DNA from: Paramacrobiotus metropolitanus
Lineage: Eukaryota > Tardigrada > Eutardigrada > Parachela > Macrobiotidae
Assembly (NCBI RefSeq): GCF_019649055.1
Contig: NW_026570262.1
Span: 372,001-436,000 of the forward strand
DNA length: 64,000 nt
Direction: 5' to 3'
Shown here: piece by piece, positions 1-64,000 of the stretch
Layout of the letters: each line of letters opens with the position of its first letter
Numbering within the stretch: position 1 is the first letter of the stretch
Made by a program: the position numbers and the translations under genes
The notes under the pieces: generated by a model
Seen by the model: the letters and a program-made list of their open reading frames with translations, nothing else
Told to the model about the DNA's origin: nothing
Databases searched by the model: none

Positions 1-2255
1 TGCGGCCTCTGTTGTTCGATCTCCTCTCACATTGGGTATCGGCGCGTACGTTGTTGTCCGCGTCGAGTACGAGGTGCTAGTATATGCACCGGCTGACGTC
101 GTCGTCGCCACGTTCAACTTTGGCACTTGTGGTGCCGCAGTCGACGTATTGTGTTCCGGTTCCGGAGCACTCGGTATCAGACTAGGTTGAGAAGGCATTC
201 CTGTGTTCGGGTCGGTTGTTACGACTCCGACAAAGTAGGAGGTGTTGTTCTCCTTCTTTGCCATTTCCTGGGTCAGGTTGATGCCCCGCAGGATGTCGCT
301 TATCGTTCGCGACGGGTGATGATCCTGTGCCATGGACGTTCGGTATGAGGGAGGTTCGGCCCGGCTTAGTTCCAGGTGCTTCTTCTCCTCCCTCAGACAC
401 CGTGTTTCAGTGTCCATTTCGTCCATCCGCCGCATCATCTCTGTGATGTTGCGGGCAGCCTGTTCGCCGAAATCGTAAAGTTCGACTTCGCGGGCTTCCA
501 GGTAAACGATGCGGTTCCGCTGCGCCTCGTTCACCTTTTGAGCTTCAGCCAAGTTGTATTCCAGCTGAGCTCGGAGCTGGTGGAAGACTCCTACTGCCGT
601 TTCCGAGGCTATCAGTGCTGTTTGCACATCGGCCAAATCCTTCTGCGCCTCTTCGAGTGCTTTGTGCGACTCGGCGAGTTCTTGGTTTAACTCGTGGACC
701 GCATTCATAGATCGATCCAGCATACCTTTGAGTGTGGTTACTTCATCGTTGTCGTATCGACACGGTTGGTCGGTACGCTTCAGTATGGCGTTAAGTCGAT
801 CAATTTCCCGTTGTTGGGTGGCATTGCCCTTGTTAGCATCGGCCATATCTCGTTCCCATTTCCTCCGTTCGAGTTTGTGGGTGTCCTCCGAGTTCCGGAG
901 TGATCCTTCCGCCGAGTTGACAATCCGGTCTGCCAAAAGGATCTGTGTGATCAGTTTACGGCATCTCGCACGGAGTCGGTCGATGTCGTCGATCTTTTCA
1001 GGCGGTGTAGCCGCGATCCACTTCTTCGCCGTATATTCGAGTGAGCTGGCTTGGTAGCCGAGGCGATCCTTGTTGGACTTTAGTGGTGTTGTGAAAAATC
1101 CGTCCGCACTGCTCGGTCGCGACATTTCTGTTGTGCGGAAAACTTTGTCTGTCGGTGACGGAGTGCTACCGAGTTCGCAAGGTTCGAACATCAGTGGTGA
1201 CGACTTTATGTTCAGGTCGACAGGTCGACTTTGTGTCGCCTTAGTCGACTTCACCGTTTGTTGAGCATCGGTTGCTCGAGTCGACCCGCTTGCTGTTGGC
1301 GGAGGTCGCCTCAACGGCGAAATGACCCGTTGGTTGGGTGCTGGTTTGTTATTCGGCGATCCAGCTGGATGAGGGCCGCTTCGTGGCGGTACCTCGGAAT
1401 CTTCCGTTCCGGTCAGTAGTTTGGTCGGCTGGACGGCCGCATCCGACTTTGTGTCGGTTGGTTGCCGTTCCGGGCTAGTCGGTTGCCTATTGCCGACTTC
1501 TTTTCGTCCATCCTCCGTGGTCGGCTTCGGTTGACCGACCTCCGTGGTCGGCTTCTGTTGACCGACCTTCGAGGTTGGCGAAATCCTTCCGACCTTTGTG
1601 GTCGGTTGGACTTTGCCGACTTCTGTTGTCAGCTGTTCTGGTCCAGTCGAGGTCGGCAACTGTTGTCCGACTTCCTTTACCGAAAGATGGTCGGCCATTT
1701 GTTGGTCGGCTTCACTAGTCGGTTGTTGTGCACCGACTTCTTTGGTCGGCGACATTCGCTCGACCTGTGTGGTCGGCGATTTGCGTCAGACTTCGTTAGT
1801 CGCCATGTCCGTGTTAGACAAGGTCGACTTCGGCGTTCCTTCCGTTCTGTTGGGTGATTGCCGCCCAAGCTCGGTGGCTTTTGTTGCCGTTACCGAGTCC
1901 TGAGCTCTGTGTGAGCTCGACTGTTGGTCGGCATGCGACAATGTGGTCTCTGCCTGCAGCTGTTCCACATCCCCCCGGTCGGGTGGGACGGGGCTGCTAC
2001 GTCAGCTGGGGCTTCCAGGAATGTTTTATCCCTGGCGTCCTCGAAACTGTCATCCGAGGTTGGATTCGAGTCAGCAAGGAGAATCCGCTCGTTGCGCCTT
2101 TCCCTTGCTTTTGCCGACTTAGTCGAGTCGGTTGAGGACGGCTGACTTCTTTCCTGACCGGCGTACCGGGGCGAGTACGACACGGTCGGATTCATACGCC
2201 GGGAGTAATCCTTATTGTACTCCCGTGCATACTCGTTCTTCTTTGGGTTCGACAT
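1..2255 (-). CDS. Partial gene: repeat-rich coiled-coil protein, function unknown
   Basis: I do not recognise this protein. On the minus strand an ATG at 2255-2253 opens a lysine/arginine/serine-rich N-terminus (MSNPKKNEYAREYNKDYSRR...) that stays open to a TAA at 1892-1890. From about 2001 to 1789 and from 1785 to the window edge a second frame is open, broken only by one TGA at 1788-1786. That frame encodes degenerate PTT-x-VG-type repeats (about 1450-1800), then a charged, probably coiled-coil segment (about 330-1050, e.g. LEEAQKDLADVQTALIASET), then a Thr/Ser/Pro-rich tail cut by the edge. The frame change plus stop could mean decay, an assembly error, or an intron: a GTAACG donor lies at 1893-1888 and an acceptor ending ACTAG, about 170 bp on, would restore the frame. 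A Gag-like transposon protein is possible but no diagnostic motif is visible. Confidence 0.4.
1450..1800 (-). repeat. Degenerate coding repeat, PTT-x-VG type
   Basis: The minus-strand frame here reads as irregular 8-12 residue units built on Pro-Thr-Thr/Ser-x-x-Val-Gly, for example KVQPTTKVGRISPTSKVG near 1561-1620. At DNA level the word GTCGG/CCGAC recurs every 15-40 bases. The units are diverged and irregularly spaced, so this is an old array, not a fresh microsatellite. Confidence 0.6.
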
Positions 2256-3450
2256 TGTTGTCAAACCAGGTCGGCTCTGATGGAGCCTTAAAGGTTTTTA
2301 TCAGTTAGAAACAGAAAGTCGAACGATCTTCTGTGTGAAGATGTTCGATGGATTCGGGAACTTCTTTTCGGTTCAGGAACTTCCGAGTGTCAGGACCGTC
2401 CGGCTTGTTGCTGTGTCTGTTGATGACTCAGTACACAGGTATTAGTATACAGTACTATGGTACAGTACAGTACGTAATAGTAGTACAGTATGGTACGTCC
2501 TATACTACTGTGCTGACCAGTATGACGTAACAGGTTAAGTGGTCTTGCACTTTTGCCTACGTCACAGATAGCAAGCCGCGTGCAAAAGTTCCAAAAACGA
2601 TGACTCACGCCTATGTTAAGCGTATGGGAAGTTTCCCCTGCACGCTGATTGGCTGACGCTAAAGTACTGAAAATCGGTCGTTCTGACGTCACAAGGAAGT
2701 TCGAAGAATTTTCGCGCTATTTCCGTAAGCGAGACAGATTATTCTTAGTCGGCCAAAAAGTTTATTTGGTCGGATTTCAAGAATCTAATCCGTTAGAAAT
2801 AGGTTTTTCTATTTTTAGAATTTTTCTGGCGGTCGAAACGCCGTTAGAAATGAAAAGGAGGAAAATTTCCGACCTGTTGTCGGTTAGTTTTTGTTAGACA
2901 GTTCGTTGACCTAGCAGGTCGGTTCTCGACCAAAAGTAAAATTTTAAGTCGGATTCTCCGTTAAAATTTACTTTTTCACCGTTGGAAAATTGAAATAAGC
3001 CGTCAGAACTAGTTTTCTACGGTCAGAAAGTTAAAAGCCGACCTAGTTACGGCTAAAATCGACCTACAACCGTGACTTTACCAGTGTCGGTGTCGGTGTC
3101 GGTTCCGCTCGATTTCCTCCGTCCGAGGTCGGAAATCCGTCGTTTCCGTGCTGAAATCCGCAGTTAAAGTTGCGGGTCGGTGTTCAAACCGATGGCCCCC
3201 GTATGTTTGGAGTAATCCTGTCGCGCTGCAGACTCTCGTTCGAGTCTGATCCGTCCGTTGGGAGAAGAAAATCCGTGCGTGCGGGAAGTGAGATTCCGCT
3301 CTTCTTTTGTAGAAGAGACAAGGAACCAGGCTCACCAGCTGTGGTAGGAATCACTTCAGTGATCCCCGTTTATCCGCAGCTGTAAGACGGCAAGATCGGT
3401 CCGATCCCAGTCAAGGCAGAGGCTGCTTCAGCAGTCAATCTGGCAGTGAC
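2256..3450. other. Non-coding flank rich in GTCGG and GTTAGAAA words
   Basis: No convincing gene. The stretch is 5' of the coiled-coil gene and is unusual in composition. GTCGG/CCGAC recurs many times between 2740 and 3190, and CCGTTAGAAA-like words (GTTAGAAAC, CCGTTAGAAATA, CCGTTAGAAATG, CCGTTGGAAA, CCGTCAGAAC) recur between 2300 and 3030. A short GTGTCG triplet array sits at about 3082-3104. It could be a promoter/5' UTR, or the leader or LTR of a transposon; I found no clear LTR ends or primer-binding site. Confidence 0.4.
2430..2515. repeat. GTAC-rich palindromic simple sequence
   Basis: A run of overlapping GTAC/TACAGTAC/TACTGTAC-type words (for example GTACAGTACAGTACG near 2460-2475). 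The same word family recurs in non-coding DNA across the window, near 11450-11515, 27330-27385, 36230-36310 and 54350-54450. Confidence 0.55.
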
Positions 3451-5598
3451 TGAAAAGGATTCCCTTCAAGTTCTCCGCAAGTGAAGCCTTCACCGTCTCC
3501 TCAGACAGTCCAAAGATCGAAAACCATAAGAATCTGCTACCATGTAACAGACAATGGCGAGGAGATCACGAGTGTGTCTTTATTGACAAATAAAGGCTGA
3601 CAATGCTGCGTAATAGCAGTCAAGGAAGAACAAAGGCACGTCTGGCCAAATCTAGCAAGTGTCCGCTAACAGGGTTCTTGAGCGTCTGCCAAGGCGTTGA
3701 AGAATGCTGGCGGCAACCACGTGCGTGCTGCAGGCCAGATGCGTCAGCTGTGTGATGATGCGCAGACTGGACTCTATCCAACGCGAGCGTATGAACGCTG
3801 AGTAGTACTGCGAGAGAGGAACGAGAGAGCAAGTACAGCTCAGTGTGTGCGCTGCGTATATCCGCTTCAGCGGATGAGTCAGTGCAGCAGCAGCACACGT
3901 ACGTACAGCGAGAGAGGCGATAGCGGCATGCAATGGGTGCAAGTACGTCCTGTGTGGACCGTACGCACCAGGCGCAGGCTGCCGCCGCTGACAATGCGTT
4001 TTGCGTGTGGAGCAATCGAATTTTCACGAACCGATTCGAAGTAAAAACGAGTTGAAAAAATTTGGCATTGCGCACCTGTGCGGTAGTTTTTGCTTGCCAG
4101 GGCCTTGTCACAGGCTCCCGGCTCCGAAAAATTTCGGTTTTTTGCAGGAAGACAGAGTTACCCCTGGGGCTTGGGTATATTTAAAAAAGTGTTTTCATCG
4201 GCCATGGTTAAATGGGCGCGGCTGAACTTAATTCCTATGCCATTCACACATGCAGCACTGTGTACTGTGAAATTTTCTGACATTAGCAGACCTCAAGCAT
4301 ATCCAGCTTTATCATTCCCAGCCTGGTATTGCTTTAACAATTTTTTTGGTTCGAAGTCCAAAGAGATAAGCAATAACCAATAATAACACATACCGATGGA
4401 CTTATGCGAGCGATGTTTGAATGCTACGCTTACTAGTCACGCATCACCGGTAAAATGCATTTATCGTAAGACGATTTGTATGAGCGGCACCGGAGACTCG
4501 GAGAGCAGCGAAGGGATAAGGAATGAGAAATAACAGGAAATGACACTTCAACAATTTTGACTAAAAGAACTTCATAATTTTCTTACAAAATAATTGTTGT
4601 TTTAAATTTTCTACAGAGAAGCTTCGTAGTACGTTGCTAATTGCACGTATAAGAGGGAAACAATTAGCGCGATGGATCAGAATGTTTTGCACTGCTCTTC
4701 TAAAGAATGTGCAGCTGGGATGTTTTTCGCAAAGAAGATTTCGCCTTTGTCAAAATTAATTAATTAAGCAGATCAATTAACTAATTAAGCAGATCAGTTG
4801 CTAATTAAGTATCAGTTCATTTTGTGGCGCTGAATGAAACTGGAAACGTTTACTGTTGTTAGCCGACATGGCACAGTACATTTATGAATAATTAGCGCAG
4901 TGTAAACTGTAATTGTAAATTTGTAGTTTACAATTACAAAATTACCTAATGGTCTGATAACAGGTTAATTTTAATTGCTTATTTAGACGCTTATATATGT
5001 ATGTGTATGTGCGTAGTAGACTGTTGTTTTCATGCTTACTGCCTGATGCCGTGATGCGTATTTGCAAAACGGAGCTGTTCACGTGGGTATTTGTAAAACG
5101 TGCCGTATCTTTCCTTCGACCAGTTAAAAACCAGATCGGTTCGGAATGTTATGAATCATAATCCTGGTCAAAACAAAACCAGACCAGAGATAAGAAAGCC
5201 AGAGGTGATTGAGGACGCGTATTGTACGGTACACTATCACGATATTCCCTTATTACATAGTACTGCATGTATTGCCACTGGAATTTAAGTTTGGCCACGT
5301 CCACTCAACCATGGCCGATGGAAATATTCTTTTATGTATGCCCAAGGGTTACTTGCAAAAAACGAAAATTTTCGGAGGCGGGAGCCGATGACATGGCCCT
5401 GGTTTATTATTTAACTTTATCGTGCGTTCAATTTACAGTGCACACACGAAGTCTTAATCAGCATTAAATTTTTATAACAAAAAAACCGGACTTTCAATGC
5501 CGCAAAATCTATATATACTCTTTCATTTGGTTAAGATAGTATAACCGAACACAACAAACTCTGTAAAAAATTACAGTACAGCAAGAGTCATATCAAAC
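3451..5598. other. Intergenic stretch without a supported gene
   Basis: I see no exon supported by homology or by splice-consistent open frames. The longest open frame (4111-3620, minus) has biased cysteine/histidine/serine composition, no domain, and no Met start of any quality. Base composition turns AT-rich from about 4500. The stretch separates the 3' end of the A1 TEP gene from the repeat-rich left flank. Confidence 0.5.
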
Positions 5599-8500
5599 TC
5601 AAACGGAAGCCCCGTAAAACAGTGGAGCATACAAGACAGTCCGGCGTTCTTTGGGGTTATAGTAGTCATATACAACAACGCTCTGGTTCTTAATATTGTC
5701 CACTTTGTAGATTCGGTACATGGTCACAGTGAAGCACTTAGCGGACGGCATAATCTGCAAAATGAAGATAACGGGGCTTTTTGAATCAAGTAGATCTGTA
5801 GTAGCTATCACTGAACTGCAACCGCTATATTACCTCGTCAAAATACAGGTAAATCTTGGTGTCCTGGCTGTCGATTTCCGTTTTCCGTAGTGCCTCAACC
5901 GTTCGCGGGAGCTTCTTGATCTCTTCTTCATCGAACTGGTAGCCTGAAAGGGCGTTGACTTCGACAACCGCCATACTGCTAGTGCCATTTTTCAAATATC
6001 TGCAACACCTCGATCGGTAACACATTCGGAAAAAAACGATACACACGAAAACGTATAATTTGCAAAAAATAAAAGAATGTTGTACTCACGATGCACAGAT
6101 GTTCAAGCGGTTTTTCTTTGTAGACGCTGTAGCGTATGTGACATTAAGGTCAAACGCCATGGTTTCTTTGGGTTCCACCACGTGATACGTCCAGCCCACG
6201 TAAGCTATGGCGACCCCACTGCCTCGGGCGTGAATCACGATATCTTCTGGTTTAGTGGGAAACTCAAACGATTGAGTTACTAAAGATGTTTCAGGAGTAA
6301 CGCTTAAACCGTTTTTCTGGATTCCATCGGTAACATCGAGTTGCAGAGATGCCGGGGTGCTAAATACTACTGCGAATTCTGCTAACGCTTTAAGCGCTAC
6401 GACGGTATCCTGAAAAGTAAGAAACGACAAGCTTACAGTAGTGCGAAAGAGCAGTTTTTGTGCGTTGTATACGTACCGCTGTTGAATAGAAGCCACCTTC
6501 CACATTCTGTTTGGATATGAGCCAGTTAACAATTTTCAACGATGTATTGAATTTTCCGTTGGCCATGTATGCTAGTAAAGCATAAGCGGTGGCTTCCACA
6601 TCTTTCGCATTGAGTGAATACGAATGCCCGGAATCTTGACCTTCATCATTATTCGATGGGACGGTTGTCCAGTGGACTGTGGTAACGTTGGTCACCATTC
6701 GATCGTTAAGAAAACCAATCGCGTCAGCTGCTTTTGAACTGTTCGCTTTGGTCAGTGCGTACGCTGTAATCGCTAATGCGTATGAATCGTTCTTCACATT
6801 GTCCAACTGCGATTCCAAATATGTCACCGCTTTCGGTAGCGAAGAATTCATTTTGGCGAGGTCAGGTCTGCCAGTGCTGTTGTACTGCAGAAACGAAAGA
6901 AGTGTGAAAGCAGCCAATGAGACACCTTTAGAAGCGCCGCCTTGGTTATGTTTGTCGATGACCTTGCCACTTTCTTCGAACGATCCGTTTTCCAGCTGCT
7001 GATCGATGAGGAAACGCAGTGCCCTCCGAATAATCGTGTCGTCAATGATGGGAACGAATTCAGCAGCTTCAGCAAAGACTCGTGCGACATAAGCAGTTAG
7101 CCATGTGGAGCCATTGAGGTCAGACTGTCCCCAGGCGCTGAACGAATTATCATCGCGCCGGTACGTTAACTCCCGTTGGTATCCACTTTGGATATTTCTC
7201 AACAGTTGCTGACGCTGTGAAGCTGACAGTTTGTTGACCTTTTCCAGGTATTTCAACACCGCAAAATTGGGCGTCAGTATTGCCATGTTCTGTTCACCAC
7301 ACCCATACGGAAGCCGGATAAGTCTGTCGAGATTATTTAGCGAAGCGCCTAAAAGGTCACCAACGACGCGAACTTCCACTTTATCGGAGCCGGCAACTTT
7401 TCCAATGGGATCTGTCGGCATCGGTACGACCATGTCGAACTCGCTAAAATTGCGTAAATCAATTAGGATCGGTTGAGTGAAGAACTGTTTGATCCCTTCC
7501 GGCTTTACTGGCAAATTCTTTTCTAGTTGATCCGCGGCGAATTTGGATTGCGCTGTGACTTTGAGATTCAGGTCACCAATCTGTTCGGGTATGATGACAA
7601 ATGTCGCCGTAGCGGCTTCATTCGGCACAGACAACACTTTCTTCGAGTACGTCGCTGTAGTATTGTCCGGATTTCGCAGCTTTAAGGTGACCGTAACGTT
7701 TTGCTGCATTGACATGTAGTTAAAGACAAGCACTTCGGCTGTAAGGTTTTCCAAGCGGACCACGCTGAACGGTAGGTTGAGCGTTACGAAAAATGGTTGG
7801 AAGACTTTTATCTGCAATAGTAGAGTTTAATGTGATTTGCCGGTTTTAACCACACTGATAATTAATAAGTGCACCTTAACTGGCTCCGTGGAGACTCTTA
7901 GTCCGCTGGTATTGCTCAGACTGAACGCCGAGATTCGCCATGTTGTGATGGCATCTGGCACTTTACGCTCCAAGGTGACATCGCCGTTTGCGCTAACAGT
8001 AACAATATCCATTACTGCATCACAGTGATTATTAAAGCGAGCCACAATAAAATTGCTCACTTACTCTGCCCAAGCTGTCTCAAAAAGGAAACTTTGACGG
8101 AAGTCTTTGCGGGTTTGAGCCGGTTGCTGTAAGCCGGAGTCAGAGGGAGAAGCTGATCCGTAACCGCTATTGTACGATGATGATCCGTAACTTGCGTAGG
8201 AATCGTATCCTCCAACTCCACCTCCACCACCCCCGCCACCGTTCATACCGAATCCGAAACCTTTATTGTATCCAAAACTGGACGTATAATAATCTTGGAG
8301 ACGTGGAATTGGTGTCGTGGACAGCTTGGTGTTCGTCAGCAGAAATTGCTGTACACGACCGGAATCGATTGCTTTCTGCAATTTGCAATAGAAGCCGTTA
8401 CGATAATCTTCAACTATTTTACGTACTGAACTATTTTTGTAGGTCAAAATGCATGTTTGCCTTTGTCTATCAACAATTTGCTACAGGAGAAAAGCAAACT

Positions 8501-11500
8501 TTCTGGTAATACAGTGTTAGGCAGGTTGCACTACGTCATACATTACCGTAAAGTAATCTTCCACGGACTGCATATCACCAGGCTGCTGGATTTGTTGTCT
8601 GGGTTTCGGCTTGGTATCAAGCTAGAAAAACCAGCACGTTAAAATCCGAGCTGTGGGATCTGTTCCAGTGAAATGCGAGATACTTACAACATTTTGAGTA
8701 ATATCGTTGCCAGATTTCAGGAGCAGTAGGCTTTCGTCCATTGCAAGAAATGCCATGAACGATGAAGGACTACTGTGAGCTTGTATGGAGATCTCCGCAG
8801 CCGCTTCCGCATAGGATAAACCGCTTTTGGCTTGTGCTGCGAGGGTGACCTACGAGCACCAACATAAGTCAGTACCGGTAAATCGTTAATAATATTAATA
8901 ATTTTGTGTACAATTCTCCAGTTGCACCTACATTTTCGGCCGTATCCTTGACAAGCGTAAGTGCCTTAATATTCCCCACAAGTTCACCGTCACCTCCCAC
9001 ATAGTACGCAATGAGTCGTCCCGATGCGCCCATCGCAGCGGCAATCGGCACGGACACTTTAACAAACTGACCGGATCTTGAAATCGAATCGCTCCATAAG
9101 AAAGTGGCATTGGAACTTGAAAGAACCTAAGAAGATCACAATACTCGTCTGGTTGAACTTTACTGAAATATCCTTTTCGGAAGCTTACCACGATGTGAAT
9201 AGGTTGATCGGTTCTTGTCGTAGTGTTAATGGCAAACTCGGCCACTTTGTCAGCACGAAGACCGTTCGTGACCTTGTTGATTTCAAGGAAACTGCCGCTC
9301 GGAGATTGTTTGGCGAAAAGATATAGCCCTTCCGATGTCCCCTGATACCACATGGCTATCGCCATTACCGTCGCGTTCTTGGCAGTCGGATAACTGATGT
9401 TAATGGTTCCATCAGCGGCCACTTCCACTAACTTCTGATCGGGAACAGGGAAGCAACCCGACTCGTAATAACTGGAGCTGGAGGAGTAGCCCATGGGCAT
9501 ACCAAAGCCGGTGCTTCGTTTCTTTCTTCCGTAACCGCCGCCACCGCCACCGTATCCACCGCCACCACCACCACCGAGACCGCCACTGAAACCGCCTCCG
9601 TTCATCCCAAAACCAAAGATGCGGTCATAACGGTTACCGCCACTACCGTAACTACTGCCACCAAAAGGAGACGCGTATGGCTGTCCGCGGCAACTTACAG
9701 CACCGGACAGCGATACAGGCTTTGCGCGCCAATCAGAATACGAATAAGCCATCACACCCACTATGGCTTTCTTGGTGCTGGGAGGTGGCGGACGGCCGTC
9801 CCAGTCGGTGATAGTTGCCTTGATCGTGTACGGGTATCCAGGCATGAATGTCTTTGTGTCCGCCTGGATTCGAATTTTGTACGCTTCGGTTTTGACGGAT
9901 ACTGTAGCGGGCGTAGCGTTCCGCTTCTGACCGGTGGCGGCTTCCGTAAAATGTACTCGAATAATTATTTTTGATGCATCCGTGAGGTTGGCAAGGAGTT
10001 CCGCTGGAACGGAAACGGTCCCTGTTCCGCTTTTGTCCTGTAGAATTTCAAGAGCTTTCATTATCTGTTGGTCACCTTTAGCAAAGCGTGGTCATACCGC
10101 AGAAATAGTCTGGTTCCACACCGGATCGTACAGATCCCTCTCCTCGGAGCCTCCTGCATAACCAAATGCACGGCGCGGACGAAGTACCGCAATGTCGAAA
10201 GCGCCCTTTGCAGGCTCTCCAAATGTATAACTACAAAATTTAATACCCTATTTAAAAGAAATGCCAAATGTTTGTCAAAACGTATTAGACAGTGTTCATA
10301 CTTCGCCACGACCTGGAAACGGAAATCCTCCTCCATCCGTGGGACGATGTAGCTCTTCGATGTTATAATTCTGACATCAAATCGCGGCACAACTGCAGAA
10401 AATTAAATCATCTTTCAACGGTTGTCAATTGTCACGTTAGACCAACTGAATATCCACGGAATGAAACTGTAGCTACCGAATTCTTCAACGGAGAAGTCTT
10501 TACTAGCCAAAACCGAATCCATCTGGGATCCGGTAGGCTTGCAGTCGTTTTCATCGTCGTCACTGCTTCTTTTCTTCCTGTCATCATCACTGTTATCGCC
10601 GCCACCGTAGCTGCTACCGCCGTAGCTGCCACCACCGTAACCGCCACCACCGTAACCGCCACCACCGTAACCACCACTACCGTAACTACCGCTGCTATAA
10701 CTACTACTGGTGGTGGCGCTGGAGTAGTCGGGGCAAGTTGCTTTGACCTACAAGCAGAAAAAAATATGTTTTTTATCTGATCTACACGCTGCATCGGTTG
10801 GTTTTCGTACGCTTGTGTTTCTGTCGGCTGCGCGGACAACCCGCACTGTCCAGCTGCCTAACAGCGGATCCGACGACAACGGCATTTCCCCAGAAAAGTA
10901 TCCGACAACTGGCAAAACAAATACAAAATACATAAAACTGATAGTTCGGTTGTGGCAGAATTTCTTTTTGACTACCAACCTTGCGAGTCATCTGCGTTAC
11001 TGTTCAGTTGCACAATATTGCGTTGTGGATCCTGAAGATCCAAAAAAACATTTAAAACTTTTTGATACCCAGGACAGAATGTTTTAAAAAAGGTAATAAT
11101 TTTACCAGAATCTGCACGTTAAAAGGCACGAACAGTGGTCGCAGTTGGCCGTCCACCGATTCCACCGATACGACTCGGAAGCGCACCGTGTCTTTGGCCT
11201 TGTACAGCGGCTGATCAGTCTGTATGAAAATAACCGGTTTCCGCTTGGTCTTGGATTTCTTCTTTATCTTCGTGGCCTCGCTGTTGTCGATACCAATTGG
11301 AGAAAACCCGGAACGAAACGAGTCGGACAAATCAGATCCGTTAAGGACAAACATCAAAGTTTCTTTAGCCATGCGGGAAAGGTCACCCACCTGTTGCAAA
11401 ACACAACTATAATTATTTTATTTACTGATTTTGTGTAAATACTTACTAAAATACAGTACGTACTATTTTACTAAATGATGTACTGGAAGATTAATTTAGC

Positions 11501-11903
11501 AAACACTAACTGTACTGTGAAATAATAATACAGATGAAGTCGTTCAGGTACGCACACTGATCTCCAGGTGAGCCAGTTTATTGGCTTGGATAACGGCCGA
11601 CGCATTGTACACCAGGAATCTATCGTCGCCTTTCAGAAAGGAAGGGGCGAAAGGCAGCATATACGAGTAGTCAGGACCGTAACTACCACCATAATTAGAA
11701 CTCCCATACGACGTGGAAAGCCTTCCTATCAGGGCCAGATCAATGCGCACGTCCGAGGTGGCATTTTGCACCAGAATGGATACGGGAAATGAACTGTTAG
11801 ACCGCGCGCTGTTCAATCCAAACACCACATAATCAAGGCTTTTTACACTGCCGGTCGTTAAAACCAGCATAAGAGCTGGGAGAGAGATATGCAGAAACTG
11901 CAT
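5599..11903 (-). CDS. TEP/alpha-2-macroglobulin family protein A1, thioester intact
   Basis: Secreted thioester-containing (CD109/TEP-like) protein. I reconstruct 17 exons, all phase-consistent: 11903-11556, 11390-11106, 11031-10980, 10908-10811, 10747-10477, 10392-10302, 10230-10098, 10037-9189, 9126-8932, 8849-8688, 8621-8547, 8375-8065, 7992-7875, 7811-6477, 6409-6090, 5999-5834, 5754-5599; 1,654 aa. The start is the ATG of MQFLHISLPALMLVLTTG, a signal peptide shared by A2 and A3. Macroglobulin domains fill residues ~25-1000, including MPGYPYTIKATITDWDGRP (MG4-like) and VPDAITTWRISAFSLS (MG7-like). The thioester domain carries GCGEQ at ~1166-1170; a C-terminal receptor-binding-like region follows. 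Gly/Tyr-rich inserts lie at ~280-312, ~552-596 and ~893-910, with RKKR at ~318-321 and ~597-600. In family members the Cys-Gln thioester bonds covalently to targets after cleavage. Divergent partner of B1. Confidence 0.88.
7290..7304 (-). other. Thioester motif GCGEQ (A1)
   Basis: The minus-strand codons GGG TGT GGT GAA CAG followed by AAC ATG give the canonical alpha-2-macroglobulin/C3/TEP thioester motif GCGEQNM, preceded by LDRLIRLPY. It is the only intact thioester site among the six copies in the window. Confidence 0.95.
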
Positions 11904-14775
11904 GATAGCAAACAAGGAGCACGCCAGCCTAAGAAATATTTTGCCGGCCAAAATTTATGGGAACCGTTATGGTATTATCACCATGCATCAGAGTGTTGAG
12001 AAAAAATCACTCACGCAAATAAACACTGTAAATTTAATTTTTAAATGTTTACTAGTCAGTGCGCATTACTGGCGCAATATTGTGGTTGCAAATGCTGTGC
12101 AATACCACGTTGATAGCTTCTTTTGAGTAGCCGGAAAGACTGTCGGCACGACTTACTATTTAATGAATGTCAGATGTTGAGAACAACGTACTGTACACTG
12201 TTCTTCATGGTTCCGCTTACTGAATAGTAAAATGTTTAGTTCGTAGGCAGAAAATTTGCCAGAAAAACCAGTTAGGGTTAATAATCGGAGAGAGCTAACC
12301 AATCAAAACACCGAGTGTAACCGGCATCTTTCCCTCATCGATGACTGTCCGTTGTGATCAATATTTTGACACCGGCATGGAACCCGTTAGAATGCCGCAG
12401 GATACGGATCTCATACGCAGATGCGCAGCATCATGCCAGCCTGCTGTACAATAAAGCCACGATCAGCCACCTCAAGATCCGCTTCTACGGACAGATTACT
12501 GCAATTTTCTAGTTTCGAAGCAATGAACAAAAAAATGCATACAAAAAAGTCAAAAGGCTATAAAAACATAGCAGTCGATTCCTAAAAAAGAAAAACATGG
12601 ATGAAGTTGGCATTTATTCTGTCGCTGTGATTAACTGCACTGCTTAATTGCTCTGCAATCTAAGTACTAATTTATTATTTTCGGTTAGCGGAAATAATAA
12701 TACCTACACACGGAGGTTTAGGTTACTAAATTCAGCAAAAACAGCCTCGACTGGTTGCTGTAAATTTTTACAATAGATTCGATGCTGCCACATGTTAAGC
12801 TGTCAATAACTAGCGAAAATTAACTCCAAATTATTTTACATTCATACCTCTTTGTAAGACACACGTATAGGTTTTGCACTTAGATAGTTACCCTAAAATA
12901 AGTACTGTTTTTTGCTTTTGGTTGACACACATATATACAGAAATGTGAAATCCAAAAAATTACTGAATCATAAACCAATACAAACAATAGCCGAACTGGA
13001 ACGCTGATTAAGGAAATTAGCAAAGCGCGTGTCCGCAATAAACTTACAAATTTTCCGGTTCATATGGCGTACAATTTCGCTTAATAATTATAGTCGGTCC
13101 AAGCAATATCCGTTTTTTAAAAAAGAAAATCTTTGACGTTAGGAATTCTCTGCCAAATGGCGGCGCTTCCTAACTTCCTCAAACCTCCCCTTACATCGGA
13201 CTCTGGTGCTGTGCTTCCTATGCACAACTCGCTTGCCCCATGTTACTGGTATTGCTCGGCGGCAGATTGGAGGTCAACATCAAGATGTCGGTTCTTTGTC
13301 TGTCGCTTTGTCATAAACCCAGTTTCTTTTTTCCAACTGCCCTGGAAAACCTAAATTCTGCGGGCGTGCATTTAGCTAAGCTCCAGAATCTCTACTAAAG
13401 GTGACCAGCAGTTGTAATACGTACTGTAATTGATAACATCCGTGATTCCGCCACCATCCAGTGAGACAGCGGAAAGTTATGTCAACATGGGCAGCAACTA
13501 ATGTTTAAGCAAATGTCTGCATAAAACTTAGATGATGTGTGCGATAAGATGTTGACATCGCTCCCACAGAAAAGTCGTGCAGACATCACCATGTCCCTTT
13601 TTCTTACCAATTACATACAAGTATAAGTAGCAGAAAAGCATCCCGGCTGTTCAGCAATGGGATGCGCAAAAACCAGTTGAACTGCAAGCACAAGAACTTT
13701 TATCACCTATGGCACATTTCGTACACGACTATTTTTTGGGTCCACGTTATTAGCTTGCAGCCCCGTAGACCACCGTAGCGTGCGTAGTCACCCGCAGTAC
13801 CTGTCTGTAGTCAAGGTCATCCTCTTTAACTACATGCAGCATTTGCAGTCCCCGGAAGATTCTATAGCCTGTGCAGTTAACTGGAGTCCTTGTAGTCTGT
13901 GCAGGCAGTGTAGTTACTGCTAGTTAGATTATTATTTGTATTATGCTTAACATATATCATTGTAATAACAAGCAGTAAATGTAAAATATCGGGTACCTAA
14001 CGAAAACCCGGCACCATAAAATTTATGGGTCTGTGTAAAATAAAATTCTTCTATTTAATAAAGTAAGTTTTTGCATCTAATAAAAAAAGTTATTTGACAC
14101 AGAACAATCCGGGAACGGCCACCGCTAACCAACAATATTTTTTTATACCAGCTGTGAATTTCTTGTTCATGTTTACATCAATTTATTTGACTACGTTTCG
14201 AAATTTTGAGTAGCTTTTTGCGAACCGTATATCGCACCGCTGTACACAGAGTTTGCTTTGACAGCAGACGTCGCTTTCGGAAGTCCAAAAAGCGATCCGG
14301 AAATCTCGCACTAATTTTGCAGTGTTACCATTGCCGCAATGTTTTCTGCAATTTTCCCAGTACTGTGCTATTTCTCATCAACCGGTCAAATCTACTCTGA
14401 ATTTTGAACAACCGGGCACCATGCTCTTTCTGTTCTCTCTTCCTTCCTCTCATTCTGAAACCGAACATACTCTGCAGCCGCAAAACTTGTTTAGGTGTGA
14501 ATTCAAAATTTACGTTACTGAAACTTGTATCAGGCTCCTACCATGTAAAATGCCACATGGAGGCTGGTGACCGGTTTTTCAGAACGTGATAAATAAGAGT
14601 GACCAGTTGTCAAAGAATGCCGAAGTATCGCAGATACCGAAGTCTATATCGAACTAAGAATTGTGAACCGGACACGAGTGCAAACAGTTCATCTATGGTT
14701 GTTCGAGGACATCGAATGGACGTGCAAGATCAGTCACCAGCGCTAGATTCTCAATGGTTTCCTTGTTACAATAAC

Positions 14776-14803
14776 AGCCCTCGGGCTGATCCTGTTTAGC
14801 GCA
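14776..14803. promoter_or_regulatory. Conserved promoter block, A1/B1
   Basis: The block AGCCCTCGGGC-x-GATCCTG, followed by T/C-TTAGYGCA, contains a GCCC-T-CGGGC near-palindrome. It is kept in all three A/B intergenic regions (also 28347-28374 and 43249-43276), while the flanks are diverged. About 40-60 bp on, a second shared word GTTACAAAG(C/T)G-AT follows. Likely a shared cis element; its binding factor is unknown. Confidence 0.45.
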
Positions 14804-14934
14804 TTGCCACCTGTCGCGTGTTCTTCTTCTATTGTACCGGCACATGTTACAAAGCGTATATGTACGCCGAAGTTGTTGTGCTGTGCTGTTGGCTTCACTC
14901 AGCATTTGCGTTGGCTCAATATCGCGTTCATTAA

Positions 14935-15376
14935 TGTGTTGCTACTCATGTATCTTTTACCATGGTGGGAGAGCGAAGTGGGCATGTGGAAGTTCTCGGC
15001 TGGAAATCGGTGAAGCTCCGGCTGCGCACCTGGTGTGTACGCGCTTGCGCACCTGGTATGTGCGCGCCTGCGCACCTGCCGGTGTGCGCGCTTGCCGGTT
15101 TCCTTTCCCTGCACCTCAAACCCCCTTTATTTGGCTTTAGACAAAAAACAGAACACAAAACAAGTCGGGTGTGGCGGGTGGTAAAGAAAAGTTTGCAACT
15201 GCACGCTAGCTTGGCAAAACTGAAATGAGCTGCGGTGCAAGCAGCGATGAACTCTAACACCGATCGGTGCCATGCTGGCGCTGGGAAAACAGGATGTGGG
15301 CGTAAAATGAAAAACAGAACAGACAGCACAACACTCGTACGCCACATTAATAACAATTAAAACATTTTTAATTGGA
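14935..15376. mobile_element. 442-bp insertion with CATTAA target duplication
   Basis: In A2/B2 the promoter reads GCGTTCATTAACCTGTACC without interruption. In A1/B1 the same sequence is split at CATTAA, which occurs both at 14929-14934 and at 15377-15382, with 442 bp between. This is a filled-versus-empty-site comparison within the window. I found no terminal inverted repeats and no coding sequence, so the element class is undetermined. Confidence 0.55.
15024..15098. repeat. 23-bp minisatellite, about three units
   Basis: Three imperfect copies of a GCGCACCTGG-type unit start at 15024, 15047 and 15070 (period 23), then fade out. The array lies wholly inside the 442-bp insertion. Confidence 0.7.
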
Positions 15377-15636
15377 CATTAACCTGTACCAGTCATACAA
15401 CGTTAAAACGTTTTAGGTAACCGGAGCTTAGTTGCCTGTTGCAATCAGCAAGCCTTATACTTAATTTTGTAGAACTATCGCTGTATCATTTGTTACAGTT
15501 TGTCGACTGATCACAATTGCACTCATGAGCCAAACGTTTAGAATTTGCACCATCGGGAGCATTTGATTAAGACAACCAATAATTCTCTGGCTATTAATAA
15601 TTTTTGTTTGCGGGGTTGCTTTGTATAGTTGACAGC

Positions 15637-18600
15637 ATGCCCTCCCGGCTCATCTCTGGGCTATTGCTGCTGGCCGGCGCTGCAAATGCGCTGAATTATG
15701 TGATTTTCGGCTTGAACTCTGTGCGATCGAACAGTGTATTTCCGGTGTCAGTTTTGGTTGTTAACACAACATCCGATGTGCACGTTAATATGACGCTACT
15801 CGGTTATCGTTCTGGGTCATCTGTCAATGCCAATTCCACTGATCCGTCTCGTCATTTTGATTTTGATCCTGAAGGCAGCGGTTTGTCGTTTACGACATCA
15901 GCTGTTATCCAAGCTGACGTTCTTACGCGGGTCGATATAAAAGTACGTAAGCAGGAACTGGTTTTATGAACTGTACATGAAGGTCCAAGCGTACAATACA
16001 CAGATCCGCAAGTTATGATACTTCTCTGAATATGCATGGAATTGTGCTTTAACCGACTAGAGCGCAGATCTTTTAATTTTAGTGGCTACCAGCTGCAGAC
16101 GGCTTATAAGAACTCTTTGAAAAATACTGTTGTAATATTTACGTAAATGCAGATTAATTTTATAAAAGATCAAATTTTCGAATCGTTTTTAATTTCGACC
16201 GGAGCGCAGCGTCAGTCTTTGATTCAACGGAAGCGATTAAAAGCAATCAGGCGATTGCACTGCATTTAAGATCGTATTGCTGTACCCATGCGTTTTTTCC
16301 AAAGGTTGGTGACTTCTCGGGCCTCGCAACGCCAGTTGCACGGTTAATCGTCAGTATTTCCGACTCGACGTACTCTTTCACGGGTTATGTGGCACCAGTG
16401 GCGTTAGACAACGCAACCACGGAAAAGAAGGACGCGCCTGTAAAGCGCACTGGCGAACCCCTGTTCCAGATACAAATGGACCAGCCATACTATAAAGCCA
16501 AAGATATGGTCCGGTTTCGCGTATTGACAGTGGAATCTGTGGAGGATAAACTACAGCCACTGTTCGTTCCATTTATTGTGCAAATTTTGGTAGGTCACCG
16601 ACTCACTGTTAGCTTTTGCTGTGCGTGTATCCTGTGAAACCTTACAGCTCACTGCTAGCATTCTTTATTGGTTGCAGGACACACAGCGTAATGTAGTGAA
16701 GGAGTTCAATAACCCCAACAATTCCGAAGGTAAGCTTAGAAAAAAGTAAAGCTGTTAAGGGCAGAGGACTGGTCTAAAGACATAAACTAACTTGCTTGCG
16801 CACGTATTATAGCAGTGGGTTACTTCGCTGGAGAGATGCCGCTGTCGTCGAATCCATTGTACGGCACGTGGACAATCCGCGTGGTCAATGCTTCCTGTGA
16901 TGAAGTAAACGCATGTGAGAAAGATGTTCTGGCCAACAAAGATTTCTTCGTTGTGGAAGCCGGTAAAACGTTAACTCGTAACACTGTCTGTACTTACTGG
17001 TTCCACAAGGTATAGACTTAGAGTGTTTCAGCCGTGACGGACTGATTTATGCCATAATAACGAGTCGATGATTGCAGCGACTCCAAGGTTTGCTGTCAAG
17101 ATTGCTACTAACAAAACCTACATCGTCCCGTCGGTTGACGAAGAAATCCGATTTCAGCTCACAGCGAAGTACTTTCAAAAACCGGTACATAAATACGTAC
17201 GTCAGAATTGCGGTAACACGTGTTTTTTTGTGCAGCTACACATCTGGAGACCCTGTCACAGGGATCTTTGACGTTGCCGTGACCTTTAAGAGATGGTTTG
17301 GCCCATATGTGGACGGCTACGGAAAAACTGAGACGACACTAATACGCAAGTCGATATCGACGGTAACGCCGCTACTTTCCTTAACATTAAAAAATTAAAT
17401 TTTTTGACGCGCGGAACGGTTCTAGCATAACAACGGAGCAGTGACTGTTTCCGTTCCACTAAAAGGAGCGCTAAACAACACCCGACCGTATTACCACAAC
17501 GCAGTGATAATTCAAGTAAATTTTACCGAAGCGACTACCGGTCTCAAGAAAAACGCTACGTCGGCTGTCATACCCATACAAACTGGACCGTATTATGCTA
17601 AATTTAAACCAGATACCGGAACGTTTATGCCCGGTTATCCCTACCTTTTGAAGGCGGTCATAACGGATAACGAAGGACGTCCACCACCCTCAGGCCGAAA
17701 GGCACTGATTATTGCAACATCGGCCAATGTCTCAGCATGGCAGTGGCAGATTGTTTCTCTCCACGGCGATGCGGCCTGCTTAAAGCTGTCTTTTTCGAGT
17801 CTATACGGTTCTCAGTATCCGGACGGTTACTCGCATTGGAGCCAATATGGAGCTGTCTTCGGTCTTCAGCCCATTAAGCTTGGCTTCGGCTTTGGGATGA
17901 ATGCAGGAGGTCTCTTTAATAGCGGCTCAAAAGGATACAACAGGAAAAAGCGCGACCTGGGTCCTTTCTTACAACACCGTTCCACCACCTGTCACTACCT
18001 CCCGACTATTCTATCAGCCGACGTGGCTGCCGATGGAACACTGAACATCAGTATACCAACGCCAAAAACAGCCGATGCCATGAATATTGAGGTCTCTTAT
18101 GATTTTCACTCACCGCAGACCAGGATGGTCTACGCAAGGGAGTCCGCCAGCGGCAGTTTCTTAGATATTACTCCGGCTTCTGTCGATCTGTTTGCCGGCC
18201 AAGTGGCAGAGTTTGTTATTGACACAACGACACGACTGGACGAGGTTATTCATATCGTGGTACGCCTGTAATGACGGTACACCATTGAATATACTTCTCT
18301 TCTCTTTAAGCCGTCTTACTGCAGTGTTTTTAGGTGTTGTCTAGTTCGAATGCAGGCTTCCTATGGAGCGATACGGTTTTTACGCCTGGCCAGCGGGTTA
18401 TTATCTCTGTGCCGCTTGGGAATGCGATCGGCCCTGCGGGTCGTCTTATTGCGTATTATGTCAGGCAGGACGGCGAAATCGTAGGCAATATCATGCCACT
18501 ACAAATTTCAGCTGATCTTTCGGGAAAAGAAGTAAGTGATACTTCAGTCCAAGAAAATCTCACTGATATTTGGTACGAAACATGTGGTACAAAGAATCCT

Positions 18601-21600
18601 TTTTCTTGATTAAATCAACAATCGGGGTCCTTCGTACAAGATCTCAAACATATCGTGCAAAAGATTGTTAGGCGTGTAGCGCATGACGGTTCTGGTTAGG
18701 CCTAGCTGTAACGGAGAATCTGTTGTTACGCTAATAACCTAGTTGTGGCCTCGCTCGGCGTTAGAGCAGCAAGTACTGGGCTGCATTCCCAGATCGGCAG
18801 ATTTTTGCTAGTTGTCCGCAAGTGACGGTCAGCCTAGCAATACGCCAGTAAGATGCAGAACGAAAGCATAATTCAAGTATTCGAACAACACACTCAAAAG
18901 TCTCAGACAGATAACATATTATACGCACTTTGTATAATTGTTTATTCCCGTCAAAACCAACTTACGGCATTTTATAAATAGGTAACGTTGTCCGTAACAT
19001 CCAAGAACGATCTATCATCTGTTCAACCAGGCGAAAAGGTTATCGTAAAAGCAAAGACTGCTCCACTGTCTTTGGTAGCCTTCTTGGCCAAGGAGGAAAG
19101 CCGGACATTGCTGAAGACGGACGGCGAGATATCAACGACCATTGTAAGCCGCTGCAAAGTCAATAATGATTAATATTTATCACCACACATTATGTATTTC
19201 TATGGATTTAAATAATCTGTTTTTTATGCAGATCCGCAAAGCTCATTTGAGCCAAAAGCCTAGTCGCCGGCTTTCGATAGCAGATTATTTTACGGTACGC
19301 CAATTGTTCCAAGTGTTTGACTGGGTATTTTAATTTTCTGTATTACTGAAATGTCGGTCAGCCAAAAAACGCGGTATATAGACGAGAGCTCTTGCATCTC
19401 CGATACCGCACTAGCCTTACATGCAAATGCCATACTCTGAGCTCGCGGTTGAAAGCAGAACTGACCGTCTTTGCAGAAACCACTTGATGCCGGCAGAGTG
19501 CAACACTGACCAACACTAAAAGTTCCGCGTCCGATCCCGGGATCGATGTACTAGTAGAGCCTCGCGCTAGCTGTTTTTGTCCCGATGCAGAATTTCGCTA
19601 CGGGTTTCGCATCAACAATGATCATCATGAGGACTCGCAGTGCTCATACTACTGTCAGTACGAGGGAGATAAAAGTGCTGACGCTGATGGAGCAGAAGCC
19701 ACCTCGTTCTTCGGCAATCCCACATCGCAGCTGCCTCTGTTGACGCGAAAACAGTTTTCCCAAAGCTTTCTTTTCAAAACTGCTATGGCAGAGTGAGCAT
19801 ACCTTTTTTTTGTTAGGCAGTTATAAGGAACATACAGTTTAAAAAATACTGCGTCCTCGCAATATATTCGTACTTATGTTTCGGGGTCACTGTGATAGCA
19901 CACGCATTATTCAGATTAGAACTTCTTAAAATTTTGCTGCTTTTTAGCGCAAACGGAGATGTCGTTTTGGAGCGCAAAGTGCCGGATGCACTGACAACAT
20001 GGGATATTTGGGCGTTCAGCTTTAGCAGCACTGACGGATTAACTGCGGCAATAAAACCCATCAAGGTCTGCGGAAAATTTGCTTTATGTCAACCTTAGGC
20101 AGACGCGCAGCGCATGATTAAATTTCTGGCTTTTATGTTTTAGCTAAAGGTTTTCAAGTCGTTACTTGCCTCCCTAGAAATACCATACAGCGTTATCCGC
20201 CACGAAAATTTCACTGCTGAAGTTTTCATTTCTAACTACTTGCCGCATCAACAAGATGTGACAGTTAACTTAACCATCCGCAGTCCGGACAACACAGTGA
20301 TAACCTTTACAAAGAACATTATTTCTGAGCCGAATGGTACGGTAACGGCGGAATTTACGATAATTCCGGAGGAAATTGGTGACTGGGAACTCGAGGTCAC
20401 AGTTCAATCTGCACTCGGCTCGCATCAGTTGAATAAAATTTTGCTCGTTAAGTCAGAAGGAGTCACGCAGTCCTATAGCCAACCTATCCTCGTCGATCTC
20501 CACAAATCAAATGTTTTTGATACAACGATCCAGTTGCCGATAGATCCAGTTGATAAGGTCACAGGTTCCGAGAAAGTGACAGTTGACGTTGTTGGAGACA
20601 TTCTCGGAGTTTCCATCCGTAATGTGGAAAAACTGATCCGGCTCCGGCTGCCGACTGGGTTCTGTGAGCCAAACATGGCGATGGTAGCGTCCAGCGTTGC
20701 AATGTTAAAATATTTGAGAAATATCAACCAAAAATTGCCTCAAAAGGAGAAAGACTTGGTAAGCATCATTCAGCTGGGTTACCAAAGAGCGCTAACGTAT
20801 CTGCGCAGTGATCATTCGTTCAGTATGTGGGGAACGTCTGACACTAATGGCTCTACATGGTTAACTGCTTACGTGACCAGAGTTTTCGCCGAAACACCGG
20901 AACTGCTACCAAACAGCAGCGCTACAGTTATGAAAAAAGCGGTACAATTTTTACTGGATCAGCAAAACCACGATGGCTCCTTTCGAGAAAGCGGAAAAGC
21001 CATCGACAGTTATATCGAAAGCGGCGAATCCAAACAAGTGCCCTTGACAGCATTTACGGTTCTGTCGTTCACGAAATATATTAAGACAGGAAAGGCTGGC
21101 ACAGAGAAATCGGACGCTTCGCTCCAGAAAGCAGTCGCTTATTTGGAATCAAAACTGGGCAATATAAAGAGTGACACGTACGCTTTGGCGATAACAGCAT
21201 ACGCATTGGCGCAAGCTAACAGTTCAAAAAAGTTAGACGCTTTGGGTCGGTTGCAAGATGCAGTGGTCCAGGATGCTTCTACTGCGCACTGGAAAACTCT
21301 TGAGTCAATCAACGATGACCGGGAAGACATCGGCTATTCGTATTCCGCCCATGCCAAAGATGTGGAAGCCACAGCGTACGCATTGCTAGCGTGCATGGCA
21401 AACGGCTGCAACTGGAATATGTCACTCAAAATCGCTTCCTGGTTGATTTCAAAACAAAATACTGAAGACGGATTCTTTTCCACGGCGGTAAGTACAATAT
21501 TCTCTTCTCATTACTTGTTATCTAGAGAACCACTCCGCTGTGGTTTGCTGTCGATAGGTGTTTTTAAAACTGTGAATATTTCAGCTTAGAGAAGTGGCCT

Positions 21601-22589
21601 CTATCCTAATGCTAATGTTGAGACTTGAGAATTCCAAACCTCGTAGGTTAATTTTCAGTATTCTTGAGGGTCTCTAGAAGAGGGACCTCTGAAAAAAATG
21701 CCTTTCCTGGATCGTTGTAGCAACAGCAATGAAACCTGCTCAGTTTACGAAATTCCAGCGCTGAAGGTTTTTTAGGATACAGCAGCTGCATTGACGGCGT
21801 TAGCCGAATTTGCCCAGTCATTCACGGCTGCTCCGTCAATTCAAATCGATATCATGGATGCCATTCAAAAGAGGGATGTGACGATCTTCCCAGAAACAGC
21901 GATGGCTGTGCATTCCGTGGAACTTGCACAGAAACCCACAAATATTGCGATTCATGCCAGAGGAAGCGGGTTGGCTGTCGCGTACGTAAGCTGGACGTAC
22001 AACGTACTGCGACCGATAGAGGGCTGGACGTTTGACCTCAATGTCACTTCATCCCGTACTGAATCCGCCAAGGCTTGTCATTTAAGCATTTGCGCCAGGT
22101 GAGCCGTTTTGTGGTCAGTTGAGAGAACGTTCAAATGAGGCTTACATATACGAACCCGGTTTGCATGTCAACAGTTAGCATGTTTTTACGCAGACACTGG
22201 CAAGAAGGTGCAAGCAGCATAACCGTTATGGAGGTCACCGCCCTGTGCGGTTATCAGTTTGAGGAAGAAGAGGTCGACCAGCTGTTGCCCGCAGTCAAGT
22301 CAGTGCGGAAAAGCGAGCTGGACAGCAAGGGCAGCCAGCTGAATTTGTATTTCGACGAGGTAAGTATATATTTTTGCGGTTGGTGGAAGGTGTTCAGTCG
22401 AATATCACGATATACAAAGTAGAACTGATTCCGCGCTGTTTTTGCTCGTAGATGACGTCGACTGCCATCTGCTTCAATTTGACCATGTATCAGTCTTATA
22501 AAGTGGAGAATTTGAAAGCGCGAAGCGTAGTAATCTATGATTATTATAATCCCAAAGACCGACGAGCGGTTTTTTATACCCCGTTATAA
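15637..22589 (+). pseudogene. TEP-like copy B1, frameshifted in exon 11, thioester lost
   Basis: Plus-strand TEP paralogue. Exons: 15637-15942, 16305-16589, 16678-16729, 16813-16962, 17078-17168, 17236-17362, 17426-18259, 18334-18531, 18982-19143, 19232-19294, 19477-19792, 19948-20065, 20144-21487, 21776-22098, 22194-22359, 22452-22589. The start is ATG of MPSRLISGLLLLAGAANA, a signal peptide. In exon 11, GTGCAACACTGACC lacks seven bases present in B2 (TTTCTTC), so the frame hits TGA at once; the exon length (316) breaks the phase rule that A1 and B2 obey. All other exons stay open, so the lesion is recent or an assembly error. The thioester site (20657-20671) reads GFCEP and is displaced by two extra residues. 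RKKR is kept in exon 7. One intron present in every other copy is missing in exon 4. Confidence 0.75.
16434..16570 (+). other. Probable gene-conversion tract shared with B2
   Basis: Over these 137 bp of exon 2, B1 and B2 (29310-29446) differ at two positions only, while the flanking parts of the same exon and the other exons differ far more. The matching segment of B3 is clearly diverged. A recent B1-B2 conversion, or very strong constraint, would explain this. Confidence 0.55.
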
Positions 22590-23781
22590 ATGATACTCAA
22601 AGCTGACCATCTACAGATAGCTACATAACGTAGCTTTGGCATTTACAATACTTTGAATGGTAGCGGTACAGCCGTTCTCCTGGGTGTGAATAACGATAAA
22701 AAATAGTATTACTGTATATTTATGGCAGCATATGCATTAGTCCATAATACAGTATACGTGAATATTCAATCATCTTAAAATGGCGTGTTTTGCCAGATTC
22801 CAAAAGAACATGACTGTATTTGGCGATATCTTACCAGAATAAAAAAAATAGCAAATAAAGTATGTACTGTATAACCTAAACTTGTACACTTACATTTTAG
22901 TAGTTCTGCACTAGTTTTTCGCATATCGCCAAAGTATGCAATAAAAAGCTACACTATTAATATTTCTCCGATGCACAAAGATCTTACAACAGCTGACTTG
23001 TGAGCTGCTTCGGGTCAGTCCACCGGTATACGACAAAGGCAAATTGCAGTGGAATTAGTCTTCCACTTAAACACCATCCGGAACTTCCGGAGAATCAAAT
23101 CTCCAATGAATTGTGCAAACTGTATCGATCCCTTCGATATGAGTACTTGAAAGAAGAGTGTTATTACATAAAAGATTTGACGATGATTCCCGGTCAGTAT
23201 TTATGCGAAAGCGAAGTAGTACTGATTTTCAACATGAACATGCTGTAACATCCTTATAACGGTTAAAATCTAACTGATGCAAATGACGTATGTACTTTGT
23301 TATGTATGAGAATGTTATATGTTCTTATTGTTATGTTTGATTTTCCCCTGCTTAACGACGTTTTGTGACAGCTAAAAATGTAGATACCATATCAAAGCTG
23401 AATCAGGTTTTAACTTTTTTCCTTTGTGTTCAAACAGCAACCTTTTTGTGGTGACCTTTGCTGAGCCCAGTTGCTGCAACCATGAGAGTATGTTTTAGTT
23501 GGGGCATTGCTTAACCAGTCACTTAGTTCGATTGTATCAAGTTCAAAGAATAAAACCCGAAACCTGTACAACGTTAAGAGCGTATACATCTTAAAACCCA
23601 AATTATACGAGTCCATGGATCAGGAAACTTTTATTGGTTCATCGATTTCCGAATGTTACATCATATTTGTGTTTCACTAATTCATGCTGATAGTTTCCTG
23701 TTTCGCGTTTCATGCCACATACTTCGTGTCAGATGTTTCGTTTCTTGAGTCTCTAAAATCGGGGTAGCTGTCCAACTCGTT
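22590..23781. other. Spacer between B1 and A2 (convergent 3' ends)
   Basis: No gene. The spacer aligns in pieces with the B2-A3 spacer (35471-38388): the 3' flank of the B gene (CCTGGGTGTGAATAACGATA), a block beginning TATACGACAAAGGCAAATTG, and a block from GACGTTTTGTGACAGCTAAA to the A gene end. The shorter version here is useful as an empty site for the insertions in the longer one. Confidence 0.6.
22838..22843 (+). terminator. Poly(A) signal candidate for B1
   Basis: AATAAA about 250 bp after the B1 stop, within GATATCTTACCAGAATAAA. The same context recurs after the B2 stop at 35706-35711. Confidence 0.45.
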
Positions 23782-26700
23782 TTAGGATGATTTTAAAACC
23801 TTCAGCTGGAATAGAACAATTTTTGCTGGTTACGGGCGTTTAGGTTTACATGATCACAAATACGCTGACCTTAAACGGCTCAGTGGAGACTGTTAGTCCG
23901 CTGGTATTGCTCAGACTGAACGCCGTGATTTGCCAAGTCGTGATTGCATCTGGCACTTTACGCTCCAATTTAACATCGCCGTTTGCGCTACCGAAAACAA
24001 TATATCCATTACTGCATCACAGTCATTATTGAAGCGAGCCACATTCAAGTGGCCGACTTACTCGGCCCAAGCGGTCTCGAAGAGGAAACTCTGACGGAAG
24101 TCTTTCCGTGTCTGAGCCGATTGCTGCAATCCGGAGTCAAACGGAGACGCTGACCCGTAACCGCTTCCATACGATGCCGACGAATACCCCGCATAGGAAT
24201 CGTAGGATCCTCCTCCACTACCAAATCCGAATCCTTGGTTGTTTCCGAAACTGGACGAATAGTAATCTTGGGCTCGTGGAATGGATGTCGTGGACAGCTT
24301 TGTGTTCGTCAGAAGAAATTGCTGTACCCGACCAGAATCGATTGCTTTCTGCGATAGGCAAACAGCTTTCGTTGCAAAGTATTAACAGTTCGTTTAAGGT
24401 AAATGCTTTGTGGTGTATAAAGTGCACCAAGTCGCGGTATACCGTAAAGTAGTCTTCAACGGACAGCATATAACTCGGCTGCATTCTTTGTTGAGGTTTC
24501 GGCTTGGTATCCAACTAAAAAATCCCCAGAAAAGGAGAATCGGAAGGTCTGATGTAATTTAATTTTAAAAGATACATACAACATTTTGAGTAATGTCGTT
24601 GCCGGATTTCAGCAGCAGCATGCTTTCGTCCACTGCAAGAAATGCCATGAACGCAGAAGGACTACTGTGAGCTCGTATGGAGATCTCCGCTCCCGGTTCC
24701 GCATAAGATAAACCATTTTTTGCTTGCGCAGATAGCGTGACCTATTCATCACTGTAATGTAGTATCTTAAACTGCAAATAATATCAGTGTACACCTACAT
24801 TTTCTTGTGTGTCGTTGGCAACGGAAAGTGCCTTAATATTCCCCACCAGTTCACCGTCACTTCCCACGTAGTACGCAATGAGTCGTCCCGACGCACCCAT
24901 CGCAGTGACAATCGGCACGGATACTCTAACGTATTGACCGGATCGTGAAATCGAATCACTCCATAGGAAGCTGGCATTAGAACTTGACAGCACCTAAACA
25001 AAACCACATGACATAGCTACAGATTGCACCCCGAATTGCTTTGTATGAAAACCATATTCACTGGAGCCATACCAGGATGTGAATATTTTGTTCGGTCCTT
25101 GTCGTAGTATTAATAGCGAACTCTGCCAATTTGTCAGCCCGCAGATCGCTCGTGACCTGACTGATCTCTAGGAAACTACCGCTCGGGGACTGTTTGGCAA
25201 AGAGAATTATCGCTTGCGATGTTGCTTCGTAAAACACTGCTATAGTCATGGCTGCTGCGTTCTTCCAAGTCGGAAAAGTGGCATTAATGGTCCCATCAAC
25301 GGCCACTTCCAATAAGTGCTGATCAGGAAGAGGGGAACAGCCCACACCGCCGGGACTGTAGGAGTAGCCCGATCCAGTCATACCGAAGCCAAAATTGCGG
25401 TTATAACCGTAACCGCCACCACCGTAGCTGCTACTGCCATAGCTGCCACCGTACGGCGACGGGTACGTCTGCCCCAGGCAACGTACAGTGCCGTGCGATG
25501 ATATAGCCGTTGAGTGGCCTTCAGAATAAGAATAACCCATCACACCCACTAAGACTTTTTTGGTGCTGGGAGGTGGTGGACGACCGTCCCAGCCGGTGAG
25601 GGTAGCCTCGAAGAAGTACGGATACCCAGGCATGAACGTCTTTGTGTCCGCTTGGTGAATGATATTGTACGCTTGGGTTTTGACCGATACAGTAGCGGGC
25701 GTAGCGTTCCACTGCTGACCAGTGGCGGCTTCCGTGAAATTTGCTCGAATAATTATTTTTGATGCATCCGTGAGGTTAGAAAGGAATTGCGCCGGGACGG
25801 AGATCGATGCCGTACCGTTTTTGTCCTGTAAATTTCAACAGCTTTCTTTATCTGTTGGTCACCTTTACCAAAGCTGGTCATACCGCATAAATAGTCTGGT
25901 TCCACACCGGATCATACAGATCCTTCTCCTCGAAGCTTCCATAATTTCCATAACCGCTTACGCGGCGCGGGCGAAGCACCGTTACTTCGAAAGAGCCCTT
26001 GGCAGGTTCTTTAAATGTGTAACTATAAAATTTAATATCCATTGAAGGAGAGACTCACAGGTTTATGAAAAACATGTGGAATTAGGCAGCTTCCATACTT
26101 AGCCACGACCTGGAAACGAAAATCCTCCTGCATCTGTGGGACGATGTAACTTCTCGATGTTACAATTCTGACATCAAATCGCGGCAGAACTGTCAAAAAT
26201 TGAAGCATTTTTTTTCAAGAGCTGTCACTGGAAACGTTAATGTGGTTCAGTATCCATGGAGTATAACTGTAGATACCGAATTCCTCAACGGAGAAGTCTT
26301 TACTGGCCAACAGCCCCAATACTGAATACTGTCTACTGGCATCGTAACCGGCGTTGCAACCTTTGCCATCGTCGTCAATGCTAGAGGCACTTGGATCTGA
26401 ATCACTCGGGCTTTCAGTAGTGCCCAGACCACCACCGAAACCACCACCGTTGATACCAAAGCTGAAACCGATGTATCTTTTCTTTCTGCCATAACCACCG
26501 CCCCCACCGTAACCGCCATCACCATAAGCGCCACTACCGTAGCTGCTACTGCTTCCTCCATAACTACCACCATTGCTAGAATAGCTAGACGTGGCGTAGC
26601 TGGAGGTGACGTAGTTGGGGCAAATAACTTTGACCTACAAGCAGAAAAAAATATGCTTTTCTACAAGACCACTACGCTCTTCTGTTGGTTTCAGTACGCT

Positions 26701-27776
26701 TGTGTTTGCGCGGACCACCCGCACTGTCCAGCTGCCTAGCAGCGGATCCGATGACAATGGCATTTCCCCCGAAAAGTATCCGACAACTGCCGAACAAATT
26801 ACATAAAAATCGATAGTTTAGTAGGGCATAGAAATCAATTCTGTTTGACTGTCAAACCTTGCGAGTCATTTGCGTTACTGTTCATTTGCACAATATTGCG
26901 TTGTGGATCCTGTATAAATATCAAGAATGTGTGAGGCTTTTAATTTTCTGAACGTAAAGGTTTTAAAAAATCAATAATTTCACCAGAATCTGCACGTTAA
27001 AGGGCACGAACAGCGGCCGTAGTTGGCCGTCCACCGATTCCACCGACACGACGCGGAAGCGCACAGTGTCGTTAGCTCTGTACAGCGGCTGATCAGTCTG
27101 TATGAAAACAACGATTGCGCTTGGTTTTCGGTTTTGTCTCTGGCCTCGTCGTCTCGCTGTTGTCGATACTAATGGGGGAAAACCCGGTACGGAACGAGTC
27201 TGATGAGTCCGATCCGTTAAGGACAAACATCAAAGTTTCTTTAGACACTTTGGAAAGGTCACCCACCTAGCGTGGAACAAAACTAGGATAATAGTACGGA
27301 TTTTGCAACTGCTGAAGTAAAATAAGGTACCAAAGTACTGTACTGAAATACTTAATAACTCTTTTGCAAATACAAGTACAGTACTAAATGCACAGTTATA
27401 CAAAAATAGAAGCGAAGATTATTTAGGTACGAACATCGATCTCCAGGTGAGCCAGTTTATTGGCGTGGATGACGGCCGATGCCTCGAACACCGACCATCT
27501 GTCGCCTTTCAAGGACGTGTAAGGCAGTAGATACGAGTATTCAGCACCGTAAGGACCACCATAATTAGAACTCTCGTACGATGTGGCAGGGGGCCTTCCA
27601 ATCAGCGCCATATCGATGCGCACATCCGATGTGGCGTTGAGCACCAGAATGGATACGGGAAACGAACTGTTAGACCGCGCGCTGTTCACTCCAAACATCA
27701 CATATTCAAGGCTTTTTACACTGCCGGTCGTTAAAACCAGCATCAGAGTTGGGAGAGAAATATACACAAATTGCAT
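23782..27776 (-). pseudogene. TEP-like copy A2: frameshifted and truncated before the thioester domain
   Basis: Minus-strand paralogue of A1. Exons: 27776-27435, 27266-26984, 26909-26858, 26786-26698, 26634-26277, 26189-26099, 26022-25884, 25825-25073, 24993-24799, 24741-24580, 24514-24443, 24348-24062, 23987-23870, and a remnant 23805-23782. Exon 2 is 283 nt against 285 in A1, A3, B1 and B2; the two missing bases lie just before the FIQTDQPLY segment and cause an early stop. The last exon begins like exon 14 of the other copies (LKVLKSS) and stops after seven codons. The rest of exon 14, and so the thioester and C-terminal domains, are gone. Exon 5 encodes a Gly/Ser/Tyr-rich insert with RKKR, while the second RKKR site (exon 8) is missing. 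The signal peptide MQFVYISLPTLMLVLTTG is kept. Confidence 0.75.
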
Positions 27777-28749
27777 GATGGACAACATAGAATACACCGA
27801 CAAAAGAGAAACGGGCTACCGGCTGCGGTTTGGATTGACCGTTACAGCGTTATCACCATGCAGAAGCGTGTTGTGAAACTGCACCATACACGCTATAAAT
27901 AGGTCTGACAAATCACTGCGTAATATTCTCATAACAGCTAAAATTACGGGGCAAAATCGCGCCGAAGCTCTCTTCGAGTAGCCGGCAAAACATACATATT
28001 AGCAAGTTAAATTTCAATTGTCAAATGCTAGGAACAACACACTGTATGTGACCGCTCATCAAGATATCACATCCGATAACGTTTACGCTAGTTAAACAGA
28101 AGCTACCATCAATAAAACCGCCTGCCGTGTAAAATGCCGCATGGAAGATGTTGGCCGGTTTTTCAAACGTGCTGTAAGAGTGAACAGTTGTAAGAAGTAT
28201 CACAACAAATGGTAGTCCAATGGCACAGAAATATGAACCGGACATGAGCATGCACATGAACCGGACATAGTGCTATCGTTGTTCGAGGACATCGAATGGA
28301 CGTGCAAAGATCAGTCACCAACGCTAGGTTTCCTGGTTAAAATAAAAGCCCTCGGGCCGATCCTGTTTAGCGCATTTGCCGCATTCGCGTCTTCTTCTCG
28401 CACTCGTATGTACCGGTACATGTTACAAAGTGCATAAACCGTAAACAAGAAGCTGTGCTGTGCTGGCTTTACTCAGCATTTTCGTTCACTGAATATCGCG
28501 TTCATTAACCTGTACCGATCTGACAACGATAGCCGGAGCGCAGTTATTTACTGCAATCAGCAACAACAGTACGAATAGCTACAAAACTTGATAGAAACTG
28601 TTGCAAAATTTGTCGACTGTTCACCGGTGCACTTACGTGCTAAACTTTTAGAATTCTGCACCTTTTGAAGCACTGGATTTCTGACGGCAAGCACTACTCA
28701 TGATTTTAGTAATCTTTGTTTCGTGATTGCTTTTTGTATAGCCGACACA
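27777..28749. promoter_or_regulatory. A2/B2 bidirectional intergenic region
   Basis: 973 bp between divergent start codons, the most compact of the three. It contains the conserved block at 28347-28374, the GTTACAAAG word near 28419, and the sequence CATTAACCTGTACC that marks the empty site of the insertion in A1/B1. No open frame with support. Confidence 0.55.
28347..28374. promoter_or_regulatory. Conserved promoter block, A2/B2
   Basis: Second copy of the AGCCCTCGGGC-x-GATCCTG block described at 14776-14803, about 380 bp upstream of the B2 start. Confidence 0.45.
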
Positions 28750-31700
28750 ATGAACTGCCGGCTCATTGTTGGGCTGTCACTGCTCGCCGGCGCCGCAAAT
28801 GCGCTGAATTATGTAATTTTCGGCTTGAACACTGTCCGATCTAACAGTGTTTTTCCAGTTTCGATATTGGTTGTTAACAGTACATCCGATGTGTACGTTA
28901 ATATGACGCTAACCGGTTATCGAAATTGGTCACCGGTGAATGGCAGTTCCAGTGATGCGGCTCGCCGTTCTGATTTTAATCCCGAAAACAGCAGCTTGTC
29001 GTTCACAACATCAGCTGTCATCCAGGCCAACGTCCTTACGCGGGTCGATATGAAGGTACGTTAAGTGCAAACTGCTTCTTTGAATTATTTAATACTAAGG
29101 AAGTGTTGTAATGCTACCGAATTAAAGTGACAGGAGAATTAGCACTGCAATGAAGATCTTGTATGCGCTTCTTCCCTAAGGTGGGTGACTTCTCAAGCCT
29201 TGCCACGCCAGTTGCATATTTGAGCGTCAGTGTTGCCGACCCGACATACTCTTTCACGGGGTATGTAACACCAGTGGCGTTGGACAATGCAACCATGGGA
29301 ATGCAGAACGCGCCTGTAAAGCGCACTGGCGAACCCCTGTTCCAGATACAAATGGACCAGCCATACTATAAAGCCAAAGATATGGTCCGGTTTCGCGTAT
29401 TGACAGTGGAATCGGTGGAGGACAAACTACAGCCACTGTTCGTTCCTTTAAAAATACAGATTTTGGTAGGTTCACCGTAAGCTTTTGCAGTATCTGCACT
29501 TATGTGTATCGGCAACCTTGCTAATATTCTTTATTGGCTGCAGGATACGCAGCGTAATGTAGTGAAGGAGCTTATTAATGTCAATAATTCCGAAGGTAAG
29601 CATTGAAAACATTACAACCGTTTCGGCTCGAGCCATGGCCTAAAACGACGGAAGGAGAAATGCAATTTCTGTAGTTACCGGGTACTTTGCTGGAGAGATG
29701 CCACTGTCGTCGGATCCACTGAGTGGCACTTGGACGATTCGTGTGGTGAATGATTCCGTTACTGAAGAAATGGTATGTAAATGTTCTGACTCTATTTGAG
29801 TCTGAACAACTGCTCGAATGCAGCAGATTGATCAAAGTGATGGAATACCATGGAATAGAAGTTTTGATGGATCAAAAAAATGTTTAAGTAACACAAAATC
29901 GGTTTGATCGAACCGTCCAAAGAATTCTACTACGCGTCGAATTCGATACAAAAAAGTCATAAACTGAAAATTGTCTGCAAATTATAATCCGTTCGCAGTG
30001 TGCGCATCATAGTATAAATCTGCGTAACTAATTTCGTTATTGCTTTCATGAAGACAGCTGTATTCCACAGGACAAACGGTTCGTTCTGGCCAGCAAAAAC
30101 TTTTCCGTCGTGGAATTCGGTAAATCTTAAATCATAGTGAAATAATTTGCAAGGCGGTTCCATAAGGTTCTGTACTTACCGGTTCCATAAGGTACAGATT
30201 TTTTTCTGCTTTGGCGGGCTGATTGATACAGTAATGATGATTGCAGGGATTCCAAGATTCGATGTCACAATCGTTACTAATAAAATCCACATCGCCCAGT
30301 CGGTTGACGATGAAATTCAGTTTCAGCTTACAGCAAAGTAATTCTAAAAACCAGTAAGTAGTTGCGTCAAAACTGCAATAATGTCATCTTTTTGCAGCTA
30401 CACATCTGGAGAAACTGTCGAAGGGGTCTTTGACATTGCCGTTAGTAGTTGGTATGGTCCATCTTTGAACGGCGACGAAAAAACAGAGTCGACACTATTA
30501 CGCAAGTCGATGCCGACGGTAACGCCGCTAACTTCTTAACAGCGAAAACATATCCTAGCCTTTCTGTGACATGTGAGGTTATTGGACGGAATGGTTGCAG
30601 AATAAAAACGAGACCGTAACGGTTTTGGTACCGCTTAAAGGAGCGTTAGACAACATACCGACATATCTCTATAACGCGTTGACCATTCAAGCAAATTTCA
30701 CTGAATCGGCTACCGGTGTGAAGAAAAGCGCCACCCCGGCCGTCATATCCGTACAAACGGGACCGTACCATGCTGTATTTGAATCCGATACCGGGACGTT
30801 TATTCCTGGATACCCATATCTCCTGAAGGCTACCATAATCGACAGATACGGACGTCCACCACCTCCCATCGGCCGTAAAGCGCAGATTATCGCAACATCG
30901 GCCAATGTCTCGGCTGGTCTGTGGCAGATTGTGCCGCTCAACGGCGATGTAGCCTGCTTAAAGCAATCATTTTTGAGGCGCTACGGATACGATTATCCAG
31001 AAGGCTCCTCCAGCTGGAGCTGGCATGGAGCTGTTTTCGGTCTTCCGCGCATTAGTTGGGGTAAAATTAACGGCTTTGGAATGAACGGGGGAGGCTTTGG
31101 TGGTGGCTTGAACAGTGGCAGCAGAAAGAAACGTGATCTGGGTCCTTTCGTACAATACAGTACCAGCAGCTGTCATTATCTTCCAACTATCCTGTGGGCA
31201 GATGTGGCCGCCGATGGGACACTGAACGTCAGTATACCGACGCCAAAGACAGCCGATGCCATGAATATTTTGGTTTCTTATGATTTCCAAGCAACGAAAG
31301 ACAAGATGGTCTTCGCCAAGCAGTCACCCAGCGGGAGTTTTTTGGATATTACCCCGGTTTCTGTCGATCTGTTTGCGGGCGGTGTGACAGAGTTTGTTAT
31401 TGACACAACGACGCGACTGAATGAAACTATTCAGATTTTGGTACGCCTGCGATATCTATACACCACTCGTTATTCCTGTAAAAACTGTCAGTTTGTGTTT
31501 TTTTATGTAGGTGTTGTCTAATTCAAATGCCAGTTTCCTATGGAGTGACTCGGTTTCCACGCCTGGTCAACGGATTACTGTCTCCGTGCCGCTTACTGAT
31601 GCGATCGGCCCGGTCGGGCGCTTGATTGCGTATTATGTCAGAAAGGACAGTGAAATCGTCGGGAATATCATACCACTGCAAATCACGAATGTTCTTTTGT

Positions 31701-34700
31701 CGGAACAGGTAGGTGGCACTTCCATGCTAATAAATGATGGTTCTCTTAATTAGCAATAGGATGACACTCGTATCTCGTTAAGGCGCAAAATATAAGCGTA
31801 TGTGAAACTTGATAAGTAAAAATATTCCCAAATAGTCAGACATACTCGGGTTCCCGCTTGAGTACATACAAGAGTATTAATTTTGTAAATCGACAGAGCT
31901 CCGACAGTTGTAAAGTTAGAATAATCAAACCGACATCGCAACCGATCACCGGATTTCGTTGTCTAGGTGACTCTGTTCGTAACATCCAAGAACGGTCAAT
32001 CATCTGCTCAACCAGGCGAAAAGGTTACCGTGAAAGCAAAGACCGGTCCATTTTCTACGGTAGCCTTCTTGGCCATAGAGGAGAGGCGGTCGTTATTCAA
32101 GGCAGACAACGATATCAGTGATAGTTTTGTATGTTAATTTAAAATCAATCAAGATTACCGTATTAACATACTTTTCTATGGATTTCCGTAATTTAACTTT
32201 TTTTGCAGATTGGCAAAACTAAAAGAGTTTCGAACGCAAAACCTGGGTATCGGCTTTCGATAGCAGATTATTTTACGGTAACGCACGCTTTTTAGGCGTT
32301 GTACTTGTACTCGTATTTCATTTGATGGTACTAAGCTTGTACTTTGTTTAGCAAGTAAAATTAGGTGACCCTTAATTTGTTTTGAGAAACATAAGATAGA
32401 AAAAACATCATAAGAAATTTCGGATCAGTCAGACAATGCCATCGATGAGAACTGCTGCTTCGGCTAAACACCTAAACCGTTCTGCTGCAGCTGCTAACGC
32501 TAGACTACTAACTGAATGCAAATGTCATAGAACATCGTGTTTGAAAGTAAAACTGAATTGTGTACCTTTCCAGACACCGCTTGATTCCGGCCGAGTGCAG
32601 CACTTTCTTCTGACCAACACCAAAGGTTCCGCGACTGGTCCAGACATTGCCGCACTAGTGTGGTCTCGCGCTCAGGACGCTGGCTGTTCATGCCCCACGG
32701 GGGAATATCGTTACGGCTTTCGTATCAACACTGATGATGAATACTCGTACTGCTCACACTACTGTCAATATCAGGCGAGAGACAGAAGAGTGGATGCTGA
32801 TGGAACAGAACCCAAGTCGTCATCGTTCTCCGGCGATTCCATATCGCAACTGACGCGTCAACACTTCCCACAGAGCTTCCTTTTTGAAACTGCTCTAGCA
32901 GAGTGAGAAAACATCGTCTACTTGAAATTTAATTGTAAAGCAATTAAGTCCATTTTACATACCGTATAATTAAATAGTCCTACCAAAACTACTGTACTAG
33001 GTATTTCTGAATTAAAATGGTGATAAAAATGTCGCTGCTTACTAGTGCAAACGGCGATGTGATTTTGGAGCGCAACGTGCCGGACGCATTAACAACATGG
33101 CGAATTTGGGCGTTCAGCTTGAGCAGCACTGGCGGATTAATTGCGTCGGCGACACCTGTCAAGGTTGACAGAAAAATTCATAACATTTCAACCAGTAACA
33201 TCAAACGTGATCGAACTGGCTGCGTGTTGTTACAGCTTAAGGTTTTCCAACCATTAATTGCCTCTCTGGACCTACCGTACAGCGTTATCCACAACGAAAA
33301 TTTCACAGCCGAAGTCGTCATTTCTAACCACATACCACAGAAGCAAGAATTGACAGTTAACTTAACCACTCGCAAGCCGGACAACACAATCACGACCTTC
33401 ACAAAAAATATTATTTCCCTGCCTAATGACACGATAGCGACGGTATTTACGATCATTTCGGAGCAAATTGGTGAATGGGAACTCGAGGTCACTGTTAAAT
33501 CTGCACTCGCCTCACATCAGTTGAAGAAAACTTTGCTCGTCAAGTCAGAAGGAGTCCAGCAGTTCTACAGCCAGCCAGTACTCATCGATCTCCACAAATC
33601 CAGTGCTTTTGATACAGTGATCCAATTACCAATAGATCCAGCTGATAAGGTCAGCGGATCCGAGAAAGTGACAGTTGCCGTTGTCGGTGACATTCTCGCC
33701 GTCTCCATTAGTAATTTGGATAAACTGATCAGACTTCCGTCTGGAGGTGGAGAACCGAACATGGCAATAGTAGCGTCCAGCGCTACAATGTTAAAACATC
33801 TGCGAAATACCAATCGGACATTGCCTCAAAAGGAGAAAAACTTGGTAAGCAATATTCAGCTGCGTTACCAACAAGCGCTGTCCTATCTGCGCAGTGATCA
33901 TTCGTTCAGTATGTGGGGAGCATCTGACACAAACGGCTCTACATGGTTGACCGCTTATGTCACCAGAGTTTTTGCCGAAACATCCGAGCTACTTCCAAAC
34001 AGCAGCGCTGCAGTTATCAAAAAAGCGGTTCAGTTTTTACTTGATCAGCAAAACAACGATGGCTCGTTTCGCGAAAGCGGAGGAAAGGTCCAAAACAGCT
34101 ATACCGAAAGCGGTGATTCCAAACTCGTATCCTTAACAGCATTCACGGTTCTATCGTTTACGGAATATATCAAGACAGGAAGGGCTGACACCGAAAAACT
34201 GGACGCTTCGATTCAGAAAGCAGTGGAATATTTGGAATCGCACCTGGAAAACGTTAAGAGGGATTCGTACGCTTTAGCGATAACTGCGTATGCATTGGCG
34301 CAGGCTAACAGTTCAAAGAGCTTAGATGCACTGAACCGGTTGAAAGATGTAATGGTCTACGATGTTTCAACTGTGCGCTGGAAGAATATTGCGTCAGCCG
34401 ACGATGACGGGGAAGACAACAGCTATTCGTATTCCACACATGCCAAAGATGTGGAAACCACAGCGTATGCGCTGCTGGCGCATATGGCCAATGGAGATCG
34501 GAACATATCGCTAAAAATCGCTTCCTGGTTGATTTCGAAACAAAATACTGAAGGTGGATTCTTTTCCACAGCGGTACGTATAATCGTTTTCGTATTTTAC
34601 GGTTTCTTCTATACAAACTGCAGCACCGCCGGTTTTTTAGGATACAGCAGTTGCGGTAGAAGCGTTAGCCGAATTTGCCCAGTCCTTCACGGATGCTCCA

Positions 34701-35470
34701 TCGATTCAAATCGATATCACGAATGGCCTTCAGAAGAGCGATATGGCGATCTCGCCGGAAACATCAATGGTTGTGCATTCCTCACAATTTGAACAGAAGC
34801 CTACGGACATCGCGATTCATGCCAGAGGAAGCGGGATAGCTGTCGCTTACATAAGCTGGACATACAATGTACTGCAACCAGTCGAGGGCTGGGCGTTTGA
34901 CCTCAACGTCACTCTATCCCGCACCGGATCCGCCAAGGCTCACCGTCTGAACATCTGCACCAGGTTAGCCGTTTTGAAGCCGGTTGTATGAGCGTATGTG
35001 TTGTAAGAATTTTTGCTTGGATTATAAATCAACGTTTAGCACTTACTCAACAGATACTGGAAAGATGGCGCAAGCAGCCTGACGCTTATGGAGGTCAGTG
35101 CGCTGTCCGGTTACCAGTTTGACGAAGAAGAGGTCAAGCAGCTTCCGCCAGCAGTTAAATCACCGCGAAAAAGCGAGTTGGATAATGAGGGCAGCAAACT
35201 AAATTTGTATTATGAGGAGGTAAGTGCTAACAAGTAAGAATGCTTTTTGCGGTCTGCTGAACGTGCTCAGTCGGGATAAAATGTCAAAGACCAAGATACT
35301 TAGCGAGTGAACTGACTCCGCGCTTTTTTTGCTTGTAGATGACGCCGACTGCCATCTGCTTCAGTTTGACCATGCATCAGACTCACAAAGTGGAGAATTT
35401 GAAAGCCCAAAGCGTAGTAATTTATGATTATTACAATCCCAAAGATCGACGAACGGTTTTCTATTCATAA
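28750..35470 (+). CDS. TEP-like protein B2, complete, thioester residues replaced
   Basis: Complete secreted macroglobulin/TEP-family gene: 17 phase-consistent exons (28750-29055, 29181-29465, 29544-29595, 29675-29772, 30071-30119, 30247-30337, 30398-30518, 30601-31440, 31511-31708, 31967-32128, 32209-32277, 32574-32902, 33046-33163, 33236-34573, 34641-34963, 35054-35219, 35339-35470), 1,558 aa. The start is ATG of MNCRLIVGLSLLAGAANA (signal peptide). Macroglobulin, thioester-like and C-terminal domains are all present. At 33743-33757 the thioester site reads GGGEP (residues ~1076-1080), so both Cys and Gln are lost and no thioester can form. RKKR lies at ~509-512. The large Gly/Tyr insert of exon 5 in A genes is absent (49-nt exon). 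It resembles TEPs and complement-like proteins that work without a thioester, perhaps in binding or as inhibitors; role inferred. Confidence 0.87.
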
Positions 35471-35705
35471 ATGACTTCCAAAGCTTACCATATACAGATA
35501 CCTACATAACGTAGCACTGGCATTTATGTACCTGATACGGCAGCGATACACCCATTCTCCTGGGTGTGAATAACGATACAAAATCGGTATTATATTTATT
35601 GCGACATATGCCTTGGTGCATAATACGTGAATATTCAATCATCTTAAAATGAGATGTTTTGCCCGATTCATAAGAACATAGCTGTATTTGGCGATATCTT
35701 ACCAG

Positions 35706-35711
35706 AATAAA
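35706..35711 (+). terminator. Poly(A) signal candidate for B2
   Basis: AATAAA about 240 bp after the B2 stop in the same context (GATATCTTACCAGAATAAA) as after B1, at nearly the same distance. Confidence 0.45.
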
Positions 35712-35962
35712 AATAGCGAAGCGAAACCTGTGCACTGACATTAATTTTACATGACCACCCACCATGATTGAAATCTAAACTTGTGCACCTACACTTTAGT
35801 AATTTTACAATAGTTTTCCGCTGGTATACGACAAAGGCAAATTGCAGTGGAATCAGTCTCCCCTTGAAAAATTATCCGGAATTTTCGGAGAATCGAATTT
35901 TCAATGATTTGTACAAATTGTATCGGTTCCTTCGATAGGAGTACGCAAAAGATGGGTGTTAA

Positions 35963-36905
35963 AATTAACATTATGGCTGTGTGCACGGGTAAACACGGGT
36001 GTTGGCTGCGTGCACGGGTGGCCTTATTGGGTCCGCACGGGTGCCGGCTGCGTGCACGGAGTTTGGGAGCGGGTGTTGGCTGTGGGCACGGGATTTCTGC
36101 ACGGGCGTTCGCTGCGTGCACGGGTAAATTATTTAATTTTTTAATTTAAATTTAAATGTATATTCTAATTATAATTTTTTTACATAATTACTACTTATGG
36201 AAACTTACTCACTTTACCCATAATTTTTCAACGAAGTACAGTTACAGTAAGTGTAGGACCACTGTAGGTACCTGTACAATACCTAAAGTAAGTACTGCAA
36301 AATTTCCTGTACGTAGCAAGTACTATGTTAACAGCTACTGCTTGTTAGTGCGATATGCGATATCATGAAGTACTTGTAGGTCACAGTAAGAAAAGTCGAA
36401 GACGTGAGAATTGTGTAATATTTTCCATGAGAAAATGTGTAATACGGTACAGCTCGTGGAAGGGCCACTTTCGAGCAGGGTCTGATGCGAACACGTAGTT
36501 GCTTATAAAGCATGCAAATGACACCATTCCCACTTGCATCAAGCCGTGTACAAAAACTCTGAGCCGTAAAACAAAGCATCTGTAAGTTGTGTAACTATTT
36601 CTAAATTATGGCACATGAAAAAAATATGTCAGAAACCGGTCCAAAAACCTGTTATGGTTGAATAAGACCTGGAAACCTATAAATGTTACGACCAAAATTC
36701 GAAAATCATAAAAGAGTTAAAAATTGAAAAAGCCGTGTACAAAGCCAACACCCGTGCGTACCCAAAAAGGTCACCCGTGCACACAGCCAATACCCGTATC
36801 CGAACTCCGTGCCCGCAACCCAACACCCGTGGAGACACCCGTGCACGCAGCCAACACCCGTGTTTCCCCGTGCACGCAGCATCAACCTAAAATTAATGAA
36901 ATAAA
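35963..36905. mobile_element. Non-autonomous DNA transposon, ~155-bp terminal inverted repeats
   Basis: GC-rich arms at about 35972-36126 and 36731-36885 are inverted copies of each other. The outer ~44 bp are almost identical (starting GCTGYGTGCACGGG) and the rest are about 75-80% alike by eye. Each arm is itself made of repeats of a GTGCACGGGTGTTGGCTGC unit. The interior is AT-rich and non-coding. TTAA flanks both ends (35959-35962 and 36906-36909), as in piggyBac-type insertion, but the exact ends are uncertain. The paralogous spacer at about 23155-23190 lacks the element, so it inserted after the units duplicated. Confidence 0.75.
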
Positions 36906-37370
36906 TTAAAAGTTTGACGAAATCTCCGGTTAGAATAATTTATGCGAAAGCGAATCAGTATTGATTTTCCACGTGAACAAGCTGTAACATCCTTAGAACG
37001 GCTATACTCTCAGTCTCTCACTGATGCAAATGACGTAGAATTAACGCGCTATGCGTAGACTGCGCGAATTACATACGTGTTATGACGTATTAGATATCTG
37101 TTCTTATTTAATGCATTTGATCGCTAATTCCATCAGGGATTCTGGTTTCCATCGCTAATTTTTTGCGTTAACATGATCTAAATGAAAAATTCCTTCCAGT
37201 TAACATGAGATGGAACAGTCCCCAAAACACTCTGAGCATTACCACGTTGAATCTCAAGACTTAAACGTTGAAAAAGAAAACAGGTAGAGCGGCTTTCTTC
37301 AATTAAATGTGTGAGGTTGTTGCTATCTGAAAGGTCGTGTGACTCTAGGTTAGAAGGAAGTTCATTCATA

Positions 37371-37400
37371 TCTCGTTCTGTTCTGTTCTGTTCTGTTTGC
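37371..37400. repeat. TTCTG pentanucleotide microsatellite
   Basis: About four to five tandem TTCTG units within the extra segment of the B2-A3 spacer. Confidence 0.7.
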
Positions 37401-38388
37401 GTTGTTTGCTGGGTGATTAAACATTTAGGAAGTTTCTGAGTGCTTCGGTTTCGGTAACTTTCGTTAGGCACGGCAATCCGCTTGTACCTAGCGGAAGTAG
37501 GCAGTTGTACCACTTACGTAGTCCAGAGCATATTCCCATTCCACCGAATGAGTAGGTTTGATCATCTGTGCGGTTATCGCGGTGCGACTTCCGCATAGCA
37601 TGTCAGTATATTATGTATGAGAATGTTCATATTGCTACGCTTGAGTTTCACTTGCTTAATGACGTTTTGTGACAGCTAAAAAATGTGGATATCACATCGG
37701 AGATGGATTAGGTTTTCTTTAGTGTTCAGACAGCATCCTCTTTGCTGTGACCTTTGCCGAGCCCAATCGCTGCAAACAGGAGAGTAAGTTTAAGTTGGGA
37801 CGTTAACCGCTCACTTATGGTTAGTTTGATTGTATTAAGTACGAGCATGCCCTTAAACCTATATAACGTTAAGAGCATAACCATCTTAAGAAATAGCACG
37901 AATCACTAAGAACACAAAACAAACGAAACCCAAAACACAGGAAATAGAAGAAACGTATCAAGTGCACGAAGCACTTGAAGCTCACGTGAAACCTGTGAAA
38001 CATATGTAACCCTTCAAATATATGAAACATTTATGCATTAAGTTCAAATTTACGATACCAAACAAGCAAGGATACACGAAGCAATCAAACAACGAATTAT
38101 CAAGCTCAAAGCCCACAACAAGTCATGAATCACGAAACGTTTACTGTTTCACCGGTTTCCGAATGCTACATCATGTTTCAGTGTTTCCCTAATTCATGCT
38201 TATCGTTTTGTGTTTCATGCCACATACTCGATACGAGATACTTCATGTTAAATGTTTCTGTGATGTAGCAACGCCAGCTGTAGTATGTTCAGCTCTGTTT
38301 TGTGTCGGTCAGTACGGATGTGAGGTCACGACAGTTCCGTCTCTTGAGTCTCTAAAATTCGCGTAACTGTCCAACTCGTCCAATGTTT

Positions 38389-41300
38389 TATGATGGTCGG
38401 AAAACTTTCAACTGGAATAGAACAATTTTTGCTGATTACCGGCGTTTAGGTTTACGTGATCACGAATACGCTGACCTTGACCGGCTCCGAAGTGACCGTT
38501 AGCCCGCTGGTATTGCTCAGACTGAACGCCGAGATTCGCCAGGTCGTGATGGCATCTGGCACTTTACGCTCCAATTCAACATCGCCGTTTGCGCTACCGA
38601 AAACAATATCCATCACTGCATCACAGTAATTATTAGAGCGAGCCACATTAAAATTGCTGACTTACTCGGCCCAAGCGGTCTCGAAGAGGAAACTTTGACG
38701 AAAGTCTCTGCGTGTCTGAGCCGGTTGCTGTAATCCGGAATCAAACGGAGACGCTGGCCCGTCACCTCTTCCATACGATGCCGACGAATACCCCGCATAG
38801 GAATCGTATGAACCTCCTCCACTACCAAATCCGGATCCTTGATTGTATCCAGAATTGGACGAATAGTAATATTGGGCGCTTGGAACGGATGTCGTGGACA
38901 GCTTTGTGTTCGTCAGAAGAAATTGCTGTACCCGCCCAGAATCGATGGCTTTCTGCGATTGGCAAAAATCAGTTATTATTTCTATTCACAGTTCGTTCTG
39001 GGTAAATTCGTTTTGGTGTCTAAAGTGCAAAGTCGCGGTTTACCGTAAAGTAGTCTTCAACGGACTGCATATAACTCAGCTGCATTTTTTGTTGCGGTTT
39101 CGGCTTAGTATCCAACTAAAAAATCCCCAGAATAAGAGACTCGGAAAATCTGGTGTGATTTACTTTTAACAGATACGTACAACATTTTGAGTAATATCGT
39201 TGCCAGATTTCTGCAGCAAAAGGCTTTCGTCCATTGCAAGAAATGCAATGAACGCAGAAGGACTGCTGTGAGCTCGTATGGAGATCTCCGCTCCCGGTTC
39301 CGCATATGGTAAACCGCTCTTTGCTTGTACTGATAGCATGACCTTAATATCAATGTACGTTAGTGCTGTAATGTGTGAATAACGTAAGTGTGCTCCTACA
39401 TTTTTCGTCGTATCGTTGAGAACCGAAAACGCCTTAATATTCCCAACGAGTTCACCGTCACTTGCCACATAGTACGCAATGAGTCGTCCGGATGCACTCA
39501 TCGCAGCGGTAATTGGTACGGATATGTTAATAAATTGACCGGGTCTTAAAATTGAATCACTCCATAAGAAACTTGCATTGGAACTTGAAAGAACCTAAGA
39601 TGATCACAAATGCTATTACTCGCCAGGTGGAACCTTTACTGTAGCCGCTAGATGAAAGTCACCACAGAGTCTGGTGTACGGAAAACATCGCACACGCTGC
39701 TGTAACGTGTGCGCTTTCCGGCATGGGGCAAAAAGCGGCCGGATCTGAAATATGTGCCATTTCATCTAGCGGCTACAGTACTGTTTCGGAAGCTTACCAC
39801 GATGTGAATAGGTTGATCGGTCCGCGTCGTAGTGTTAACAGCAAACTCGGCCACTTTGTCAACCTGAAGATCGTTCGAAACCTGACTGATCTCTAGGAAA
39901 CTGCCGCTCGGAGATTGTTTACCAAAGAGTATTAAGGTTTCCGATGTTCCTTGGTAATACACTATTACCGCCGCTGCAGTCGCGTTCTTTGGAGTCGGCA
40001 AACTGGCACCAATACTCCCATCAACGTCCACTTCCACAAACATTAGACCAGGGAAGGGATGACAGTCGGAACCATCAGAACTAGAGCTGTAGGAGCTGAC
40101 CGGTCCATGGATTCCAAAGCCGGTACTTAGATTCTTTTTGCCGTAACCACCGCCACCGTGACCACCGCCACCGAAACCACCGCCGTTGGTCTCAACACCG
40201 TAAGCACCACCACGATAACTACTATCATAAGCGTCCCAGTGAGGCGGTGGGTATATTTTCCCCCGGCAACGTACAGTGTCCGACGATGATACGCGCTTTG
40301 CGTGACCTTCGAAGTAAAAGAAGCCCATTAATCCAGTTATGGCTTTCTTAGTGCTGGGAGGTGGCGGACGCCCATCCCAATCGGTGATGGTAGCTTTGAG
40401 CGTGTACGGATATCCAGGGATGAACGTCTTTGCGTCGTCCTGGAATCGAATATTGTATGCTTTGGTTTTGGCCGATACTGTTGCGGGAACAGCATTCCAC
40501 TTCTGACCGGTTACGGTTTCCGTGAAATTAACTCGAATGGTTATTTTTGATTCATCCGTGAGATTGGAAAGGAATTGCGCCGGGACGGAAATCGACGCTG
40601 TTCCGTTGTTGTCCTACAATAAGTAGTGATTAAGTACTCAAGCTGTTTCCGCTCTCTGCTGCTTTGCTTTCAACGGCTGAAAAGTTCAACATACCGCAGA
40701 AATTGTCTGGTTCCACATCGGGTCAAATACATCGTAGCGTGCATAACCTTCTTCACGATGCGAGCGAAGTACCCCCACATCGAAAGTGCCCCTGGCAGGT
40801 TGTCCAGATGCATTACTATAAAATTTAATATCCATTTGAAAAGAGGCACTATTTATTAAAATTTTTGAAGTTTGGCAGTTTTCGTACTTAGCCACGACCT
40901 GGAAACGGAAATTTTCCTCCATCCGTGGGACGATGTAGGTCTTTGATGTTATTATTCTGACATCAAACCGCGGCACATCTGACCAAAATTGACACATTTG
41001 TTAAGGGTTATCACTTGACACGTTAAATACTTAATGAATAGAATGTAGTGGAACTACGGTTACCGAATGCTTCAACGGAGAAGTCTTTACTGGCCAACAC
41101 CGTATCCTGGTATTCAACAGGGTCGCAAATACTTTGATCGTGGTCACTGTTACGTTTCTTTATGTCATCATCATTGTAACCGTTACCATCCCAACCACCA
41201 CTGCTTTCATAACTACTCCCGTAGGGTCTGGGAGTGGTGTAGCCCAGGCAATTGGCATTGATCTGCAAGCACAAAAAAGACTTTTTCACATCTGATCACC

Positions 41301-42412
41301 ACGCTTTATCGGTTGATTTAGACCTACGCTCTTGTTTGTGCGGACCACCCGCACTGTCCAACTGCCTAGCAGCGGATCCGACGACAATGGCATTTCCCCA
41401 GAAAAGTATCCGACAACTGTCAAAACAAATTAGTATCATTAGAACTAGATTGTGACATTATTTCTGTTGGATTGTCAAACCTTGGGAGTCATCTGCGTTA
41501 CTGTTCAGTTGCACATTATTGCGTTGAGGATCCTATATAAATACAAAGACGTTTAGAACTCCTGGATGTTTAGAACTTCTGGATGTACTGAATGATTTTA
41601 GAAAAGCAAAAGTTTTACCAGAATCTGCACATTAAAGGGCACGAACACAGGTCGCAGATGGCCGTCCACCGATTCCACCGATACGACTCGGAAGCGCACA
41701 GTGTCGTTAGCCTTGTACAGCGGCTGATCAGTCTGTATGAAAACAACCGGTCTGCGCTTGGTTTTCGCTTTCTTCGTTACTGTCGTGGTCTCGTTGTTTT
41801 CGATTTTAATTGGTGAAAACCCGGTGCGAAACGAGTCCGACGGGTCAGATCCGTTAAGGACAAACACCATAGGTTCCTTAACCATTGCGGAAAGGTCACC
41901 CACCTGATGCAAAACAAAACTCCATAATGGTTCGGTGTAAATGCTCTACTAAATACGGTACATAATCCTGTACTGTAATAATGCATTTAAAATTAATAGT
42001 AATTTGACAACCATTAGATAATGTGCATCTTGCGCTGTTACATAACAACGTAGGCAAAGTTCGTTCTGGTACGCACGTCGATCTCCAGGTGAGCCAGTTT
42101 ATTGGCCTGGATGACGGCCGATGCATTGAATACCAGGAACCGGTCGTCGCCTTTCAATGAAGCGGACGCGTAAAGCAGCATCTCGCCGGAATCGTAGTTA
42201 GAGTAAAGCCCGTACGATGTGGCAGGGGGCCTTCCAATCAGCGCCATATCGATGCGCACTTCCGATGTGGCGTTGAGCACCAGAATGGATACGGGAAACA
42301 AACTGTTAGACCGCGCGCTGTTCAATCCAAACACCACATACTGAATGCCGGTTGCACTGCCGGCTGTTGAAACCCACATCAGAGTTGGGAGAAAAATATG
42401 CAAAAACTGCAT
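38389..42412 (-). CDS. TEP-like protein A3, open but lacking the thioester domain
   Basis: Minus-strand A copy. All junctions keep phase: 42412-42077, 41903-41619, 41532-41481, 41416-41328, 41262-41064, 40978-40888, 40815-40695, 40613-39798, 39594-39400, 39342-39181, 39115-39044, 38952-38666, 38593-38476, and a short last exon 38412-38389 encoding LKVFRPS then TAA. Product ~948 aa: signal peptide (MQFLHIFLPTLMWVSTAG), macroglobulin domains, bait-like Gly/Tyr segment, and the start of the MG7-like domain (VPDAITTWRISAFSLS). The thioester domain and C-terminus are absent. A2 stops at the same place, so the truncation predates their duplication, yet A3 has stayed open over ~2.8 kb of coding sequence. 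Exon 5 has IKKR; the exon-8 site is degraded to KKN. It may be a functional short secreted form or a young pseudogene; expression data would decide. Confidence 0.7.
39639..39778. mobile_element. 140-bp MITE in an A3 intron
   Basis: Perfect 19-bp terminal inverted repeats (CTGTAGCCGCTAGATGAAA at the left, its complement at the right) flanked by TA on both sides, as for Tc1/mariner-type elements. An inner hairpin (GCACACG...CGTGTGC) lies near the middle. The equivalent A1 intron (9127-9188) has no such sequence, giving an empty-site control. It is too short to code for anything. Confidence 0.85.
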
Positions 42413-43617
42413 GATGCCAACCATCGAACCCGGTGGCAAGAGAAAAACGGTTTACCGGCCACAAATTAGGCGAACTGTGTAGTATTACCGCCATGCATCG
42501 ATATGTTATGAAATCGTTGCATGCACGATGTAAATTCAATAACTGCATGAGTCAGAGCGCACTAAAACTAGAACTTGAAACACTGCGCAGTAATATCGAG
42601 CTGAAGCTTCTCTTTGAACAGCCAGAATGACAGCCGGCAAACTTGCACATTACAGTTCAGTTGCATTGTCAGATGCTGGGAACAACCGGCAACCACCGTT
42701 CATCATGGTTTCGGTTTGCGTTAGTTAGAAAGCAGCTGAAAAAGGAAAATTTGCTAGCAAAACCAGGTAAGGTTAATAATCGGTGAGAGCTAACCAATCA
42801 AAACACCGAGTAAAACCGGCGTTCTTCTTTCGTTGATGACTGTCTGTGTAATAACATTCGACACCGGCAATGAACCCGTTAGAAAGCCGGAGGATACGGA
42901 TGTGATGCTCAGATGCGCCGGCTTATGCAGCCTCGCTCGGCCATTGCAAGATCCGCATCTGCGAATAGAATACGACAATTTTTCCGAAGTAATGAATAAA
43001 AAGTGCGCAAAAAAAGTCAAGGGTCTGTTGCTTTTGCGTGTTGCAATATTCGCAATGATTTCTGCGGTTTTCGCAGTTCCGCAAATGGTTGTCCGTTAAC
43101 AAACAAATACATATCTGAGAAGCGGATACGAGCACGGAGCACATGCAAGGATCTGCCGCTGTTCAGAAACATCGGATAGACATGCATCTTCAATCACCAA
43201 AGCTAGAGCAGATTTTTAATGCTTTCCTTGTTACAATAACACCGTAACAGCCCTCGGGCCGATCCTGCTTAGTGCAGTGCCGCATCACGCGTCTTCTTGT
43301 ACTGTACGGGCACGTGTTACAAAGCGCATATAACAAGAAGCAAGAATAAGCCGTACTCAGAATTCGGTTGGCTAAATTGCGCGTCCGTTAACCTGTACCG
43401 GTTTTTGCGACGGTGTAGGTTAGCTTAGCTGCCTATTGCAATCAGCAACAACGGTAGGAGCAGCTTCAAACTTCAAAGCAGGATAGAAACTTTTAAAGCT
43501 TTGTTGACCAGTGCACTCCCGGACCAAAGTTTGAGTAATTGCACCATTTGGAGCAGTGGATTAAGGCAGTGCAGTTTTGGGATTTCTGTTCCGGATTTGT
43601 TTTCTTTAGCTGACACT
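42413..43617. promoter_or_regulatory. A3/B3 bidirectional intergenic region
   Basis: 1.2 kb between the A3 start and the site where the B3 start codon used to be. It shares the GAGAGCTAACCAATCAAAAC stretch with A1/B1 and the 43249-43276 block and GTTACAAAG word with both other pairs. No gene inside. Confidence 0.5.
43249..43276. promoter_or_regulatory. Conserved promoter block, A3/B3
   Basis: Third copy of the AGCCCTCGGGC-x-GATCCTG block, with CTTAGTGCA in place of TTTAGCGCA. It lies about 345 bp upstream of the former B3 start. Confidence 0.45.
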
Positions 43618-43982
43618 AAGCACTGCCGGCTCGTCATTGGGCTATCATTGCTCGCCGGCGCTGCAAATGCGCTGAATTATGTGATTTTCGGCTTGAACAC
43701 TGTACGATCTAACAGTGTATTTCCGGTGTCCATTTTGGCTGTCAACACTACATCCGATGTGCACGTTCACTTGACAATAACCGGTTACTGTCAGTTTTGG
43801 TCACCGTTGAATGTCACGTCCGGCGATCCGTATCGCCGCCCTGGCTGTGATCCCGGGAACAGCAGTTTGTCGTTTGCAACGTCTGCTGTCCTCCACGCCA
43901 ACGTCCTCACGCGGGTCGAGATAAAAGTGCGTAAGGCGAAAACTACTTCTATAAAATTTACATGAAGATCGCAACATACAAG

Positions 43983-44456
43983 CCTGTCGACAAATTGAGC
44001 ATTTGTAAATTCAGCGAGCATTTCAAATTTACTGGCTACGCGTAAATCCACGGCGTGCCGCTCCACACTGCTTAAACACGTAACAAGTGTCTGGGTGGCT
44101 GGTGGCACTTCAGATATTTTAATGAGAATAATCGTAAGTACTTTACCTTTTAACCCGCGGGGGGGATAGAGATTTTGGTTGCTTTTTTAATGTTTAAATT
44201 TTAACTGTGATGTAGTTTGCCCGCGCTTGCCTTTTTTGTTATTTGATGGCTGTTGCCTATTAATACGGTACAAATCGTAACTGTCTGGCGAAATGTGGCT
44301 AAAAACGGTCGCTGCAGTAATGGACAATCTGACTGCCAAGCGCAGTTACGCCGCTTACGCGCTGCGATAACCGCAGTGCAGTGGCCATTATTCAAGCGCC
44401 AACTTCGCGCTAATATCGCTCTACCTGTACCTTTACATGCTCAATTTGTCGACAGG
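43983..44456. mobile_element. Probable MITE in B3 intron 1, 20-bp inverted repeat ends
   Basis: A perfect 20-bp inverted repeat (CCTGTCGACAAATTGAGCAT at 43983-44002 and its complement at 44437-44456) encloses about 430 bp of non-coding DNA. This intron is about 970 bp, against 125 bp in B2. The inverted repeat may be longer but imperfect, and target duplications are not clear. Confidence 0.5.
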
Positions 44457-46567
44457 ATTGCACATGTGCAGATAAGCAGGTTTTGATGCATCTAAGAAAA
44501 TGCATCGAAATGCGCTTTGACTGGAGCGCAGCTATCAGTTGCTGAATGGTCACACCAGCGGTAGAATTTCGTTGTACAGATATAATGCTAATCTGGGGTG
44601 TTAGGGCTCGCACAACATTACTGATTTGCTTTCCATATGTCTGTAGTATATGCAGCAGTGGGCCGGCACAGTGGCACCCTTTTATTAGTTGAATCGAAGG
44701 ACCTTTGCTGCAATCCGGTCAATAACTAACACAGCAATTTAGAAATTTTGATGTATAACAAGAAGTACTGATTGGTCAACGTATAATATGTATCTTATTC
44801 TGCCACACTGTAGGTATTTACGGTTGCACCCAAAGAACATAATAATAGCATCCTTGTAACTGTGGAAATAAAGTAACCGGGCGCTCCTTCCACAGGTAGG
44901 TGACTTCTCGAGTCTTGCAACGCCAGTCGTATGGTTAAACGTCGGTGTTTTCGACCCGTCAGACTGGACAAACTCGTTCACGGGTTATGTGACACCAGTG
45001 GCGTTAGACAACACAACCACAGGAACGAAGAATGCGCCACCGAATCGCAGTGGCGAACCGCTGTTCCAGATACAAATGGACCAGCCATACTATAAAGCCG
45101 AAAATGTGGTGCGATTTCGTGTTTTGACAGTGGAATTTGTGGATGACAAACTACAGCCGCTGTTTATTCCCTTTACCGTTCAAATTTTGGTAGGTTCACG
45201 GTTGACTTTAAGCTTGTGTTGTACATGTGCCGGTAACCATACAGCTTACTGACACTTTTTATTGGCCACAGGATACACAGCGCAATGTGGTGAAGGAGTT
45301 CATTAATGCCAACAATTCCGAAGGTTAGCATCGAAAAAGTTACAAATGTTTCGCCAGAGCTATGACCTAAAAAACTTTAAGCTGCATTATTACAGTAGCG
45401 GGTTATTTTGCTGGAGAGATGCCGCTGTCGTCGGATCCTTTGAACGGCACATGGACGATTCGCGTAGTGAATTCTTCCGTTAATCAAGAAACGGTAAATG
45501 TTTTAGCAATGTTAAAGTTCGCTTTAGAAACTTGCCGAATGCAGCAGACTGTAGAGGGATTACGATGCCGAAACAGATCAGCAAAACGCCGGTTTGACTA
45601 CAGGAAGTTGTTTTCAGTTTACAAATGTTGCTGTAGTAGTTACAAATTTACAGTCGATTCACAGTTTGAGCAGCGATATACAAGTTTACGTAAACAACTC
45701 TGATCCTGGCTGTTGTAGATGACCGAGACACATAACTCGTGTTATTATGCCTACAACTGTGCACAGGAGACGAAGTTCGTTCTAGCCAGCAAAGATTTTT
45801 CCGTTTTGGAATTCGGTAATTAGTAAAGCATAAATCATAGTACAATTAAGTAATTCGAAAGACATTGCTGTATTTACTGGCTCCATAATGTAAATAGTGG
45901 ATCCTGTTGTGACGGACTGATTAATTTTATGTTATAAGTTTGTAACCATGATTACAGTGACTCCAAGATTAGATGTCAGAATTGCTACTAACAAAACCTA
46001 CATCACATCGATTGACAAGGAAATGCAGTTTCAAGTCACGGTGAAGTACGTTCAAAAACCAGTTAAGATTTTTTTCACCGCAACACTGCGTAATATATGA
46101 TCTCGTGTGTGCAGGTACACAACTGGAGAAGCTGTCAACGGGATCTTTGACATTGCCGCGGTTAATAGATTGCATGGCTACAAAACGACAGATACGACAC
46201 TATTACGCAAGTCGATATCGACGGTAACGCCGCTACCTTACTGGGTATTAATACTTAACAAAGTAAATCTTTTTGACGTGTTATCGGAATGGTTGCAGAA
46301 TAACAACGGAACAGTAACTGTTTCTGTTCCATTAAAAGGAGCATTAAACGAGACATTGCCGCATTACTATAACGAGGTGACCATTCAAGCAAATTTTACT
46401 GAATCCGCTACCGGTGTCATGAGAAGCGCCACACCGGTGGTCATACCCGTACTTACTGGACCGTATCATGCTAAATTCGAATCAGATACCGATACGTTTA
46501 TTCCCGGATATCCATACCTACTGAAGGCTTCCATACTCGACAACCACGGACGTCCACCACCTCCCAC

Positions 46568-46653
46568 CGGTCGCAAAGCACACATTATTACATCGGCCAA
46601 TGTCTCCCATCGGTCGCAAAGCACACATTTCCACATCGGCCAATGTCTCGGCT
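46568..46653 (+). repeat. 43-bp tandem duplication in B3 exon 8
   Basis: CGGTCGCAAAGCACACATT occurs at 46568 and again 43 bp later at 46611, with matching following sequence. B2 has one copy. Since 43 is not a multiple of three the reading frame is lost; removing one copy restores an exon of 822 nt, divisible by three. Confidence 0.85.
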
Positions 46654-49600
46654 GGTGTGTGGGAGATTGTTCCACTCCACAGTGATGCGGCCTGCTTGGT
46701 GCAACCATTTTGGGGTCTCAACAGTTATAGCTTCACCGGTTGGAGTTGGCAGGCAGCTGTCTTCGGTCGTCAGCGCCAAAATTGGGGTTTCGGCTTTGGA
46801 ATTAACGCAGAAGGCTTTGGTGGTGGCATCTCGAACAATAATGGCAGAAAGAAGCGCGATCTGGGTCCTTTCGTGCAACACAGTTACAGCGGCTGTCACT
46901 ATCTCCCGACTATCCTAACAGCCGATGTGGCCGCCGATGGGACACTGAATATCAGCATACCAACGTCAAAATCAGCCGATGTCATGAATATTTTGGTTTC
47001 TTACGATTTTCAAACATCACAGAGCAAGACGGTCTTCGCAAAGCAGTCCGTCAGTGGTAGTTTCTTAGATATTTCCCCGGTTTCTGCCGATCTGGTTGCC
47101 GGTGCGGTGGCCGAGTTTGCTATTGCCACATCGACGCGGCTGAACGAGCCTGTTCATATCGTGGTAAGTACCTCAGTCATATTTATACGCCACTCGTTCA
47201 CAGCACTCTGCCCTAGATAAGAAGTCTTTCTCGGTTTTATTTGTGTAGGTATTTTCTAGCTCGAATGCCAGTTTCTTATGGACTGACTCGCTTTCCACGC
47301 CTGGGCAACGGTTACTGTCTACGTGCCGCTTGCGGAGGCGATGGGCCCCGCTGGGCGCCTTATTGCGTATTATGTCAGAGAGGACGGGGAAATCGTTGGC
47401 AGTATCATACCACTGCGAATTAAAATGACCTTTCATTAGAAAAGGTAGATGAAACTTCTTTCCAACAAATAACAATTCCATTAAACATAGATATCTTCCA
47501 AAACGTCCACGTACGTAAGACGCAAAGCATAAGTGTAGGCGTATAAAAAATTTTGAAATAGCCGGACGCACGGTACTTGCTTCCTGGTATCAGAGCAGCA
47601 TTACTTTTAAAATTAAAAGAGCTACGGCAGTCGGGCTTGTGAAGTCAGGATAACCAAACCGAAGTCCCCGTCGTCACCGTATTATTTCCTTAAACAGGTG
47701 ACTCTATCTGTAACATCCAAGAACGGTCAATCATCAGCTCAACCTGGCGAAAAGGTTACCGTGAAAGCAAAGACTGCTCCATTTTCCATGGTCGTCTTTT
47801 TGGCCAGGGAGGACAGACTGTCGTTGCTTAAGCCAGACAACGATATACCTCCTTCCACTGTAAGCCGCTTCGATATCAATAATGATTATTCTCTATTACC
47901 ACATTTGACTACGGATTTCTATGGATTCCAATAATCTATTCGTAGTTTTTTTATGCAGACCGGAAAACCAAAAAGAGAATGGAACACAAAGCCGGTCGGC
48001 TATCGTCGGGTTTCCATGGCCGATAATTTTAATGTACGCATGTATTTTAGGTATTTGTCTACTGCTGGTATCTGTACAAGTACAGTTAGCTGAAATTTTA
48101 TGTATTCTTCTTCAACTAAAATTCAAATAGAGGGTTGCTGTTGCATCTGCAAAATTAGGCACTCCCTAAACAATAAAGCAAATAATTATGGAAAAAAGAC
48201 TGAATTATGTACCCTTTGCAGAAACCAGTTGATTCCAGCAACATGCAATATTTTATTCTGACCAACACCAAAGGTTCCGCGACCGATCCAGATATCGAAA
48301 AGTTATTATGGCCGTACCCTGGATACAGCAGCTGTATTTGTCCCAGAGCAGAAATTCGTTACGGGTTTCGCATCAACAATGATCCTAAAGAGTCGTATTG
48401 CTCATACTACGGTTAAGACGAGCGAGATAAAAGTTCGGATGCCGATGGAACGGAAGCGACATCGTTCTCCGACGATTCCACAACGCTGCTCCCTACGTCG
48501 ACGCGAAAGCCGATTCCACAGAGTTTCCTTTTTGAAACTGCTGTGGCAGAGTGAGTGCACATTTTGTCCTCAAAATTAACGTGTTGATCTTGCATTCCGA
48601 TTATCGTACATAGGGTAACATACCGTACCACTTAAGCGAATTATTCGCACTTCTGTTCTGGAGTTATTTTAATTACGGACACAATTTTAAAATTAAAAAT
48701 GTTTGAAATATCGTTGTTTGCTTACTTACGCGATGTTGGCTCACTAGCGCAAACGGGGATGTCGTTGTGGAGCGCAGAGTGCCCGATACACTGACAACAT
48801 GGCATATCTGGGCGTTTAGCTTGAACAAGACTGGCGGATTAAATGCGTCGACACCTGCCAAGGTTGACAGAAAAACTAATAATATTATCAATTTTAACCA
48901 GTACCGCCAAACATGATTAAACTGCCTGCTTTGATGTTTCAGCTTAAGGTTTTCCAACCATTACTTGCCTCTCTGGATCTACCGTACAGCGTTATCCACA
49001 ACGAAAATTTCACCGCCGAAGTCGTCATTTCTAACTTTATGCCGCAGAAGCAAGATGTGGCAGTCAATTTATCCATTCGCAGTCCGGATAACACAATGAT
49101 GACCTTTACAAAGAGCATCATTTCCAAGCCGAATGATAGGATAACGGCGGCATTTAAGATCATCCCGGAGCAAATTGGTGACTGGGAACTCGCGGTCACA
49201 GTTAAATCTGCACTCGCCTCATATCACCTGAACAAAACTTTGCTCGTCAAACCAGGAGGCGTCACGCAGTTCTACAGCCAGCCAATCCTGATCGATCTCA
49301 ACAAATCCAATACATTTAATACGGTCATCCAGTTACCGATGGATCCAGCTGATAGGGTCACAGGGTCCGAGAAAGTAATAGTTGACGTTGTCGGTGACAT
49401 TCTCGGCGTCTCCCTCCATAATCTGGATAAACTGATTAGGTTGCCGACTGGAGGCGGCGAGCCGAACATGGCGATAGTAGCGTCCAGCGTTGCAGTGCTC
49501 AAATATCTGAGAAATACGAATAAAACATCACATCAAAAGGAGAAGAACTTGGCAAGCAACATTCAGTTGGGTTATCAACAAGCGCTGACGTATCTCCGCA

Positions 49601-51190
49601 ATGATAATTCGAATTTGTTCAGCATGCGGGGACCAACTGACACAAATTCGTCTACATGGTTGACTGCTTATTTCACCAGAGTTTTTGCCGAGACCTCGCA
49701 ACGGCTTCCCAAAAGCAGCACTAAAGTTATCGAGAAAGCGATTCAGTTCCTCATTGACCAGCAAAACGACGATGGTTCGTTTCGCGAAAGCGGAAAAATT
49801 ATCGACAGTTACGTCGAAAGCGGTGATTCCAAACAAGTGTTCTTGACAGCATTTACGGTTCTATCGTTTACGGAATATATCAAGACAGGGAAGGCTGGCA
49901 TCGAGAAGTTGAACGCTTCGCTCCAGAAAGCAGTGGCATATTTGGAATCGCAAGTGGACAGTGCCAAAAGCGACTCGTACGCTTCAGCAATAACAGCGCA
50001 CGCATTGGCACAAGCTAACAGTTCGAAGAGCTTGGATGCGCTGAACCTGTTGAAAGATTTAACGGTCACCGATGCTTCAACTGTGCACTGGAAGACCCCT
50101 GCGTCAGTCGAGGATGAAACGGAAAATGCCGGTTATTTGTACGCCACACACCCCATAGATGTCGAAGCCACCGCGTATGCGTTACTGGCGCACTTGGCCA
50201 ATGGAAACTGGAACACGTCGCTAAAAATCGCTTCCTGGTTGATTTCAAAACAAAATGCTGAAGGCGGATTCTTTTCGACAGCGGTACGTATAACTGTTTT
50301 CGCATTTTATGATATCTACTATGCAAGCTCAACCCCACCGGTTTTTGTAGGATACAGTAGTCGCGATAGAAGCGTTAGCCAAATTTGCCCAGTTCATCAC
50401 CGATGCCCCAGCGATTCAAATCGATCTCATGGATGGCATTCAAAAGAGGGATGTGACGATCTCGCCGGACACAGCGATGGCCGTTCGTTCCTTGGAATTT
50501 GCACAGAAGCCCACGGATATTGCGATTCATGCCAGAGGAAGCGGGATGGCTGTCGCTTACGTAAGCTGGACATGCAACGTACAGTGACCGATAGAGGGCT
50601 GGACATTTGACCTCAACGCCACTTTATCCCGTACCGGATCCACCAGAGCTAATCGTCTAAACATTTGCACCAGGTGAGTCGTACTGATGCCGGTTGTAAA
50701 ACGCATGTGCTTTACAAATTTTTGCCTGGATTATAAATCAAAGTGGAGCGACTTATTCAACAGATATTGGAAAGATGGCACAAGCAGCCTGGCGCTTGTG
50801 GAGGTCAGTGCGCTGCCCGGTTACCAGTTTGACGAAGAAGAGATCAAACAGCTTTCGCCAGTTGTTAACCCAGCCAGCCAGCCGCCAGCCAGCTGCGGAA
50901 AAGCCAGCTGGACAATAAAGGCAGCCAGCTGAATTTGTATTTTGACGAGGTAAGTTATAAGAATGCTTGTGCGGATGGTTAAAACTTAAAAGTACTCAAC
51001 CAGGATTAGATGCATATGCCGATAATCGAGATACTTCACGACTTACAGGTATATGATCGGTCTGTTTGTGCTTGTAGATGACTTCGACTGCCATTTGCTT
51101 CAATTTGACGATGTACCAGACGTACAAAGTGGAGAATTTGAAAAACCAAAGCATTGTAATTTACGTGATAGACGAACGGTTTTCTATAAC

Positions 51191-51581
51191 GCTTTGTGGA
51201 ATGGCATTTAAAGCTGACAAGCTACTAATAAAGTACATAGCTTTACCGTTCATATAATTGGTATACGACCCTTTTCTGGATGTGAACAACGATAACAGAT
51301 GCTTAAAATTTTACATATGTATGTAGAATTATTTAAGGAGACATATTAGTGCAGAATATAACCTCAAAACGACTTGCTGCCGCGATCCCAGAAGACGCAT
51401 CTGAGTGTTATTGTATCCGCAGATGTCAATAACCAGCACAAAAATTAGCCCAGTGAAAGCTTGAAGTGAATTTAATCACCCATAACGATTCGTGAGCTTA
51501 ACTGTTAGTGTTCGTGACCATAATCATATCGGACAAGGTAATTTTAAGTAGACGTTCGGCTATGGACTAAAATCTGTACGA
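51191..51581. other. Spacer between B3 and the kinase gene
   Basis: No gene seen. The first part resembles the 3' flank of B1 and B2 (GTGAACAACGATAACA). It marks the right edge of the amplified TEP unit. Confidence 0.5.
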
Positions 51582-53429
51582 CTACTCCTCTAATGCGATA
51601 AACGGGTCCTGCAATAGCTGAGCTGCCGTTGGTCGATCCGCCGGTACTCGACACAAACATCTCCTAATAAAATCTCCAGCTTCCACTGGAACATCCTTGG
51701 GAATTTCGGGAGAACCACCCTTACCCATGAAATACACAATCTGCATCGGCTCCGTTATGACGGTAGGAGGTTGACCGGCATCACGTCGAATAAACTGCGG
51801 AGGGCTTCGCGAAAACATTTGGATCACCACACAGCCCACACTCCAGATATCCGTCTTCCTCCCGATCTTCCCTTATGGCCGATAAGCTCGCCGCCCATGA
51901 TCTCCGGCGACATGAAACCGACGGTGCCGTGATTCGTGGAGACTTCGTTGGAGCGGGTCATGGCCGTCTCCAACTCTTTGTTATCACCGAGGTCGCCGAT
52001 CTTCAGGATGCACCTAGCGTAGTCGGCAGAGGACAGGACAATGTTGCTGCCTTTGATGTCGCGATGGACGATACGGTTAGCGTGGAGAAAGGCTAAGCCG
52101 GCTACGATCTGCTTCGTCCAGCGCGCGGCGTACCTGTTTGCATCGAAATCTGGGTTTTGTACCGCATCGTGCAGTGTCCCACCTGTTTATGTAAGATAGT
52201 GTCAACAAGCGTAAAGCTGTTGATGGTTTTGTGGTGGAGTAAGACGCGAAATGTATATCTTGGTTATTACTAAAGGTCAGCGGCATCATCTCGACTGATG
52301 ACATTTAGTACCTTTAATACTCAAACCACCGTCGCTAATCATATTAGACAGGCTGACCGTTTCCGGTCTTTCCATCTTCATTGTAGACATCCAAACGGCC
52401 AACTACTTCACAACTTTCAAGACAGTCAGATTACCAGTTCACCTTACCAGCTTAACAACGGACTCTACGGGAAACATAACAGAGCCGCCTACCTGAGTGA
52501 TTCACAGCACAAGACAATTATCATAATCCATAGACAAACCATAGGTCAAGAAATCATCGATTACTTTAAAGTGCTAAAACAAGGCTTAACCATCTTCAGC
52601 TGGGCTATTGCTCCCTCATAATTGGTTGCTTATTCTGATTCATACTGGAATTACGTAATCACTGGGAATGTACATGTATGGCTGCGCTTATGACCAACAG
52701 ACATACTACACGTGACAATAGGTATGTACAATTTAAAAACATAAAACGCTACATATAATTTTACTTAAAGGGCAACTACAGGATTTATGCACAAACGAGA
52801 GAGTCAAAACACGACACATGTACGTCACGCAAAAACCGGCTTCCTGTGCGAATACAAGAAAACGCTTTTATCATAATTATGACCAATATGGACGTCGGCT
52901 TCATCATTTAAATTAATTTTGGTTTGCTTGACTCTCCTTTCTATTATCTTTCCCTTTCTGTTATCTTTCGCGGTCAAACGGAAAGATAATAATATTATAA
53001 ATGATGAAACAGTTAAAAAACGGCTTTCGAAAACGTGACTGAAAGATCTATATTAAATCGTGCTTTCTGCAACTTTTCGGTACCTTGACAATATTCCGTT
53101 AGTATGCAGTAATAATCAACAGGACATTCGCCGGCCATATTGAAGATCTGCATGGAACGTTGTTGCAGTTGCAAATGATGGACCAAGTGTAGATGCTGCA
53201 GTTCAAGAATACCTTTGTACTGTTTATTCAGTCGGCTAATTAGGGTGCTCCTCGTTGTAGCACAATCGGGAAGTGCAATCAGCTTGACGACGATGTTACA
53301 GGCACCCTCTGGAATATTATCCGTTCTCCTGGCTTTGAAGACGTACCATTTTCTACTGACATGCAGTTTATCAGCTAACTGGAACGGAATAGCAGTATGA
53401 TCGTCGGCTCGGTTAGCCATAAGGCTCAT
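51582..53429 (-). CDS. STE11/MAP3K-like protein kinase, divergent, one frameshift
   Basis: Serine/threonine kinase, two exons: 53429-53084 (N-lobe) and 52182-51582. The junction, GTACC donor to AACAG acceptor, restores ILTEYCQG-GTLHDAV across the hinge. Seen in order: NIVVKLI with the ATP-site Lys, catalytic loop HRDIKGSN, DLG in place of DFG, GTVGFMSPEIM, DIWSVGCVVIQMF, and the C-terminal RPTAAQLLQDPF; stop TAG at 51584-51582. No glycine-rich loop is obvious. At about 51869-51873 one base seems to be missing: the frame runs ...ELIGHKG and resumes one base over as KIGRKTDIWSVG; total length 947 nt fits a 1-nt loss from 948 (315 aa). This is either an assembly error or a new pseudogene. The start is uncertain: ATG at 53429 or 53420, or an unseen upstream exon. 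Target pathway unknown. Confidence 0.7.
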
Positions 53430-55132
53430 AAACAAAGAATAGCATCGGCGATTCTGTGGTGAAGTACACAGGGCTGTAACAGTAGTCTTGATTCTGCCAA
53501 ATGCGAAAAGCAAACAAGAAAAATTTAACTACGTCGAAAAGAAAAATTTAACTACTGTACGTCGCTGACTTACTGAAAGGACAGTAAGCCCTGTAATCCG
53601 CATTCACAGTAAGCACTTCGCACTATCTGTATAGTATACAAGTATACATATATTAAGGAATTTCAGCACACTCTGATCATAAGGCAGTCAGAACTGAAAG
53701 TACCTATTGTAACAACGGTCTATCTGGCTGCTATGTACAGGTAATAAACACTACTAAGTAGCAGGTGCTGTTGGATGTTGTGGTGGCTGCGGAAAGTGCA
53801 TTACAGCACGTAATCGGCAACAAGCCTGAGTACGTGAGGATGGAGCTTTGGATGGGAAGTTTATCGCAGTTATAACTGTATGTCAATAATTCTGCTCGTA
53901 GTGCAAGAGTTCACCAGAATTCAACAGCAACCTCAGCGTCTTCTGTTTGAATTTTGTTATCTTTGTTGTATGACTTGTATCAGTGTTACTTACGTGCCTG
54001 GGCATTTTTATCAGTGACCTCCTGGTACGGCTTTTGTAAGACTTAGCCGCCCATATAACAACAACACCACCACCACCATACATAATTATTGTGATAAGTC
54101 AATTCAACAAAGTTCGTGGCAATTTTTTTCATTGACCTTAGCACCATGTGACCGTTGTCGCGATGCTAAAGCCGGACTCTTCGCAATTCCCGTACAAATT
54201 CAAGTAAACACTTTAATCCTACTCCGCTGATAACTGATAATATGGATCTGCAAAACAAATAACCAACTGGCGTTTGAAAGATACTGGAGTGTTCCAAAAT
54301 TGTGTGGCAAGGCCGTTTTACTTTGTATTTTATATAAATATATGATCCCGTTGACATATGTACTTACTGTTCCAAGTACAAGTTGTACAAGTACAAGTTG
54401 CACTTTCTATAGTGTACTTACTTTCTATAGAAAGTTCCTGACTGTACTTTTCATATATTGTCAGAAACTAGCAAGGATAAGTGAAATCGTAGCATAGTGG
54501 CCGATAGATGCCAACGTATGCCCATTGGCCCAAAACGCAGATACGAATTAGTACTGCTGATGAAAAGTAATTCTGCGATTTAGTGGCTCGTATATTTTTT
54601 TGTTATGGAACATACTCCCATATTTTTTGTGTTACATGTATACTATTTTAAAAAGACGAAACAAATTAAGAATAAGTAAGTTAAACATCGAACTGGATGA
54701 TCAACTTGAGGTAAAAGCGGAAAATAAGAAATAAACGACACATTAACAGTAACTGCAACTTCGTGTATTAATTTAATGAATTTAATAACGCCTTCATTAC
54801 AGTGCAATTAATAATCGGGTCCGTGCTCTTAACACATACAAATTCTATAAACCAACAAAGATCGTGGAGAAAAAGATCCAGGACATCGACAGCGTACTCG
54901 GCAATAAAAAGCATAAAAAATAAAAACACCAATCTACACAAATAGGACTATCCAACAAAATCGATCCCTCAAAAGTACGCTTTGACACCATAACATGGCA
55001 GAATACACCAACACGCCTATACAAAAAACAATAAAGATTTCAAAATAAAAGATCAGCATAAAGCGGAGAAAGTGGAGAAAAAATCCCCCATGGAACCAAC
55101 AAAAAAATTCCCGAAATTCCCAAAAATCGAAG
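53430..55132. other. Intergenic, AT-rich, no gene seen
   Basis: Between the kinase 5' end and the GPSM2 3' end. It contains short simple-sequence patches (GTATACAAGTATACATATA near 53630-53655, CAAGTACAAGTTG pairs near 54375-54402, an ACC run near 54064-54078) but no supported exon or RNA gene. Confidence 0.5.
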
Positions 55133-58100
55133 TTATTCCTTCCCGGGCTCGCTGCGCTTGCCCATCTCATCAAAATTCAACGTGGCCCGCTGATCGCCCA
55201 TCCGTGCGCCCTGCACCCGCATCAGCATATCAAAAAACTGCTCATCCGGCACCGTATCCGTCTCCTCGGCAATACTGACCGATTTGCTGATGGAGGTGTT
55301 GCGTTCCCGGGGCACCGGGGTCAGGGGACTGGGGAGATCCGCCCGCTGCTCATCCAGCCGTTTACTCTGCACCCCGGCGATCATATCCATCAGATCCTCG
55401 AAGGTCCGCACCTGGGCGTGCGCCGTGCCCGTCTTGGAGCTGCCGTTGCCCATGCGGTGGTGGTTCTCCTTGTTGGCCACGAAGGAGCAGCGCTGATCGT
55501 CCAGGCGCTTGCTCTGCGCACGGCAGATCATGTCCAGGAGGTCCTCTTCCTCGGCCGGCGGGACAGCGCCGTTGCTGTGCGGGGGATGGGGAGCGGCGGC
55601 GGTGGGTGCGGAGGTGGAGGGTGGTGTCAGTGCCTCTTCCGGGAGGGCCTGGAGGGGGGCTTTGGACAGTTTGGCCATGTCGGGCGACAGGCGCAGGAGG
55701 TCCATGTGCTCCATGGAGATGCGACGGATGCGGGCGGCTAAGTCTTCCGGGGAACCTGCAAACGATTACACTGCATCAAGTAAACATTTTCAACAGCGCT
55801 TCCACTAATTTTTTATCAATTAAAATTCTCACTTTTGTAAGCGGTTTTTCCAGTGAGTTTCTTATTATTAATGAAATTTTTTAAGCAAAGTGTTAAAAAT
55901 GAAAAATAAAATCATAATTAAATTTTAAATTAAAATTTTCAGTTAATGAAAATTTCAAGAAGCAATAATAAAAATAATTGAGATCTGTACATATTAAGCA
56001 CCAGCACCAAGAAAAAACGATCACATCATGTCGCCTTGCGCAACGTAAAGAAAAAAATTATTTTTAGTTAGCACTTTCATGATCATGATCTTACAACAAG
56101 CAGTTTTGCCTCTACCGATATTCATCTGCCTATAATTTTGCCTTCATCTGATGAAAATGGTGAACACAGCCTTGCGTTGATGTGACGCTACACTACGATG
56201 ACCGACAGTACAAGATATATAATTGCCTTAATCAATAATCAGTACTGTACTTTCTTCGACAAATTCCCTACTGTCAAATGAATACTTTAAACACTTTTTT
56301 TTTTAATTTTATGATTTATACGGAAGCGGTTAACCACTTAACCTTATCACCATTAACGTAATTTTTAACGTAAAATAAAAAAAAAACGCACGCAGCTTAA
56401 ATACGACAAAAACCAAGTCCGATCGATAAATATATCCAAACACTAATTAACAAATCAGTCCTGAACTTTAAATCCCCAGCGGGATCAAACCCAGACATGC
56501 CGCAATCCTCAAGGGACCACATTCACCGTACACATCGCTTTCAATCACTCTTAACCCTCCGCGATCCCCCCTCCCAGGGGACGTGACCTTTCTCCCTAAA
56601 TCGGTAATTCCCTTACCTGGCTGCCCATCCATCCGCCCGGTGTACTCCTGGACGTTGGCCTGCGCGAACGCCGCCCCCACCGCATCCCCCAGCTCCTGGG
56701 CGATGCGGTAGTGCTCCGTGGCGTAGCGCAGCGCCGCCTCCTTCTTCCCCAGCGCCGCGTACGCCGCCCCCAGCGACCAGCAGGCCCGGCCTTCGCCCAC
56801 GCGGTCCTGCAGGGCCTGCGCGATGTGGTGGTGTTTCTCGTAGTAGACGATGGCCTTCTCGTGCTGATTGAGGAGGGAGTAGGTGTTGCCCAGGCTGTAG
56901 CAGGCCTGGGCTTCCAGGGCGGGGTCACGGGCGTTGTCCACCAGGGAGAGGGATTTGAGGTAATACTGCTCGGCCAGGGCGTACTGCCCCAGGAAGATGT
57001 GACAGTTGCCGAGGTTGGTGTAGGCGCGCCGTTCCGCCGGGATGTCGTGGCATTCCCGGGCGAGGACGAGACGTTCTTGATGGTGCATGACGGCTTGCGG
57101 GAAATTACCTGCGTGTCCACATCGACAGCAGGTTAACGAAATATATATTTTCTTATTTAATGCGCATTAATATCTCAGATATCTGTACTTTATTCGATCG
57201 ATTACGGTACCTTTCCAATTCAGCGCTACGGACTTATTCCCACCCACTATTTACTTACAATTAGTATGAGTTGACCATTAAAAATCCATAATTAGCATGC
57301 ATAGTTCTGTAGTTACAAAATTATAAATGTCACAGTAATTGTTGAAAATTATTTTAATTCAACTACTAATTTTAAAATTTTTTAATTCAACTACTAATTT
57401 TAAAATTAATACGATTAATCTGTGATGAAAATACACCTTTTCTCCACTTAAGATGGTATTAAAATAACATTAAGTGCAACACTACACGTGAATGTTGCGA
57501 AAGATTTTTAAAACGTGAAGTCAGTTATTAATTATGACGCACTGTCTATGTGACACGAAGACGCGGTCAACAGTTTTCCGGTAAATGCAATACACATGGC
57601 CATCTTCTCAAATATTTAAAATCAAATTCAACGGATTTTGCGGTATCTTTTCAAAATAATTACTACCAAATGTAAAGGCTTTTGCGGCATTAAATTTAAT
57701 GAAGAGCCATAGTTTCCCCCGCTGTTTTATCTTGCTTTTAACACTTCTACAAATTCCTTAAACCAATGCAACAAGAAATCGCTCAAATTTAGAAATCCAT
57801 GGCTTCTCCCGAAACAATCAATACTTTCAAACCATGCACCACCACATCTGCATACGTAATTTAGCCCACGCAACAGTCCCGCATTTTTCCATCGTGAATC
57901 TTTCCTATACAGGTCGCTCGCCACCATCGGCACACTGCAGTCGCAAAGGGAAAACAATGTAATTTTCAGGGAAAAGAAAATTAATTTTCCCGTCTGAAGC
58001 ACGAGCGCAGTGCGTTGCACCGCACTACGGCAGCCGAGGGGATAAAATTAATCAAGGGAAAATTGTCCTAATCGATACAGCACTTTATGCACCACTGCCT

Positions 58101-59630
58101 GACAACAGAGTGAACAGCCGGAGCAACGTGTGCAGCAATTAACGGGACTGCTAATGCACAATTTCGCACACCCTGGCGTAGACTTTAACAAGCACTGCGC
58201 GCTCGGCCTGTATACAAATTCTCGCTCAATCGATGGGCGATAAAACCGGGGATACATCCGCATCAAACTTCATAAGGACGGACTGCCTTGTACAAGTCAT
58301 TTGACACTTCCGTGTAAAACACGCGTAATGCAATGTCAGTCTTGTCAGATTCGGGAATTAATCAATATCAAATTACGGCACACAGCGAATAAGAATTTTA
58401 AATAATCCGAATATTATTCGCGTCTTGTAGATATAAAAAAATATTACCAATAATTCAATTAAAAATTTAACCGATATTTCAGCGATTAAGGATAAAAATA
58501 CAGAAATTCGGTTAATTCCGGTGATTATTCCAAACCCAATGACCCGGAACATCACACCCTCTACTTCGAAGCGCCTTATTAAAGAAGACGAAAAAATCAA
58601 CGATAATTCAATCGTCAAATCAATAGAAATCGCAGTTTTCCTGATTCGCCATTAAACTTCACATCTTCCATCTTTATTTCCAATTTTACCGTTTATTTTA
58701 CCATTTTATTTTTTTACAAATTATTTGGAACAAGCTTAATTTATCCTGAGTACTGGTATTCCGTTAATACAAAATCTGTAATTTTGCATTTAACAATTTT
58801 AACATGATCAACTTCGCCTTAAATTCTGGGATAATTTCGCAACAAATTAAACCCGCGTCACACAATGTAAGCCATTACACAAGAATTATTTTTCCGAAAT
58901 TTCGAAAATAAATTCTGTAATTGTAATCTCTGGCTGAGTTCGCCCTACGACGAATTTCTGCTTCTTTTGATTTTTTAATTGTACATATAATGCAAATTTT
59001 CGCTGAAATAAATAAGCTAAATTCCGCAAACTCACCAAGCAAATACTGAGCACTCCCGAGATTCCCGCACACCCGTCCCTGCGCGGCCAGATCCCCGAAA
59101 TCCGTGACGAGATTATAGTTCTCCAGATAGTACCCCACCGCCTGATCCAGATGCTCGCGAGCCTCCGGGGGCGCCTCATAGCACTCGCCCCCGCCCCCAA
59201 TAACCGCCTTGGCCTTGGCTAAATGAATATTTCCCAGATTGTACAGCGCCCGACTCACCGCCACCGGATCATCCCCGGCCGCGCGGTACAACTCCAGCTG
59301 GCGCTGCCCACAGGCCACGGCCGCCTCAAACTGCCCCAGACTCTTCAGCGTCATGGCGATATTCCCCGAGGCTTTGGCTTCCCCCCGGGTGTCCTTCATT
59401 TCGCTGGCGATGCGCATATCTTTGGTGTGATACTCCAGGGCCTTGTCGTAGTTCTCCAGGTAGAAGTAGGCATTGCCCAGCTGTACGTAGATGGCGGAGA
59501 GGACGGAGAGATCCTGGGTGCCAATCTGCAGGGCGGCCTGGAAGGCCTGCACGCCGGAGCGAAAATCCCCCGCGCGACACAGGGATTCGCCTTTCAGCGC
59601 CAGGGAAAGACATTCGTCCGGTTCGGTCAT
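55133..59630 (-). CDS. GPSM2: GPSM2/LGN/Pins: TPR and GoLoco scaffold protein
   Basis: Complete three-exon gene: 59630-59036, 57108-56617, 55755-55133, 569 aa, stop TAA. The junctions read QYLLG-NFPQAV and DGQPG-SPEDL, both expected for the family. The N-terminal ~350 residues are tetratricopeptide repeats (LSAIYVQLGNAYFYLENYDK, ASGNIAMTLKSLGQFEAAV, AERRAYTNLGNCHIFLGQY, GEGRACWSLGAAYAALGK). Three GoLoco motifs follow at about 431-453, 481-503 and 533-555, each ending in an R-x-x-DQR core (SKRLDDQR, SKRLDEQR, GARMGDQR). In animals LGN/Pins binds NuMA/Mud through the TPRs and GDP-bound G-alpha-i through the GoLocos, orienting the mitotic spindle at the cell cortex; vertebrate GPSM2 has four GoLocos. 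Exons are strongly GC-rich and introns AT-rich. Head-to-head with DDAH. Confidence 0.93.
57109..59035 (-). other. GPSM2 intron 1, 1.9 kb
   Basis: AT-rich intron, GTGAG donor and CGCAG acceptor. Small open frames inside (for example near 57727-58020 and 58373-58618, minus) show no domain and are not supported. It holds the 28-bp tandem repeat described separately. Confidence 0.7.
57352..57407. repeat. Two-copy 28-bp tandem repeat
   Basis: TTTTAATTCAACTACTAATT begins at 57352 and again at 57380 with the same continuation, period 28, in GPSM2 intron 1. Confidence 0.8.
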
Positions 59631-60877
59631 GATGCGGGGAAAATTGTGGGAGAGGAATGATGCGGGAGAAAGATGCTGAGAAAGAGGGAAATACTGGAAG
59701 CCTTACATTGGAGGATGATGGATTTTTATACGTGTGACAAGCAGGACGGTAATGAACGCAGAATCAAACAGCTGCCTTCGCTGCCATTTAAAATTTTAAT
59801 GGTAATCGCGCGCGCGCCAACTGAGACAGTGTGAAATGGAAGTTTGCCACTGGCAGTGATGTACGGAAACCAAGCGCTACGCGAGTGTTTCTCTGTAACA
59901 CACCACTTGTCTGACTCTAACAACCGGGAGCGTTGAATTTAAGCCACAATTACAGAGCTTTCTTGCTCTTTTTAGCACTAAGGAGACGCACTGGCATATT
60001 TCCCTGTACGTTGTGGCTTTTTATTTACCGCGTGAGACAAGGATTTAGCAGCGCCTAACAGCGTTTTGACATCGCAAGTCACGCTAGCCGCACACTGGCC
60101 GGATTATCCCTTTTTCAATCCCCCCGTTTCCGGTTGGCTGCCACATAATTCTGACACGGCAGAAAGCAGTGAAGCGAAGAGGGATTTGCATGGAAAGCAG
60201 TGCGTGCGAACCGATCCACCGGAGTGTTGCACAGGAACAACTTGCTCACTTTTGTGCAGCTCGACATTCCCAGAGGCCATCACGTTCCCTAACCTTTCGC
60301 AAACTTGTGCTGCTTCCATCATATGACGGTGGAAAAATGTGATAGATTGCTTGTTCCTTTCATCCGACTGGTCAGGCATGGGGGATAAAATTTTATCCCG
60401 GCTGTGGCCCATAATCACATCCGGCGGGGATCATTAGGCAAATCGATCAACTTTATCGTGCAAGGCAGCGCACGGTGCCAATGGAATTGGAAATACGTAG
60501 TGGAATTGACCGCGAGTGGTCGTCCCACCACAACAACCACCGTCTGCCTGCTCGTGAAAAACTGCAAATATTTGCATGTAAAAATCTTTTTATCGCCGTT
60601 TCATTCCAAAGTCCGTCATATTTTTATCGTTTTCACTCGCAAGCGGACGGCCAGCGCTCTTATCACCCTTCATACGGCATCCTTGATTGTATTTTCTCAC
60701 ACACGGCTGGAATCAAAAATCTTTCTGCTTCATTTCCTGGCCAGCAATGCGTAACAGATCGCGGTTGTTGAAATAAATAGAAAATTCCCTGATTTTCTTG
60801 CGCAATCCGTCCATAAATTCCCTCCATTTTTTGTGCCTGTTTTCTGGGGAATTTTCATGTTTGATTAATTGGCGAAT
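59631..60877. promoter_or_regulatory. GPSM2/DDAH bidirectional intergenic region
   Basis: 1.25 kb between two divergent start codons; both promoters and 5' UTRs must lie here or in unseen upstream exons. I see no clear TATA element and no supported exon. The 104-codon minus frame at 60418-60104 has no recognisable domain. Confidence 0.5.
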
Positions 60878-63800
60878 ATGTCGGGGAGTATTTCGGAGGA
60901 GACGTACGCCCGCGGCCTCGGCGGGCAGGGACGGTCGGGCTCCCTGAGTCAGGCGGGGGGTCGCATGTTCCACTACACGGACGCCATTGTCTGCGGTGTG
61001 CCTGACAGTTTCATCCGCGGTCAGACGTCGCTGTCGCTGGCCACCCCGGTGGATGTGCGTAAAGCTCGCGATCAGCACCGTGTGTACGTGGATGTACTGC
61101 GGAAATTGGGGATGGATGTGTGGGAATTAGGTGAGGGGAGTGGCAAGCACGAGCCGTCATGGCGTGACTGTCTTTTTGTTCTGGCATTTTTGTCATTTTA
61201 TTCATTTTCATGTGTGTGTGTGACTGTTTTTCACATGCGACTCCGGAGAGCGTAATTTTTCGTTTTTCAAAAAATTATTCGATTCAAAGAAATTTTTCTA
61301 AAAGGTGTACGGTTGCATAACTTGCATTAAATTACGTTATATAATTTTATAATGTACTCTTAATAAATTTATGCCAGTTTTTAGTTGATCGAGAAAATCA
61401 GTTTTTTGTTGAAGAAAAATGTTTTAGAATGTGCTGAATTTCTAAACATTGGAAAGAGAATTTCTAAACATTGAAAGTTAAAATGTTAATTAATTAATTT
61501 TAGTTTTCATCCAATTAGTGCGTGATTAACTGATCTGTGGAATTTTCGTGCTTGAAATTCAGGTGCATTATAAAACGTTGTTTTGGAATTTAAAATTCTG
61601 TTCTTAATTCTGTTTTCAGCAGGAAAAATTTGGTACGGAACACCTTGCGGTGTACCCAGTTTATCTTAATTTAAAAAAATAAATTTGCTGCAAGAAGTCC
61701 GTAATAATTGTGGAATTTATTAATTAGTACGACCTAATATTGGAATTTATTAATTGTTTTCTTGTAGACCCGGATGAAGCCCTTCCCGACAGTCCGTTCG
61801 TGGAGGACACGGCGGTGATTATCGGTCCGACAGCGTTAGTGTGCCGTCCGGGTGTGGCCAGCCGTGAATCTGAGGTACTGTTTGTCTATCTTTTCATATT
61901 GCACAAAAGAGAACACAATGCTCTCGCATCGGACGACGCCGATTAGTCATTGCGAATATTAATTTACTAATAGTGACACACTTCCGAGGAGTGGCAGGCA
62001 TTATTAAAATGATATTAAGGCGGGTAGTGCCATTTCTTAAACTTCCACACTATGTTTTCGAATTTTCTGGGGACGTTTAATGGTCCGAAATTCTTGAATA
62101 TTATTCTTATTTTGCTTTCCAAAAATTTGTATGACCTTAAAATCGGAAAAGAAGTAGCGCCAGATCAGAAACAGATAAAAAATAACAAGTTATTAAAAAG
62201 TTATTCTAGCAAACTGGTTGTGCAATATCTTAGTTTTAATTAACGGTGGAATTGCTGTCTTGCGGTGGGGTTGCACTAGAAGCCGCAGTTCTACATTGTT
62301 GGGCGAATTATCGGAGTTTTTTACGACATGAATGTTTTACGTAATGCGTTTATGGAGTACCCTGTATACGGGAAAATGATATTTTTCAGTTTCTTATACA
62401 CTTGTAAAAAATGCAGTGATTCGTCTGGCAAAAGTTCACTGTAAAAATAAAGTAGATAATTTCTGTAACAGCTAGAAACGGTTTTTTAATAATTTATAAT
62501 ACTATTTTAAATTCGGTGGCGGCTGGAGCAGCCGACTCCGACTGAGCGAGAAGCGGCGACTGCGGTGAAAGTATTGATCCTTTAATCGGATTTTACTTAA
62601 TGCGAAGTCGGGATTTTTCTGCTGCAGGTGAAAGTGGTCAAATCCATCCTGATGAAAGAATTCCCCGACATTGAGCTGGTGGAGATGAAGAATGAACGGG
62701 CGCGGTTGGACGGCGGCGATGTGCTATTCACCGGTAACGAACATTTACCAACAAACACCGTTTTCATGATATTTATTTTTCCATAAATTGTAATATCTTG
62801 TGTGACGCGCTGACAATGGCAGTATGTGTGTTGGCTGCTTTCCGGTCGGCATTGGTGGTCGGTGTTGCGTGGCTGGTTCTTCGCGGCCGCGGCTTAATGG
62901 GTGTTTAGTGTAAGCAATTGTAAAGTCTTGTATGAACAAATATGGCGCTGGATATTCCACTCCGCTGGTTCCGCTCTCGCGCGCGCGGCGCAACAGATTA
63001 GCGCGCTGCTTTGTTGACACAGCAGTGTTGAGGAGAGATAGCGGCGATGAATGTACCGTGGAAAATGAATACCGTTTTGTCATCTGCAGCGCAACACTGG
63101 CTTCTATAGAAAATGATGTTTCACCAGTCGGTTGATTTTTGTAATGTGTGGGTAATTGCCTGAACTAACTTATCCATTATTGCTGGATGATTTTTTTACG
63201 ATATGTAGTTTTTTTTTTATTATCTCACTCAATTTGTGATGATGGACTTGTACGGCAAATTGTTAAAAGTTTTAATTTTTTACAGAATGGACTATTATTT
63301 ACAGTATTAATTAGTTTTAATTAGATTTAATTAACTACTCTGTACACGCTTTTTTTGGCATGGCTTTTTTCGATGGTTTTGAATTTGGCAGAACCTAATG
63401 CAAGAGCAACTGCATTCCCTTTCTAGGAAACTTGTAAATTACCGGCTAAATCAACGGATATTTCGAGGCTTCATTGTTTATCGTGATGCAGTATTGCTGT
63501 TTCCCTGTTGTTGTTGTTTTATTTTACCATTTTTCACTGTTTTATTTATAAATTGGTGGTGCTCTAGGTCGGGAGATCTTTGTGGGCATTTCCAAGCGGA
63601 CAAACGAACTGGGCGCCCAGGAAGTGGCCCGCGCCTTCCCGGATTATCCCTGTTTGGGGGTGCGCGTGGAGAATGCGCTGCACCTGAAGACGCTGGTCAC
63701 CCTGGCCGGGCCGCGCACCCTGGTCGCCGGCGACAGTCCCAGTGCACGCAAAATGGTCCAGGTACACATTTTACATGCGTCCATTTTTCTTTGTTGATAG

Positions 63801-64000
63801 GTGTTAATTTTTGGAACGTTTCCGATAGAAAATTGAGAGCGATGCGATCTACCGCTACGACATCATCCATGTGACGGACGATCTGGCCAACACGGTGTAC
63901 GCCAACGGCACACTGGTGCACAAAGCCGGATATCCCAATGCCGCTAAGGTAAAAAAATGTTCTTTCTTCCGTAAATTGTTTTACAGTTGACTACCATAAA
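60878..64000 (+). CDS. DDAH1: Dimethylarginine dimethylaminohydrolase (DDAH), 3' end outside window
   Basis: Cytosolic enzyme that hydrolyses asymmetric dimethylarginine to citrulline and dimethylamine, relieving nitric-oxide-synthase inhibition. Five exons, all phase-consistent: 60878-61130, 61768-61874, 62628-62733, 63568-63761, 63829-63948 (donor GTAAAA); 260 residues seen, against about 285 in a full vertebrate DDAH. Family motifs in order: FHYTDAIVCGVPDSF, LPDSPFVEDTAVIIGPTALV, LDGGDVLFTG, EIFVGISKRTNELGAQEVA, and LHLKTLVTLAG with the catalytic His (~194). The C-terminal catalytic Cys should lie in the next exon, beyond the edge. The ATG at 60878 gives an N-terminus ~15 residues longer and Gly/Ser-rich; this part is not conserved. 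DDAH1 versus DDAH2 cannot be assigned in an invertebrate. Confidence 0.93.

What the first reader, a model, noticed from the sequence alone, without database searches (positions are those of the whole stretch)
38389..42412. A3: a TEP that ends before the thioester domain yet stays open
A3 keeps phase and no stop through 13 exons, then stops seven codons into exon 14 (LKVFRPS). A2 stops at the same site (LKVLKSS), so the truncation happened before they separated. Since then A3 has kept over 2.8 kb of coding sequence while A2 took a 2-bp deletion. A secreted protein with macroglobulin and bait-like parts but no thioester or C-terminal domain could be a decoy, an inhibitor or a matrix protein. 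I do not know of a described class like this; that is from memory, not a search.
Basis: partly seen in the sequence, partly recalled or inferred. Interest (0 to 1): 0.75.

Follow-up and report, generated by a model that had tools for sequence, protein, structure and literature searches.

The report
Immune protein missing its active half
In what is probably a tardigrade genome, one copy of a complement-like immune gene lost the half that grips targets at a protein-domain border, yet the remaining half has stayed open under selection, so a stripped-down version of this immune protein may have a job of its own.

Summary
A3 is an open 14-exon gene (42412-38388, minus strand, 948 aa, 13 of 13 introns GT-AG) that stops seven codons into exon 14. 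A2 stops at the same site and has a 2-bp exon-2 deletion. Alignment to solved structures puts A3's end at the MG6/MG7 border: it keeps the static "base arm" (MG1-MG6 with bait region) and lacks the "swing arm" (MG7, CUB, thioester domain, MG8). Differences inside that segment are post-truncation and show purifying selection (exons 10-13 omega 0.345, p=1.4e-4; A3 branch 0.21, p=0.003), not detectably weaker than in full-length relatives; exons 1-13 as a whole look relaxed (0.52 against 0.18 for A1). At 0.10 neutral changes per site about nine stops would be expected; none is seen. A second open gene, on contig C62 (MG1-MG7, 902 aa), also lacks the thioester half. I read A3 as a maintained base-arm-only macroglobulin, likely a non-covalent decoy or competitor. 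No transcript data were available.

The parts
42077..42412 (-). A3 exon 1: signal peptide (by eye) and MG1 (by position only, no domain hit)
41619..41903 (-). A3 exon 2: end of MG1 (by position) and start of MG2 (FIQTDQPLYKANDTVRFRVV)
   Evidence: PF01835
41481..41532 (-). A3 exon 3 (MG2)
41328..41416 (-). A3 exon 4 (MG2 end)
41064..41262 (-). A3 exon 5: loop with two Cys between MG2 and MG3; the RKKR of A1 is IKKR here
40888..40978 (-). A3 exon 6 (MG3, weak alignment to A2M)
40695..40815 (-). A3 exon 7 (MG3)
39798..40613 (-). A3 exon 8 (MG3 end to MG5 start, by alignment and position); Gly-rich loop with two Cys, RKKR of A1 lost
39400..39594 (-). A3 exon 9 (A2M_BRD region)
   Evidence: PF07703
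39181..39342 (-). A3 exon 10 (end of A2M_BRD match, first half of MG6)
39044..39115 (-). A3 exon 11 (linker, by position)
38666..38952 (-). A3 exon 12 (bait-like loop, then start of second half of MG6)
   Evidence: A2-A3 omega in the loop about 1 on 54 codons
38476..38593 (-). A3 exon 13 (MG6 end, PF00207 first half)
38388..38411 (-). A3 exon 14, truncated: LKVFRPS then TAA, at the MG6/MG7 border
35467..38387 (-). A3 3' flank, homologous in blocks to 22586-23781 after A2; holds inserts that A2's flank lacks; AGTAAA at 38145 where A2 has AATAAA at 23635
23782..27776 (-). A2: sister truncated gene, 14 exons, 2-bp deletion in exon 2
5599..11903 (-). A1: full-length paralogue, 17 exons, 1654 aa, thioester GCGEQN
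43429..50932 (+). B3, the head-to-head neighbour of A3 (TED motif GGGEPN); approximate bounds from ORFs

Best explanation
A3 is a working gene for a base-arm-only macroglobulin: signal peptide, MG1-MG6 ring and bait region, ending where MG7 would begin. It probably arose when the A gene of a tandem A-B unit lost exons 14-17 by a break early in exon 14; the cut end was later shared between A2 and A3 by recombination. Having no swing arm it should not trap a protease by conformational change, bind covalently, or expose MG8. Most likely it acts by non-covalent binding: it offers the same MG-ring surface and bait as A1, and so competes for A1's partners or activating protease, or absorbs foreign proteases. 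Shown: gene structure, domain border, constraint after truncation. Inferred: origin, secretion, folding, role. I put about 0.7 on a maintained coding gene and 0.3 on the decoy/competitor role within that.
For: Open 14-exon frame with GT-AG at 13 of 13 introns. A3 residues 946-947 align with A2M 765, CD109 729 and C4 831, and A1's exon 14 starts at the same point; a review calls MG1-MG6 the static base arm and MG7 with CUB, TED and RBD the swing arm (PMC13069473, passages). A3 keeps four Cys at the places of the four in A1's first 996 residues. Post-truncation selection: A2-A3 exons 10-13 omega 0.345 [0.21-0.58], p=1.4e-4, 213 codons; exons 11-13 0.355, p=0.0018, 159 codons; on 151 filtered codons the A3 branch 0.205, p=0.0033, and the truncated pair 0.233 vs background 0.190, p=0.61. 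Flank K2P 0.196 on alignable blocks is close to dS 0.197 in that segment. A second open TED-less gene lies on C62.
Against: No RNA or protein evidence. Over exons 1-13 A3's omega is 0.52 against 0.18 for A1, and the truncated pair is less constrained than the rest (0.456 vs 0.302, p=0.0097). A3 lost both RKKR motifs and has no AATAAA in the 1.9 kb after its stop. A2 carries a frameshift and A4 is a pseudogene, so the family turns over. MG1 has no domain hit of its own. The low omega in exons 10-13 would also fit splicing to A1's thioester exons.
Confidence: 0.6

Rival explanations
1. A3 is a young pseudogene: function was lost at or after truncation and no lesion has struck yet.
For: A3 omega over exons 1-13 is 0.52; A2 has a frameshift; A4 has stops and a 1-nt gap; no AATAAA was found in the 1.9 kb after A3's stop.
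Against: Since the shared 3' segment split (about 0.1 per lineage) about 9 stops were expected and none occurred, P 1e-4; omega in the post-truncation segment is well below 1 for both lineages. A very recent loss cannot be excluded: P of no stop is 0.065 at 0.03 substitutions per site.
Confidence: 0.17
2. Gene conversion from A1 keeps A3 open without a function of its own.
For: The cluster is clearly mosaic; intron 12 is unusually alike in A1, A2 and A3 (0.11-0.17).
Against: A1-A3 dS is 0.40 over exons 1-13 and 12 of 13 introns differ by 0.25-0.48 between A1 and A3, so no recent large tract from A1 is visible; the segment next to the truncation is A2-like, not A1-like.
Confidence: 0.08
3. A3 (and A2) are alternative N-terminal modules that splice over about 31 kb into A1's thioester exons, like a cluster of variable modules with one constant end.
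For: All three A genes of the window lie on one strand with A1 last; exon 13 ends and A1's exon 14 begins in the same phase; constraint in exons 10-13 is not detectably relaxed.
Against: Needs a splice of about 31 kb across B2, A2 and B1, while the modelled introns of A1-A3 are at most 203 bp; A3 has its own exon-14 acceptor and stop. No thioester-domain match other than A1's lies on that strand in this window.
Confidence: 0.07
4. Assembly or consensus error created the truncation.
For: If this is the tardigrade assembly I suspect, it came from nanopore plus Illumina reads (PMC8277472, passages), and A2's 2-bp deletion could be such an error.
Against: Two copies with different flanking inserts show the same junction, with 17% divergence over 988 aligned flank sites.
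Confidence: 0.02

Closest known systems
CD109 / alpha-2-macroglobulin / insect TEP1 (TEP-A2M superfamily)
   Same: MG core in the same order, bait-like loop before the second half of MG6, motif PDAITTWRISAFSLS at the end of MG6
   Different: No MG7, CUB, thioester domain or MG8; cannot form a thioester or make the swing-arm movement
MCR proteins (Drosophila MCR/Tep VI and arthropod relatives)
   Same: Natural TEP-family members without a working thioester (PMC4833078, passages)
   Different: MCR proteins lack the thioester motif; A3 lacks the whole domain and everything after it. The B genes beside A3 are nearer to this state (GGGEPN)
Biomphalaria glabrata C3-3
   Same: Reported with a truncated complement_C3_C4_C5 interval and no thioester region (PMC9363628, passages)
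   Different: Part of that domain remains; the authors relate it to C5; I saw nothing there of a cut at MG6/MG7
N-terminal (beta) chain of complement C3 or cleaved TEP1
   Same: Holds the MG core up to part of MG6; in TEP1 the two chains interleave within MG6 (PMC3464232, passages); C3 beta chains hit
   Different: A chain of a full protein, not a separate gene product; A3 holds both halves of MG6
C62 gene of this genome (G000:C62:212522-217507, minus)
   Same: Open macroglobulin gene without CUB, TED, MG8
   Different: Keeps MG7; the only other genome match found for it is 28% identical, so probably an independent loss

Membership tests
Thioester-containing protein (TEP) | Thioester domain with GCGEQ motif | tested here: not met
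   CDS ends before it; no PF07678 match on the A3 strand between 38388 and A1
Thioester-containing protein (TEP) | MG-domain core with A2M family motifs | tested here: met
   PF01835 5e-14, PF07703 5e-17, PF00207 7e-10; PDB matches to CD109 and A2M. MG1 and MG4 by position only
Thioester-containing protein (TEP) | Descent from a full-length TEP | tested here: met
   Exon structure and phases shared with A1
Thioester-containing protein (TEP) | CUB and MG8 domains | tested here: not met
   CDS ends at MG6; PF07677 matches listed in this window fall in A1, B1 and B2 only
Alpha-2-macroglobulin-type protease trap | Bait region plus mobile MG7-CUB-TED-RBD arm | tested here: not met
   Bait-like loop present in exon 12, arm absent
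MCR (thioester-less TEP) | Full domain order with TED lacking the Cys | tested here: not met
   TED absent altogether
Secreted protein | Cleavable signal peptide | not tested
   Hydrophobic N-terminus seen by eye only
Pseudogene | Neutral evolution since the lesion | tested here: not met
   omega 0.205 on the A3 branch in the post-truncation segment, p=0.0033, 151 codons

The most novel reading that the evidence does not exclude
Base-arm-only macroglobulins are a functional protein class: in one animal genome the thioester half was lost at a domain border at least twice (A2/A3 after MG6, C62 after MG7) and the remaining MG ring was kept, which would show that the ring has a binding or regulatory job independent of thioester chemistry and protease trapping.
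Probability: 0.4. Interest if true: 0.75.

Novelty: new variant of a known kind. Interest (0 to 1): 0.58.

Why it matters
The TEP/complement family is explained almost wholly by its thioester and its moving arm. A gene that keeps the static ring under selection after losing both would show that the ring itself has a function, and would offer a natural minimal MG1-MG6 construct for finding its partners. It also shows how tandem TEP arrays can make new protein forms by recombination at an exon that coincides with a domain border.

Tried and rejected
Rejected: that the truncation predates the whole A2/A3 separation. Rejected: that the missing exons survive nearby; C42:460957-461790 (L008) is a decayed C-terminal remnant that looks nearer to the B genes, judged by eye, and C60:630161-630571 (L009) is an A-like exon 16-17 fragment on another contig. 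Rejected: C14 (L001) and C84 (L002) as further truncated genes; C14 has an in-frame stop and keeps MG7 and MG8 pieces, C84 is a frameshifted exon 12-13 fragment. A4 (L004, C42:480487-486000) is a full-length pseudogene: three stops in its exon 14 and a 1-nt gap in exon 10. Led nowhere: rRNA search to name the organism (searches gave no answer); passages of PMC4346834 and PMC5989330.

Limits of the numbers: intron divergences come from forced alignments of short introns and run high; flank divergence is from alignable blocks only and runs low. The codon set left out exon 5 and every codon with a gap, or within four codons of a gap, in any of the four genes: 669 of 996 A1 codons kept. The bait-loop limits were set by eye. 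Paper lists seen: 19 of 19, 12 of 12, 8 of 8, 5 of 7, 1 of 1, 8 of 28, 8 of 8,115, none found. Genome searches list matches up to E 0.001 and score only the best candidates.

Full report
WHAT IS THERE. The window holds three head-to-head pairs of complement-like genes: A genes on the minus strand (A1 5599-11903, A2 23782-27776, A3 38388-42412) and B genes on the plus strand (B1 about 15601-22583, B2 about 28669-35300, B3 about 43429-50932; bounds of the B genes from ORFs only). A3 joins into 14 exons with GT-AG at 13 of 13 introns and phases equal to A1's through exon 13; the CDS is 2847 nt and encodes 948 aa ending LKVFRPS. A1 continues through exons 14-17 to 1654 aa with GCGEQN.

WHERE IT ENDS. 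A3 residues 946-947 align with A2M 765, CD109 729 and C4 831, and A1's exon 14 starts at the same structural point (its residue 2 = CD109 725, A2M 761). From recall, C3's MG6/MG7 border is near mature residue 806, which fits. A review describes MG1-MG6 as the static base arm and MG7 with CUB, TED and RBD as the swing arm (PMC13069473, passages). A3 is therefore the base arm with its bait region. Pfam finds MG2, A2M_BRD and the first half of A2M in it; MG1 and MG4 are placed by position only. A3 has four cysteines at the places of the four in A1's first 996 residues, in two loops; both RKKR motifs of A1 (residues 318 and 597) are gone.

HOW THE TRUNCATION AROSE. A1 reads TTCCAACCATTTTTCGTAACG where A3 reads TTCCGACCATCATAAAACATT; homology to A1 stops within exon 14. 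The DNA after the stop is shared by A2 and A3 in blocks up to the 3' ends of B1 and B2 (988 aligned sites, 17% different). It was not found downstream of A1 or B3 (blastn), and the genome search with it listed, outside this cluster, one 74-base match on C150 (that search skips very common words). A3's copy has further inserts, one with inverted repeats at 35974-36880. The mechanism of loss is inferred.

THE TRUNCATED END IS SHARED BY RECOMBINATION. Introns 1-9 differ between A2 and A3 by 0.29-0.46, about as much as they differ from A1 (0.25-0.48 for A3; 0.12-0.48 for A2, with introns 4 and 7 low at 0.21 and 0.12). Introns 10-13 differ between A2 and A3 by 0.06-0.23, while A1 differs from them by 0.40-0.46, except intron 12, which is alike in all three. 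Of 281 informative sites with A4 as outgroup, 66 of 198 on the 5' side of the best breakpoint (A1 coordinate 8621) and 73 of 83 on the 3' side group A2 with A3; 0 of 5000 shuffles reach this contrast. So the truncated 3' end is younger than the separation of the 5' exons.

SELECTION AFTER TRUNCATION. A2-A3 differences inside the shared segment should all have arisen after truncation. Over exons 10-13 (213 codons, none dropped) dN 0.068, dS 0.197, omega 0.345 [0.21-0.58], p=1.4e-4 against 1. Exon 10 lies at the breakpoint, so I repeated it with exons 11-13 alone: 159 codons, omega 0.355 [0.20-0.63], p=0.0018; without the bait loop (105 codons) 0.235, p=6.6e-4. The bait loop alone gives 1.04 on 54 codons, with an interval too wide to use. 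On 151 filtered codons of exons 10-13 with A1 and A4 as outgroups: A3 0.205 (p=0.0033), A2 0.265 (p=0.017), the pair 0.233 against 0.190 elsewhere (p=0.61): no detectable relaxation. Over all 13 exons (669 of 996 codons kept) A3 is 0.52 (p=2.8e-4 against 1), A2 0.39, A4 0.38, A1 0.18, and the truncated pair is less constrained than the rest (0.456 vs 0.302, p=0.0097). So exons 1-9 look relaxed, though those branches also include time before truncation. A neutral A3 would have gained about 9 stops in 0.10 substitutions per site (3.2% of random changes make a stop).

CONTROLS IN THE SAME FAMILY. A4 (L004) has three stops in exon 14 and a 1-nt gap in exon 10; C14 (L001), C84 (L002) and C42:460957-461790 (L008) are decayed pieces. 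Decay is thus visible in other members. A4's omega of 0.38 shows that a present pseudogene can still carry a low omega from its functional past, which is why the post-truncation segment is the test that counts. A2, apart from its 2-bp deletion, has no stop before the shared terminal one.

A SECOND CASE. On contig C62 a 15-exon gene (L003 9507-4522, minus; G000:C62:217507-212522) encodes 902 aa, 14 of 14 introns GT-AG in my model, ending after MG7 with AATAAA 299 nt downstream. It matches TEP1 (8e-23) and CD109 (9e-21). The TED and MG8 matches listed on C62 lie at 740,552-742,730, over 500 kb away. The only other place listed for this protein in the genome is 28% identical, on C67. One caution: the stop overlaps a possible donor (TTA|GTAACG), so a diverged downstream exon cannot be fully excluded. 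Selection on this gene was not tested.

ORGANISM. G000 has 169,799,020 bases, and its contig C1 is 4,484,719 long. The Paramacrobiotus sp. TYO assembly is reported as 170,483,395 with a longest scaffold of 4,484,941 (PMC8277472, passages). I infer a Paramacrobiotus tardigrade; this is not proven. Searches for 'thioester-containing protein' or 'macroglobulin' with 'tardigrade' listed no paper on TEP genes there.

HOW IT MAY WORK. Without a swing arm A3 should not trap or covalently bind anything. The remaining options are non-covalent: competing with A1 for partners or for the activating protease, or offering bait to foreign proteases. Loss of both RKKR motifs suggests a single chain. This is inference. 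The chief computational blind spot is splicing to A1's thioester exons, which keeps phase and would predict the same constraint in exons 10-13; a splice of about 31 kb across three genes, where the modelled introns are at most 203 bp, makes it unlikely.

NOVELTY. Searches with terms for truncated or domain-lacking TEPs led to thioester-motif losses (MCR, PMC4833078, passages) and one shortened C3-3 in a snail (PMC9363628, passages), but no gene product reduced to the MG ring among the titles, abstract starts and passages I saw. Only the open-licence PMC library was searched.

Noticed in passing
G000:C62:212522-217507 (L003 4522-9507, minus): Another open macroglobulin gene, MG1-MG7, with no CUB, thioester or MG8 domain; a Kazal-type ORF lies downstream on the same strand (L003 3015-3260).
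   Followed up: partly
15601-22583, 28669-35300, 43429-50932: B genes head-to-head with the A genes; their thioester motif reads GFCEPN (B1) or GGGEPN (B2, B3), so they probably form no thioester.
   Followed up: no
43560-43760: B3 has AAG where B1 and B2 have the start ATG, and no Met upstream in the same open frame; B3 may be start-less or use another first exon.
   Followed up: no
39637-39780: An insert of about 144 bp with 19-bp terminal inverted repeats (TACTGTAGCCGCTAGATGA) in A3 intron 8, absent from A1 and A2; looks like a small DNA transposon.
   Followed up: no
35974-36880: Inserted DNA with inverted repeats between B2 and A3, absent from the B1-A2 gap.
   Followed up: no
41064-41262 and 39798-40613 with A1 counterparts: Two Gly/Tyr-rich loops, each between two Cys, with RKKR in A1; both motifs are lost in A3. 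A possible double-cleavage scheme in this TEP subfamily.
   Followed up: partly
L009 4161-4571 (G000:C60:630161-630571): Orphan A-like C-terminal exons 16-17; no other A1-like exon was found in the 8 kb read.
   Followed up: no
G000:C42:378477-556333: A long TEP cluster, with PF07678 matches beyond the window up to 556333; two of these matches carry stops inside.
   Followed up: partly
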